Virus record (IMG/VR): IMGVR_UViG_3300017917_003643
Location: 1-39,642 of that record
Origin: a virus
Direction: 5' to 3' (one strand)
Length of the DNA stretch: 39,642 bases
Of the stretch, positions 1 through 39,642 are shown piece by piece (within the stretch, counting starts at the first letter, position 1; each line of letters starts with the position of its first letter). The position numbers and the translations under genes are program-made. A model generated the notes under the pieces. The model saw only the letters and a program-made list of their open reading frames with translations, was not told where the DNA came from and did no database searches.

Positions 1-1
1 A

Positions 2-94
2 ATAGAAAATTATATGTACCACGCCAATTTTAGAATTGATAAAGAAATCAATGTAATGGCTTTAATATGTTCAATCTTAAAAACAATACAATAA
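2..94 (+). CDS. C-terminal end of probable clamp-loader large subunit (partial)
   Basis: An open frame enters from the left edge and stops with TAA at 92-94, one base before the next ATG. The visible 30 residues include HANFRIDKEINVMALICSIL. The pattern of an aromatic-rich helix followed by DKEIN and a hydrophobic helix resembles what I recall of the C terminus of T4-type gp44 (RFC-like ATPase subunit of the sliding-clamp loader). The gp62-like partner lies two genes downstream, which fits the T4 order 44-62. Only the tail is visible, so the identity leans heavily on context. Confidence 0.35.
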   Translation: MENYMYHANFRIDKEINVMALICSILKTIQ

Positions 95-95
95 A

Positions 96-338
96 ATGAA
101 TCAACAAGCAGAAAAACTTAATGTCAATGTAGACATTAAATCATCCACTCCACTTACTTCACCTGATGGTAATCATGTGTTTGCTGAAGGTGTAATCATT
201 CGTAAAGTATCTAAATTTGTAGCTGGTACAGCTGAAGACGCTATTATTCCTATTCCTGTAATGTATGATGTTAAAACAGGTAAGATTTTAGTAGAATTGT
301 TGCCTAAAGACATCAGAGACGAGTATGCAAATCTTTGA
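96..338 (+). CDS. small conserved phage protein, zinc-ribbon-like fold without cysteines
   Basis: This 80-residue protein has the layout of a small phage family that I recall as a two-knuckle zinc ribbon: an N-terminal loop (TSPDGNHVF), a middle stretch (RKVSKFVAGTAEDAIIPIPV) and a second loop (DVKTGKI) where the family usually carries C-x2-C pairs. Here there is no cysteine at all, so it cannot bind zinc that way. It sits between the putative gp44 tail and the gp62-like gene and overlaps the latter by 14 bases, suggesting translational coupling within the replication operon. Function unknown; the family match is from memory and unverified. Confidence 0.6.
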   Translation: MNQQAEKLNVNVDIKSSTPLTSPDGNHVFAEGVIIRKVSKFVAGTAEDAIIPIPVMYDVKTGKILVELLPKDIRDEYANL

Positions 339-735
339 TTGGCTTAAACAAATTACCTACGAAAAACAACCTTGGGACTCATTTACTGAGGAAGATAAGG
401 TATCATTTAATCCTTATATGATACATCGCTTCCTCAGTATGAATCCTGAGTATATTGAGTTTGTAAATTTAATTCAAAATATTCCTTATATTGAAAAGGA
501 AAAAATATATAAACTGTATTTATATATGATTCCAAAGAAAAACATGTTTTTAAAATATATTAAATCATCTAGAACTAAAACTAAAGAGGAACTATTGCAA
601 CATTTAGCTTCTCATTATGAATGCTCTTTACGTGAGGCAGATGAATACTACCATATGCTTCATAATGATACTATTAAAGGTATTTTAAAGAAAAGAGGTG
701 TTGATGATAAAGAAATTAAAAAATTAGTAAAATGA
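325..735 (+). CDS. 62: sliding-clamp loader small subunit (T4 gp62-like)
   Basis: The 136-residue product resembles T4-type gp62, the non-ATPase subunit that with gp44 loads the gp45 clamp onto primer-template DNA. Recognisable pieces are the N-terminal PWDSFTEEDKVSFNPYMIHR followed by FLSMNPEYIEFVNLIQ, then KIYKLYLYMIPKKNMFLKYI and a charged helical C terminus. Marine T4-like relatives share the pattern of a W-[DE] start, NP.MI.RFLSMNP.Y and LYY.LLPKK. The gene is shorter than T4 gp62 (187 residues). It overlaps the preceding frame by 14 bases and the next gene by 4 (ATGA), so it is translated as part of one operon. The identification comes from motif memory, not a search. Confidence 0.6.
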   Translation: MQIFDWLKQITYEKQPWDSFTEEDKVSFNPYMIHRFLSMNPEYIEFVNLIQNIPYIEKEKIYKLYLYMIPKKNMFLKYIKSSRTKTKEELLQHLASHYECSLREADEYYHMLHNDTIKGILKKRGVDDKEIKKLVK

Positions 736-935
736 AACTAGACAGTATAGTAACATCAGTTATAAAACAATTTGAAGAGCGTAGTATCAAAGGTAAAGAA
801 AAATATGGTACTGATTTAGATAGGGAAGATTTAGCTTTAATAGATTGGATAGAACATGCTAAACAAGAGCATATGGATGCTATTCTATATCTAGAGAAAA
901 TTAAACAGCAATACCTTAAAGAACTTGAATCGTGA
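732..935 (+). CDS. small all-helical phage protein of unknown function
   Basis: A 67-residue protein with the motif GKEKYGTDLDREDLALIDWI followed by EHAKQEHMDAILYLEKI. The arrangement of a KYG turn, then D/W and a helix with E-H-x-D-A-x-x-Y, recalls small helical phage proteins and loosely the E-x2-D helices of MazG-type pyrophosphohydrolases, but the full metal-binding set is not present. ATG overlaps the stop of the clamp-loader gene (ATGA) and the end overlaps the nuclease start by 4 bases, so it belongs to the replication operon. No function is assigned. Confidence 0.65.
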   Translation: MKLDSIVTSVIKQFEERSIKGKEKYGTDLDREDLALIDWIEHAKQEHMDAILYLEKIKQQYLKELES

Positions 936-1861
936 AAATACCTTCTATTGTAAAAACGATTCAGAAACAACCTATACAAGAAATAAACTATGCGTTCCAT
1001 AAAACAATTTCTTATAGCCAGTTCTCTATATACCATGAGTGTCCTCACAAATGGGAACTACAATACAAAGACAATTTACAACAGTATGAACCTACTATCC
1101 ATACTGTTTTCGGAACCGCTATGCATAGTGCCATTCAGCATTATCTCACTTTAGCATACAATGAAAGTGCTGCCGCTGCTGATAGGTTTGATATAGAAAC
1201 GTTTTTTGAAGACGAATTTAGAAAAGTATACTTAGAAGAGTATAAAGCAAATAAAGACACTCACTTCACTAGTGCAGTTGAAATGAGAGAATTTTTTGAT
1301 GATGGTGTAGCTATTCTAAATTACTTTAAGAAAAAACGAGGTAATTACTTTAGTAAACGTGGATGGTATTTAGTTGCTTGTGAGTTACCTATTGTTATAA
1401 CACCTAATAACGCATTTAAAAACGTTTTATATAAGGGTTATATTGATATGGTGATGTATCATGAACCTACAAATACCTTTAAAATATACGACTTTAAAAC
1501 ATCAACTCGAGGATGGAATGAAGATGCTAAAAAAGATGAACGCAAACAATTCCAATTGTTGTTTTATAAAAAATACTTCAGTGAACAGTATAGTATTCCT
1601 GAAGATAATATTGAAGTTGAGTTTATTATATTAAAAAGAAAAATATGGGAAGAGAGTGAATATCCTCAAAGTCGAATCCAAGAATTTGCTCCTCCAAGTG
1701 GTAAAATTAAAATGAAAAAAGCATTAACTGCTATAAATAACTTTATAAATGAATGCTTTGATATAGACGGAACATACAAAGACACATTACATCTTGCAAC
1801 ACCAAGCAAAAACTGCCAATGGTGTCCTTTTAATGAAAGGAAAGATCTTTGTAACAAATAG
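932..1861 (+). CDS. PD-(D/E)XK nuclease, Cas4/RecB-like, probable Fe-S cluster
   Basis: The 309-residue product has the RecB/Cas4-type nuclease layout. GTAMHSAIQHYL supplies His65, YIDMVMY supplies Asp172, IYDFKTS supplies Asp187 and Lys189, and QLLFY (208-212) is the QxxxY motif. Cys37 (HECPHKW) together with Cys295, Cys298 and Cys307 at the C terminus reproduces the one-plus-three cysteine pattern that holds a 4Fe-4S cluster in Cas4 and AddB. Such enzymes trim DNA ends from a single-stranded terminus; in a phage this fits recombination or host DNA processing. No CRISPR genes are nearby, so a Cas4 role in spacer capture is not indicated. It is the last gene of the left operon; a promoter overlaps its final codons. 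Confidence 0.85.
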   Translation: MKIPSIVKTIQKQPIQEINYAFHKTISYSQFSIYHECPHKWELQYKDNLQQYEPTIHTVFGTAMHSAIQHYLTLAYNESAAAADRFDIETFFEDEFRKVYLEEYKANKDTHFTSAVEMREFFDDGVAILNYFKKKRGNYFSKRGWYLVACELPIVITPNNAFKNVLYKGYIDMVMYHEPTNTFKIYDFKTSTRGWNEDAKKDERKQFQLLFYKKYFSEQYSIPEDNIEVEFIILKRKIWEESEYPQSRIQEFAPPSGKIKMKKALTAINNFINECFDIDGTYKDTLHLATPSKNCQWCPFNERKDLCNK

Positions 1862-1879
1862 TGTTTTTGTATATATTTA
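1848..1879 (+). promoter_or_regulatory. phage promoter, TTTGTA-N18-TATATTTA
   Basis: TTTGTA at 1848-1853 and TATATTTA at 1872-1879 are separated by exactly 18 bases, matching the element repeated at least ten more times in this window. It overlaps the end of the nuclease gene and lies just before the ribbon-helix-helix-like gene and the glycan island, so it is the best candidate promoter for both. Confidence 0.6.
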
Positions 1880-1894
1880 TATACAAATGATGTT

Positions 1895-2080
1895 ATGGAT
1901 AAAAAGGATATGACACTAACAAGCGTTAAAGTTCAAAGCGACTTGTTTGAAGATTTTAAATTAGAATGTGTTAAGCGAAAATTTTCTTTACAAAAGCTTG
2001 TAGATAGAGCAGTCCATTTGTATCTTACATCTGATGAATTTAGAAAATCAATTCACAATCACAATAATTTAAATCGATAA
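1895..2080 (+). CDS. small ribbon-helix-helix-like DNA-binding protein
   Basis: The 61-residue product reads LTSVKVQSDLFEDFKLECVKRKFSLQKLVDRAVHLYL in two pieces: a short beta strand (TSVKVQSDLF), a helix (FKLECVKRKF), a turn with Ser, then a second helix (LQKLVDRAVHLYL). That is the strand-helix-helix order of Arc/MetJ/ParG-type repressors, which bind operators as dimers through the strand. It is the first gene after the 1848 promoter and sits 8 bases before the first glycosyltransferase, so it could autoregulate the island. Specific targets cannot be told from the sequence. Confidence 0.6.
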   Translation: MDKKDMTLTSVKVQSDLFEDFKLECVKRKFSLQKLVDRAVHLYLTSDEFRKSIHNHNNLNR

Positions 2081-2088
2081 AAAGTTTT

Positions 2089-3525
2089 ATGAATCAAAGT
2101 TTTGCGTATTTGCCTCAAAATAAGAGGAAAAAAATACTTTTAATTTGTGATGACATTAGAGTACACTCAGGTGTAGCTACTGTTGCCCGCGAATTAGTAT
2201 TAAACACAGCTCAACATTTTAATTGGGTTAATGTAGGGGGTGCTATTAACCACCCTGAAGCAGGTAAACGTATGGATTTATCAGCTGATACTAATAATAA
2301 TACTGGTTTAACTGATAGCTCAGTTGTCTTATATCCAAGTAACGGATATGGAGATGCTAGGTTAATTAGACAATTAATTCAAATGGAAAAACCAGATGCT
2401 ATTTTCTTAATCACTGATCCAAGATATTTTATTTGGTTGTTCCAAATTGAAAATGAGATTAGAAAGAAAATGCCTATTATTTATCTTAACATTTGGGATG
2501 ACTACCCAGCTCCAATGTATAATAGATCATATTATGAGTCATGTGATGCTCTGTTAGCTATCTCTAAACAAACCAAAAATATTAATACTTTAGTGTTAGG
2601 TGATAAAGCTAAAAATAAAATTATTGAATATGTACCTCATGGTTTAAATGAAAATATTTTTAAACCACTTGATGTTAATACACCTGAGTTGAAAGAATTT
2701 AAAAAGAAATTGTTTGGAGATAAAGAAATTGATTTTGCTTTATTTTTTAACTCTCGAAACATTCGCAGAAAACAAATTCCAGATACAATGTTAGCATATA
2801 AGTTGTTTGTTGATGGATTGCCTGAGGAACAAGCTAAAAAATGTGCTTTTGTATTACATACCCAAATAGTGGATGATAATGGTACTGATTTAGAAGCAGT
2901 AAGAGAATTATTATTTGGCGATGACCCAAAATATAACATCATCTTCTCACCTCATATGCTCCCAGCAGATCAAATGAATTTGCTTTATAATAGTACTGAC
3001 TGTCAAATCCTATTAACTAACAATGAAGGTTGGGGATTAAGTTTAACTGAAGCAATTTTAGTAGGAAATCCAATCATTGCTAATGTTACTGGTGGAATGC
3101 AGGATCAAATGCGTTTTAGTAAAAAAGATAAATGGATTGACTTTAACGCTAAATTCCCTTCAAATCATAATGGTACAATTAAAGAACATGGTGGATGGGC
3201 GTTTCCAGTTTATCCAACTAATCGCTCAATTCAAGGTTCACCATTAACACCTTATATTTGGGATGACAGATGTAATGCTGAAGATGCGGCTGAACAAATT
3301 AAAGCTGTTTATAATTTATCTAAAGAAGAAAGAAAAGCTTGTGGTTTAAAAGGTCGTGAATGGGCTTTAAGTGATGAAGCAGGATTCACAAGTAAAAACA
3401 TGGGTAAAAAAGTAATTACTACTTTAGATAAATTATTTAAAACTTGGAGACCAAGAGAAAAATATGAACTTGTGAATGCTAATGAAGTTAAACCAAAAAC
3501 AATTCCTCACGAATTAGTTTATTAA
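2089..3525 (+). CDS. glycosyltransferase, GT-B fold, GT4-like
   Basis: This 478-residue protein opens with KKILLICDDIRVHSGVATVA, a Rossmann strand followed by the Gly-rich acceptor-side loop typical of GT4. At about residues 311-335 it has NNEGWGLSLTEAILVGNPII, the E-x7-E nucleotide-sugar-binding motif of retaining GT4 enzymes. The fold would transfer a sugar from a nucleotide donor to a glycan, lipid or protein acceptor in the cytoplasm. It is somewhat long for GT4 (350-420 is usual), with an insertion near 370-410 (GGWAFPVYPTNRS region). A second GT4 follows 15 bases downstream, so they likely act in succession. Donor and acceptor are unknown. Confidence 0.85.
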   Translation: MNQSFAYLPQNKRKKILLICDDIRVHSGVATVARELVLNTAQHFNWVNVGGAINHPEAGKRMDLSADTNNNTGLTDSSVVLYPSNGYGDARLIRQLIQMEKPDAIFLITDPRYFIWLFQIENEIRKKMPIIYLNIWDDYPAPMYNRSYYESCDALLAISKQTKNINTLVLGDKAKNKIIEYVPHGLNENIFKPLDVNTPELKEFKKKLFGDKEIDFALFFNSRNIRRKQIPDTMLAYKLFVDGLPEEQAKKCAFVLHTQIVDDNGTDLEAVRELLFGDDPKYNIIFSPHMLPADQMNLLYNSTDCQILLTNNEGWGLSLTEAILVGNPIIANVTGGMQDQMRFSKKDKWIDFNAKFPSNHNGTIKEHGGWAFPVYPTNRSIQGSPLTPYIWDDRCNAEDAAEQIKAVYNLSKEERKACGLKGREWALSDEAGFTSKNMGKKVITTLDKLFKTWRPREKYELVNANEVKPKTIPHELVY

Positions 3526-3540
3526 TACCAAAAAAGTTAT

Positions 3541-4851
3541 ATGAAACCATTATTTTTTATTAGTTGCCCTATTGACACATATAGTGGATACGGAGCACGT
3601 TCTCGAGATCTAGTTAAAGCAATCATTGAGATAGACAAATATGATGTTAAAGTTATTCCTCAAATGTGGGGTAATACACCTTGGGGTTTTATTGAAGATA
3701 ATCCTGAGTGGTCATTTTTAAATGATCATTTATGGACACAACCACAACTCCCAAAACAACCTGAAGTATGGATGCAAATCACAATCCCAAGTGAATTTCA
3801 ATCAATAGGCAGATTTAATATTGGAGTAACAGCTGGTATTGAAACAACTCTATCACCTGGTGATTGGATTGAAGGTATTAATAGAATGGACTTAATATTA
3901 ACTTCTTCTGAGCACTCAAAAGAAACATTTCTTAAAACAATGTTTCAAAAAATAGATCAACGCACTAATCAAGTAATTGGAGAATATAAAGTTGAAAAAC
4001 TAATTGAAGTATTATTTGAAGGTGCTAACACTGATATCTATAAACCACTTGATGTAGTAGAATCATTCCCTGAGTTAAATGATATTAAAGAGAAGTTTTG
4101 TTATTTGTTTGTAGGTCATTGGATTAATGGTGATTTAGGTGAAGATAGAAAAAATGTTAGTCTATTAGTTAAAGCATTTTATGAGACATTTAAAAACAAA
4201 AAACAAAAACCAGCTCTTATTTTAAAAACATCTCAAATGGGTTCTTCATATCTTGATCGAGATGAAATTTTAAAGAAAATCACTATGATTAAGAAAACAG
4301 TTAATTCAAAAGATTTACCTAACATTTATGTACTACATGGTGAATTTACTGATTCTGAAATGAATGAATTATATAATCATTCTAAAGTAAAGGCTATGAT
4401 TAGTTTAACTAAAGGTGAAGGTTTTGGTCGTCCATTACTTGAATTTAGCTTAACTAAAAAGCCAATTATTACAACTAATTGGAGTGGCCATAAAGATTTC
4501 CTAGATGAAAAATTTACCACTATGCTTCCAGGTACTATGGCTAATGTTCATCCAAGTGCTGCTAATAATTGGTTATTAAAAGAATCACAATGGTTTAATG
4601 TTGATACAGGACATGTAGGACATCATTTAAAAAATATGTTTGAAAATTATAAATCCTATACAGATGGTGCTAAACGTCAAGCGTATAAGAGCAAAAACGA
4701 ATTCAGTTGGGATAAAATGAAGGATAAAGTAAGTCAATTATTTGATTTATATATCCCTGAGTTTCCAAAATCAATTGAGTTAAAGTTACCTCAATTAAAG
4801 AAAATTGAATTACCAAAACTTAAAAAAATAGAAGAAAATGTCACCAGATAA
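3541..4851 (+). CDS. glycosyltransferase, GT-B fold, GT4-like
   Basis: The 436-residue product starts PLFFISCPIDTYSGYGARSR, again an N-terminal strand plus a Gly-containing acceptor loop, and carries TKGEGFGRPLLEFSLTKKPI at about 289-308, the GT4 E-x7-E motif. The central segment LLVKAFYETFKNKKQKPALI matches the first helix-strand unit of the donor domain. The C terminus is a low-complexity repeat of KLPQLKKIELPKLKKIE, a basic, possibly amphipathic tail that could contact membrane or a partner. Its last 14 bases overlap the next gene. It is not an obvious close duplicate of the upstream GT4. Confidence 0.85.
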   Translation: MKPLFFISCPIDTYSGYGARSRDLVKAIIEIDKYDVKVIPQMWGNTPWGFIEDNPEWSFLNDHLWTQPQLPKQPEVWMQITIPSEFQSIGRFNIGVTAGIETTLSPGDWIEGINRMDLILTSSEHSKETFLKTMFQKIDQRTNQVIGEYKVEKLIEVLFEGANTDIYKPLDVVESFPELNDIKEKFCYLFVGHWINGDLGEDRKNVSLLVKAFYETFKNKKQKPALILKTSQMGSSYLDRDEILKKITMIKKTVNSKDLPNIYVLHGEFTDSEMNELYNHSKVKAMISLTKGEGFGRPLLEFSLTKKPIITTNWSGHKDFLDEKFTTMLPGTMANVHPSAANNWLLKESQWFNVDTGHVGHHLKNMFENYKSYTDGAKRQAYKSKNEFSWDKMKDKVSQLFDLYIPEFPKSIELKLPQLKKIELPKLKKIEENVTR

Positions 4852-5299
4852 AATTATTGCCTGTCCTAAATCAGGAGGTGACTTGTGTTATGAAACACAG
4901 GTCACACCTGAAATTACAAACTGGATGTCTTTGTCTTGTGGTTATTGGACTAATAGTTTGATGACTAAAGATAGTGAATTCTATAATGAACAAATGGAAG
5001 TATTACCTGAATTATACAAAGTATTAGCTTGGGAAGATCCAAACACAGGTTTAACTTGGTTACCACAAACTATTAATCAACCTACCCAAGGTATGATATT
5101 TGCAAATGGAACTTCATCTGATAACTGGAAATGGGCTGCTGTTAAAGCAACTAAAGTAACAGAAGAAGAAAAAGAAAAATATCCAATCCCAAAACAACCA
5201 GGTAAATTCTATGAATACAGAATGAATATGGAAACACTTCAACATTTTGAAGAAAGAGAATTTATTGATGCTTTAGAATATGTTGGCCTATTAGGATAG
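4838..5299 (+). CDS. conserved hypothetical protein
   Basis: A 153-residue protein without a recognised domain. The N terminus has three cysteines (IACPKSGGDLCYETQ and LSCGYW), which could form a metal site or disulphide but lacks the spacing of a standard zinc finger. The middle is rich in Trp and Asn (GLTWLPQTINQPTQGM, SDNWKWAAVKAT), and the C terminus is a charged helix ending in EYVGLLG. It overlaps the second GT4 by 14 bases and so is probably co-translated with it; that is the only hint of a role in the glycan pathway. Confidence 0.65.
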   Translation: MSPDKIIACPKSGGDLCYETQVTPEITNWMSLSCGYWTNSLMTKDSEFYNEQMEVLPELYKVLAWEDPNTGLTWLPQTINQPTQGMIFANGTSSDNWKWAAVKATKVTEEEKEKYPIPKQPGKFYEYRMNMETLQHFEEREFIDALEYVGLLG

Positions 5300-5312
5300 T
5301 TTATTATATTAG
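5282..5312 (+). promoter_or_regulatory. weak promoter candidate, GTTGGC-N17-TATATTAG
   Basis: GTTGGC (5282-5287) and TATATT (5305-5310) are 17 bases apart, one mismatch and one spacer base away from the phage consensus. The site overlaps the end of the upstream gene and precedes the GT2 gene at 5319. It is the only candidate internal promoter I see in the glycan island. Confidence 0.3.
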
Positions 5313-5318
5313 GGTTAT

Positions 5319-5942
5319 ATGAAAATTAGTTATGCTATTACAGTTTGTAATGAACTAGAAGAGATTAAACGTCTTATTGAGTTTTTACATTTAAATAAAA
5401 GACAAGAAGATGAAATTTGTGTTTTAGTAGATAAACCTAAAGCATCTAAAGAATTACTCTTTGAACTTTACAAATATGAAACTACTAAATGGATTATTTT
5501 AAAAGAAAGTGAATTTAAAGAACATTTCGCTGATTGGAAAAATCAACTAATGGATATATGTTCTGGTAGTTACATCTTTCAAATTGATGCTGATGAAATT
5601 CCCCATATCAATCTAATACAAAATCTACCAGTATTACTAGAAGAAAACCAATTGATTGATATGATCAGAGTACCTAGAGTTAATACTGTAGAAGGATTAA
5701 CCAAAGAGCACATACAGCGTTGGGGATGGAATGTGAATGAAAAAGGATGGGTAAACTGGGCAGATTGGCAAATGCGTATCTATAAAAATACTCCTGATAT
5801 TAAATGGGTAAATAAAGTTCATGAGATTTTAGATGGATTTAAAACACATGGGATGCTTCCTGTAGAAGAGGAGTGGGCTTTATATCACCCTAAAACAATA
5901 GAACGTCAAGAAAGACAAAACAATTATTATAATAAATTATGA
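5319..5942 (+). CDS. glycosyltransferase, GT-A fold, GT2-like
   Basis: The 207-residue product begins KISYAITVCNELEEIKRLIE, the first beta strand and N-[EQ] loop of GT2 enzymes, and has YIFQIDADEIPH at about 84-95, an acidic DxD motif that holds the metal and the donor diphosphate. VNWADWQMRIYKN and KWVNKVHEIL further on match the acceptor half of small GT2 proteins. At 207 residues it is a minimal single-domain enzyme with no membrane segment. The stop overlaps the start of the next gene (ATGA). Sugar specificity cannot be read. Confidence 0.8.
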   Translation: MKISYAITVCNELEEIKRLIEFLHLNKRQEDEICVLVDKPKASKELLFELYKYETTKWIILKESEFKEHFADWKNQLMDICSGSYIFQIDADEIPHINLIQNLPVLLEENQLIDMIRVPRVNTVEGLTKEHIQRWGWNVNEKGWVNWADWQMRIYKNTPDIKWVNKVHEILDGFKTHGMLPVEEEWALYHPKTIERQERQNNYYNKL

Positions 5943-6793
5943 GAAATACTTTATATTTATATAATCATTTTCATTATGGAGATATTTTTACATCTCGATC
6001 TCTTATTAAACCTCTTCTTACTAAATTTGATATAATATTTTATCATAATTTAAATGTTCCTCTTCTTCCTGATTTAAAAGGAGTAACTGAAATTCAAGGT
6101 ATCCCACTTGATTTTGATGTGAACTCATCTGATTTTAATCAAAATAAAATTAATGCTTGGATAGGCCAGTCTCAAATGAAGTATTATCATAGATATGAAA
6201 GTGGATGTTCTTTAAAAAATTATCTTTCTTTTGTGTTTGAAGTATTAGATTTTTATGATATTCCAAAAGAAAACACAGAATATTATTTACCTGAGATAGA
6301 TTTTAATAGTATTTTAAAACATAATGAGATTAAGTCCCAATTAGAAAATTATAAAAATCAATATAAAAAAATTGTTTTTATATCTAATGGAGATGTTCAT
6401 TCTGGGCAATCTTTCAATTTTAATTTTTCACCTATTATCAACATATTAGCCCAACATTACCCAGAAGTTTTATTTCTGCTAAGTGAGAGAAAAAATATTT
6501 TTTTACCTAATGTTAAATTTACTTCTGATATAACTTTATTAACACCTGATTTATTACAAATAAGTTTGATTTCTACATTTTGTGATATTATTATAGGAAG
6601 AGCTTCTGGACCATTTACTTATTCTTTAGTTAAAGAAAATATTTTAGATGAAAATAAAAAGTTTATATCATTTAACTATAATCAAGTTGAAGCTAATTAC
6701 TATAATAATTTAGGTTTTAATTTAGATTGGTACTCAAATTATGAACCTAGCTTTATATTAAACACTATAAAAAATGCTATTAATAGTAAATAG
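5939..6793 (+). CDS. putative GT-B glycosyltransferase, GT9-like
   Basis: This 284-residue protein starts NTLYLYNHFHYGDIFTSRSL, a strand followed by a H-x-G-D turn like the N terminus of heptosyltransferase-type (GT9) proteins. It ends with a Rossmann-like half: KIVFISNGD near 145-153, then ISTFCDIIIGRASGPFTYSL near 210-229, the place where GT9 enzymes keep a Gly-rich donor loop. No classic GT9 signature is complete, so the family call is structural guesswork from motif order. It is coupled to the GT2 gene by ATGA and followed after 2 bases by an acetyltransferase. Codon use is clearly more A+T-rich than in the two GT4 genes. Confidence 0.5.
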   Translation: MRNTLYLYNHFHYGDIFTSRSLIKPLLTKFDIIFYHNLNVPLLPDLKGVTEIQGIPLDFDVNSSDFNQNKINAWIGQSQMKYYHRYESGCSLKNYLSFVFEVLDFYDIPKENTEYYLPEIDFNSILKHNEIKSQLENYKNQYKKIVFISNGDVHSGQSFNFNFSPIINILAQHYPEVLFLLSERKNIFLPNVKFTSDITLLTPDLLQISLISTFCDIIIGRASGPFTYSLVKENILDENKKFISFNYNQVEANYYNNLGFNLDWYSNYEPSFILNTIKNAINSK

Positions 6794-6795
6794 AT

Positions 6796-7194
6796 ATGAA
6801 ATTTAATAATTCCCCGTCAATAGAATTGTTAGAAACTTTTTTTAATAATAATCCTAAAAATCAAAGTACTTTTAGGTATTTTAAAAATAGAAGTTTTGAT
6901 TCAATTAAAAATCATATAACAACTCTATTGTTATATCAAAATAATAACATTGTAGGATATGGTCATCTTGATAAAGAAGATGATATAATTTGGTTAGGGG
7001 TAATGGTTGGAGACAACTATACAAAAAAAGGATTAGGGAACATTATTGTAGATAGACTCATTCAAGAAAGCCCTAATGATATACATCTATCAGTTGATAA
7101 AGAAAATATAATAGCTAAAAATTTATATACTAAAAAAGGATTTTATCCTATTAAAGAAGAAGAAAATTATATAATAATGAAATTAAATAAATAA
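6796..7194 (+). CDS. GNAT-family N-acetyltransferase
   Basis: The 132-residue product has the GNAT core. NNIVGYGHL and DIIWLGVMV are the central strands, followed by the acetyl-CoA pyrophosphate loop DNYTKKGLGNIIVDRLI (Q/R-x2-G-x-G/A variant KKGLGN at about 76-81). LSVDKENIIAKNLYTKKGF near 95-113 is the conserved N-x2-A-x2-L-Y-x-K-x-GF segment. In sugar pathways such enzymes acetylate the amino group of 4-amino or 3-amino sugars. The DegT aminotransferase at 11263 could supply that amino group, so the two may act in one pathway (inference). Confidence 0.8.
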   Translation: MKFNNSPSIELLETFFNNNPKNQSTFRYFKNRSFDSIKNHITTLLLYQNNNIVGYGHLDKEDDIIWLGVMVGDNYTKKGLGNIIVDRLIQESPNDIHLSVDKENIIAKNLYTKKGFYPIKEEENYIIMKLNK

Positions 7195-7199
7195 AAATT

Positions 7200-7508
7200 A
7201 TGGCTGACACTTTAGGAACATTAATTGACAAATTAACCACAGTTGATTTAAAAATGTGGAATAACCAAGAAATACTCTATAAAATTAGAAAAATGTCTTT
7301 TGAAGAGTATAAAGAAAAATATTTTTTAAATGAAGAGGGAGCAATGGAACTATGGAACACTTTAAAAAAAGCTACTGATTTAAATGTTCAAAGAAACCAA
7401 TTAATTAATGAAGTTGATGAAAAAGTTATTGAAATAGTTAATGCTAAATTATCTGGAGAAGATCTAGATAATGGTAAATTTTTACAAAGATCTCATAAAA
7501 CTTATTAA
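7200..7508 (+). CDS. small helical protein, DUF4254-like
   Basis: A 102-residue helical protein with LGTLIDKLTTVDLKMWNNQE and, near 69-85, DLNVQRNQLINEVDEKV. The combination of an N-terminal L-x2-K-L-x6-K-x-W helix and a later L-N-x2-R-N-x-[LA]-[IM]-x-E-[IV]-D helix is what I recall from DUF4254 proteins, which are found in lipopolysaccharide and exopolysaccharide clusters without a defined activity. A second, more diverged copy lies at 10988. Both sit between sugar-nucleotide and transferase genes, so a scaffold or accessory role in glycan assembly is plausible but unproven. Confidence 0.55.
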   Translation: MADTLGTLIDKLTTVDLKMWNNQEILYKIRKMSFEEYKEKYFLNEEGAMELWNTLKKATDLNVQRNQLINEVDEKVIEIVNAKLSGEDLDNGKFLQRSHKTY

Positions 7509-7511
7509 TGT

Positions 7512-8351
7512 ATGGATGCTACACCTAGATATGTGTTACGATGTATTGGTATTGGTGATTTAATACTTTTTTGCAGTTTTGTAATGAAACATCATAAAAA
7601 AGGATCTACAATTAAAATTAGACTAGATCAAAAGATTTTACAAAATTTTAGAAACAATAGTGAAGAATATAAAAATTTTTGTTTAGAATTTATTCAGTAT
7701 ATTTTAGATGATTATATTATTCATATATTAGATAATAATGATGATCTCATTAATTATATTCATTACATTTGGGATCATAATTATCTTAATCTCTATAAAA
7801 ATGTGATAAATAATCAAATTATAGTTGACCATATAAAAAATAAATTTGTAACTGATCAAAATATATATAGTGATTTTAAATACTTAGTACTTTTTACAAA
7901 AGTAAGAAACTTAAATTTTAAAACCTATAAAAATATCTCACCAGAATTTTTTCAAATATTAAATAAAACTAATTATAAATTTATTTTGTTAGGAGAAAGA
8001 GATGTAGAATATAAAGGAGAATATGCTATTCATGGGGAAACACAAATATATTCATTATACCAAGATTATATCAATAATTTAAATTCTGATAGAATTATAG
8101 ACTTAACAGAGAAAAATTATGAGTTTAGTGGATTTTCTGTTAAAAATATAGTACATGATATGAATTTAATTTCAAATTCTGAGGGGACAATTATATTTGG
8201 AGGTGGAGGATTTTTTTGTCTTTCTTTATTTACTAGTAAACTTATTTCTCTAACCAACCCATCAATTCAAACCATTTTTAATCCCACTAACGCTCAAAAC
8301 ATTTTTAGCCAGAGTGAACATTTTCTAACATATATGAATTCTTTAATATAA
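7512..8351 (+). CDS. GT-B-like protein, first of a tandem paralogous pair
   Basis: This 279-residue protein and its downstream neighbour share an ordered set of segments. Here they are RCIGIGDLILFCSF near the N terminus, YLVLFTKVRNLNFKTY, KFILLGERDVEYKGEY, QIYSLYQDYINNLNSDRIID and IFGGGGFFCLSLFTSKLI. GIGD at the N terminus and a late Gly-rich loop before a helix resemble heptosyltransferase-like GT-B enzymes, with strand KFILLGERD opening the donor half. No complete catalytic signature is seen. The ATG at 7512 is 3 bases after the previous stop. The gene is very A+T-rich. Confidence 0.5.
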   Translation: MDATPRYVLRCIGIGDLILFCSFVMKHHKKGSTIKIRLDQKILQNFRNNSEEYKNFCLEFIQYILDDYIIHILDNNDDLINYIHYIWDHNYLNLYKNVINNQIIVDHIKNKFVTDQNIYSDFKYLVLFTKVRNLNFKTYKNISPEFFQILNKTNYKFILLGERDVEYKGEYAIHGETQIYSLYQDYINNLNSDRIIDLTEKNYEFSGFSVKNIVHDMNLISNSEGTIIFGGGGFFCLSLFTSKLISLTNPSIQTIFNPTNAQNIFSQSEHFLTYMNSLI

Positions 8352-8361
8352 AAATACTAAA

Positions 8362-9186
8362 ATGAAAAAATTTGTATTAAATGAAGTCGGTATAGGAGAT
8401 ATAATTATATTCTTATCATACCTTTCAGAATTTTATAAAAATGATGTTATATATTATGATTTTAATATCAATAATATAAAAATCCATAGAACAAAAGAAT
8501 TTGAGGAATATTATAACTTTATAAAAAATTTTTCAAAATATGTGTTAGATAAAGCAAACTGTAATACTTTTTTACTTGAAACTTTACATAATGGTTATAC
8601 ATTAATAACTATAGATGATATTAGAAACCACTATAAAACTAACAATATAGAATTTCAATATATTTCAATTAATAAATCTAATAATATTTCAAACAATACA
8701 GTAGTATTATTAACTAAAGTTAGAGGATGCCATTATGAAAAATACAATGAGATAAAAAATGATTTTTATAAAACTATAAATAATGGAAATAAAAATATAA
8801 TTCTTTTAGGTGAAAAAGAAATTGAACTTAACCCAGAATATTTACTATTAACTGATCAAGTAGTCTATTCAATATATAATGATATTTTACATAATGTAGA
8901 TAACAATAAAATAATAGATTTAACAATTGATAAATTAGGCATTACTTCTCCAAGTTTAAAAAAATTAATAGATGATATTAGTATTATAGAAAACAATAAA
9001 GTAATATCATTTGGTTCATCAGGTATAGTCTCATTATGCTCTCTTTTTACTGATGTTTTGAGTTATATTAATGCATATAATAATGAAACATTAGAATTAT
9101 TTAACCAATTTTTAGATCCACATAATAAAGAATTAAAACATAATAATGAAGATTTTATTAATAATTTAAAACTAATACTTAAATGA
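8362..9186 (+). CDS. GT-B-like protein, second of a tandem paralogous pair
   Basis: The 274-residue product parallels the preceding gene from end to end: NEVGIGDIIIFLSYL, VVLLTKVRGCHYEKY, NIILLGEKEIELNPEY, VVYSIYNDILHNVDNNKIID and ISFGSSGIVSLCSLFTDVL. The corresponding Gly-rich loop here is FGSSG rather than FGGGG. The two are clear products of an old tandem duplication that have diverged to low identity. By analogy with GT9-type enzymes they may add successive residues, or one may be regulatory. The last 4 bases overlap the dehydrogenase gene (ATGA). Confidence 0.5.
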   Translation: MKKFVLNEVGIGDIIIFLSYLSEFYKNDVIYYDFNINNIKIHRTKEFEEYYNFIKNFSKYVLDKANCNTFLLETLHNGYTLITIDDIRNHYKTNNIEFQYISINKSNNISNNTVVLLTKVRGCHYEKYNEIKNDFYKTINNGNKNIILLGEKEIELNPEYLLLTDQVVYSIYNDILHNVDNNKIIDLTIDKLGITSPSLKKLIDDISIIENNKVISFGSSGIVSLCSLFTDVLSYINAYNNETLELFNQFLDPHNKELKHNNEDFINNLKLILK

Positions 9187-9974
9187 AAATAGGAATAGTA
9201 GGATTAGGAGTAATAGGGTCAGCTTGTAAATTTGGATTTGAAAAATTGGGCCATACTGTATCAGGACATGATATTATTTTAAAAACTAAACTAGATGATC
9301 TTATAAATTGTGAAATAATATACATATGTGTTCCTACTCCTAGTAATGAAGATGGATCATGTGATACATCTATAGTTGAACAAGTAATATCAGATTTAAA
9401 AAACCTAAATTATCCAGGTGTTATAGCTATTAAATCAACAGTTAAACCAACAACAACACAAAAGTTAATTGAACAAACTAATTTAAAAATATGTTTTGTT
9501 CCTGAGTTTCTTAGAGAAAGGTGTGCCATAACTGATTTTACTGAAAACCATGATTTACTAGCTATAGGTACTGAATCAGAGCATATATTTAATTTAGTTA
9601 AAAAATGTCATGGTAATTACCCTAAAAATATAGTTCAATTAAAACCAACTGAGGCAGAGTTATTAAAATATTATTCTAATATATATAATGCTTTAAAAAT
9701 AACTTTTGCTAATGAAATGTATGAAATATGCCAAAAATTAAACATTAACTACAGTAATATAAAAAATGCTTTTGTAAAAAGAAATACAACAAAAGATATA
9801 TATTTAGATGTTAATGATAATTTTAGAGGATACGCTGGGGTTTGTTTACCTAAAGATACAAAAGCTTTAGCTTCTTTAGTAAAAGAATTAGGCTTAGATT
9901 TAGATTTATTTTATATTATAGATAAAGAAAATAATAAATTCATTAAAACTGTTTTTAATGGAATGAGAAAATAA
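9183..9974 (+). CDS. compact UDP-glucose/GDP-mannose 6-dehydrogenase family enzyme
   Basis: The enzyme family oxidises C6 of a nucleotide sugar to the uronic acid with two NAD+. Residues 1-15 hold the NAD-binding GLGVIG loop (7-12); VPTPSNEDG (50-58), IKSTVKPTT (83-91) and FVPEFLRE (105-112) are family motifs; TEAELLKYYSN (156-166) is the central-domain helix; and CLPKDTKAL (221-229) contains the catalytic Cys221 and the Lys-Asp pair. Length is only 263 residues against about 390-450. The protein ends soon after the central helix and lacks the C-terminal substrate-binding domain, so activity on a standard UDP-sugar would need a partner or a different substrate mode. The stop is clean, with an SDR gene 4 bases later. 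Confidence 0.75.
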   Translation: MKIGIVGLGVIGSACKFGFEKLGHTVSGHDIILKTKLDDLINCEIIYICVPTPSNEDGSCDTSIVEQVISDLKNLNYPGVIAIKSTVKPTTTQKLIEQTNLKICFVPEFLRERCAITDFTENHDLLAIGTESEHIFNLVKKCHGNYPKNIVQLKPTEAELLKYYSNIYNALKITFANEMYEICQKLNINYSNIKNAFVKRNTTKDIYLDVNDNFRGYAGVCLPKDTKALASLVKELGLDLDLFYIIDKENNKFIKTVFNGMRK

Positions 9975-9978
9975 AAAT

Positions 9979-10986
9979 ATGAAAAAAATATTACTAACAG
10001 GTAGTCAAGGTTTTATTGGTAGTTACATTTGTAATGAATTACTTAATAGTGGATATAAAGTAGTTGGAATAGATAATTATCAAAAATATGGTAAAATAGT
10101 TAGAGCGCATGATAATCATCCTAATTTCACATTATATATAGAAGATGTATTGTCTAGTGAATTTTTAAATATAGTAGATAAAGAACAGCCTGATATGATT
10201 ATAGCTGGGGCTGCTATGATTGGGGGTATATCTTATTTTCATAAGTTCGCTTATGATTTATTAGCTACAAATGAAAGAATTTTAGCTCAAACCTTTGACG
10301 CTGCTATTAAAGGACATAAAAATGGTTACCTAAAACGAATAATTGTACTATCAAGTTCTATGGTATTTGAAGAAGCAACTATATACCCTACACCAGAAAT
10401 TGAGGTTAAATCATGTCCTCCTCCATCTTCAACTTATGGATTTCAAAAATTAGCATCTGAGTATTTTGCTAAAGGAGCTTGGGAACAATATGGTTTACCT
10501 TATTCAATAGTTAGACCATTTAATTGTGTAGGAATAGGAGAAGAAGAATCTATTTCTGAGCATGAAATTACATCAGGCAATATAAAACTTATGTTATCCC
10601 ATGTCTTACCAGACATAATTAATAAAGTTTTAAAAGGACAAGATCCATTACATATTTTAGGAGAAGGAAATCAAATTAGATGTTATACAAATGGAAAAGA
10701 TTTAGCTAGAGGAATAAAAATGGTTATAGAATCAGATAAAGCTATAAACGAAGATTTTAATATATCAACTCCTCAATCAACAAGTGTTTTAGAATTGGCT
10801 AAAACTGTTTGGGATATAATTAATCCTAATAAAGAATTTAATTACATATGTGATGAACCTTTTGAGTATGATGTCCAGAAACGAATTCCTGATGTAACTA
10901 AAGCTAAAGAAGTTTTAGGATTTGAAGCTAAAATTTCATTAGAAGAATCAATTAAAGAAGTTATAAATTATATAAAAAATAAATAA
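9979..10986 (+). CDS. NAD-dependent sugar-nucleotide epimerase/dehydratase (extended SDR)
   Basis: The 335-residue product has the extended-SDR nucleotide loop GSQGFIG (8-14), DNY after the second strand, IVLSSSMVF (122-130) with the catalytic Ser, and YGFQK with Tyr153 and Lys157. PFNCVGIGE and the C-terminal DVTKAKEVLGFEAKISLEES repeat the layout of UDP-glucose 4-epimerase and GDP-fucose synthase relatives. IAGAAMIGGI near 75-84 resembles the GDP-L-fucose synthase (A-A-x-V-G-G-I) motif. GDP-mannose 4,6-dehydratase, encoded at 12360, makes the substrate of that enzyme. A GDP-fucose-type role is therefore the leading guess, with UDP-sugar epimerase as alternative. Confidence 0.75.
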   Translation: MKKILLTGSQGFIGSYICNELLNSGYKVVGIDNYQKYGKIVRAHDNHPNFTLYIEDVLSSEFLNIVDKEQPDMIIAGAAMIGGISYFHKFAYDLLATNERILAQTFDAAIKGHKNGYLKRIIVLSSSMVFEEATIYPTPEIEVKSCPPPSSTYGFQKLASEYFAKGAWEQYGLPYSIVRPFNCVGIGEEESISEHEITSGNIKLMLSHVLPDIINKVLKGQDPLHILGEGNQIRCYTNGKDLARGIKMVIESDKAINEDFNISTPQSTSVLELAKTVWDIINPNKEFNYICDEPFEYDVQKRIPDVTKAKEVLGFEAKISLEESIKEVINYIKNK

Positions 10987-10987
10987 T

Positions 10988-11263
10988 ATGGAAAATTTAG
11001 AACCAGTAACATTTAGTGAATTATTAGACAAACTAATAACAATCAATGTTAAACTATTTAATGTTTTAGATCGCTCAGCTTACTTAGATGGTTTAGAAAA
11101 AACTGAAGAAGTTAAAAATGAAATAGTTAAATTAAGTGGAGAAAATATTCGACTTGTAAAACAAAGAAGTTTTCTAAAATCATCAATTGATAAAAAATTA
11201 AATAATGCTATTAAAGAAGGTGGTACTCATATTTTAGATGAAGTTAAAAAATATAGCAAATAA
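10988..11263 (+). CDS. small helical protein, diverged DUF4254-like
   Basis: This 91-residue protein resembles the protein encoded at 7200 in length and helix pattern: FSELLDKLITINVKLFNVLD, then KLSGENIRLVKQRSFLKSSIDKKL. The signature R-N/S-x2-[IL]-x2-[IE]-[ID] helix is looser here (QRSFLKSSID). It lies 1 base after the SDR stop and shares its final A with the ATG of the aminotransferase. Both copies sit beside sugar-nucleotide genes. No activity can be assigned. Confidence 0.5.
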   Translation: MENLEPVTFSELLDKLITINVKLFNVLDRSAYLDGLEKTEEVKNEIVKLSGENIRLVKQRSFLKSSIDKKLNNAIKEGGTHILDEVKKYSK

Positions 11264-12363
11264 TGATCCCTATATATAAACCATATTTTACTGAGGATAA
11301 TTTAAAATTCTCTCATAACGCTATTAATTCTGGGTGGGTGTCTTCTCAAGGTGAATATTTGGACTTAGTAAAGGATGAATTAAAATCATTATTAGGATGT
11401 AAAAGAATTATACTAACTAATAATGGTACTACAGCTACACATTTATTAGCTATAGCTCTTAAATTTAAACATCCACATATTAATAAAATTATAGTTCCTA
11501 ATAACGTTTATGTTGCTGCTTGGAATTCATTTTTATATGATAAAAATTATGAATTAATACCTATAGATGCTGATTTAAACACTTGGAATTTTGATTTATC
11601 AAAAATAGAAGAAAAACTAGATGAAAACACAGCTATATTAGTTGTCCATAATATTGGAAATATAGTGAATGTCCCTCAGTTAAAAAGACAATTTCCTAAT
11701 ACTGTTATATTAGAAGACAATTGTGAAGGATTTTTAGGAAAATATGAAAACAAATATACAGGAACAGAATCTTTTGCTTCATCAATATCATTTTTTGGTA
11801 ATAAAACATTAACATCTGGTGAGGGTGGAGCGTTTATCACTAATGATAAAGAAGTTTTTGAATTCATAAACACTGCTAAAAACCAAGGACAATCTGAAGT
11901 TAAATTTATACATGATCAGTTAGGTTATAATTATCGAATGACTAATATCCAGGCTGCTATATTACATGGACAGATATTAGATTTAAATTATATTTTAGAG
12001 AAAAAAAAACAAATATTTGAATTATATAGAACTAATTTAAAAGATATATCTAATATTAGTTTTCAAAAAATAGAAGATAATACTTCTCACTCTAATTGGA
12101 TGTTTGGAATTAGATTTTCTGATTTTAATATAAATGATAAACGAGAGTTAGAATTATATCTTTTTGAGAATGGGATAGATTCAAGACCTATGTTTTATGA
12201 TATAACTCAACATAAGCATTTATCTTTTATTTCTTGTGAGAATAAAAATGCTAAAATATTACAATCTCAATGTTTAATTCTTCCATCATATCCTGAATTA
12301 ACAAATAGCCAAGTAATGTTTATATGTAATAAAATTAAAAAATTTTTAAAAAATAAATTATGA
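11263..12363 (+). CDS. DegT/DnrJ/EryC1/StrS-family PLP aminotransferase
   Basis: These PLP enzymes move an amino group from glutamate or glutamine to a 3- or 4-keto nucleotide sugar. The 366-residue product has WVSSQGEYLDLVKDEL (25-40) near the N terminus, TNNGTTATHLLAIAL (52-66) for phosphate binding, EDNCEGFLG (151-159) with the PLP-ring Asp152, and FFGNKTLTSGEGG (177-189) with the Schiff-base Lys181. YNYRMTNIQAA follows the lysine as in the whole family. Length is normal. A GDP-4-keto-6-deoxymannose product of the neighbouring Gmd would be a suitable substrate, giving a perosamine-type sugar that the GNAT could acetylate. The order of steps is inferred. Confidence 0.88.
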   Translation: MIPIYKPYFTEDNLKFSHNAINSGWVSSQGEYLDLVKDELKSLLGCKRIILTNNGTTATHLLAIALKFKHPHINKIIVPNNVYVAAWNSFLYDKNYELIPIDADLNTWNFDLSKIEEKLDENTAILVVHNIGNIVNVPQLKRQFPNTVILEDNCEGFLGKYENKYTGTESFASSISFFGNKTLTSGEGGAFITNDKEVFEFINTAKNQGQSEVKFIHDQLGYNYRMTNIQAAILHGQILDLNYILEKKKQIFELYRTNLKDISNISFQKIEDNTSHSNWMFGIRFSDFNINDKRELELYLFENGIDSRPMFYDITQHKHLSFISCENKNAKILQSQCLILPSYPELTNSQVMFICNKIKKFLKNKL

Positions 12364-13340
12364 GAAAAAAAACAGCCCTAATAACAGGTATAAATGGGCA
12401 AGATGGTTCATATTTAGCTGAATTTTTATTAAATAAAGGATATGAAGTATGGGGAATATTAAAACGTAATTCTGTAGCTGAAAATCAGACAGCAAGAATT
12501 AATGATAGTATTTACTCTAAACTAAAATTAGAGTATGCTGATTTAACTGATTTAGCATCTTTAATTAGAGTAATACAAAAAATACAACCTGATGAGCTTT
12601 ATAATTTAGCAGCCCAATCCCATGTTAGAATATCATTTGATCAACCATTATATACAGTAAACACTACAGGTATAGGAGCGTTAAATGTACTAGAAGCAGT
12701 TAGAATGGTATCACCCTTTACTAAAGTATACCAAGCTAGTAGCTCAGAAATGTTTGGTAATTCAATTGATACTGACGGTTATCAAAGAGAAACAACACCT
12801 ATGAATCCTGTTTCACCTTATGGATGTGCTAAAGTATTTGCATATAACATAAGTAGAAACTACAGACACTCATATAATATGTTTATTTCTAATGGTATTC
12901 TATTTAATCATGAATCACCAAGAAGAGGGACTAATTTTGTGACTAATAAGATTTGTAAAGAAGCAGTTAAAATTAAATTAGGTTTATCAAATGAGCTAAA
13001 ATTAGGTAATTTAGAAGCAACTAGAGATTGGGGTCACGCTAAAGACTATGTTAAAGCAATGTGGGAAATTCTACAATTAGACAAACCAGATGATTTTGTT
13101 TGTGCTACAGGTATATCTCACTCTGTAAGAGAACTTTGTGAGTATGTGTTTTCTTCATTACATTTAGATTATAAAGAGTATGTAACTCAAGATGAAAAAT
13201 TTTTACGTCCTGAAGAATTACATAACTTAAAAGGAGATTCGTCTAAATTAACTAAAACAACAGGTTGGACTCATGATTATACTTTTGAATCAATGTTAGA
13301 TGAAATGATACAATATTGGTTAAATTACTATAAAAAATAA
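12360..13340 (+). CDS. gmd: GDP-mannose 4,6-dehydratase
   Basis: Gmd converts GDP-D-mannose to GDP-4-keto-6-deoxy-D-mannose using a bound NADP+. The sequence has TALITGINGQDGSYLAEFLL with the GxxGxxG loop (10-16), LAAQSHVRISFDQP, YQASSSEMFGNS with Ser/Glu of the active site (128-130), YGCAK with Tyr154 and Lys158, FNHESPRRGTNFVTNKI, and TRDWGHAKDYVKAMW. These are diagnostic of Gmd rather than of general SDRs. Length (326) is slightly below the usual 340-370. ATG overlaps the aminotransferase stop (ATGA). The product can feed fucose, rhamnose or perosamine branches; the aminotransferase and SDR nearby fit the latter two types of use. Confidence 0.9.
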   Translation: MRKKTALITGINGQDGSYLAEFLLNKGYEVWGILKRNSVAENQTARINDSIYSKLKLEYADLTDLASLIRVIQKIQPDELYNLAAQSHVRISFDQPLYTVNTTGIGALNVLEAVRMVSPFTKVYQASSSEMFGNSIDTDGYQRETTPMNPVSPYGCAKVFAYNISRNYRHSYNMFISNGILFNHESPRRGTNFVTNKICKEAVKIKLGLSNELKLGNLEATRDWGHAKDYVKAMWEILQLDKPDDFVCATGISHSVRELCEYVFSSLHLDYKEYVTQDEKFLRPEELHNLKGDSSKLTKTTGWTHDYTFESMLDEMIQYWLNYYKK

Positions 13341-13344
13341 ACAT

Positions 13345-14154
13345 ATGTTAACAGCTCAAGAAAGTCAAAATATGATAATAGATGCTATTATCAACCAAAA
13401 ACCTTTTTCTGTAGGTAAATTAGGGGCTGATGAGAGTAATAATTTATTTTCTCTTATTAATCATAATTTTGTTTCTTCCCGATTAACTATATTTTCTGGT
13501 GTTTTTCCTCTTGATGAAATCACTATTTCTTATTTTAAAAAAGAATATCTAAAAACTCTACCTAATTTAGATATATTACTAAGTTGGGCTCAACAATGGG
13601 GAGAGGATCAAATACTTTCTCATATTAAGTATAATAATTATAAAACTAAAGATTGGAAAGGAATTGAACCTTGGTTTATAGATGATAATTGGACTAATTA
13701 TTTAGGAGGAAAAAAAATATTAGTTGTCTCATCTCATGTTAACTCAATTAATCATCAATATCTTAATTTAGATAAAATATGGAATAGAAGACTATTTAAA
13801 AACAAATTTGAACTATATTTGCTTAAAGCTCCACTTCAACCTCAATTTGAACAATATCATAACTCATGGGTTGAAACACTAGAGTGGTTAAAACAAAGTA
13901 TTAAAGAAATAAATTTTGATGTTTTAATTGTAGGAGCTGGGGCTTATGGTTTACCATTAGCTGTGGAGGCTAAACGTTTAGGTAAAATAGGTATTCATTT
14001 AGGGGGTTCAATTCAAATATTATTTGGCTTAAAAGGTAAAAGATGGGACCAGTGGGAAGAATATCAAAATATATATAATGATTATTGGATTCGTCCTTTA
14101 GATATAGACACTCCTAAACAAAATTATATAATAGAAGAAGGTTGTTATTGGTAA
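13345..14154 (+). CDS. putative GT-D-like or polysaccharide-cluster protein
   Basis: A 269-residue protein with PFSVGKLGADESNNLFSL near residue 20-37 and FDVLIVGAGAYGLPLAVEAK followed by GKIGIHLGGSIQILFGLKGK at 190-235. The pairing of an N-terminal G-x-[GD]-E segment with a late G-A-x-A/G then 'ship-like' helix and IHLGG strand is the order seen in GT-D-fold transferases (DUF1792-like) and related capsule-cluster proteins. No metal-binding motif is certain. It lies 4 bases after gmd and 10 before the next gene. The function call is tentative. Confidence 0.5.
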   Translation: MLTAQESQNMIIDAIINQKPFSVGKLGADESNNLFSLINHNFVSSRLTIFSGVFPLDEITISYFKKEYLKTLPNLDILLSWAQQWGEDQILSHIKYNNYKTKDWKGIEPWFIDDNWTNYLGGKKILVVSSHVNSINHQYLNLDKIWNRRLFKNKFELYLLKAPLQPQFEQYHNSWVETLEWLKQSIKEINFDVLIVGAGAYGLPLAVEAKRLGKIGIHLGGSIQILFGLKGKRWDQWEEYQNIYNDYWIRPLDIDTPKQNYIIEEGCYW

Positions 14155-14164
14155 AAAATAAAAT

Positions 14165-14872
14165 ATGAAGTTACATTTATTAATAGATTATTATAAAAAT
14201 CCTTATCATGAAAGAGCAGAAGAGTTAGATTTTTGTTTTTTAGAAAATACTAATTCTAAAGAATTTGACTATACACATGTATTTAAATCTTCTCCTTTGC
14301 CTGAAGGTTACTCATCTGATAAAACTATAATTAATGAGGTTTCAACACGTTTAACATATCAATATTATTTTGATTACGCTAAAAATAACATTCCTGAAAA
14401 TGATATTATTGTATTATGCAATTCTGATATATTTTTTGATGAATCTATTTTATTAGTTAAAGAATTAGATTTATCAAATAAAGTATTAGCTTTAACTAGG
14501 TTTTGCCCTTATCATGGTCATTGGATTAATGAAGATAATATTGTAATTCCTTATGGAAATCAAGATCGATCACAAGATGTTTGGGTTTGGAAAAATCCTT
14601 TAAATATAAAAAATATTGATTTTAATTTTAATATAGGTGTATTAGGTTGTGATAATAAAATAACATATCAATTACATCAAGCTGGGTATCAAGTTTGGAA
14701 TCCTAGTTATTCTATCATATGTTACCATAAACATAAAGAAAGAGATGATGACAGAGACAGACAATATAAACCAAAACAATGGCTACCAGGCCCATATATG
14801 ATGGTAGACTCATGTTTAATAGAAAACATTAAAGATAAAAATTATAATTCTTATATATCAATTCATTCATGA
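14165..14872 (+). CDS. putative GT-A-fold glycosyltransferase
   Basis: The 235-residue product has NDIIVLCNSDIFFDESI at about 79-95, an acidic NSD-x2-F-D motif in the position of a GT-A DxD. Further on are NFNIGVLGCDNKITYQLHQA and GYQVWNPSYSIICYHKHKERDD, a G-C-D-N-[KR] acceptor segment and a conserved terminal H-x-H. The same order occurs in small glycosyltransferases of large viruses and phages. There is no membrane segment. It overlaps the following methyltransferase by 4 bases (ATGA). Confidence 0.6.
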   Translation: MKLHLLIDYYKNPYHERAEELDFCFLENTNSKEFDYTHVFKSSPLPEGYSSDKTIINEVSTRLTYQYYFDYAKNNIPENDIIVLCNSDIFFDESILLVKELDLSNKVLALTRFCPYHGHWINEDNIVIPYGNQDRSQDVWVWKNPLNIKNIDFNFNIGVLGCDNKITYQLHQAGYQVWNPSYSIICYHKHKERDDDRDRQYKPKQWLPGPYMMVDSCLIENIKDKNYNSYISIHS

Positions 14873-15564
14873 AAACAATTACAACATATGAAGATTTAAT
14901 CCAGGATCTTATTGACAATAAAATAACAATGGTAAGACCAGATGAATTTAAAACTATTTTTAATCATTTTAATAAAATATCTAAAGTAAGTGGAGATATT
15001 GTAGAGTGTGGAGTATGGAGAGGTGGATTCTCTATATTCTTAAGTCATGTTTTTCAAGATAAAAACATTTGGGTTTGTGACTCATTTGAAGGATTCCAAC
15101 CATTAGAAGAAGCTAAACATCAATATGATAAAGAAAGACACACACCATATTTCACTCATAACGCTGTTGGACCTTTGGCTATTAGTTTAGAAGAAGTACA
15201 ATCCCATTTTAAAACATATGGATTGGGAGAAGAAACACGAATTAAATTTTTAAAAGGATTTGTAAAAGATACTTTACCAACATCAGGAATTGAAAAAATA
15301 GCCTTATTAAGAATAGATGTAGATGCTTATTCAGCTACTCTAGAAACATTAGAAGAACTATATGATAAAGTTCAACCTGGAGGTTATATTATTTTTGATG
15401 ATTCTTGTTTATATGAAACATTGGATGCTATTAAAACATTCTTTAAACAAAGAAACTTCCCAGAATTCATTAACCATCCAGTGACAAATCAACCCCTAGA
15501 CATTAATTTAAGGCATACCAATGATGACTCAGGTTTACCAGCTGGTTGTTATATTGTAAAATAA
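14869..15564 (+). CDS. TylF/MycF-family O-methyltransferase
   Basis: TylF-type enzymes transfer methyl from S-adenosylmethionine to a sugar hydroxyl with a Mg2+ ion. In the 231-residue product VECGVWRGGFSIFL (45-58) is the SAM-binding motif, WVCDSFEGF (68-76) binds the adenosine ribose, LLRIDVDAYSATLETLEEL (about 145-163) and GGYIIFDDSC (about 170-179) supply the metal-binding Asp residues. Length matches the family. It most likely methylates one sugar of the glycan built by this island; the paired FkbM methyltransferase follows directly. Confidence 0.88.
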   Translation: MKTITTYEDLIQDLIDNKITMVRPDEFKTIFNHFNKISKVSGDIVECGVWRGGFSIFLSHVFQDKNIWVCDSFEGFQPLEEAKHQYDKERHTPYFTHNAVGPLAISLEEVQSHFKTYGLGEETRIKFLKGFVKDTLPTSGIEKIALLRIDVDAYSATLETLEELYDKVQPGGYIIFDDSCLYETLDAIKTFFKQRNFPEFINHPVTNQPLDINLRHTNDDSGLPAGCYIVK

Positions 15565-15575
15565 AAAGTTAATTT

Positions 15576-16157
15576 ATGAAAATAATTCAAATCGGAGCTA
15601 ATAATGGTAAAGACCATGTATTTGATCTTATAAAAGAAAATCAAAATTCTTTAGAATTAGCTATATTAATAGAACCAATACCTTTTATTATTAATGAACT
15701 AAAATCTCAATATGAAAATATAAATAATGTTATAGTAGAAAATATAGCTATAACAGATAATAAAGATATTAAAACAATGACTTTATATTATTTAGGAGAT
15801 AGTAATTATGAGGTGAGTTCATTTAGTAAAAATCATGTCATAACTCATAAGCCTCCTGGGTCTTCATATCCTTTAGAATCATTAGAAGTTTCATGCTTTA
15901 CAATTAATGATATTATGGATAAATATAATTTAGATATTATAGATTATTTATTTATAGATACTGAAGGGTTAGATGTACATATAATAGCTAGTATTGATTT
16001 TACAAAATATAAATTTAAAAATATTATATTTGAAGCAATTCATTCTGATGGAGCATTTAATATAGGTGAAAACTTTAATCAAACTTCTAAATACTTAAGT
16101 CACTTAGGATATAATTTATCTTCTTTAGATCAATTTAATATAAAAGCCAGTCTATGA
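15576..16157 (+). CDS. FkbM-family methyltransferase
   Basis: The 193-residue product begins MKIIQIGANNGKDHVFDLI, the class I SAM-binding loop, then ILIEPIPFIINEL where the acidic residue contacts the ribose. SLEVSCFTINDIMDKYNLDI followed by LFIDTEGLDVHII at about 125-137 is the F-I-D-x-E-G-x-D hallmark of FkbM proteins. It is shorter than many members (about 230-280) because the C-terminal extension is missing. FkbM proteins methylate sugars or peptides; here a sugar is most likely from context. The last 4 bases overlap the next gene. Confidence 0.85.
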   Translation: MKIIQIGANNGKDHVFDLIKENQNSLELAILIEPIPFIINELKSQYENINNVIVENIAITDNKDIKTMTLYYLGDSNYEVSSFSKNHVITHKPPGSSYPLESLEVSCFTINDIMDKYNLDIIDYLFIDTEGLDVHIIASIDFTKYKFKNIIFEAIHSDGAFNIGENFNQTSKYLSHLGYNLSSLDQFNIKASL

Positions 16158-16849
16158 AAATAATATACCGTATATCAGATGTTGGTTATAATAAAGTAAA
16201 ACCATCTTATATTAACAATGAAAATTGTTTAAAAAATGCTTTAGAAGTATTTCCATGGATAAAATATGATTGGTCTATTATAGCAGACAATATATCTGAG
16301 AAAACAAATGATATGATTCAAAAATATATTCCTAGAGATTATATTAATTATGTTTCTGTAGGTCATGGAGCAGGGACATTTAATTTAGCTTTGGATGAAG
16401 CATTACAAAGTCCCAATGATGAAATGATTTATTTCTTAGAGAACGATTATTTACATAAACCAGGATCAGATAAAATTCTTAAAGAAGGTTTTGAACTAGG
16501 GGCATCTTTTATATCATTATATGACCACCCAGACAAGTATATGAGCCCAGAACAAGGTGGTAATCCATATTGTGAAGGTGGAGCTGAAGATACTAGAGTG
16601 TACTTAACTAATTCTTGCCATTGGAAAATAACAAATAGTACAACTATGACATTTGCTTCTAAAGTATCAACTTTAAAACAAGTTGAACCTATTTTAAGAA
16701 ACTACACAATAGGGACCCACCCAAATGATTTTCCTATGTTTCTAGAATTAAGAGAACAAAACAAATTACTAATAACCCCGATACCAGGGTATTCAACTCA
16801 TGGAGAGACAGCTTGGTTATCACCATTAATAGATTGGAGTAAAATATGA
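16154..16849 (+). CDS. putative glycosyltransferase-like protein, GT-A type
   Basis: A 231-residue protein with an N-terminal strand KIIYRISDVGYNKVKPSY, a central acidic motif YFLENDYLHKPG at about 95-106 in the place of a GT-A DxD, and a C-terminal half with TNSCHWKITNSTTMTFASKV and HPNDFPMFLELRE. The ENDY-x-H motif followed by a conserved S-T-x-T-F strand is a pattern I associate with glycan-cluster proteins from viruses, without a named family. ATGA overlaps join it to both neighbours, so it is made together with the methyltransferase and the oxygenase. Confidence 0.5.
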   Translation: MKIIYRISDVGYNKVKPSYINNENCLKNALEVFPWIKYDWSIIADNISEKTNDMIQKYIPRDYINYVSVGHGAGTFNLALDEALQSPNDEMIYFLENDYLHKPGSDKILKEGFELGASFISLYDHPDKYMSPEQGGNPYCEGGAEDTRVYLTNSCHWKITNSTTMTFASKVSTLKQVEPILRNYTIGTHPNDFPMFLELREQNKLLITPIPGYSTHGETAWLSPLIDWSKI

Positions 16850-17481
16850 AAAAGATTGATTATAACATTAATGATTTTCCTTTTAAACAAAAATTAGAGG
16901 AATTATTTCAAATAAATGAATTATCTAGTTTAAATGACAATATAGAAGTATTTACTAGAGAAAAAGATCAAAGTACTAATTGGCATAAATTATTTTATGA
17001 ATACGCTCGCACTGAGGGGTTTATTCAATTGTATGATAAGTTTATTTTAGAGGTTATTAAACCACTTTATAATGAACAAATAGTATATCAAGCTATTCCT
17101 ACTTTTAGAGTATGTTATCCTAATAATATAGCTGTAGGTGAATTCCATAAAGATAAACATTATAGAAATGGAGAATGGGCCGCTAAAGTAAAAGAAGATA
17201 ATTTCTTTTTACCATTTACAGATGCCTTTGATACAAATACCATTTGGGCTGAATCAGAAGAAGATAGGGGTGATTTTGCTCCTATGAATTGCAATTATGG
17301 AGAGTGTATACAATGGGATGGATGTAATTTAACACATGGTAATAAAATTAATTCAACTGGTAAAGCTAGAATAAGTGTTGATTTTAGAGTTATTAAATAT
17401 TCAAATTACATACCTAGTGAACATAGTTCAATCAATACAAAAATTAAATTCCAAATTGGAGGTTATTATAAAACAATATGA
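16846..17481 (+). CDS. 2-oxoglutarate/Fe(II)-dependent oxygenase, StrG-like
   Basis: The 211-residue product contains EFHKDKHYRNGEW with His101 and Asp103 as the proximal iron ligands (HxD) and NLTHGNKINSTGKARISVDF with distal His164 and Arg175 for 2-oxoglutarate. FLPFTDAFDTNTIWAESEE lies between them, as in StrG-like streptomycin-cluster oxygenases, which have the same HKD-x-H-Y block. Such an enzyme could hydroxylate or oxidise a sugar of the glycan. It is linked by 4-base overlaps to the genes on both sides. The family match is good; the substrate is unknown. Confidence 0.8.
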   Translation: MKKIDYNINDFPFKQKLEELFQINELSSLNDNIEVFTREKDQSTNWHKLFYEYARTEGFIQLYDKFILEVIKPLYNEQIVYQAIPTFRVCYPNNIAVGEFHKDKHYRNGEWAAKVKEDNFFLPFTDAFDTNTIWAESEEDRGDFAPMNCNYGECIQWDGCNLTHGNKINSTGKARISVDFRVIKYSNYIPSEHSSINTKIKFQIGGYYKTI

Positions 17482-18248
17482 TAAGTGTAATTATACCAAC
17501 ATATAAAGCGCCTGAGATTCTTGACCTATGCCTTGAATCAGCTATTAAAGGACAACAAAATAAAAATCAAATTATTGTTGTAGTAGATGGTTTTTATGAT
17601 TTAAATAAAGAAGTACTTAAAAAGTGGTCTGAGTATATTGATGTTTTAAACTTAGAAGAAAATGTAGGTACAGTTAGAGCTACTAACTTAGGTGTATTTA
17701 ATGCTCAATATGATAAGATATTAATTGTTAATGATGATAATGTATTTCCTAAAAATTGGGATATTAAATTAGAAGAAAAATATCAACCTGGGTGGGTGTT
17801 TGCTCCAAATCAAATTGAACCTTACCCAAGTATGTTTCCCCAATTTAATATTAAAGATTTAGGGCGTGATCATAAAACATTTAACTTAAAAACATTTTGG
17901 GAGTATGAAGATAGTTTATCTATAGATAAAGTTGAATTTAATGGTTCTACATTTCCTATTTTTATAGATAAATTAGATTTTCTTAAAATAGGTGGATTTG
18001 CTGAAGACTATCCATCACCAAGTGGTTTTGTAGCTGATTGGGAATTTTTTATGAAATGCCAAATGAATGGACTTCAGATGGTGAGAACATATAACTGCCA
18101 TTTTTATCATTTTGTTTCAGTAAGTGCTAAAACTCATGAACAGTTAGAAATAGCGAAGCAGTATGAATATAATTGCCATGAATATGCTAAATATAAATGG
18201 GGTCATTATATTAAACATAACCCACAAAATAATTTAAAGTTTTTGTAA
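17478..18248 (+). CDS. glycosyltransferase, GT2 family
   Basis: The 256-residue product has all key parts of a GT2 enzyme: ISVIIPTYKAPEILDLCLES at the N terminus, QIIVVVDGFYD for nucleotide binding, NVGTVRATNLGVFNAQYDKI as the N-x-G-x2-[RK]-A-x-N-x-G motif, and ILIVNDDNVFPKNW at about 76-89 with the DxD-type acidic pair. FIDKLDFLKIGGFAEDYPSP near 165-185 is the acceptor-site G-G-F-D/E segment. No membrane helix is present. It is the last gene of the glycan island; 53 bases later a new promoter-led unit begins. Confidence 0.88.
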   Translation: MISVIIPTYKAPEILDLCLESAIKGQQNKNQIIVVVDGFYDLNKEVLKKWSEYIDVLNLEENVGTVRATNLGVFNAQYDKILIVNDDNVFPKNWDIKLEEKYQPGWVFAPNQIEPYPSMFPQFNIKDLGRDHKTFNLKTFWEYEDSLSIDKVEFNGSTFPIFIDKLDFLKIGGFAEDYPSPSGFVADWEFFMKCQMNGLQMVRTYNCHFYHFVSVSAKTHEQLEIAKQYEYNCHEYAKYKWGHYIKHNPQNNLKFL

Positions 18249-18253
18249 TAAAT

Positions 18254-18285
18254 TTTGGCTTTTTAATTTTTTGAAGTTATATTTA
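18254..18285 (+). promoter_or_regulatory. phage promoter, TTTGGC-N18-TATATTTA
   Basis: TTTGGC at 18254-18259 and TATATTTA at 18278-18285 are 18 bases apart. The site fills the gap between the glycan island and the next gene, whose ATG is at 18302. It matches five other sites with identical blocks or a single change. Confidence 0.7.
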
Positions 18286-18301
18286 GTTAAAATTAAGAAG
18301 C

Positions 18302-18484
18302 ATGGAATATAACAATAGTGATTATTATTTCTACTCACATTTAGATCCAAATAGAGAGCCTATTGGTACATGTCGAGCTGGTACTTTAGGTATAGCAGCT
18401 TATTATTTCGCCTCTATGAAAGGAATGAATACTAAAGATTTTTTAAAATTATATTCTATAGGAGTAAAAGATGAATCTAAATAA
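18302..18484 (+). CDS. small hypothetical protein
   Basis: A 60-residue protein starting MEYNNSDYYFYSHLDPNREP, with PIGTCRAGTLGIAAYYFASM in the middle, which is weakly hydrophobic but too polar for a sure membrane helix. It is the first gene after the 18254 promoter and overlaps the next gene by 14 bases. No family is recognised. Confidence 0.6.
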   Translation: MEYNNSDYYFYSHLDPNREPIGTCRAGTLGIAAYYFASMKGMNTKDFLKLYSIGVKDESK

Positions 18485-18860
18485 TTTTGGAAATAGATTA
18501 AAAATTAATCGAAACAAACAATCTCAAGAAAAAGATGTGTTTGTTGAATTTATTAATATGTTAGATGAATGTTGGGCTAGAACTAATTTTCTTCATGACC
18601 ATCTAAAAATTGATTTCTATAATTATGAAGAGTCATACTACAGTATTATTGAAAATCTTATTTACCTTAAATATGGAGATGAAGTAGGTGCTTTAATTCT
18701 ATGGTATGTATATGACAGATTTGATTCTGATGGTGAACTTCAAAAACTAGAAGTAACTATACCTGGCAAAGCTAAAAAAATATATACACTTAAGACAGCT
18801 CTTGATCTTTGGAATCTAATTGATAAAATAAATAAAGCAAATCAAAATAATAATTTATGA
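18471..18860 (+). CDS. hypothetical protein, paralogue of the 28223 gene
   Basis: The 129-residue product has YSIIENLIYLKYGDEVGALI followed by WYVYDRFDSDGEL and, near the end, TLKTALDLWNLIDK. The same order occurs in the 99-residue protein encoded at 28223 (HLLIKEIYGEEGVDWFSWF, YENDYGQGTLEAWD, KSLWEFLEKL), so the two appear to be distant paralogues. The family is unnamed to me. It overlaps its neighbours by 14 and 4 bases. Confidence 0.65.
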   Translation: MNLNNFGNRLKINRNKQSQEKDVFVEFINMLDECWARTNFLHDHLKIDFYNYEESYYSIIENLIYLKYGDEVGALILWYVYDRFDSDGELQKLEVTIPGKAKKIYTLKTALDLWNLIDKINKANQNNNL

Positions 18861-19240
18861 GTAGATACTGTAAAGTATGTGGAATTGAAATTGACCCTCG
18901 AAGGATAGCCATCCTCCCAGACACCCAAACATGCACTCAGCATTCAACAGCTGAAAAGAAAGTAGCAATGGTAGTTCAAATGGGAGAAGGTGATCATACA
19001 TGGACTGAAACTTATGCTGTGGATAGAGAAGTATATGATAAGATTCAAGAAGCAGAAAAGAATTTTAGAAAAACAACCACTCCAAAGAAACCAAAAGTTA
19101 AACCAACTGAGGAAGAGGAAGCAGAATTGTCTGTATTAGATGATTTAGAGGAAGAAGAATTAATTGAGGATGATGAGTTTGTAGATGTTGATGATGAGGA
19201 TGATTACTCAACTGATGAATACACTGAAGACGAAGACTAA
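18857..19240 (+). CDS. zinc-finger protein with acidic tail
   Basis: The N terminus SRYCKVCGIEIDPRRIAILP then TQTCTQH resembles the DksA/TraR-type finger: Cys5 and Cys8, an I-x3-R-[RL] strand and P-x2-x-T turn, then Cys26, with His29 in place of the fourth cysteine. The rest is a linker rich in Lys and Thr-Pro and then an almost wholly acidic tail (from about 85 to 127). Acidic tails like this mimic nucleic acid or bind basic partners. A role in contacting RNA polymerase is possible by analogy with DksA, but this is inference. The stop overlaps the next ATG by one base. Confidence 0.65.
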   Translation: MSRYCKVCGIEIDPRRIAILPDTQTCTQHSTAEKKVAMVVQMGEGDHTWTETYAVDREVYDKIQEAEKNFRKTTTPKKPKVKPTEEEEAELSVLDDLEEEELIEDDEFVDVDDEDDYSTDEYTEDED

Positions 19241-19884
19241 TGCCTAAAGCAATACATTTAAGTAAAGAGCAAATTTTAGCAGCAATGGACAAGACAAAGT
19301 CTGTCCGTGCTGCGGCTCGTTATTTAAATATATCATATCAACACCTTAAAAAATGGATGAAGGTGTATAAGGATGAAAATGGAGTGACTTTATTTGAAGC
19401 ACATAAAAACCAATCAGGTAAAGGTATTCCTAAATTTTTATCAGCATCTCACTACAATAAAAAAGAACCAGCATTATTAGATATACTTGAAGGTAGAGTT
19501 AACCCAGCTCACTTTAATCCTCAAAAGATAAAGTATAGAATGATAACTGAGGGTTTTTTAAAAGAAGAATGTTATAATTGTGGATTCCATGAACGTCGAG
19601 TATCTGATTATAAAATCCCACTTATCCTCCATTTTAAAAACGGTAACAAACAGCATTACTCTTTAAATAATATGGAGATGTTATGTTACAATTGTTACTA
19701 TCTAACTGTTGGGGACTTGTATACAGATAAACAACTTGAAGGATTAGAAGATCATAAGCCAATGAATCAAAGTGAAGTAGATTGGGAATTAGATGATTAC
19801 ACTCTTCAACGATTAAGAGAATTAGGTTTAGATAAATCTCATCCACCATCAGATGATGGAAGTGAATTTATTAGCAGACTTTAA
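19240..19884 (+). CDS. HNH-type zinc protein with N-terminal helix-turn-helix
   Basis: The 214-residue product begins with a likely helix-turn-helix: SKEQILAAMDKTKSVRAAAR then YLNISYQHLKKWMK (8-40). The middle carries CYNCGF (Cys111, Cys114), ILHFKNGNKQHYSLNNMEML (His131, Asn143) and CYNC (Cys149, Cys152). That is the zinc-bound HNH layout, with His131 as the first H and Asn143 as the N. The second H is not obvious, because CYNCYYL stands where an H-x3-H would be, so nuclease activity is uncertain and it may instead be a DNA-binding regulator. It is encoded 1 base into the preceding gene. Confidence 0.65.
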   Translation: MPKAIHLSKEQILAAMDKTKSVRAAARYLNISYQHLKKWMKVYKDENGVTLFEAHKNQSGKGIPKFLSASHYNKKEPALLDILEGRVNPAHFNPQKIKYRMITEGFLKEECYNCGFHERRVSDYKIPLILHFKNGNKQHYSLNNMEMLCYNCYYLTVGDLYTDKQLEGLEDHKPMNQSEVDWELDDYTLQRLRELGLDKSHPPSDDGSEFISRL

Positions 19885-19898
19885 ATATTTATTAGTAG

Positions 19899-20054
19899 AT
19901 GAAGAAGAAAAAACATAATGATATTATCAATGATTACGATAAAATTAAGTCTAAACATCTTGATAATTTAGCAAGCAAAATGTTAGCTAATAATGAAAAG
20001 ATGAATAAACTTAAAGGTAAAGATATTAACCCTAACTTTTTAGACTTATTTTAA
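19899..20054 (+). CDS. small basic helical protein (51 residues)
   Basis: An ATG at 19899 opens a 51-residue frame ending TAA at 20052-20054, one base before the next ATG. The protein starts MKKKKHNDIINDYDKIKSKH, is rich in Lys and Asn, and ends GKDINPNFLDLF. It fills an otherwise empty gap between two accepted genes and has the same codon character. Too short for common ORF cut-offs. No family is recognised. Confidence 0.55.
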   Translation: MKKKKHNDIINDYDKIKSKHLDNLASKMLANNEKMNKLKGKDINPNFLDLF

Positions 20055-20055
20055 T

Positions 20056-20409
20056 ATGGCTATTGAGATAACATTAAATAACAGTGACGAGTTTCAAGAT
20101 ATGATTGATAGGAAAGACTTCACAATAGCGAAGGCTGTGGTGGATACTATCTTAGCAAATTTGAATACCCGCAAAAAATATCTTCATGTACTATCAGTTA
20201 ACTGTTTAGAAGATGGAGCAACTTATGATATAACCTTAGAGAAAAAATATTTCGCTGAGACGTTACAGGAAAACTTAAAATACTATGTTGAGAAGGAACT
20301 CTATGAAGAGTGTTCTCAAATAGTAGAAGCTATAAATAAATTAAAAGAAAAAGAAGACAATGGCAGCAAAAACACAGACACAAACTCTAAATCGAAAGCC
20401 AAGACGTAA
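20056..20409 (+). CDS. hypothetical protein
   Basis: This 117-residue protein has an alpha/beta N-terminal part (MAIEITLNNSDEFQDMIDRK, HVLSVNCLEDGATYDITLEK), a helix KYYVEKELYEECSQIVEAIN, and a Lys/Ser/Thr-rich disordered tail. Its 3' end overlaps the start of a 45-residue basic protein in another frame. No family is recognised. Confidence 0.65.
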   Translation: MAIEITLNNSDEFQDMIDRKDFTIAKAVVDTILANLNTRKKYLHVLSVNCLEDGATYDITLEKKYFAETLQENLKYYVEKELYEECSQIVEAINKLKEKEDNGSKNTDTNSKSKAKT

Positions 20410-20497
20410 GCGTCCTGGTGTTCATTCTAAAAAAAGAGCAAGTAAAATTAAAACAAGTAAACGTTATAAAAAACCTTATAAAGGTCAAGGTAAATAA
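20360..20497 (+). CDS. very basic 45-residue protein
   Basis: ATG at 20360 opens a frame that overlaps the preceding gene by 50 bases and ends at 20497. The product is MAAKTQTQTLNRKPRRKRPG then VHSKKRASKIKTSKRYKKPY and KGQGK, more than a third Lys and Arg. Small proteins with the pattern R-x-R-P-G-V-H-[SA]-K-x-K-[TA]-S-K and a K-x-Y-K-K-x-Y-[KR]-G-Q-G end recur in phages, so I prefer this frame to the one starting at 20418 in the same stretch. It may bind nucleic acid. Function unknown. Confidence 0.65.
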   Translation: MAAKTQTQTLNRKPRRKRPGVHSKKRASKIKTSKRYKKPYKGQGK

Positions 20498-20510
20498 ATT
20501 AAATAAAGTT

Positions 20511-20669
20511 ATGAGTAAAAATTCACCAATTCAAAATTACGAATGTGCTAAGTCATTCGCTCAGGTTATGGAGTCAATTCGTAAAAAGAATCAACGTCAA
20601 CAACAATCTAATCAACCAAAACAAAAGTTAGAAAAGTATCATCCTGCTTTAAAATATAATGGACAGTAG
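20511..20669 (+). CDS. small hypothetical protein (52 residues)
   Basis: The frame is open from 20418, but the better start is the ATG at 20511. It follows the basic-protein stop at 20497 and has the usual AAATAAAGTT-ATG context. The product starts MSKNSPIQNYECAKSFAQVM and is Gln/Lys-rich, ending KYHPALKYNGQ. The end overlaps the next small gene by 11 bases. No family is recognised. Confidence 0.55.
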   Translation: MSKNSPIQNYECAKSFAQVMESIRKKNQRQQQSNQPKQKLEKYHPALKYNGQ

Positions 20670-20808
20670 TGTTCTAGCATATTTTGATGAAATTCCTGAT
20701 AAGTACCTAGTCTTGATGGCTGAGTATAATTGGGAAAAGTTAGAAGAGTTATGTTTACTTCTAACACTAGATATTGAGATAGCCAATCAAGGGAGGTTAA
20801 GTAATTAA
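20659..20808 (+). CDS. small acidic helical protein (49 residues)
   Basis: ATG at 20659 lies inside the end of the preceding gene and the frame runs to TAA at 20806-20808. The product reads MDSSVLAYFDEIPDKYLVLM and then EYNWEKLEELCLLLTLDIEI, mostly amphipathic helix. The stop codon falls inside the hairpin at 20794-20811. No family is recognised. Confidence 0.5.
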   Translation: MDSSVLAYFDEIPDKYLVLMAEYNWEKLEELCLLLTLDIEIANQGRLSN

Positions 20809-20811
20809 CCT
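20794..20811 (+). terminator. short stem-loop, possible terminator
   Basis: AGGTTAA (20794-20800), loop GTAA, TTAACCT (20805-20811) forms a perfect 7-bp stem just before the promoter at 20817. The U-tract is weak (TCTTGTTTGG), so it may be only a partial terminator or an RNA-processing/stability element. Confidence 0.4.
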
Positions 20812-20816
20812 TCTTG

Positions 20817-20848
20817 TTTGGCTTCCCAAAACCTTGATGTTATATTTA
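20817..20848 (+). promoter_or_regulatory. phage promoter, TTTGGC-N18-TATATTTA
   Basis: TTTGGC at 20817-20822 and TATATTTA at 20841-20848 with an 18-base spacer ending TGATGT, as at 38189 and 38543. It precedes the SWIM-finger gene (ATG 20865). Confidence 0.75.
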
Positions 20849-20864
20849 GATATAATTAAAGGTT

Positions 20865-21194
20865 ATGATTGAACGTGAATATGAATTTAAGGATGGTAAA
20901 CATTATGTCAAAGGTGGATTTACACCACCTATGATAGTTGACTTAGTAACTAAGAAAGCTATTATACCTTGGTGGGTCAATGTACCTTTAGATACTACTT
21001 TAGATGATGTCATTTGGGAGAGGGGTGATATGGAAATTATCAAACCACAATCAAACATTATTGAAGTAGCCTCTAGTTCAGGTGAAGGTAAATACCAAAT
21101 TAAAAAAATAGGTAATAAGTACCAATGTAACTGTCCTGGTTATTGGAGGAGTAAAGATCGTATTTGTAAACACATTAAACAAATAATAAATTAA
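20865..21194 (+). CDS. SWIM zinc-finger protein
   Basis: The 109-residue product ends with YQIKKIGNKYQCNCPGYWR and KDRICKHIKQIIN: Cys88-x-Cys90-x10-Cys101-x-His103, the complete CxCxnCxH signature of SWIM fingers. The N-terminal half (YEFKDGKHYVKGGFTPPMIV, WWVNVPLDTTLDDVIWERGD) is a small beta-rich domain I do not recognise. SWIM fingers bind DNA or proteins in recombinase-associated and helicase contexts. Promoter-led and followed 4 bases later by another small gene. Confidence 0.8.
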   Translation: MIEREYEFKDGKHYVKGGFTPPMIVDLVTKKAIIPWWVNVPLDTTLDDVIWERGDMEIIKPQSNIIEVASSSGEGKYQIKKIGNKYQCNCPGYWRSKDRICKHIKQIIN

Positions 21195-21198
21195 GGTT

Positions 21199-21432
21199 AT
21201 GAAAAAAGTAGGAAAAATCACAAACACATGGAAACGAGCACTTCAGCAAATTCGCTCAAGTCAATTGAATGAAGCAATTGAAACATTAGATGAATGTCTA
21301 TTAATTCTAACATTAGCAACTGAAGACAATGTTGAAGAACTAGATGGTGTGAGTGTTGATCTTTGGAAAACACGAGTGTGGGTTAAACTAGAAGACTTAG
21401 ACGCAGTACCAGCTTATGATCAGTACATCTAA
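21199..21432 (+). CDS. hypothetical protein
   Basis: A 77-residue, mainly helical protein: VGKITNTWKRALQQIRSSQL then EAIETLDECLLILTLATEDN. The two-helix pattern recalls a single TPR-like unit, but one unit is not diagnostic. It overlaps the next gene by 17 bases. Function unknown. Confidence 0.6.
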   Translation: MKKVGKITNTWKRALQQIRSSQLNEAIETLDECLLILTLATEDNVEELDGVSVDLWKTRVWVKLEDLDAVPAYDQYI

Positions 21433-21637
21433 GAAAAAACTAGTAACTGAAGACCCAGATAGAAAACCATACATTGTCTATAATGAGTATTTACAAGTAT
21501 GGGTGGGTCTGAAAGATGGGGGTCGAATAGCCTTATTCTCAGATGAGTATGATGATGCTAAGCCGCTTCATTATGATCAACAATTTAGAACATTGCAGCG
21601 TATAGCTGGATGTAAATTAGAAAAAGAATTTATATGA
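21416..21637 (+). CDS. hypothetical protein
   Basis: The 73-residue product has PYIVYNEYLQVWVGLKDGGR and FSDEYDDAKPLHYDQQFRTL, a small beta-rich core with a final helix. ATG lies 17 bases inside the preceding gene and the stop overlaps the next (ATGA), so translation is tightly coupled. No family is recognised. Confidence 0.6.
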   Translation: MISTSKKKLVTEDPDRKPYIVYNEYLQVWVGLKDGGRIALFSDEYDDAKPLHYDQQFRTLQRIAGCKLEKEFI

Positions 21638-21972
21638 AACTATTAATAGGAATAGGAGTTGGGGTGTTAGCTCAATTATTAACATTCCTCCAATTACAAG
21701 GTAGATGGAAATTTCCATGGATGAAAGAACATCCCCATATGGTTGTTTGGTTGGGTATTCCTATTTCCTATTTGTTTATGTATTCTGTTCAATGTATGGT
21801 AGAACATTTTGGAGGACAACTTTGGCCTTCTAGACTAATAGGTTTTGCTATTGGGACTATTATTTTTACATTTATGTCTATAAGTTGGTTTAATGAACCT
21901 ATTAGTATGAAAACAGGTATCTGTTTACTATTAAGTGTTTGTATTTTATGTGTTCAATTATTTATAAAATAA
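21634..21972 (+). CDS. integral membrane protein with about four helices
   Basis: The 112-residue product is mostly membrane segments: about 2-20 (LLIGIGVGVLAQLLTFLQ), 36-58 (MVVWLGIPISYLFMYSVQCM), 67-85 (RLIGFAIGTIIFTFMSIS) and 92-111 (TGICLLLSVCILCVQLFIK). The segment WMKEHPHMVVWLGIPISYLF with a later LWPSRLIGFAIG is a pattern I recall from marine phages without a known role. The small four-helix size also fits SMR-type transporters or holins, but it lies far from the lysis genes. Confidence 0.65.
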   Translation: MKLLIGIGVGVLAQLLTFLQLQGRWKFPWMKEHPHMVVWLGIPISYLFMYSVQCMVEHFGGQLWPSRLIGFAIGTIIFTFMSISWFNEPISMKTGICLLLSVCILCVQLFIK

Positions 21973-21973
21973 T

Positions 21974-22273
21974 ATGGCTGAGAAAACAGGTAATACTATA
22001 AAATTGTTTTATGACTTCCCTACTCAATTGAGTACTGAAGTGTTTAGTGGAGGTGATTGGAATCGGGTCACATGTCGTAATTTTAGAAGTTTCAATGGTC
22101 CAAGACGTATTATGAAGTTTGATAGACAGAATCAATCATACTATGAAGATTATAATGGTCCTGTGTTTTTGTTTGAAACTAACATTAGATTAAAAGATAT
22201 GAGTAAAAAAGGATATGTTTATCCTCATGATGCTCCTCCTAAAGCTAAACCAAGACCTTATGAATATTTATAA
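21974..22273 (+). CDS. hypothetical protein
   Basis: A 99-residue protein, aromatic-rich and probably beta-structured: FYDFPTQLSTEVFSGGDWNR, CRNFRSFNGPRRIMKF, YYEDYNGPVFLFETNIRL. The ATG is 1 base after the stop of the membrane protein. No family is recognised. Confidence 0.6.
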   Translation: MAEKTGNTIKLFYDFPTQLSTEVFSGGDWNRVTCRNFRSFNGPRRIMKFDRQNQSYYEDYNGPVFLFETNIRLKDMSKKGYVYPHDAPPKAKPRPYEYL

Positions 22274-22280
22274 TTAACCA

Positions 22281-22505
22281 ATGAAAAACCTAACCATGGA
22301 CCCAACAGCAACTACTATGGAGTATATCATAAAGTCCGCTATTTATGAAAACAAAATGGAATTGATAACCCCATCCAGAGAGTACAGTGAGAAAGAGGTA
22401 GCATATATAAAAGGTTATATACAAAGTTTAGAAGATATTTTAGAGGAGTTAACACTTTTGAACAAAGAAAATTTAACTTCCACTTATAGAATATGTTTAA
22501 ATTAG
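22281..22505 (+). CDS. hypothetical protein
   Basis: A 74-residue protein. The ATG at 22281 is 7 bases after the previous stop, but a second ATG at codon 6 (MDPTATTMEYIIKSAIYENK) could also be the start. The body is two helices, MEYIIKSAIYE and EVAYIKGYIQSLEDILEELT. Function unknown. Confidence 0.5.
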   Translation: MKNLTMDPTATTMEYIIKSAIYENKMELITPSREYSEKEVAYIKGYIQSLEDILEELTLLNKENLTSTYRICLN

Positions 22506-22510
22506 TTATA

Positions 22511-22532
22511 GGTACTGTATTTATACGGTACC
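22511..22532 (+). promoter_or_regulatory. stem-loop directly before the next start codon
   Basis: GGTACTGTA (22511-22519), loop TTTA, TACGGTACC (22524-22532) pairs along 9 bp with a single T-G pair. It ends one base before the ATG at 22534, so the stem would bury the translation start. It could be a translational switch or a terminator-like element; the T-tract is absent. Confidence 0.4.
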
Positions 22533-22533
22533 A

Positions 22534-22749
22534 ATGGCTGAGCAATTATTAACATATCATTTTCATAAGGTGATAAGAGTAATTAACTCTTGTGAGACAG
22601 AAGAGCATATTTATGCTGCTAAGAAAATGATTAATTGTTTTATTAATTATTGGAGAGACAAACTAAAAATAGAAGTACTCAGACATTACTTAAAATATTT
22701 AAATATATTGTTTAACCATAAAAAAAGTTCCATCCTAAATTATGAGTAA
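22534..22749 (+). CDS. small helical hypothetical protein
   Basis: This 71-residue protein is nearly all helix: HFHKVIRVINSCETEEHIYA, AKKMINCFINYWRDKLKIEV. The I-N-S-C-[ED]-T-x-E-[HQ]-[IL]-x2-A segment recurs in small Bacteroidota phage proteins of unknown role, as far as I recall. The start codon sits right after the 22511 stem-loop, and the stop overlaps the next gene by 8 bases. Confidence 0.6.
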   Translation: MAEQLLTYHFHKVIRVINSCETEEHIYAAKKMINCFINYWRDKLKIEVLRHYLKYLNILFNHKKSSILNYE

Positions 22750-22915
22750 CGAAGAACGTATTGAAGATATCTGCTATCAAGCGTATCATAGAAATGATTA
22801 TGATCAATTGATAGAATTAGTTATTGAGAGTGAAAAGAAAAATCCTGATAAACGAAGGATTGAACATTTTGAATATGCTCATTTTAAATTAAAGGCTAGT
22901 TATATGTTAAAATAA
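22742..22915 (+). CDS. small hypothetical protein (57 residues)
   Basis: ATG at 22742 overlaps the end of the preceding gene and the frame closes with TAA at 22913-22915. The product begins MSNEERIEDICYQAYHRNDY and has ELVIESEKKNPDKRRIEHFE, all helical and charged. It follows the coupled layout of its neighbours. No family is recognised. Confidence 0.55.
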   Translation: MSNEERIEDICYQAYHRNDYDQLIELVIESEKKNPDKRRIEHFEYAHFKLKASYMLK

Positions 22916-22931
22916 TTTTAATTTTTTAAAT

Positions 22932-23105
22932 ATGTGGCTTATTTTTACTTTATTAATTCTTTTAACCCTTGGAGGTGTATTTACTGACTTGGTACTTAAA
23001 ATTGAAAAAACATCAGAATTAGATTCTAAATATACACGAATTGCCCATTGGGGATTAGTGGTTATTTTTTATCTTTCTATTTTATATTGGGTTTACAAAT
23101 GGTAA
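22932..23105 (+). CDS. small membrane protein (57 residues, two helices)
   Basis: ATG at 22932 opens a 57-residue frame with two clear hydrophobic helices, about 2-20 (WLIFTLLILLTLGGVFTDL) and about 40-56 (WGLVVIFYLSILYWVYK), joined by a charged loop of about 18 residues. It ends at 23105, 6 bases before the promoter at 23112. A two-helix micro-membrane protein could be an accessory holin or stress protein; there is no direct evidence. Confidence 0.6.
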   Translation: MWLIFTLLILLTLGGVFTDLVLKIEKTSELDSKYTRIAHWGLVVIFYLSILYWVYKW

Positions 23106-23111
23106 AATAAG

Positions 23112-23143
23112 TTTGGCTTTCCAAGGTTTTGATATTATATTTA
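23112..23143 (+). promoter_or_regulatory. phage promoter, TTTGGC-N18-TATATTTA
   Basis: TTTGGC (23112-23117), 18 bases, TATATTTA (23136-23143). The spacer begins TTTCCAAGG so TTGG and CCAA can form a very small hairpin with loop CTTT, as at 38543. Confidence 0.75.
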
Positions 23144-23161
23144 TGATATAATTAAAAACAC

Positions 23162-23296
23162 ATGGAAAAGAATAACATATATAACGGGTTATCTGAACGT
23201 CATGTAGCTCAGATTATCAGAAGAAAAATGATTCAAAAAGTTAAACCATCAGGTAAGGCTTATAAAAGAGAAAAATATAGGTTTACAGGTGAATGA
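23162..23296 (+). CDS. small basic protein (44 residues)
   Basis: ATG at 23162 follows the 23112 promoter by 18 bases. The 44-residue product (MEKNNIYNGLSERHVAQIIR, then RKMIQKVKPSGKAYKREKYR) is basic, with one helix LSERHVAQIIRRKM that could be half of a helix-turn-helix. The stop overlaps the next ATG (ATGA at 23293-23296), which supports its reality. Confidence 0.6.
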   Translation: MEKNNIYNGLSERHVAQIIRRKMIQKVKPSGKAYKREKYRFTGE

Positions 23297-23553
23297 AACA
23301 ATTATATTTTTATAATGATAATGTTTATGTAGTATTAAGGAATATTCCTGCTAGTAATTTTTATAATAAAGAAGAACTAAATAGAGAACACCTTAATAAT
23401 TGGAAAGAGTATTTAGGAGCTGATCATGTGTTAAAAGCAAATGATAGATTTTTGTTTTGTGAGACAGTACCTGAACCTGAATGGAATGAAATTATAGAAG
23501 AAACAATAGTTACAGATGAAGAACAGTTACAACCCGAACAACAAACTATTTAG
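23293..23553 (+). CDS. hypothetical protein
   Basis: An 86-residue protein, MKQLYFYNDNVYVVLRNIPA at the start, LGADHVLKANDRFLFCETVP in the middle, then an acidic tail (EPEWNEIIEETIVTDEEQ). A small beta fold with an acidic end is suggested. It overlaps the ClpP-like gene by 38 bases. No family is recognised. Confidence 0.6.
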   Translation: MKQLYFYNDNVYVVLRNIPASNFYNKEELNREHLNNWKEYLGADHVLKANDRFLFCETVPEPEWNEIIEETIVTDEEQLQPEQQTI

Positions 23554-24058
23554 AACAATTGTTTTAAGTGGGGAGATAGATGAATCATCTGTAAGAGATG
23601 CTATTCAAACAATCTCATTTATAAATGAAATTGATAATGGAAAAGAAGAAGTTGAACCTATAAAATTGATCATTAATAGTGTAGGTGGTAATATACTTGA
23701 TGGTTTTGCTTTAATTGGTATTATAGAAAATTCATATGTACCTGTTTACACATATGGTTATGGTTCAATAATGTCAATGGCGTTACCTATTTTAGTTGCT
23801 GGTGATAAACGTTTTGGTCATTCATTAGCTACATTTATGTATCATGAGTGTTTAGATAGTATGCCTTATGATAAAATGTCTATTCTAAAAGAAAATTTAG
23901 AAGAAACAGACCGATTAATGGCAATGTATGATGAATTTATTGTGTCTAACACCTCACTCACTCAAAAACAATTAAATAAAGTCAAAAGTAAGAAAACTGA
24001 CTGGTATTTTGGCTCTGATGAAGCTCTTAGTTATAATATAATAAATGAAGTTATATGA
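23516..24058 (+). CDS. ClpP-like serine protease
   Basis: The 180-residue product follows the ClpP fold: RTIVLSGEIDESSVRDAIQT (13-32), IKLIINSVGGNILDGFALIG (49-68, oxyanion GG), GYGSIMSMALPILVAGDKRF (81-100, nucleophile Ser87), and ATFMYHECLDS (105-115, His110). The C terminus KTDWYFGSDEALSYNIINEV matches the ClpP R-D-x-[FY]-x-[ST]-x-[ED]-A strand. Where Escherichia ClpP has its catalytic Asp, four residues before the conserved Asp, I see Lys158, so the triad may be altered. It could be a prohead-type protease, but no portal or capsid gene is in view. It could also steer host Clp proteolysis. Confidence 0.75.
   Translation: MKNSYNPNNKLFRTIVLSGEIDESSVRDAIQTISFINEIDNGKEEVEPIKLIINSVGGNILDGFALIGIIENSYVPVYTYGYGSIMSMALPILVAGDKRFGHSLATFMYHECLDSMPYDKMSILKENLEETDRLMAMYDEFIVSNTSLTQKQLNKVKSKKTDWYFGSDEALSYNIINEVI
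24008..24039 (+). promoter_or_regulatory. phage promoter candidate inside ClpP-like gene, TTTGGC-N18-TATAATAT
   Basis: TTTGGC (24008-24013) and TATAATAT (24032-24039) are exactly 18 bases apart, within the last codons of the ClpP-like gene and just before the gene at 24055. Coding constraint could produce a chance match, but both blocks and the spacing agree. Confidence 0.45.
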
Positions 24059-24294
24059 AAGCAAAATTAACATTTGATTTAAATGATCTGGATGATCGTA
24101 TGGAACATGAACGTTGTGTGAAATCAACTGACATGGCCATTGTATTATGGGAATTAATGACTAACTCATACCGTGGTTTAACTAATGGTTATGATGAAGA
24201 TGATGGTTATCATAAAGGTGTAGATGCTGTTTATGACCATCTAAAATCATTATTGTATGAACATAATATTGATGTTGATAAATTAATCCGATGA
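24055..24294 (+). CDS. hypothetical protein
   Basis: A 79-residue protein: MKAKLTFDLNDLDDRMEHER, then CVKSTDMAIVLWELMTNSYR and an acidic middle (NGYDEDDGYHKG) before a final helix. The F-D-L-x-D-x-x-D/E-R-x2-H/F opening and S-x-D-M-A-x-x-L-W-E helix recur in phage proteins of unknown role. ATGA overlaps on both sides. Confidence 0.65.
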   Translation: MKAKLTFDLNDLDDRMEHERCVKSTDMAIVLWELMTNSYRGLTNGYDEDDGYHKGVDAVYDHLKSLLYEHNIDVDKLIR

Positions 24295-24821
24295 GTCTAA
24301 TTAATACTTTCACTTACCCATTTAGGGATTTTTATAGGCGTGTACGTAATGTATTACGTTGGTTACCAACCATTTGGAATGATAGAGACTGGGATCATAG
24401 CTACATAAATGAAATCTTAATCAGGAAGCTTGAATTTACCCGAGACTTCTACCTATCAGATAAACCCTACAGTTCGGAGGCTAAAAGAACTGCTGATGAG
24501 ATTCAAGAAGCTATTTCCCGTCTCCATCAAACTAAAGACTCATGGGAGTTCTATGAAGACCCAGCTTTGGAACAACTAGAACTGAAGTGGGGTCGAACAA
24601 CTCTCAAAGCTATACCCTACGAGTATGCTGAGGATGGTAGTGTTTTAACTTATCAAATGGAAACGGTATACGATACAGAAAAAGTTCATACACCTGAACA
24701 GAAGGAACAGTATTCAAAAGAGTACCTTGAAATTATGAAACAAGCTCGTAAAGACTATATAAAGGATAAAATTAAAGCATATAAATTTATAGCTAAAAAT
24801 ATAGACAAATGGTGGGACTAA
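24291..24821 (+). CDS. hypothetical protein
   Basis: The 176-residue product has LRWLPTIWNDRDWDHSYINE followed by ILIRKLEFTRDFYLSDKPYS in a long helix, then DEIQEAISRLHQTKDSWEFY. Proteins with this W-x2-D-R-D-W-D-x2-[YF] segment followed by a K-[LM]-[EK]-x5-[FL] helix are common in phages but unassigned. The end overlaps the next gene by 13 bases. Confidence 0.65.
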   Translation: MSLINTFTYPFRDFYRRVRNVLRWLPTIWNDRDWDHSYINEILIRKLEFTRDFYLSDKPYSSEAKRTADEIQEAISRLHQTKDSWEFYEDPALEQLELKWGRTTLKAIPYEYAEDGSVLTYQMETVYDTEKVHTPEQKEQYSKEYLEIMKQARKDYIKDKIKAYKFIAKNIDKWWD

Positions 24822-25195
24822 AAAAGAAACTAACATTATGGTGGGAAAAGAAAACTAACTTTAATCCGTATGGTGTTTGGCCTGAAGGTGCTTGTCCTGT
24901 ACAAGCTGAAGGTTATACTAAAGATGGTAACTGGTATTATTTTAGAGCTAGAGGCAGTCATATTCGATTTGTTATCTGTAAATCAGAGGATGATTATACT
25001 GGGTTAATTGAGTCTCCAACTAAGTATTTATTTGAGCGAGAATTAGAATATGGTGATGGTATATTCCAGGCAGGTTGGATGAAACATGAAGACGCTGTTC
25101 GTTTAGTGACAGTATGGTTAAATGAGTATTATGATGAAACTCAAACACTTAAAATATCTAGAAAAGCGAAAAAATGGTTGAACAAACTGAAATAA
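24809..25195 (+). CDS. hypothetical protein
   Basis: A 128-residue, beta-rich protein: FNPYGVWPEGACPVQAEGYT, NWYYFRARGSHIRFVICKSE and YGDGIFQAGWMKHEDAVRLV. It overlaps the preceding gene by 13 and the GH16 gene by 22 bases. It could be a regulator or partner of the GH16 enzyme by position alone. No family is recognised. Confidence 0.6.
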   Translation: MVGLKKKLTLWWEKKTNFNPYGVWPEGACPVQAEGYTKDGNWYYFRARGSHIRFVICKSEDDYTGLIESPTKYLFERELEYGDGIFQAGWMKHEDAVRLVTVWLNEYYDETQTLKISRKAKKWLNKLK

Positions 25196-25863
25196 AATTC
25201 TCAGGTTATAAATGGCAATCAGGGAATAGATGGGGTAATTATCATCCTAAAAATCCCACATATTGGTGTGACCCATCATGTGTAGATGTTACTGGTGGTG
25301 TTTTGCGTTTACAAACCAAACGTCATAAAATAGTAACCTCAGATGCAGGAGTAATTGATATTGGAGTTGGGTTAGTGACATCAATAGATGATTTTAGTTA
25401 TGGTAGATTTGAAGCTGAAGTAATGCTACCTAAAGGTACAGGTTTATTTCCTGCATTTTGGTTATGGGCTTCAGATAGTTGGCCACCTGAAATTGATATA
25501 TTTGAAGGTTGGAGTCGTAAAAATGGTCTATATACTTCAAAATGTATTCCTTATTTTAGTTTAGCTTCAAATGTTCATTATGGAGATTCAAATTATACTC
25601 ATAAATCAATCAAATCCAAATCTCATATGATTTGGAAAAGATTTGATAGATGTTATACTAAATTTGAATTAGATTGGTACCCAGATGAAATTATTATCTC
25701 ATATGACAATATGGTTGTGAGGAGAGTCACTGATGTAGAGATACTTAACTGGTTTGAAGGTAAAACAATGCAGGTTGTTTTTAATAATGGAGTAGATAAA
25801 CCATCTGAATACACTAATGACTCAGTGATGTTGGTTAAAAACTTTAAATACACAGAATGGTAA
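25174..25863 (+). CDS. glycoside hydrolase family 16 (beta-glucanase-like)
   Basis: GH16 enzymes cut beta-1,3 or beta-1,4 linkages in laminarin, lichenan, agar or carrageenan by retention. The 229-residue product has YGRFEAEVMLPKGTGLFPAF (76-95), then FWLWASDSWPPEIDIFEGWS with the catalytic E-I-D-I-x-E block: Glu106 nucleophile, Asp108, Glu111 acid/base. FELDWYPDEIIISYDNMVV near 168-186 is the second conserved strand pair. The length is that of a bare catalytic domain. No signal peptide is visible, so either the protein acts on the virion (tail depolymerase) or it is released at lysis. It overlaps both neighbours (22 and 7 bases). Confidence 0.82.
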   Translation: MVEQTEIKFSGYKWQSGNRWGNYHPKNPTYWCDPSCVDVTGGVLRLQTKRHKIVTSDAGVIDIGVGLVTSIDDFSYGRFEAEVMLPKGTGLFPAFWLWASDSWPPEIDIFEGWSRKNGLYTSKCIPYFSLASNVHYGDSNYTHKSIKSKSHMIWKRFDRCYTKFELDWYPDEIIISYDNMVVRRVTDVEILNWFEGKTMQVVFNNGVDKPSEYTNDSVMLVKNFKYTEW

Positions 25864-26399
25864 GAAAATTACTATTGATTTTGTTTTTATTAGGAACAAT
25901 AACTGGTTACAGCCAATCACGACGCCCTAAAAACACTAAAAAACCTACTATACAGGATGTGATCACTGAAAAGAAAACACCTGAAGATATTCTTAAAGAA
26001 GTTTATAAAGCTAGGCTTGATTCAGCATCTCAGTTTTCATATACTTGTATGCAGTACTTAGTTGAGACTAAAGTTGAGTTAGATAGTGTTAAAAAAGCAA
26101 ATCAAATGCTTTATGTTTTAATTGATAGACAATTAGACTCACTTGCCTCATCTCGTAATAAAGAAAAACGAGCTATGAAATTAATGTTAAAAGAACATTA
26201 TAGAAAAAAAGCATGGATTAAAGCATTTTTTGGTCAAACCGTTTTAGTAGCTGGAGCAGTAGGTGCTTTTATAACAGGCGCTTGGGTTCCAATAGGAATG
26301 GCAGTAGGTGCTTTTGAATTAATGTTAATAATAGAAAGCAAGTATAGTAATGTTAAATTAGAAGATAATAAACAAGAATCAAAACGATATAAAATTTAA
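25857..26399 (+). CDS. exported coiled-coil protein with C-terminal membrane segment, spanin-like layout
   Basis: The 180-residue product starts with a signal sequence (VRKLLLILFLLGTITGYSQS), followed by a charged helical region with LKEVYKARLDSASQF and YTCMQYLVETKVELDSVKK, another helix (LIDRQLDSLASSRNKEKRA), and a long hydrophobic C terminus (VLVAGAVGAFITGAWVPIGM). It is a paralogue of the protein encoded at 36213: both share YK-x2-LDS-x6-Y-x-C-x-x-YL and the same signal-coil-membrane order. Proteins anchored at both ends of the periplasm are typical of spanins, which fuse inner and outer membranes in phage lysis. There is no lipobox cysteine. Confidence 0.6.
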   Translation: MVRKLLLILFLLGTITGYSQSRRPKNTKKPTIQDVITEKKTPEDILKEVYKARLDSASQFSYTCMQYLVETKVELDSVKKANQMLYVLIDRQLDSLASSRNKEKRAMKLMLKEHYRKKAWIKAFFGQTVLVAGAVGAFITGAWVPIGMAVGAFELMLIIESKYSNVKLEDNKQESKRYKI

Positions 26400-26403
26400 A
26401 ATT

Positions 26404-26574
26404 ATGATAAATACAATTGTTAGTTTACTTATTCTAGGGTTTGGATTGAATTATTATTTCAAATACCAAAACCTTAAAAAACAAATGTCTACACCTGTAG
26501 CTACTCCAACTGGTGATGAACCAAATGATAATCCTCAAGTAACAAGTGTACCTGAAAAACAAATTGGAGATTAA
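26404..26574 (+). CDS. small single-pass membrane protein (56 residues)
   Basis: ATG at 26404 opens a 56-residue frame whose TAA shares its last A with the ATG of the next gene. Residues 2-19 (INTIVSLLILGFGLNYYF) form a membrane helix; the rest (KYQNLKKQMSTPVATPTGDE and a Pro/Asp/Asn-rich tail) is disordered and polar. It is in the middle of an exported-protein block, but its job is unknown. Confidence 0.6.
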   Translation: MINTIVSLLILGFGLNYYFKYQNLKKQMSTPVATPTGDEPNDNPQVTSVPEKQIGD

Positions 26575-26915
26575 TGAGACAGTTTTTATTATCTTTATTT
26601 TTAGTACTCACATCATTAATTGCTTTCACCCAATGTGATACTTGTGGAGAATTTTACATCCCAAACGCATTTACTCCAGACGGTGATCGTGATAATGATG
26701 TGTTTGATCTTACACATTTAATACTTGATCAACCCATATTAAAGATATTTGATAAATGGGGAAATAAAATATATGAATCAAATGATTTATATTGGACTGG
26801 TGATGGCGGTACAGGATATTATGGTAATAATGATGTATATGTTTGGGTAGTAGAGTATAAAGATAAAGATGGTTTTCCTAAAATTCAAAAAGGGTTTGTA
26901 ACTCTCATAAGATAA
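26574..26915 (+). CDS. secreted T9SS type B sorting-domain (CHU_C) mini-protein
   Basis: The 113-residue product is a signal peptide (about 1-19, RQFLLSLFLVLTSLIAFT) directly followed by a complete gliding-motility-associated C-terminal domain: YIPNAFTPDGDRDNDVFDL, ILKIFDKWGNKIYESND and YVWVVEYKDKDG, ending GFVTLIR. That domain is the type B sorting signal by which Bacteroidota proteins leave through the type IX secretion system. Normally it sits at the end of a protein of several hundred residues. Here there is no cargo except about 8 residues (CDTCGEFY). It may be a decoy, a competitor for the T9SS, or a plug. The gene sits just before the thymidylate synthase promoter. Confidence 0.8.
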   Translation: MRQFLLSLFLVLTSLIAFTQCDTCGEFYIPNAFTPDGDRDNDVFDLTHLILDQPILKIFDKWGNKIYESNDLYWTGDGGTGYYGNNDVYVWVVEYKDKDGFPKIQKGFVTLIR

Positions 26916-26926
26916 TATTATATTAA
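26895..26926 (+). promoter_or_regulatory. phage promoter, TTTGTA-N18-TATATTAA
   Basis: TTTGTA (26895-26900) and TATATTAA (26919-26926) with an 18-base spacer. The first block overlaps the last codons of the CHU_C gene; the thymidylate synthase ATG is at 26942. Confidence 0.6.
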
Positions 26927-26941
26927 GATAAATAATAAGTT

Positions 26942-28216
26942 ATGCTTTTAGAATCACAATACAAACAATGGTTAGCGGAAAACCCAGGACACTATCTTAC
27001 CTACGATGAATGGTTTAGTAAGTGGGGAGAAATCAACAATCTACCTATAGATGCTGAGCTGTACATACCATTCATTTCAGACGACTTCCAAATTGGACCT
27101 AATGGTGCTTATGAACGTGTAGGTAATGATTTAGATATAGCATACCAAGACCTACTTCAAGACATTTTAGACAATGGAGTAGAAAAAAAAGATCGAACAG
27201 GCACAGGTACGCTATCAGTATTCGGAAGACAAATCAGACATAAAATGTCAGATGGCTTTCCATTGCTCACAACTAAAAAGATGGCTTGGAAAACAATGGT
27301 AACTGAGTTGTTATGGTTCTTGAGAGGTGATACAAACATTAAGTTCCTTGTTGATAACAATTGTCATATTTGGGATGGTGATGCTTATAAGAATTACCAT
27401 AAGCAATGGATGAAAGAAGAAGACCAGTATATGAGGAATTTTAATTCTTTACTACCACCAGAGTTAGTAAAAGAAAGAGATATGACTAAAGAAGAATTCA
27501 TCAACAAAATCAAAACGGATGATGAGTTTGCTAAGCAGTGGGGTGAATTAGGACCAATTTATGGAGCACAATGGAGAAACTGGTCAAATGTTCCTGGTGA
27601 AGAAAATAAAGGTGGTAAGGACCAAATCGCAAACCTAATCTCTGAACTCAAAACAAATCCTGATTCAAGACGACTAATGGTTTCAGCTTGGAATGTAGGT
27701 GAATTAGACCAAATGGTGTTACCTCCTTGTCACTATAGTTTTCAAGTTTATACAAGAGAGTTAACTTGGGAAGAGCAGGTTCATTGGGTATTGAAAAACA
27801 CTAATGTTGAATTAGAGAATGTTTATATTGTAGAAGAAATTGCTAAACCCTCAACACCAACCAGAGCAATCTCTTTAATGTGGAATCAAAGATCAGTAGA
27901 TACATTCTTAGGCTTACCATTCAACATTGCTAGTTATGGTTTACTACTTGAAATCATTGCTAAAGAAGTAAATATGATACCTGAGGAGTTGATTGGTAAT
28001 TTAGGTGATGTACATTTATATTCAAATCATATTGAACAAGCAAAAGAACAAATCAGTAGAACACCTTATGAGTTGCCTAAGTTATATATTAGTAGTGAGT
28101 TTTGGAATCATAAGTATCAAACAATAGACGGATGGATTAAGAGTATGGAGATAGAAGATTTTCAAGTAGAAGGTTATCAATCACACCCAACAATTAAAGC
28201 ACCATTATCAAATTAA
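26942..28216 (+). CDS. thyA: thymidylate synthase with N-terminal extension and extra insertion
   Basis: ThyA methylates dUMP to dTMP with methylenetetrahydrofolate. The core is intact: RTGTGT (85-90), GELGPIYGAQWRNW (201-214), DSRRLMVSAWN (241-251), catalytic Cys263 in LPPCHYSFQVY, RSVD (317-320) and GLPFNIASYG (324-333). Length is 424 against 264-316. There is an extra N-terminal segment of about 64 residues (SQYKQWLAENPGHYLTYDEW and following). The R-to-Cys distance (178) matches the long Lactobacillus-type enzyme. Between Cys263 and Asp320 there are about 34 extra residues (WEEQVHWVLKNTNVELENVY), which normal enzymes lack. A dedicated promoter precedes it. Phages carry ThyA to raise dTTP supply. 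Confidence 0.92.
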   Translation: MLLESQYKQWLAENPGHYLTYDEWFSKWGEINNLPIDAELYIPFISDDFQIGPNGAYERVGNDLDIAYQDLLQDILDNGVEKKDRTGTGTLSVFGRQIRHKMSDGFPLLTTKKMAWKTMVTELLWFLRGDTNIKFLVDNNCHIWDGDAYKNYHKQWMKEEDQYMRNFNSLLPPELVKERDMTKEEFINKIKTDDEFAKQWGELGPIYGAQWRNWSNVPGEENKGGKDQIANLISELKTNPDSRRLMVSAWNVGELDQMVLPPCHYSFQVYTRELTWEEQVHWVLKNTNVELENVYIVEEIAKPSTPTRAISLMWNQRSVDTFLGLPFNIASYGLLLEIIAKEVNMIPEELIGNLGDVHLYSNHIEQAKEQISRTPYELPKLYISSEFWNHKYQTIDGWIKSMEIEDFQVEGYQSHPTIKAPLSN

Positions 28217-28222
28217 TAAGTT

Positions 28223-28522
28223 ATGACATACGAAAATTTTTTAAAAATAACGCTTGAGTTACAAAAACAAGAGCGCATTGTAGACAACTTGTATAAAAAC
28301 AAAGTTGACCTACTTGAGTTTATAGATCCGTATCACGGTTTAATTCATTTACTGATTAAAGAGATCTATGGTGAGGAAGGTGTTGATTGGTTTTCTTGGT
28401 TTTGTTATGAGAATGATTATGGTCAAGGCACATTAGAGGCATGGGATAAAAATAAAAATCCAATTTGTTATGATTTTAAATCGTTGTGGGAGTTTTTAGA
28501 AAAACTTAGGTTGAAGGCTTAG
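28223..28522 (+). CDS. hypothetical protein, paralogue of the 18471 gene
   Basis: This 99-residue protein has IHLLIKEIYGEEGVDWFSWF, CYENDYGQGTLEAWDKNKNP and DFKSLWEFLEKLRLKA. It shares the ordered pattern (Y-G-x-E, W-x2-Y-x-x-D, L-x-[AK]-[WL], L-W-x-[LF]) with the 129-residue protein at 18471. It reads as a small alpha/beta protein. The gene follows thyA by 6 bases, so it likely shares the thyA promoter. Confidence 0.65.
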   Translation: MTYENFLKITLELQKQERIVDNLYKNKVDLLEFIDPYHGLIHLLIKEIYGEEGVDWFSWFCYENDYGQGTLEAWDKNKNPICYDFKSLWEFLEKLRLKA

Positions 28523-28536
28523 TCTTCATATATGTA
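28506..28536 (+). promoter_or_regulatory. weak promoter candidate, TTAGGT-N17-TATATGTA
   Basis: TTAGGT (28506-28511) and TATATGTA (28529-28536) with 17 bases between them are a degraded match to the phage promoter. The site lies just before the lipoprotein gene and its leader hairpin. Confidence 0.25.
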
Positions 28537-28575
28537 TAATAAATAAAACCACATTTGTTGTGAGTTAAATCTTAA

Positions 28576-28600
28576 GGTTTTGGGAATACACTTCAAAACC
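28576..28600 (+). promoter_or_regulatory. hairpin abutting the lipoprotein start codon
   Basis: GGTTTTG (28576-28582) and CAAAACC (28594-28600) pair perfectly around an 11-base loop, and the ATG of the lipoprotein begins at 28601. This would place the start codon at the base of the stem and could limit translation. Confidence 0.4.
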
Positions 28601-28942
28601 ATGAAAAAGATATTTCCCACACTAACCCTCCTGATAGCAATGCTGTCACTCACTTCTTGTGCTATTCAACAAGAAATTGAAATCATTAAAGATAGAAAAC
28701 AAAAAACTGAACATTTTGTCCATCACAGACAAACTGTTAAAGACGGCTTGTTTTCTAAAAATCGCAAACTAAGAGTACGCCACAGGTATTTTTATCATGA
28801 TATAGATGATAATAAATGGTACTTTAGACCTACTCCACAGTGGCCTGATTTTATACACTACAAGAGAACTGGTGGTGTTAAAGGCACTGGGGGTAAGGTT
28901 AGAGTGATTAAAAGGGCTACTGTTGCTAAACCTACTAAGTAA
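28601..28942 (+). CDS. lipoprotein of unknown function
   Basis: The frame can be opened by TTG at 28580, but the ATG at 28601 gives a proper lipoprotein signal: MKKIFPTLTLLIAMLSLTSC with lipobox L-T-S-C, lipidated Cys20. The mature part is short and very basic (about 93 residues; IKDRKQKTEHFVHHRQTVKD, KNRKLRVRHRYFYHD) and ends with a Gly/Lys/Thr tail. A small basic lipoprotein could be an o-spanin or a superinfection-exclusion protein; neither is proved, and the lysis genes are 6 kb away. Confidence 0.65.
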   Translation: MKKIFPTLTLLIAMLSLTSCAIQQEIEIIKDRKQKTEHFVHHRQTVKDGLFSKNRKLRVRHRYFYHDIDDNKWYFRPTPQWPDFIHYKRTGGVKGTGGKVRVIKRATVAKPTK

Positions 28943-29053
28943 ATTCTTTCATCTATAAAGACTTGCAATTAGTCTCCTTCATAACTATGAACAGTTGATT
29001 GTTCATGATAGGACTAGAGTCTAAATATTTATAATAAACCAAAAACAAAGTAT
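28943..29053 (+). promoter_or_regulatory. structured leader upstream of the subtilase gene
   Basis: This 111-base gap holds several stems: AGACT (28959-28963) with AGTCT (28971-28975); ATGAACA (28987-28993) with TGTTCAT (29000-29006) around loop GTTGAT; and GACT-AG-AGTC near 29012-29021. The first and last stems could exchange partners (AGTCT occurs twice). No T-tract follows, so it is more likely a leader or processing region than a terminator. I see no match to the phage promoter; TATTTATAATAA near 29026 is a loose -10-like box. Confidence 0.35.
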
Positions 29054-31342
29054 ATGAAAAAATTAATTTCCGTTCTGTTATTAACTGTTTTTTCAATTGT
29101 AAGTTTTTCTCAAAACTTAGCTGAAAATGTTAATAACCAAGTCATTTTAAAATACAAGCAAGGTACTCCCTATAGACTTGTAGATGCATTCACTGAATTT
29201 TACAATGTTCCTGTAGTTGCTCAATTTGATCAACTTGGAATGATTGTGGTACAATTTACTGGTAACTATGATGATTTCTATAAAAACTGCTCCGACAGTG
29301 ATTTATTTGACATTATTGAAAGAAACCAAGTTCAAGAAATGAAAATGGATTACATTCCAAATGATCCTGAATTTGCTACTAGTTGGCATCTACGTCAAGC
29401 ATCTGATAGAGATATTGATGCTGATGAAGCTTGGGATTTACTTCCAACTGAAAACCAATGGGTATCAGTAGCAATGTTTGATGGTGGTTTGGATATGACA
29501 ATGCCTGAATTTGTAGGTAATGTTGATAGTCCATTCAACGCTGTTAATGGTACAAGTGCTATCCCATATGTTAACTCTGAAGATAAGCATGGTACAGCTT
29601 GCTCAGGCACAATTGCGGCTAGAACCAATAATGGTATTGGTGTTAGTAGTGTAGGTAATAACTTTGTGAGAGTTATGCCTGTTAATATTATGTCTCAGGT
29701 ATATGCAGGTGGTAGTTTCGCTACTAACTCTGCTATTCAAATTGCTGCTGTTAATGCTGCTATGAATAATCCAAATTGTGTTGCTATTGCTATGTCATAT
29801 GGTGGTAGTAGTTACTCAGCCGCTTTAGAAGCTGCTTTTCAATCTGCTAGAGTGAACGGCAGAGGTGGAAAGGGAATGATGGTGTTTGCCTCTTCAGGTA
29901 ATGGTTATTCAGGTACAGCAGCTCAATACCCAGCTAATTATAATGGTGTTTGGGGAGTTGGTGCTACTACAAGTTCAGATGTTAGAGCCTCATTTTCTAA
30001 TTTTGGCCAAATTTGTGACATTTCAGCCCCCGGGTCAGGAATCAGAACAACTGACCGTTTAGGTGCTGATGGTTACAATACTACTGATTACACTTCAATT
30101 AGCGGTACTTCATTTAGCTGCCCAATTACAGCAGCTGCTTCAGCAGTTATAGCTTATAAAAACTGGGAACTAACTGATGATGAAATTTTAGCTATATTAT
30201 CCGCCACTTGTGAAAAAGTAGGTGGTTATACTTATTCTAATAATCCTGCTTGGCCATTAAGTACTCGTAGTAATGAATTAGGATACGGACGTATTAATCT
30301 TAAAGATGCTGTTATTGCTACTCCTAACCCAGGTGGTACACCTCCTCCTCCACCCCCAGTGTTAGTTTCTAACTACACAGTTAATAGTGTAACAGTAACA
30401 CCTACTAGTGTTAATTTAGGAGAAACTATCTTAGTGAATTATAATGCTATGGTAGCTGAAGAACTTAATGTAACATCCACTTTTGCTACTTTTGTAAAAG
30501 TACAATACCGCTACTCAGCTAATTCTATTTATGGTGACTCAGATGATATTATTATTGGAATTGACAGTGTAGGTTTAGGTGGAGGAATTAACTCAGTAAC
30601 TAAATCATTTTCATATAATGTAGGAGGGATGGCAGGTACACGTTATATGTTTGTGACAATTAATTATGATAATGCTGTTGAAGAGTCTATTATCACAGAC
30701 AACACTAGCTTTAAAGCATTTAATGTCACTAATCCATCTATGTCAGGTACAGATGTTAGAATTGAATTAGTACAACCTGTAGCTAATCCTTGGACTACAT
30801 CTTTACAAATTGTAAATACACAATGGAGAGCTGTCAATACAGGTACTGTTCCTATCACTCAAATTAACTATACTAGACGTTGGGTTGATTGCACAGCAGC
30901 ATTTGGATGTATAACCAATTCAACTTGGACTGGTAACCTACTACCAGGTCAATCAACACTATTACCTGCTAACAATACTTATGTTAGTATCAATTTATGT
31001 CATCCAACACGATGTGCTGTTCCTGTAGGTGCTTCAAACACGTTTAGACTTGATGTTGTAAGTGTAAATGGTAGCACAGGTGACGCTGATTTGACTAACA
31101 ATAGACTTGATTTAGTATTTAATAGAATTAGCACTACCCAAGAAGAAATCATTGGTAATTATCCTTTAATAGATGATCCAAATGCTATTTTAGTAGAAGA
31201 TGACTATCCTGTCTCTATAGATATTTATACCATATCAGGTGCATTGTTAGATATCAATCGTTACAATGAATTACCTAGTGGTATGTACATCTTAAAAGCG
31301 AATTATTTAGACCACACTGAAACATTTAAGTGGGCTAAATAA
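29054..31342 (+). CDS. secreted subtilase (S8) with CARDB-like region and T9SS type A-like tail
   Basis: The 762-residue product has a signal peptide (KKLISVLLLTVFSIVSFSQ), a propeptide-like region to about 110, then a subtilisin domain with Asp143 (AMFDGGLDM), His179 (EDKHGTACSGT), the oxyanion region near 280 (ASSGN) and Ser353 (GTSFSCPITA). A Pro-rich linker (about 430, GGTPPPPPPV) leads to two CARDB-like beta domains (about 440-690). The end (YPVSIDIYTISGALLDI, ELPSGMYILKANY, ETFKWAK) resembles the type A sorting tail (Por_Secre_tail) of T9SS cargo. The protein should therefore be exported to the host surface or medium and digest proteins there. It is larger than any virion protease I know. 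Confidence 0.85.
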   Translation: MKKLISVLLLTVFSIVSFSQNLAENVNNQVILKYKQGTPYRLVDAFTEFYNVPVVAQFDQLGMIVVQFTGNYDDFYKNCSDSDLFDIIERNQVQEMKMDYIPNDPEFATSWHLRQASDRDIDADEAWDLLPTENQWVSVAMFDGGLDMTMPEFVGNVDSPFNAVNGTSAIPYVNSEDKHGTACSGTIAARTNNGIGVSSVGNNFVRVMPVNIMSQVYAGGSFATNSAIQIAAVNAAMNNPNCVAIAMSYGGSSYSAALEAAFQSARVNGRGGKGMMVFASSGNGYSGTAAQYPANYNGVWGVGATTSSDVRASFSNFGQICDISAPGSGIRTTDRLGADGYNTTDYTSISGTSFSCPITAAASAVIAYKNWELTDDEILAILSATCEKVGGYTYSNNPAWPLSTRSNELGYGRINLKDAVIATPNPGGTPPPPPPVLVSNYTVNSVTVTPTSVNLGETILVNYNAMVAEELNVTSTFATFVKVQYRYSANSIYGDSDDIIIGIDSVGLGGGINSVTKSFSYNVGGMAGTRYMFVTINYDNAVEESIITDNTSFKAFNVTNPSMSGTDVRIELVQPVANPWTTSLQIVNTQWRAVNTGTVPITQINYTRRWVDCTAAFGCITNSTWTGNLLPGQSTLLPANNTYVSINLCHPTRCAVPVGASNTFRLDVVSVNGSTGDADLTNNRLDLVFNRISTTQEEIIGNYPLIDDPNAILVEDDYPVSIDIYTISGALLDINRYNELPSGMYILKANYLDHTETFKWAK

Positions 31343-31404
31343 TCAAGGTTGTTAGTTGCAGTTAAGCCGTTACGACTGGCTAAGTAACTAATTAAAACCA
31401 ATAT
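31343..31404 (+). promoter_or_regulatory. intergenic double stem-loop
   Basis: TTAGTT (31352-31357) pairs with AACTAA (31386-31391), and inside it TTA-A-GCC (31362-31368, one bulged A) pairs with GGCTAA (31378-31383). A 9-base loop (GTTACGACT) tops the structure. It lies between the subtilase and the next exported protein, with no T-run. I suggest an mRNA stability or processing element. Confidence 0.35.
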
Positions 31405-31776
31405 ATGAAACACTTATTATTAGCTTTAATGCTAGCAATAGGTTTCGACACAAGTGCTCAAGTTGATGGAATGTTTGCTTTTAGTCTGGATAGCGACCAG
31501 GATACTGTTTACAGTATGTACAACGCATCCCCAGACATTAAAGATGAATTAGAGAATCATTTACTTGAGATGTTTCATGGTTATGAGTTAATGGATGGTG
31601 TATGGACAATAAATCTACCTAATAGTAATTCTAAGGTATTAGGTGATTTGTTTTTAACAGAAACCCAAACGTGTGTTTTATTTGATTTTTATGTTGACGA
31701 GGTAAAATACTCAGATGGTACAATTTACCATGCTGAACGTTTCACCAAACCTCTTAGAACATTAAACAAATATTAA
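31405..31776 (+). CDS. secreted protein of unknown function
   Basis: A 123-residue protein with a clear signal peptide (KHLLLALMLAIGFDTSAQ, cleavage after Ala-Gln around 19). The mature part (VDGMFAFSLDSDQDTVYSMY, LLEMFHGYELMDGVWTINLP) looks like a small alpha/beta domain. It is flanked by two T9SS-cargo genes but has no sorting tail itself. The next gene begins 4 bases later with an almost identical start (MKHL), which suggests coordinated export. No family is recognised. Confidence 0.65.
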   Translation: MKHLLLALMLAIGFDTSAQVDGMFAFSLDSDQDTVYSMYNASPDIKDELENHLLEMFHGYELMDGVWTINLPNSNSKVLGDLFLTETQTCVLFDFYVDEVKYSDGTIYHAERFTKPLRTLNKY

Positions 31777-31780
31777 ACAC

Positions 31781-33694
31781 ATGAAACACTTATTTGCTAT
31801 TTTAATGCTTCTGGCCACAGTAGTTGGTCAAGCACAGTATCTCGCTGGTGCGGTTGATACAACATTTATTCTTAATAATGACGGAGTTCCATTCTCTACT
31901 AACGGCTATTTAAGAGCTATGGGAGTAGAAGTAGTTGGTAACTCCGTTTATTATGCTTTTGCTACTAGTCCCGGGTTGCCTGCTATTCGAAAGTATGACT
32001 TTCAAGGTAATGAGGATGAGAGTTGGTATACTAATCAAATGTCAACTTGGGGTGCTCAATTTGCTACTGTATGTTTAGAAACTGAAAAAGATGCCACTGG
32101 TAATTATACTGGTGGTTTCTTTATTAGCGGTAGAAATAGCTTTAACTCTATGGTTAACCAAGGTGTTAGATTTTTAAATAAAATCAATGCTGATGGTACT
32201 AGAGATTTAAACTTTGTTTGTCCTATTACAAGCTGGATTAGTATTTGCTCTGCTATTTATCATGATTGGGAGAATAATAAATTATATTATGCTTACCAAA
32301 ATGGTAGTAGCACTACCCAAACAATTGTTTGCTGTGACCCAAACACAGGCCAAACCTTACAAACACTTACAATTCCCGGATCAAATGGAATGGTTAGCAA
32401 AATTGCTAAAATTCCAAATAGTAATGATCTTATAATTGGAGGTAATGTTAGCTTTGCTTATAACGGGCATGACTATGTTAGCTTATTTAAATTAACAGAA
32501 CAATTCACTATTGCCCCACTTGAAGGTATCACAGATTTACCTTGTAGCTTTGTAGTGTCTGATTTATTGTTTGTTAATGATATTGATTGTGCTGGTAATG
32601 GAAATGGCTCAATTAAAGCCTATATTGCTGGGGGTGGAAGCCAAATGTCAGGTGTTAGTGGTCTTAGAGGAATTGCTCGCTTTACCTTAAACAATGGAGT
32701 ATGGAGTATTGATAGTAATTATAATGCGGGTTGTAGTGGATCAATTAGTGATATTGTTTATTATAACTGTCACTTAATTGCCACTGGTAACTTTGCTTCT
32801 TCAATGCCTGCTGGTCCTTATGCTCCATCTTGGTCTCCTAAAGTGACTGCTTTTACAAGTGAAGGACAACTTAGCCCTGAATTTAAAACTCAAAATATTG
32901 GATATGGCTTAGGAGGAGTATATGTATCTGGGCTTGAAAACAGCTTTGGTCAGGGATCAGGTAGATGTTTAGCTGTTAATCCAAATGATGATGGTAATGA
33001 CAGATGGGAGATATTTGTTGGAGGTACTTTTGTTAATGTAATACAATTAGCCCAACCTCGTAATGTAATTAAGCATGTTAATTTTACCGCTAAACTATAT
33101 GGATTTAGAAATACAGTTGACCCTAATTTCTCATACTGCTTAGATGGTAATACTATATCAACATTTGATATGGCTAGCACTACAGGATGTGAAAAATGGG
33201 AATTATTTTCCTCTACTAATCCACTAGCAGGTTGGAATTTAATTAGAACAGAAACAACTCATGATTTCACTGATACCACTTTAGTTGAAGGTGTATGGTA
33301 TAGACTTGTTAGAACAGTAACTGAATGTGGTAACTCATGCTCTTATGGATATATTATTTATAGAGATGTAGCTAATTGCAACCCATCACATAATGGAACT
33401 GAATTAAGATCATTAGTAGTTAAACCTGATCCAATAACTAAACCTCAAGAAACAACCCCATCTGATATTTCATTATATCCAAACCCAACTTCAGGATTAG
33501 TGACTATAAATGATGATTTTAAAGGAGCATTCAGAAATATAGATGTATACAATTCTTTAGGTACTAAAGTATTAAGTACAACTACTAATATAGATGCTTA
33601 TCAATTGAACATGGATGAACTTCCTAGTGGAGTGTACATGATTGTAGTAACTACTAAAGATGATGTTAAAAAACAGCAGATAATTAAAGAATAA
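31781..33694 (+). CDS. secreted delta-60-repeat protein with T9SS type A tail
   Basis: The 637-residue product has a signal peptide (KHLFAILMLLATVVGQAQ), a large beta-propeller-like body with delta-60 repeat units (AGAVDTTFILNNDGVPFSTN, SGRNSFNSMVNQGV then FLNKINADGTRDLNF), and a complete type A sorting domain in the last 80 residues (SLYPNPTSGLVTINDDF, IDVYNSLGTKVLS, ELPSGVYMIVVTT). The sorting domain makes export by the type IX secretion system and attachment or release at the cell surface very likely. Delta-60 proteins are often adhesins or surface layers. The gene is followed by a promoter-led unit. Confidence 0.85.
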   Translation: MKHLFAILMLLATVVGQAQYLAGAVDTTFILNNDGVPFSTNGYLRAMGVEVVGNSVYYAFATSPGLPAIRKYDFQGNEDESWYTNQMSTWGAQFATVCLETEKDATGNYTGGFFISGRNSFNSMVNQGVRFLNKINADGTRDLNFVCPITSWISICSAIYHDWENNKLYYAYQNGSSTTQTIVCCDPNTGQTLQTLTIPGSNGMVSKIAKIPNSNDLIIGGNVSFAYNGHDYVSLFKLTEQFTIAPLEGITDLPCSFVVSDLLFVNDIDCAGNGNGSIKAYIAGGGSQMSGVSGLRGIARFTLNNGVWSIDSNYNAGCSGSISDIVYYNCHLIATGNFASSMPAGPYAPSWSPKVTAFTSEGQLSPEFKTQNIGYGLGGVYVSGLENSFGQGSGRCLAVNPNDDGNDRWEIFVGGTFVNVIQLAQPRNVIKHVNFTAKLYGFRNTVDPNFSYCLDGNTISTFDMASTTGCEKWELFSSTNPLAGWNLIRTETTHDFTDTTLVEGVWYRLVRTVTECGNSCSYGYIIYRDVANCNPSHNGTELRSLVVKPDPITKPQETTPSDISLYPNPTSGLVTINDDFKGAFRNIDVYNSLGTKVLSTTTNIDAYQLNMDELPSGVYMIVVTTKDDVKKQQIIKE

Positions 33695-33695
33695 T

Positions 33696-33726
33696 TTTGA
33701 TTTAGAGCTATTTTTTCATATATTTA
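33696..33726 (+). promoter_or_regulatory. phage promoter candidate, TTTGAT-N17-TATATTTA
   Basis: TTTGAT (33696-33701) and TATATTTA (33719-33726), 17 bases apart, just after the delta-60 gene and before the ATG at 33747. One base shorter than the usual spacer. Confidence 0.5.
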
Positions 33727-33746
33727 TAATATATAAAAGATAAACC

Positions 33747-34067
33747 ATGAATAAAGATTTTAATGTATATAAATGGAGACGTGAACAATTGGTTGAGAAT
33801 GAAGAACCAACATCATCTGAAAAAGACCTTGCCAAAGAATTCACTAACAAATACTCCAGCCAGCCTAACTTAATGTTTAGTGAGCGTGGTGGTGATGGAT
33901 ATAGAGTCCAAATATATGATAAAAATTTAAGCCTTAATATGGATCATCCTGAAAGTAAGATAGAGGTGAAGGAATTTTTTAAAAGTAGGGGATATGATTT
34001 ATATGATATTTTTCTAGATGATAGATATAAAAGTTGGATTTGGGATTTTAATTTTAGGAAATCTTAA
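33747..34067 (+). CDS. hypothetical protein
   Basis: The 106-residue product starts MNKDFNVYKWRREQLVENEE and has KDLAKEFTNKYSSQPNLMFS, RGGDGYRVQIYDKNLSLNMD and IEVKEFFKSRGYDLYDIFLD. A short helix at the N terminus ending in L-V-E resembles the capsid-targeting segments of T4 internal proteins, as do the starts of the genes at 36662 and 37086. The body is probably alpha/beta. It is the only gene between a promoter and a strong terminator. Confidence 0.6.
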   Translation: MNKDFNVYKWRREQLVENEEPTSSEKDLAKEFTNKYSSQPNLMFSERGGDGYRVQIYDKNLSLNMDHPESKIEVKEFFKSRGYDLYDIFLDDRYKSWIWDFNFRKS

Positions 34068-34088
34068 AAAAATCTAAACAAAATAAAA

Positions 34089-34120
34089 TTAGGCCTTCGG
34101 GCCTTTTTTTATTATACTTA
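34089..34120 (+). promoter_or_regulatory. phage promoter fused to a terminator, TTAGGC-N18-TATACTTA
   Basis: TTAGGC (34089-34094) is 18 bases from TATACTTA (34113-34120). The spacer is the rest of the terminator hairpin and its T-tract. It should drive the transglycosylase gene (ATG 34138). Confidence 0.6.
34091..34110 (+). terminator. intrinsic terminator, AGGCC-TTCG-GGCCT plus T7
   Basis: Stem AGGCC/GGCCT (34091-34095, 34100-34104), tetraloop TTCG, and a run of seven T (34104-34110). It terminates the gene ending at 34067. The stem's 5' arm doubles as the -35 block of the promoter at 34089. Confidence 0.85.
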
Positions 34121-34137
34121 ATCAAAACTTAATAACT

Positions 34138-34704
34138 ATGAAAAAAATATTATTATTTGTTGCTATTATAGCAACTACAATTTGTGTCGCTTCATTTTAC
34201 AACACTCCCTCTAAACCAGTGAAGTTAAACCCAGCTCAACGACTGTATGCATCTATTATGACATACGCTAAACAGTATGAGATTCCCTTACATGTAGCGT
34301 TTAATGTTGCTAGAATAGAGACTGGATATAAAGGTCCATTCCATGATGAGTATAACCATAAACAAACATCTTATGCTGGGGCATTAGGACCAATGCAAAT
34401 TATGCCTCAATATGCTTCATACTATGCTGGTTTTAAAGTAAAGAAGCCAGTTTTAAAAGACAGTATTGAATTGAACGTTGAAATATCAATGAAAATGCTT
34501 CGTGATTGGTATAACCGTTATAATGACTGGGGTAAAGCAGCTGGTGCTTATAATACAGGTAAACCTGTTATGAACAGTTACGCTCGTGATGCTGTTAAGA
34601 AAAATTATATTGACCATTGGATTAAACCTGATTCTACAGATATAATGCCTGATACTCTAGCTTATCTATCTAGAGTAGATTTAGTAGCTTTTCTTAAAGA
34701 TTAA
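34138..34704 (+). CDS. lytic transglycosylase, SLT domain, exported
   Basis: The 188-residue product begins with a signal or anchor helix (ILLFVAIIATTICVASFY) and then the SLT lysozyme-like domain: VAFNVARIETGYKG with catalytic Glu61, YAGALGPMQIMPQYASYY (G-x-M-Q-[IL]-M-P), and KAAGAYNTGKPVMNSYARDA (A-Y-N-x-G plus Y-x2-[DR]). These enzymes cleave the MurNAc-GlcNAc bond of peptidoglycan and leave a 1,6-anhydro end. It may act in lysis or, like phage tail-lysozymes, in entry. It is promoter-led and ends before another promoter. Confidence 0.88.
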   Translation: MKKILLFVAIIATTICVASFYNTPSKPVKLNPAQRLYASIMTYAKQYEIPLHVAFNVARIETGYKGPFHDEYNHKQTSYAGALGPMQIMPQYASYYAGFKVKKPVLKDSIELNVEISMKMLRDWYNRYNDWGKAAGAYNTGKPVMNSYARDAVKKNYIDHWIKPDSTDIMPDTLAYLSRVDLVAFLKD

Positions 34705-34736
34705 TTTGGAAATTTTAAAACCTAATATTATATTTA
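34705..34736 (+). promoter_or_regulatory. phage promoter, TTTGGA-N18-TATATTTA
   Basis: TTTGGA (34705-34710), 18 bases, TATATTTA (34729-34736). It starts at the stop of the transglycosylase gene and precedes the ATG at 34753. Confidence 0.65.
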
Positions 34737-34752
34737 ATTAAAACAAAAAGTT

Positions 34753-35088
34753 ATGGTAACAACAATTGCACTTAAAGACAACTACGCAGCACAAATTGTC
34801 CCTGACGCTTGGGATAAAAACATTAAAGTATGTTTAGTAGATGAAGTTAACAACACTACAACTGTTTTAGCCACATGGCAAAGTGGAAGATGGATCTCAG
34901 AATCATATATGAACTTAAATAAGTTTTTTGAATTGATTCATTCTTACCCTAAACTAAAACGCTCACTTAAAAAAGCATATCAGTATTTAAAGGCTAATGT
35001 TTATGAGGCTAATATTAACACTTGGTCTAGAACATTTAGCTGTTTTAAAAGACGAGTTAAAATTAAAGTTTATAGGGCGTTGAAATAA
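34753..35088 (+). CDS. hypothetical protein
   Basis: A 111-residue protein with VTTIALKDNYAAQIVPDAWD and VCLVDEVNNTTTVLATWQSG as a beta-rich N-terminal half and a very basic helical C-terminal half (KLKRSLKKAYQYLKANVYEA, FKRRVKIKVYRALK). The charge asymmetry is marked. The terminator-like hairpin at 35074 overlaps its stop codon. No family is recognised. Confidence 0.6.
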   Translation: MVTTIALKDNYAAQIVPDAWDKNIKVCLVDEVNNTTTVLATWQSGRWISESYMNLNKFFELIHSYPKLKRSLKKAYQYLKANVYEANINTWSRTFSCFKRRVKIKVYRALK

Positions 35089-35094
35089 CACCCT
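35074..35094 (+). terminator. stem-loop overlapping the stop codon, possible terminator
   Basis: AGGG-c-GTT (35074-35081), loop GAAAT, AAC-a-CCCT (35087-35094) with one C-A mismatch, followed by TTATAAT. It ends the 34753 gene and overlaps a weak promoter-like pair (TAGGGC at 35073, TATAATAT from 35096, 17 bases apart). Confidence 0.4.
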
Positions 35095-35121
35095 TTATAA
35101 TATTTATAACAAAATGTTACT

Positions 35122-35490
35122 ATGAAACGATTATTAAGATGGCTTAAGTTATGGGATTTTATTTGGAGTGTACCACTCGCATTTGTAGGCTTTTTTGTCT
35201 ACGGGATGGTACAAGAAGAAGTATTTGGTGACCCAATGTATTCAACTGACTGGTTCCACAGAGCAATATTAGCAAGTCTAATTATGATTCTGTTTAATGG
35301 AATTATTTTAGGTGGAATGTATTTCACATTCAAGGGTATTTATAAATACTTCTACTCTACAACATCAACTGTTAAAGAAGACTTTAAAACCCTACCCTCA
35401 TGGCTAAAACTATCATATTATCCTATTTGCTTCTTCTTATACCTTTATATGCTTATACAGGTGTTCCGAGTGATAATTCCGATTGTCTAA
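35122..35490 (+). CDS. putative holin (three membrane helices)
   Basis: The 122-residue product has three hydrophobic segments: about 12-30 (FIWSVPLAFVGFFVYGMV), 47-70 (HRAILASLIMILFNGIILGG) and 98-121 (YYPICFFLYLYMLIQVFRVI), separated by polar loops, and a basic N terminus (MKRLLRWLKLW). The following endolysin gene starts 91 bases before its end. Location directly upstream of a cell-wall hydrolase and spanin-like genes is the main reason for calling it a holin, which forms membrane pores at a fixed time. Confidence 0.55.
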   Translation: MKRLLRWLKLWDFIWSVPLAFVGFFVYGMVQEEVFGDPMYSTDWFHRAILASLIMILFNGIILGGMYFTFKGIYKYFYSTTSTVKEDFKTLPSWLKLSYYPICFFLYLYMLIQVFRVIIPIV

Positions 35491-35984
35491 CTGAATATCA
35501 AAGAAAAGCTGAAATTGCTGTTCAACTAGCTGACAGTTTTGAAGGTATAAAAGAAATTGGTAACAATCAAGGATTTAGCAATAAACACTATGAGCGAATG
35601 ATGCTTAATGTAGGATGGTGGAGAGGTGCCCCATGGTGTGCTTTTGCTCTTAAATTGATTTATAAGTTAGCTGGTATTGAAACAACAGTTACAGGTTGGA
35701 GCCCAACAGCGTATAATAAAAGACATGTTATATACACTGATGGTAAATTAAGAGAGCCAATAAAACCAGGTGACTCAGGAACATTATCATATAATAAATT
35801 TAGAAATACAAAACGATATAAAGCAATAGGACATGCCTTTTTAGTTAAAAAAGCAATAGGTAATTCAGCTGTCCTAACAGGTGAGGGTAATACTAATGGT
35901 GATGGGAGTAGAGAGGGTAATGGATTCTATGAAAAAATAAGACCGTTAAACGCTAATATACATATAACAAGATGGGACAAATAA
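35400..35984 (+). CDS. endolysin with CHAP-like amidase domain and signal sequence
   Basis: The 194-residue product starts with a hydrophobic export signal (KTIILSYLLLLIPLYAYTG) and contains YERMMLNVGWWRGAPWCAFA with catalytic Cys80 and KRYKAIGHAFLVKKAIG with His145, followed by LTGEGNTNGDGSREGNGFYE. The W-C-A-x-[FA] then G-H-x-x-[LV]-V order and the GEGNTN loop fit CHAP (NlpC/P60-like) peptidases, which cut peptidoglycan stem peptides. Because it has its own signal, it could reach the wall by Sec and not need a large-hole holin. Its start lies 91 bases inside the holin gene. Confidence 0.78.
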   Translation: MAKTIILSYLLLLIPLYAYTGVPSDNSDCLTEYQRKAEIAVQLADSFEGIKEIGNNQGFSNKHYERMMLNVGWWRGAPWCAFALKLIYKLAGIETTVTGWSPTAYNKRHVIYTDGKLREPIKPGDSGTLSYNKFRNTKRYKAIGHAFLVKKAIGNSAVLTGEGNTNGDGSREGNGFYEKIRPLNANIHITRWDK

Positions 35985-36352
35985 GAATTGATAACATTGT
36001 GAAATGGGTTTTAATAGCCGCTGTAGCTATATTCTCCATTGTTAAACTTAAAAACTGTAATAAACCTGCCTCTGATTTTACTGATGAGGAAATTGAATTG
36101 CTAAACAGACAAAAAGATAGTTTAGATAAAGTAACTAAAGAAATTTTAATTGAATATGATACCATTTATATGGATCGTATAGTAGAAACCAAAACCAAAA
36201 ATAAAAAATCAAATGAAAAAGTTAAGCGTATTCCTACTCTTAGTGATCCTCAACGTGACAGCGTTTGGGCAAAGATTTTCAGCGCCAAGGATAGTTTACC
36301 AACTCGATACTGGGATCTTCTTGAACAGGAGTCAAGAAGAGAAGGTAATTGA
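35972..36352 (+). CDS. inner-membrane spanin-like protein (i-spanin candidate)
   Basis: The 126-residue product has one N-terminal membrane helix (about 9-27, VKWVLIAAVAIFSIVKLK) and then a charged, helical periplasmic part (TDEEIELLNRQKDSLDKVTK, EILIEYDTIYMDRIVETKTK). That is the topology of Rz-type i-spanins. It overlaps the endolysin by 13 bases, and the next gene starts 140 bases before its end, as Rz1 genes nest in Rz. Alternative: an unrelated membrane-anchored coil. Confidence 0.55.
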   Translation: MGQIRIDNIVKWVLIAAVAIFSIVKLKNCNKPASDFTDEEIELLNRQKDSLDKVTKEILIEYDTIYMDRIVETKTKNKKSNEKVKRIPTLSDPQRDSVWAKIFSAKDSLPTRYWDLLEQESRREGN

Positions 36353-36662
36353 AACCTTCTACTGGAAGAATATATATAAAGAAAATCTAGACAGTATGTT
36401 CCTTCAGGCGTATGACTGTCAAATGTACCTTAAGAAAATTAGTCTTAACTACTCTCAACTATCAGATAGTTATGTTCGTTTAGATGAGAAACATAAAGAG
36501 TTAAGACGTGATTGTACTCTTGAGTTAAGAGAAAAAGACATCCAACTTGATCAAGCGAATATTAAATTAGATAGAGAAAATAATAGAAAACGAAACTGGA
36601 GAAGGGTAGCTTTAATTGAGGGTGGAGTTATAACAGCTATAATTTTAATACTAGTATTATAA
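36213..36662 (+). CDS. exported coiled-coil protein with C-terminal membrane helix, nested spanin-like partner
   Basis: The 149-residue product starts inside the preceding gene and has a signal sequence (KKLSVFLLLVILNVTAFGQ), a long coiled coil (YKENLDSMFLQAYDCQMYL, RLDEKHKELRRDCTLELREK, DIQLDQANIKLDRENNRKRN), and a C-terminal membrane helix (ALIEGGVITAIILILVL). No lipobox cysteine is present, so it is not a classical Rz1 lipoprotein; a two-ended anchor recalls unimolecular spanins. A paralogue lies at 25857. The stop codon and membrane helix coincide with a 22-base repeat also found at 37063. Confidence 0.55.
   Translation: MKKLSVFLLLVILNVTAFGQRFSAPRIVYQLDTGIFLNRSQEEKVIETFYWKNIYKENLDSMFLQAYDCQMYLKKISLNYSQLSDSYVRLDEKHKELRRDCTLELREKDIQLDQANIKLDRENNRKRNWRRVALIEGGVITAIILILVL
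36641..36662 (+). repeat. 22-base direct repeat, copy 1
   Basis: The repeat (core AATACTAGTATT, a perfect palindrome) differs from copy 2 by one base. This copy encodes the last six residues (ILILVL) and stop of the spanin-like gene and ends on the first A of the next start codon (36662). Confidence 0.7.
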
Positions 36663-37060
36663 TGAATAAAGAATTTCTTAGAATGCAAAAGTTAGCTGGT
36701 TTGATTACTGAAAACCAGATAAATGAATTAACCCCAAAATCAAGTTTTACTGGAGAAAAACATTTTGTAGTTATTGTTTTTGAAGGTGAATCAGATGAAT
36801 TAGGTAATATGAAAGGAGTATCAGCTTCAACTAAAGAAGAATTTACCCAAAAATTAAAAGACATATATGGAGAAAATTTAGAAAGTGTTGGGTTAACCTT
36901 TTATGAAACTAATAAAGAAGAAATGAATAAAATAGTAAGTATGTCTGATACATGGGAAGGTGAAGAGTCTAATCCTGAAACTGGTGAGATTGATCCTATA
37001 ACTAGTAAATTAAAAAAAGTAGCTAGTGAAGGTAAACCACTTGATCAAATATCTTTCTAA
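36662..37060 (+). CDS. hypothetical protein with capsid-targeting-like N terminus
   Basis: The 132-residue product starts MNKEFLRMQKLAGLITENQI, an amphipathic helix ending I-T-E followed by I-N-E. T4-type prohead protease cuts after (I/L)-x-E, and T4 internal proteins carry just such a leader. The body (HFVVIVFEGESDELGNMKGV, LKDIYGENLESVGLTFYETN) is a small alpha/beta domain with an acidic tail. If packed in the head, it would be injected with the DNA. This is inference from sequence style alone. The start codon overlaps the preceding stop. Confidence 0.55.
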   Translation: MNKEFLRMQKLAGLITENQINELTPKSSFTGEKHFVVIVFEGESDELGNMKGVSASTKEEFTQKLKDIYGENLESVGLTFYETNKEEMNKIVSMSDTWEGEESNPETGEIDPITSKLKKVASEGKPLDQISF

Positions 37061-37062
37061 AA

Positions 37063-37084
37063 AATTTTAATACTAGTACTATAA
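37063..37084 (+). repeat. 22-base direct repeat, copy 2
   Basis: Same sequence as copy 1 with one T-to-C change (core AATACTAGTACT). Here it is non-coding and lies one base before the ATG at 37086, as copy 1 lies at the ATG of 36662. Confidence 0.7.
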
Positions 37085-37085
37085 A

Positions 37086-37433
37086 ATGAAAAAATCAGAA
37101 CTGCGACAAATTATAAGAGAAGAAGTCCAAAATGCTCTTAAAGCATACGGTAGCCAAGATATTAGTAAACTGAAACCAAGTAGTGATGAAGATATTTATC
37201 TAGATGATACTTCAGGTGAATTATCAGGTGAAGTAGTATCTAAGAAAGAATATTTAACTAAAATGCTAAAAAAAGCTATTGATAATAAAGACTGGAGATT
37301 AGTTGAGCAAGCTAAACTTTACTCATCAATTAAACTTAAAGATGAGAAAGTAACAGATATGTTGATAAATGCTATTAAGGATAAAGATTGGGGTAGGGTC
37401 ATGAATACTAAAAACTACCTATCTGCTCTATAA
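37086..37433 (+). CDS. hypothetical protein with capsid-targeting-like N terminus
   Basis: The 115-residue product begins MKKSELRQIIREEVQNALKA, a charged amphipathic helix with I-R-E, a possible prohead protease site. Short leaders of the type M-K-K-S-E-L-[RK]-x-[IL]-I-[RK]-E-E recur in marine phage proteins. The C-terminal half carries two similar units, LKKAIDNKDWRLVEQAKLYS and LINAIKDKDWGRVMNTKNYL, an internal duplication of about 25 residues. The gene ends 6 bases before the terminator-promoter at 37437. Confidence 0.6.
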   Translation: MKKSELRQIIREEVQNALKAYGSQDISKLKPSSDEDIYLDDTSGELSGEVVSKKEYLTKMLKKAIDNKDWRLVEQAKLYSSIKLKDEKVTDMLINAIKDKDWGRVMNTKNYLSAL

Positions 37434-37436
37434 AAA

Positions 37437-37468
37437 TTTGGCCTTCGGGCCATTTTTTATTATACTAA
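37437..37468 (+). promoter_or_regulatory. phage promoter fused to a terminator, TTTGGC-N18-TATACTAA
   Basis: TTTGGC (37437-37442) is exactly 18 bases from TATACTAA (37461-37468); the ATG of the phosphatase gene follows at 37473. The spacer is the hairpin loop, 3' arm and T-run of the terminator at 37439. Confidence 0.75.
37439..37458 (+). terminator. intrinsic terminator, TGGCC-TTCG-GGCCA plus T6
   Basis: Stem TGGCC/GGCCA (37439-37443, 37448-37452), tetraloop TTCG, six T (37453-37458), with an A-run before it. It should end the transcript from the lysis block and, like the one at 34091, shares bases with the -35 block of the next promoter. Confidence 0.85.
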
Positions 37469-37472
37469 AGTT

Positions 37473-38201
37473 ATGAAACTAGTTGCTATCGGAGACATAC
37501 ATGGTCGTGACATTTGGAAACAAATAGTTGACCAAGAACAACCCAACACAGTTGTATTTGCAGGAGACTACTTTGACAGTTTTGATATCCCAGGTATAGA
37601 CCAAATTAATAATTTCAAAAACATTATACAGTGGAAACATGATAATCCACAATGTAAAGTTGTGATGTTAATTGGTAATCATGATTTTCATTATATGAAT
37701 GTTTGTAATGAATATTATAGTGGTTTTCAAAGAGAATTATACATACCAATTGGTGAGGTATTAGAGATAAACAGACATCATTTAAGAATGGCTTATAAGT
37801 GTGATGATTTGGTTTTTAGTCATGCTGGTATTACTCCTGAGTTTTTACTTAAAAATGGATGGGATGAACAAGACATAGTTGAATTTATAAATGACTTATG
37901 GTACTTCCAACCACACAAATTCAAATTTGCAGACAACGGATATGGACATAGTGATCCTTATGGTGATGATGAATTTCAAGGACCATTATGGATTCGACCT
38001 AAAAGTCTAATGAAGGCTTGTCAAGAAGTTAAAAAGACAATGATACAAGTAGTTGGTCATACTGCTGTGAAACAAATTGATACTAAAGGTAAAGCAACAG
38101 GTGGTCGTTACTACTTTATTGATTGTTTGGATAATACTCCTGAGTATCTAGTGTATGAAAACAAAAAGATAAGAATTGGTAAAGTAAGTTTGGCCTTGTA
38201 A
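37473..38201 (+). CDS. calcineurin-like metallophosphatase
   Basis: The 242-residue product has all five metallophosphatase blocks: GDIHGRD with Asp8 and His10, GDYFDSF with Asp32, MLIGNHDFHY with Asn69 and His70, VFSHAGITP with His116, and VVGHTAVKQ with His near 196. The general fold is that of PrpA and lambda phosphatase, which hydrolyse phosphoprotein or cyclic nucleotide esters with two metal ions. A signal peptide is absent, so it is cytoplasmic. It is a single-gene unit between a terminator-promoter and the promoter at 38189. Physiological substrate unknown. Confidence 0.88.
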   Translation: MKLVAIGDIHGRDIWKQIVDQEQPNTVVFAGDYFDSFDIPGIDQINNFKNIIQWKHDNPQCKVVMLIGNHDFHYMNVCNEYYSGFQRELYIPIGEVLEINRHHLRMAYKCDDLVFSHAGITPEFLLKNGWDEQDIVEFINDLWYFQPHKFKFADNGYGHSDPYGDDEFQGPLWIRPKSLMKACQEVKKTMIQVVGHTAVKQIDTKGKATGGRYYFIDCLDNTPEYLVYENKKIRIGKVSLAL

Positions 38202-38220
38202 GTTTTTGATGTTATATTTA
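38189..38220 (+). promoter_or_regulatory. phage promoter, TTTGGC-N18-TATATTTA
   Basis: TTTGGC (38189-38194), 18 bases ending TTGATGT, TATATTTA (38213-38220). It overlaps the end of the phosphatase gene and should drive the micro-protein, the structured stretch and the tRNA-like gene. Confidence 0.75.
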
Positions 38221-38245
38221 GACAATAAATAAAAAACATAAAAAC

Positions 38246-38326
38246 ATGGTAAAGCAACTTGAAGATCCAATTAAAGCATTTGTATTATTCGCTATTATAG
38301 TAGTAACATTAGTATTGTTAGGATAG
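38246..38326 (+). CDS. micro membrane protein (26 residues)
   Basis: ATG at 38246 opens a 26-codon frame with TAG at 38324. The product MVKQLEDPIKAFVLFAIIVV then TLVLLG is one membrane helix after a charged start. Promoter spacing (ATG 25 bases after the -10) and the clean helix support it, but the size makes it uncertain. It might instead be a leader peptide for the structured RNA behind it. Confidence 0.5.
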   Translation: MVKQLEDPIKAFVLFAIIVVTLVLLG

Positions 38327-38339
38327 GTACCATGATGCT

Positions 38340-38459
38340 TCCCATTAGAACAGCACACTTTGTGGTAGTTTCAATGTGTTGTTCCCTTGAGAAAGGAATG
38401 ATTGCTAATAAGAGGATAAATCTAATCCTACAACACAGAGGACTTCTCATCCTCAACAT
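38340..38459 (+). ncRNA. putative structured RNA, three stem-loops
   Basis: Between the micro-protein and the tRNA-like gene there is no ORF but three stems: GAACAGCACA (38348-38357) with TGTGTTGTTC (38375-38384), one G-T pair; AGGAT-[7 nt]-ATCCT (38413-38429); and GAGGA-[7 nt]-TCCTC (38438-38454). The last two have exactly the 5-bp stem plus 7-base loop geometry of tRNA anticodon and T arms, but the loops (AAATCTA, CTTCTCA) do not fit the consensus and no acceptor partner for AACATAG is evident. A decayed tRNA or a separate small RNA is possible. Confidence 0.35.
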
Positions 38460-38532
38460 AGTCAGGTGTACTTAATTGGTAAAGTACCTAACGCTTAATT
38501 AGGGAATGCAGGTTCGAATCCTGTCCTGGCTA
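38460..38532 (+). tRNA. tRNA-like gene, anticodon uncertain (CTT if the loop is 7 nt)
   Basis: A cloverleaf can be drawn: acceptor AGTCAGG/CCTGGCT (38460-38466, 38525-38531, one T-G), D stem TACT/AGTA with a GG loop (38469-38486), anticodon stem CCTAA/TTAGG (38487-38491, 38499-38503), variable GAAT, T stem GCAGG/CCTGT with perfect TTCGAAT loop (38513-38519), discriminator A. The anticodon loop is CGCTTAA, so position 33 is G rather than T and the triplet is CTT (Lys). No base is left for position 26 if the stem is 5 bp. CCA is not encoded. It is a real tRNA fold but with odd decoding geometry. Confidence 0.75.
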
Positions 38533-38542
38533 CAAAAATAAG

Positions 38543-38574
38543 TTTGGCTCTCCAAGAGAGTGATGTTATATTTA
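38543..38574 (+). promoter_or_regulatory. phage promoter, TTTGGC-N18-TATATTTA
   Basis: TTTGGC (38543-38548), an 18-base spacer ending TGATGT, TATATTTA (38567-38574). It begins 11 bases after the tRNA-like gene and precedes the ATG at 38602. Confidence 0.75.
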
Positions 38575-38601
38575 GTTAAATAATTAAAACAAATAAAGGT
38601 T

Positions 38602-38865
38602 ATGGCAGTAGAATTTGAAATGTTCACAGAAGAAGGTAATGAGGCATGTACTCAAGCTTACTTCAATATCCACCACACTATTTTTGGAGATAAATTTGTT
38701 ATTGAAGGTGAGTTAAAACAACTCATAAAAGAACAAATTGCTCAAGTAGCATCAGTACATCCAGAGGTACATGATACAGAACCAGAATGGTATTTTGTAG
38801 ATAGAATTAATAGAGCTCTAGACACTAGAGGTTATAATTATAAAATAAATAGAGGAGACCTATGA
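38602..38865 (+). CDS. hypothetical protein
   Basis: An 87-residue protein: AVEFEMFTEEGNEACTQAYF, HHTIFGDKFVIEGELKQLIK, and EPEWYFVDRINRALDTRGYN. A small alpha/beta fold is suggested. It is promoter-led, has the AAATAAAGGTT-ATG start context, and overlaps the next gene by 4 bases. No family is recognised. Confidence 0.65.
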   Translation: MAVEFEMFTEEGNEACTQAYFNIHHTIFGDKFVIEGELKQLIKEQIAQVASVHPEVHDTEPEWYFVDRINRALDTRGYNYKINRGDL

Positions 38866-39155
38866 CAAGAGTTAAAGTAACATATGTGGCTATGGATTTA
38901 AATGGATACAAGCCTATTATGACAGCATCAACATTTGAAGACCTTAGAGCTGGTTTAGATGATTATTATGCTGTTGGTAGAGGTGAGGCTGAATGTCTAG
39001 AGTGGAATCCATATGAAGGTAAATTTCCTGATGAATATGAAGGGTATTTTAAGTATGCTTGGAAAAATGTAACTCGAGATGAAGTTACAACAGTAATAGA
39101 TAAAGTAAAAGTGTATTGTGTTGATTATCACCCTTACACAACATATGAAGTATAA
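38862..39155 (+). CDS. hypothetical protein
   Basis: A 97-residue protein: TRVKVTYVAMDLNGYKPIMT, DLRAGLDDYYAVGRGEAECL and YEGYFKYAWKNVTRDEVTTV, with a final strand KVKVYCVDYHPYTTYEV. It looks like a compact alpha/beta domain and is coupled to the upstream gene by ATGA. No family is recognised. Confidence 0.65.
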   Translation: MTRVKVTYVAMDLNGYKPIMTASTFEDLRAGLDDYYAVGRGEAECLEWNPYEGKFPDEYEGYFKYAWKNVTRDEVTTVIDKVKVYCVDYHPYTTYEV

Positions 39156-39170
39156 TTAAAAATAAAAGTT

Positions 39171-39398
39171 ATGAAAGAAACATCAACAGGTCAAGAAATC
39201 CTACAAGTACTAACAATTACATTCTTAGCTACAGTTATTTGTTCTATTGGGGGATATGGACATTATATGATGACTAATGACCAAACAGAAGATGGATGGA
39301 GAATATGGGGAGCATTTTTATTTATGTTTGTTATAGTGCTTCCAACAGCTGGGTTTTGGTCTAAACAACTTCGTAAACTATTTAATTTGGAGGACTAA
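39171..39398 (+). CDS. small membrane protein (two helices)
   Basis: The 75-residue product has membrane helices at about 11-32 (LQVLTITFLATVICSIGGYG) and 44-63 (IWGAFLFMFVIVLPTAGFWS), with a polar loop (HYMMTNDQTEDGWR) between. It follows the 38862 gene by 15 bases and precedes the MSGGHF gene by 1. Function unknown. Confidence 0.65.
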   Translation: MKETSTGQEILQVLTITFLATVICSIGGYGHYMMTNDQTEDGWRIWGAFLFMFVIVLPTAGFWSKQLRKLFNLED

Positions 39399-39399
39399 C

Positions 39400-39642
39400 A
39401 TGAGTGGAGGACATTTTGATTACAAACAATGGCATATTGAGGAGATAGCCGACTCAGTTGAAAGAATAATTGAAAATAATGGCCGTAAGAAAACTGATGA
39501 GGAACTTAAAAACGAACATTGGCGTAGGGATGATTGGTATGAAAAATATCCTGAAGACCTCTACTACTACAAATACCCAGATGAGGTAATTGAGAAGTTT
39601 AAAGAAGGCCTTACTATTCTAAGACAAGCAGCTGTTTACGCT
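39400..39642 (+). CDS. MSGGHF-type conserved phage protein (partial, runs off the edge)
   Basis: ATG at 39400 opens a frame still open at the window end (81 codons). It starts MSGGHFDYKQWHIEEIADSV, continues with a variable linker rich in Lys, Glu and Trp, and then KYPDEVIEKFKEGLTILRQA and AVYA. I recall the same three blocks (MSGGHF[DN]Y, [YF]P-x-E-[VT]-[IL]-x-[KE]F, L-[RK]-x-A-x-V-Y) from a widespread phage family of unknown function, whose last part (about 15-25 residues) should lie beyond the edge. Confidence 0.75.
   Translation, partial: MSGGHFDYKQWHIEEIADSVERIIENNGRKKTDEELKNEHWRRDDWYEKYPEDLYYYKYPDEVIEKFKEGLTILRQAAVYA

Follow-up and report, generated by a model that had tools for sequence, protein, structure and literature searches.

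The stretch of DNA analyzed here (the window) is the whole of the viral record IMGVR_UViG_3300017917_003643, 39,642 nucleotides long, in which a short gene ahead of thymidylate synthase encodes a T9SS type B sorting domain with no cargo. The gene begins with an ATG that overlaps the stop of the ORF upstream, and the features of the locus are as follows.

25857..26399, + strand: 180-aa ORF with a signal peptide, a charged, helical-looking stretch and a C-terminal hydrophobic segment
26404..26574, + strand: 56-aa ORF that has a hydrophobic segment at the N-terminus and a stop overlapping the CHU_C start codon, likewise in the relative L002 (the two overlap in L001 too)
26574..26915, + strand: 113-aa ORF consisting of signal peptide, linker and CHU_C (profiles, predicted structure)
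26574..26633, + strand: signal peptide MRQFLLSLFLVLTSLIAFTQ (residues 1-20); the 550- and 513-aa relatives have a homologous one (sequence)
26634..26657, + strand: linker CDTCGEFY, 8 residues, spanning the cargo-deletion junction, where the relatives have 400-437 extra residues
26658..26906, + strand: CHU_C / T9SS type B C-terminal domain (CTD), residues 29-111 (PF13585, predicted structure)
26942..28216, + strand: thymidylate synthase (thyA), the conserved 3' flank of a variable slot

Domain and predicted fold of the 113-residue protein

The first-pass annotation had described the 113 residues as a signal peptide, about 8 further residues and a complete CHU_C domain, and profile searches bear this out. 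PF13585 (CHU_C) matches residues 29-111 over positions 3-86 of its 86 at 47.7 bits (E 1.8e-12), against a curated Pfam cut-off of 27 bits. The NCBIfam model of the type B sorting domain, TIGR04131, aligns over its whole length with residues 29-113 (through profile position 85 of 85) at 32.8 bits, just below its curated cut-off of 35. The domain forms the extreme C-terminus and keeps the canonical GFVTLIR end together with every conserved CHU_C position. By sequence reading, residues 1-20 are a predicted signal peptide, hydrophobic and without a lipobox, which is homologous to the N-terminus of the long forms described below; the mature protein has 93 residues. Ahead of the domain lie the 8 linker residues and no cargo domain, at a point where relatives have 400-489 residues more. 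By domain the protein is a member of the CHU_C family, yet the absence of cargo sets it apart from normal T9SS substrates.

An AlphaFold2 model, built from an alignment of 79 viral CTDs, has a pLDDT of about 92 over residues 28-113 and four strands (52-59, 65-69, 87-96 and 102-111), which fits the four-strand sheet predicted for the type B CTD (PMC12618676). The top viral fold matches of this model are annotated gliding-motility C-terminal domains. A fold search of the PDB returned weak matches to translocon-bound T9SS CTDs (E 0.004-0.06), which rank behind beta-sandwich domains of unrelated surface proteases and are supportive only, and a sequence search against solved proteins gave nothing meaningful for the window protein.

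Descent from long phage proteins and selection on the window copy

The closest relatives in IMG/VR are proteins of 550 aa (L001) and 513 aa (L002), whose genes lie between the 56-aa ORF and thyA, as in the window; remoter long members (L004, L005 and L007) have 602 aa. L001 and L002 share with the window protein the signal peptide (MR[HQ]FLLSLFL...) and the whole CTD, which is 60-69% identical and has the same KIQKGFVTLIR end, and the 5' overlap and 3' flank of the gene align to those of the relatives at the nucleotide level. The window protein is 400-437 residues shorter than these two and 489 shorter than the 602-aa form, with the frame kept, and in a tree of 138 viral CTDs it falls inside the long-protein clade, with L001 (100/82). 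The shared slot, signal peptide and C-terminus, together with the tree position, indicate that the window gene was derived by loss of cargo; by sequence comparison, the bare form is the long form minus 400-437 residues, removed in frame and without a frameshift. The full-length phage proteins are thus like the window protein in locus, signal peptide and CTD, and differ from it in having 400-489 residues of cargo. This cargo is all-beta: besides Cys-rich DDGSC repeats it has Ig-like domains, modelled at about 80-90 pLDDT, and an N-terminal domain for which the model is of low confidence.

Other origins were considered and rejected. An assembly chimera of two long homologues would not account for a signal peptide and a CTD that differ throughout from both L001 and L002, a frameshifted remnant is incompatible with an ORF that is open and in frame, and a CTD recombined in from another family is incompatible with two halves that are both closest to one long-protein clade.

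The slot itself is variable. In L030, which also has the GH16 gene of the window, nothing lies between the 56-aa ORF and a 64-aa ORF that precedes thyA, and the slot holds an unrelated 93-aa ORF in L032 and a 227-aa ORF in L033; CHU_C is absent from the entire contigs of all three. The window CHU_C gene is therefore accessory and moron-like. The L032 contig (163 kb) encodes a T4-type Gp23 capsid protein and a terminase, and on this ground the most likely reading of the window is that it is part of the genome of a T4-like phage.

Several further features of the window were recorded. The 64-aa ORF ahead of thyA is present in L001, L002, L030 and L032 and missing from the window (26916-26941); both of its ends bear AAGTTATG, which makes its loss by deletion between short direct repeats likely. 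The GH16 gene, which has no signal peptide (window 25174-25863), occurs in L030 and L047 and is not found at the same place in L001 and L002. Across window 24291-28942 the synonymous divergence from L001 forms a mosaic: it is 0.4-0.6 in the two genes immediately 5' of the CHU_C gene, rises to about 1.1 in the CHU_C domain and falls to 0.1-0.3 downstream, a pattern that suggests recombination around this slot. Two other window proteins have T9SS-type signals, namely a subtilisin-like protease (29054-31342), whose type A tail is weak and scores below the cut-off (15.3 bits), and a protein of 637 aa (31781-33694) that has a clear type A sorting domain; the phage appears to exploit the host T9SS for several products. 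A surface-glycan cluster at window 2089-18248 contains glycosyltransferases, two nucleotide-sugar epimerases, an aminotransferase and a GtrB-like protein.

Of 91 CTD positions, 27 differ between the window and L001. In a codon model, omega is 0.17 on the window branch as against 0.033 elsewhere (raised, p=0.025), so that selection on this branch is estimated to be relaxed about five-fold relative to the long forms. Omega on the window branch is nevertheless below 1 (p=0.046), a value that comes from a single allele copy and from a branch part of which may predate the deletion. On the viral CTD model the window CTD scores 80.5 bits, whereas neutral simulations that started from L001 and introduced the same number of amino-acid changes as in the window have a mean of 49.8 bits (sd 7.7, maximum 68.7, n=400). 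Since 0 of the 400 simulations reach 80.5 bits and omega is below 1, the CHU_C fold appears to have been constrained through most of the divergence between the window and L001. Signs of a pseudogene (stops, frameshifts, a neutral substitution pattern) were looked for in the window ORF, a single copy, and were not found.

Bare CHU_C proteins in other viral records

Motif- and profile-guided scans of viral records yielded 131 complete CHU_C ORFs among the matches listed, eleven of which are bare (L047, L074, L151, L156, L158, L166, L175, L180, L188, L200 and L232) and have 107-112 aa if started at the signal-peptide methionine. In the tree these fall into two supported clades, one of four sequences (100/96) and one of seven (100/98), and the window is in neither. 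A twelfth bare form, of 116 aa, lies in the 642-kb phage record LR756502.1, which also encodes an 898-aa CHU_C protein. Nine of the twelve were tested against PF13585 and all nine exceed the Pfam cut-off. The search for stand-alone CHU_C proteins in other phages that the first-pass annotation had proposed was thus positive, with at least three further groups of intact proteins composed of a signal peptide and CHU_C; the homologues are not confined to frameshifted remnants, and the window gene itself arose by in-frame deletion.

These other bare proteins are like the window protein in architecture and size (107-116 aa), and differ from it in CTD lineage. Since the tree keeps both of the groups that it includes apart from the window, the bare architecture would have arisen several times. 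For the pairs of the second clade that are not saturated, dN/dS is 0.08, 0.29 and 0.26, which indicates purifying selection between close pairs of bare forms. The presence of intact, conserved bare CHU_C in at least three viral groups makes a functional minimal protein plausible.

The surroundings of the bare genes vary. On the 149-kb contig of L232, which encodes Gp23 and a terminase, the bare gene is the only CHU_C detected, and the same holds for the contigs of L074 (66 kb) and L158 (99 kb). A relative of the 180-aa ORF of the window (25857) lies directly 5' of the bare gene in L158 (28% identity, E 3e-8, pairwise search). The phage that carries L047 is related to that of the window and has neighbours in common with it, but its bare CTD is unrelated and sits in a different slot. 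In a phage reference collection, matches came from two huge-phage records only and from none of the isolated phages. Five further candidates (L026, L029, L097, L109 and L230) were not counted as bare forms, their 5' ends being cut by the contig end. In the BFVD, A0A8D9CF28, a 108-aa protein of an uncultured marine phage annotated as a 'putative lyase', aligns along its full length with the bare CHU_C model (TM 0.71, E 1.5e-7), and on this modelled similarity it is probably a misannotated bare CHU_C protein.

For comparison, bacterial genomes were scanned with the bare family as query, and the best 80 loci gave 56 complete CHU_C ORFs. None of these 56 nearest cellular ORFs is bare, and two are near-bare (144 and 146 aa). 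Because the viral and cellular samples are non-random, the contrasts between them are indications only: bare forms make up 11 of the 131 viral ORFs listed and 0 of the 56 cellular ones (p=0.036), at most 130 residues precede the domain in 29 of 78 viral ORFs listed from the motif-based sample as against 2 of 56 cellular ORFs (p=2e-6), and the domain is preceded by a median of 312 residues among the viral matches listed and of 908 in the cellular best 80 loci.

A mid-size class of about 176-211 aa, which accounts for 31 of the 131 complete viral ORFs listed and 0 of the 56 cellular ones, is built of a signal peptide, one Ig/PKD-like domain (about 75 residues) and CHU_C; its members include L006, L045, L046, L052, L056, L058, L059, L065, L067, L069, L094, L107, L110, L115, L117, L119, L123, L125, L134 and L139. 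Among the long and mid-size viral CHU_C proteins, almost every one has a cysteine just before the domain, often with a second inside it (ESC...GYYC in L001). The pair as scored is present in 0 of the 11 bare forms, and in the window protein, where the cysteine sites are residues 21, 24 and 84, the inner cysteine is replaced by glycine; from these alignments it looks as if a disulfide was lost convergently in bare forms. PKD-type secreted proteins without a CTD adjoin the CHU_C genes of L006 (5153-5710 and 6284-7429) and L007 (4-1152) and have a common C-terminal signature, PTIS(P/L)ISH(N/D).

Possible roles and comparison with known T9SS systems

Bacteroidota bring proteins to their surface mainly through the T9SS, a system linked both to gliding and to the adsorption of phages, and many flavobacterial phages depend on gliding adhesins. 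Mutants of F. columnare in gliding/T9SS genes (gld/spr) are phage resistant (PMC9233685), and the gliding machinery has been proposed as a phage receptor (PMC7345892). Type B substrates bypass PorV and depend on a cognate PorP/SprF-like barrel, and the native supply of such barrels does not suffice for overproduced substrates; carrier use was inferred by the authors to be stoichiometric and non-recycled (PMC12618676). If carriers are scarce and apparently serve one substrate each, a CTD without cargo would tie them up, and the smallest possible occupant could deplete them when present in many copies.

We tentatively favor, with less than even confidence, the reading that a cargo-less type B CTD held by selection in a T4-like phage of a Bacteroidota host uses up scarce PorP/SprF-type carriers. 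The protein would be made during infection and, to judge from its signal peptide, exported by Sec to the periplasm, where its domain would bring it to the SprA/Sov translocon and the PorP/SprF-type carriers. Small, cheap and presumably abundant, it could occupy carriers and thereby lower the export of host type B proteins, such as gliding adhesins. The likeliest benefit would be the exclusion of competing phages, or else an end to adsorption to debris or sister cells. A decoy or inhibitor role of this kind gains plausibility from the scarcity and stoichiometric use of carriers (PMC12618676).

The length of the protein can be read in two directions. In F. johnsoniae, 150-235 residues are required for type B substrates to be secreted efficiently (PMC12618676), and the 93-residue mature protein may therefore bind a carrier and yet be poorly secreted, which would suit a blocker better than a surface label; the same requirement also counts against carrier titration. 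Pairing with carriers is moreover specific, so that the phage CTD would have to match those of its host, and the single window copy, the variable slot and the relaxed selection likewise speak against titration. A search of the phage records for PorP/SprF genes gave no match, but it gave none in control genomes either and is therefore uninformative.

The main rival for the window copy is that it is the decaying leftover of an accessory surface protein, in frame by chance (one in three) and with no function of its own, irrespective of what bare forms do in other phages, which we consider somewhat unlikely. The position in a variable slot and the relaxed selection make decay possible: the gene is wholly absent from the close relative L030, the neighbouring small gene has also been lost relative to L001 and L002, and internal domain losses likewise divide L001 and L002 from the 602-aa form. 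The frame is nonetheless open, the signal peptide and the translational overlap with the 5' gene are intact, the CHU_C model score lies far above the neutral simulations, and convergent bare forms elsewhere appear to be under purifying selection; the omega below 1 also argues against decay, at p=0.046 only and with the branch perhaps partly predating the deletion.

It is quite unlikely, in our view, that the protein is an exported cap or label which sits on PorP/SprF-type barrels and marks or shields the cell or the carrier while host export goes on unblocked. Type B CTD proteins do stay bound to PorP/SprF at the surface, where PG1035 has been proposed as a cap (PMC9143113), and targeting information resides in CTDs (PMC12618676). 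However, the minimal efficient type B signal is reported to be longer than the window protein (PMC12618676), and PG1035 itself, at about 50 kDa, is no bare CTD (PMC9143113). Least probable is a role outside the T9SS, in which the fold would serve another purpose in the periplasm, perhaps together with neighbouring envelope- or lysis-type genes: the bare gene of L158 does lie directly 3' of genes that by eye resemble a lysis cassette, including the relative of ORF 25857, and one bare clade has altered C-terminal ends (SIH, VIH or VML instead of LIR), but the window protein keeps its GFVTLIR end and all conserved CHU_C positions, and the neighbours differ around other bare genes.

Returning to carrier titration, its extension to Bacteroidota phages at large, which would repeatedly have evolved cargo-less type B CTDs as T9SS/gliding inhibitors that consume single-use PorP/SprF carriers, is doubtful; if true, such dedicated inhibitors would, to our knowledge, be the first that a phage encodes against the T9SS. 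Isolated CHU_C tags are a recurrent viral feature, for which a decoy role is our suggestion, and the window copy may be decaying. Should that copy be a remnant, bare CHU_C proteins would still form a pattern, recurring as they do in unrelated viral records. Neither this recurrence nor the general shortness of viral relative to cellular CHU_C proteins was found in the literature searched, and the open-access papers searched do not describe any phage with a bare type B CTD. A natural minimal type B signal made by a phage could serve as a tool for asking whether carriers are consumed one per substrate, and for probing the shortest type B signal and the shutdown of host surface export by phages.

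Among known systems, the T9SS type B substrates SprB of Flavobacterium johnsoniae and PG1035 of Porphyromonas gingivalis have, like the window protein, an N-terminal signal peptide and CHU_C at the extreme C-terminus, and the conserved motif positions and the predicted four-strand fold are common to such substrates and the window protein. The window protein differs from both in that it has no cargo, measures 93 residues when mature (SprB is 669 kDa; PMC9143113) and is encoded by a phage, without an adjoining carrier gene. Cryophage encodes T9SS cargo of type A, and its signals are carried on enzymes (endoglucanase, GH39, PA14), unlike the bare type B domain described here. It is like the window phage in having genes that use the host T9SS and vary among phage variants, and superinfection is among the roles suggested for them (PMC7468147).
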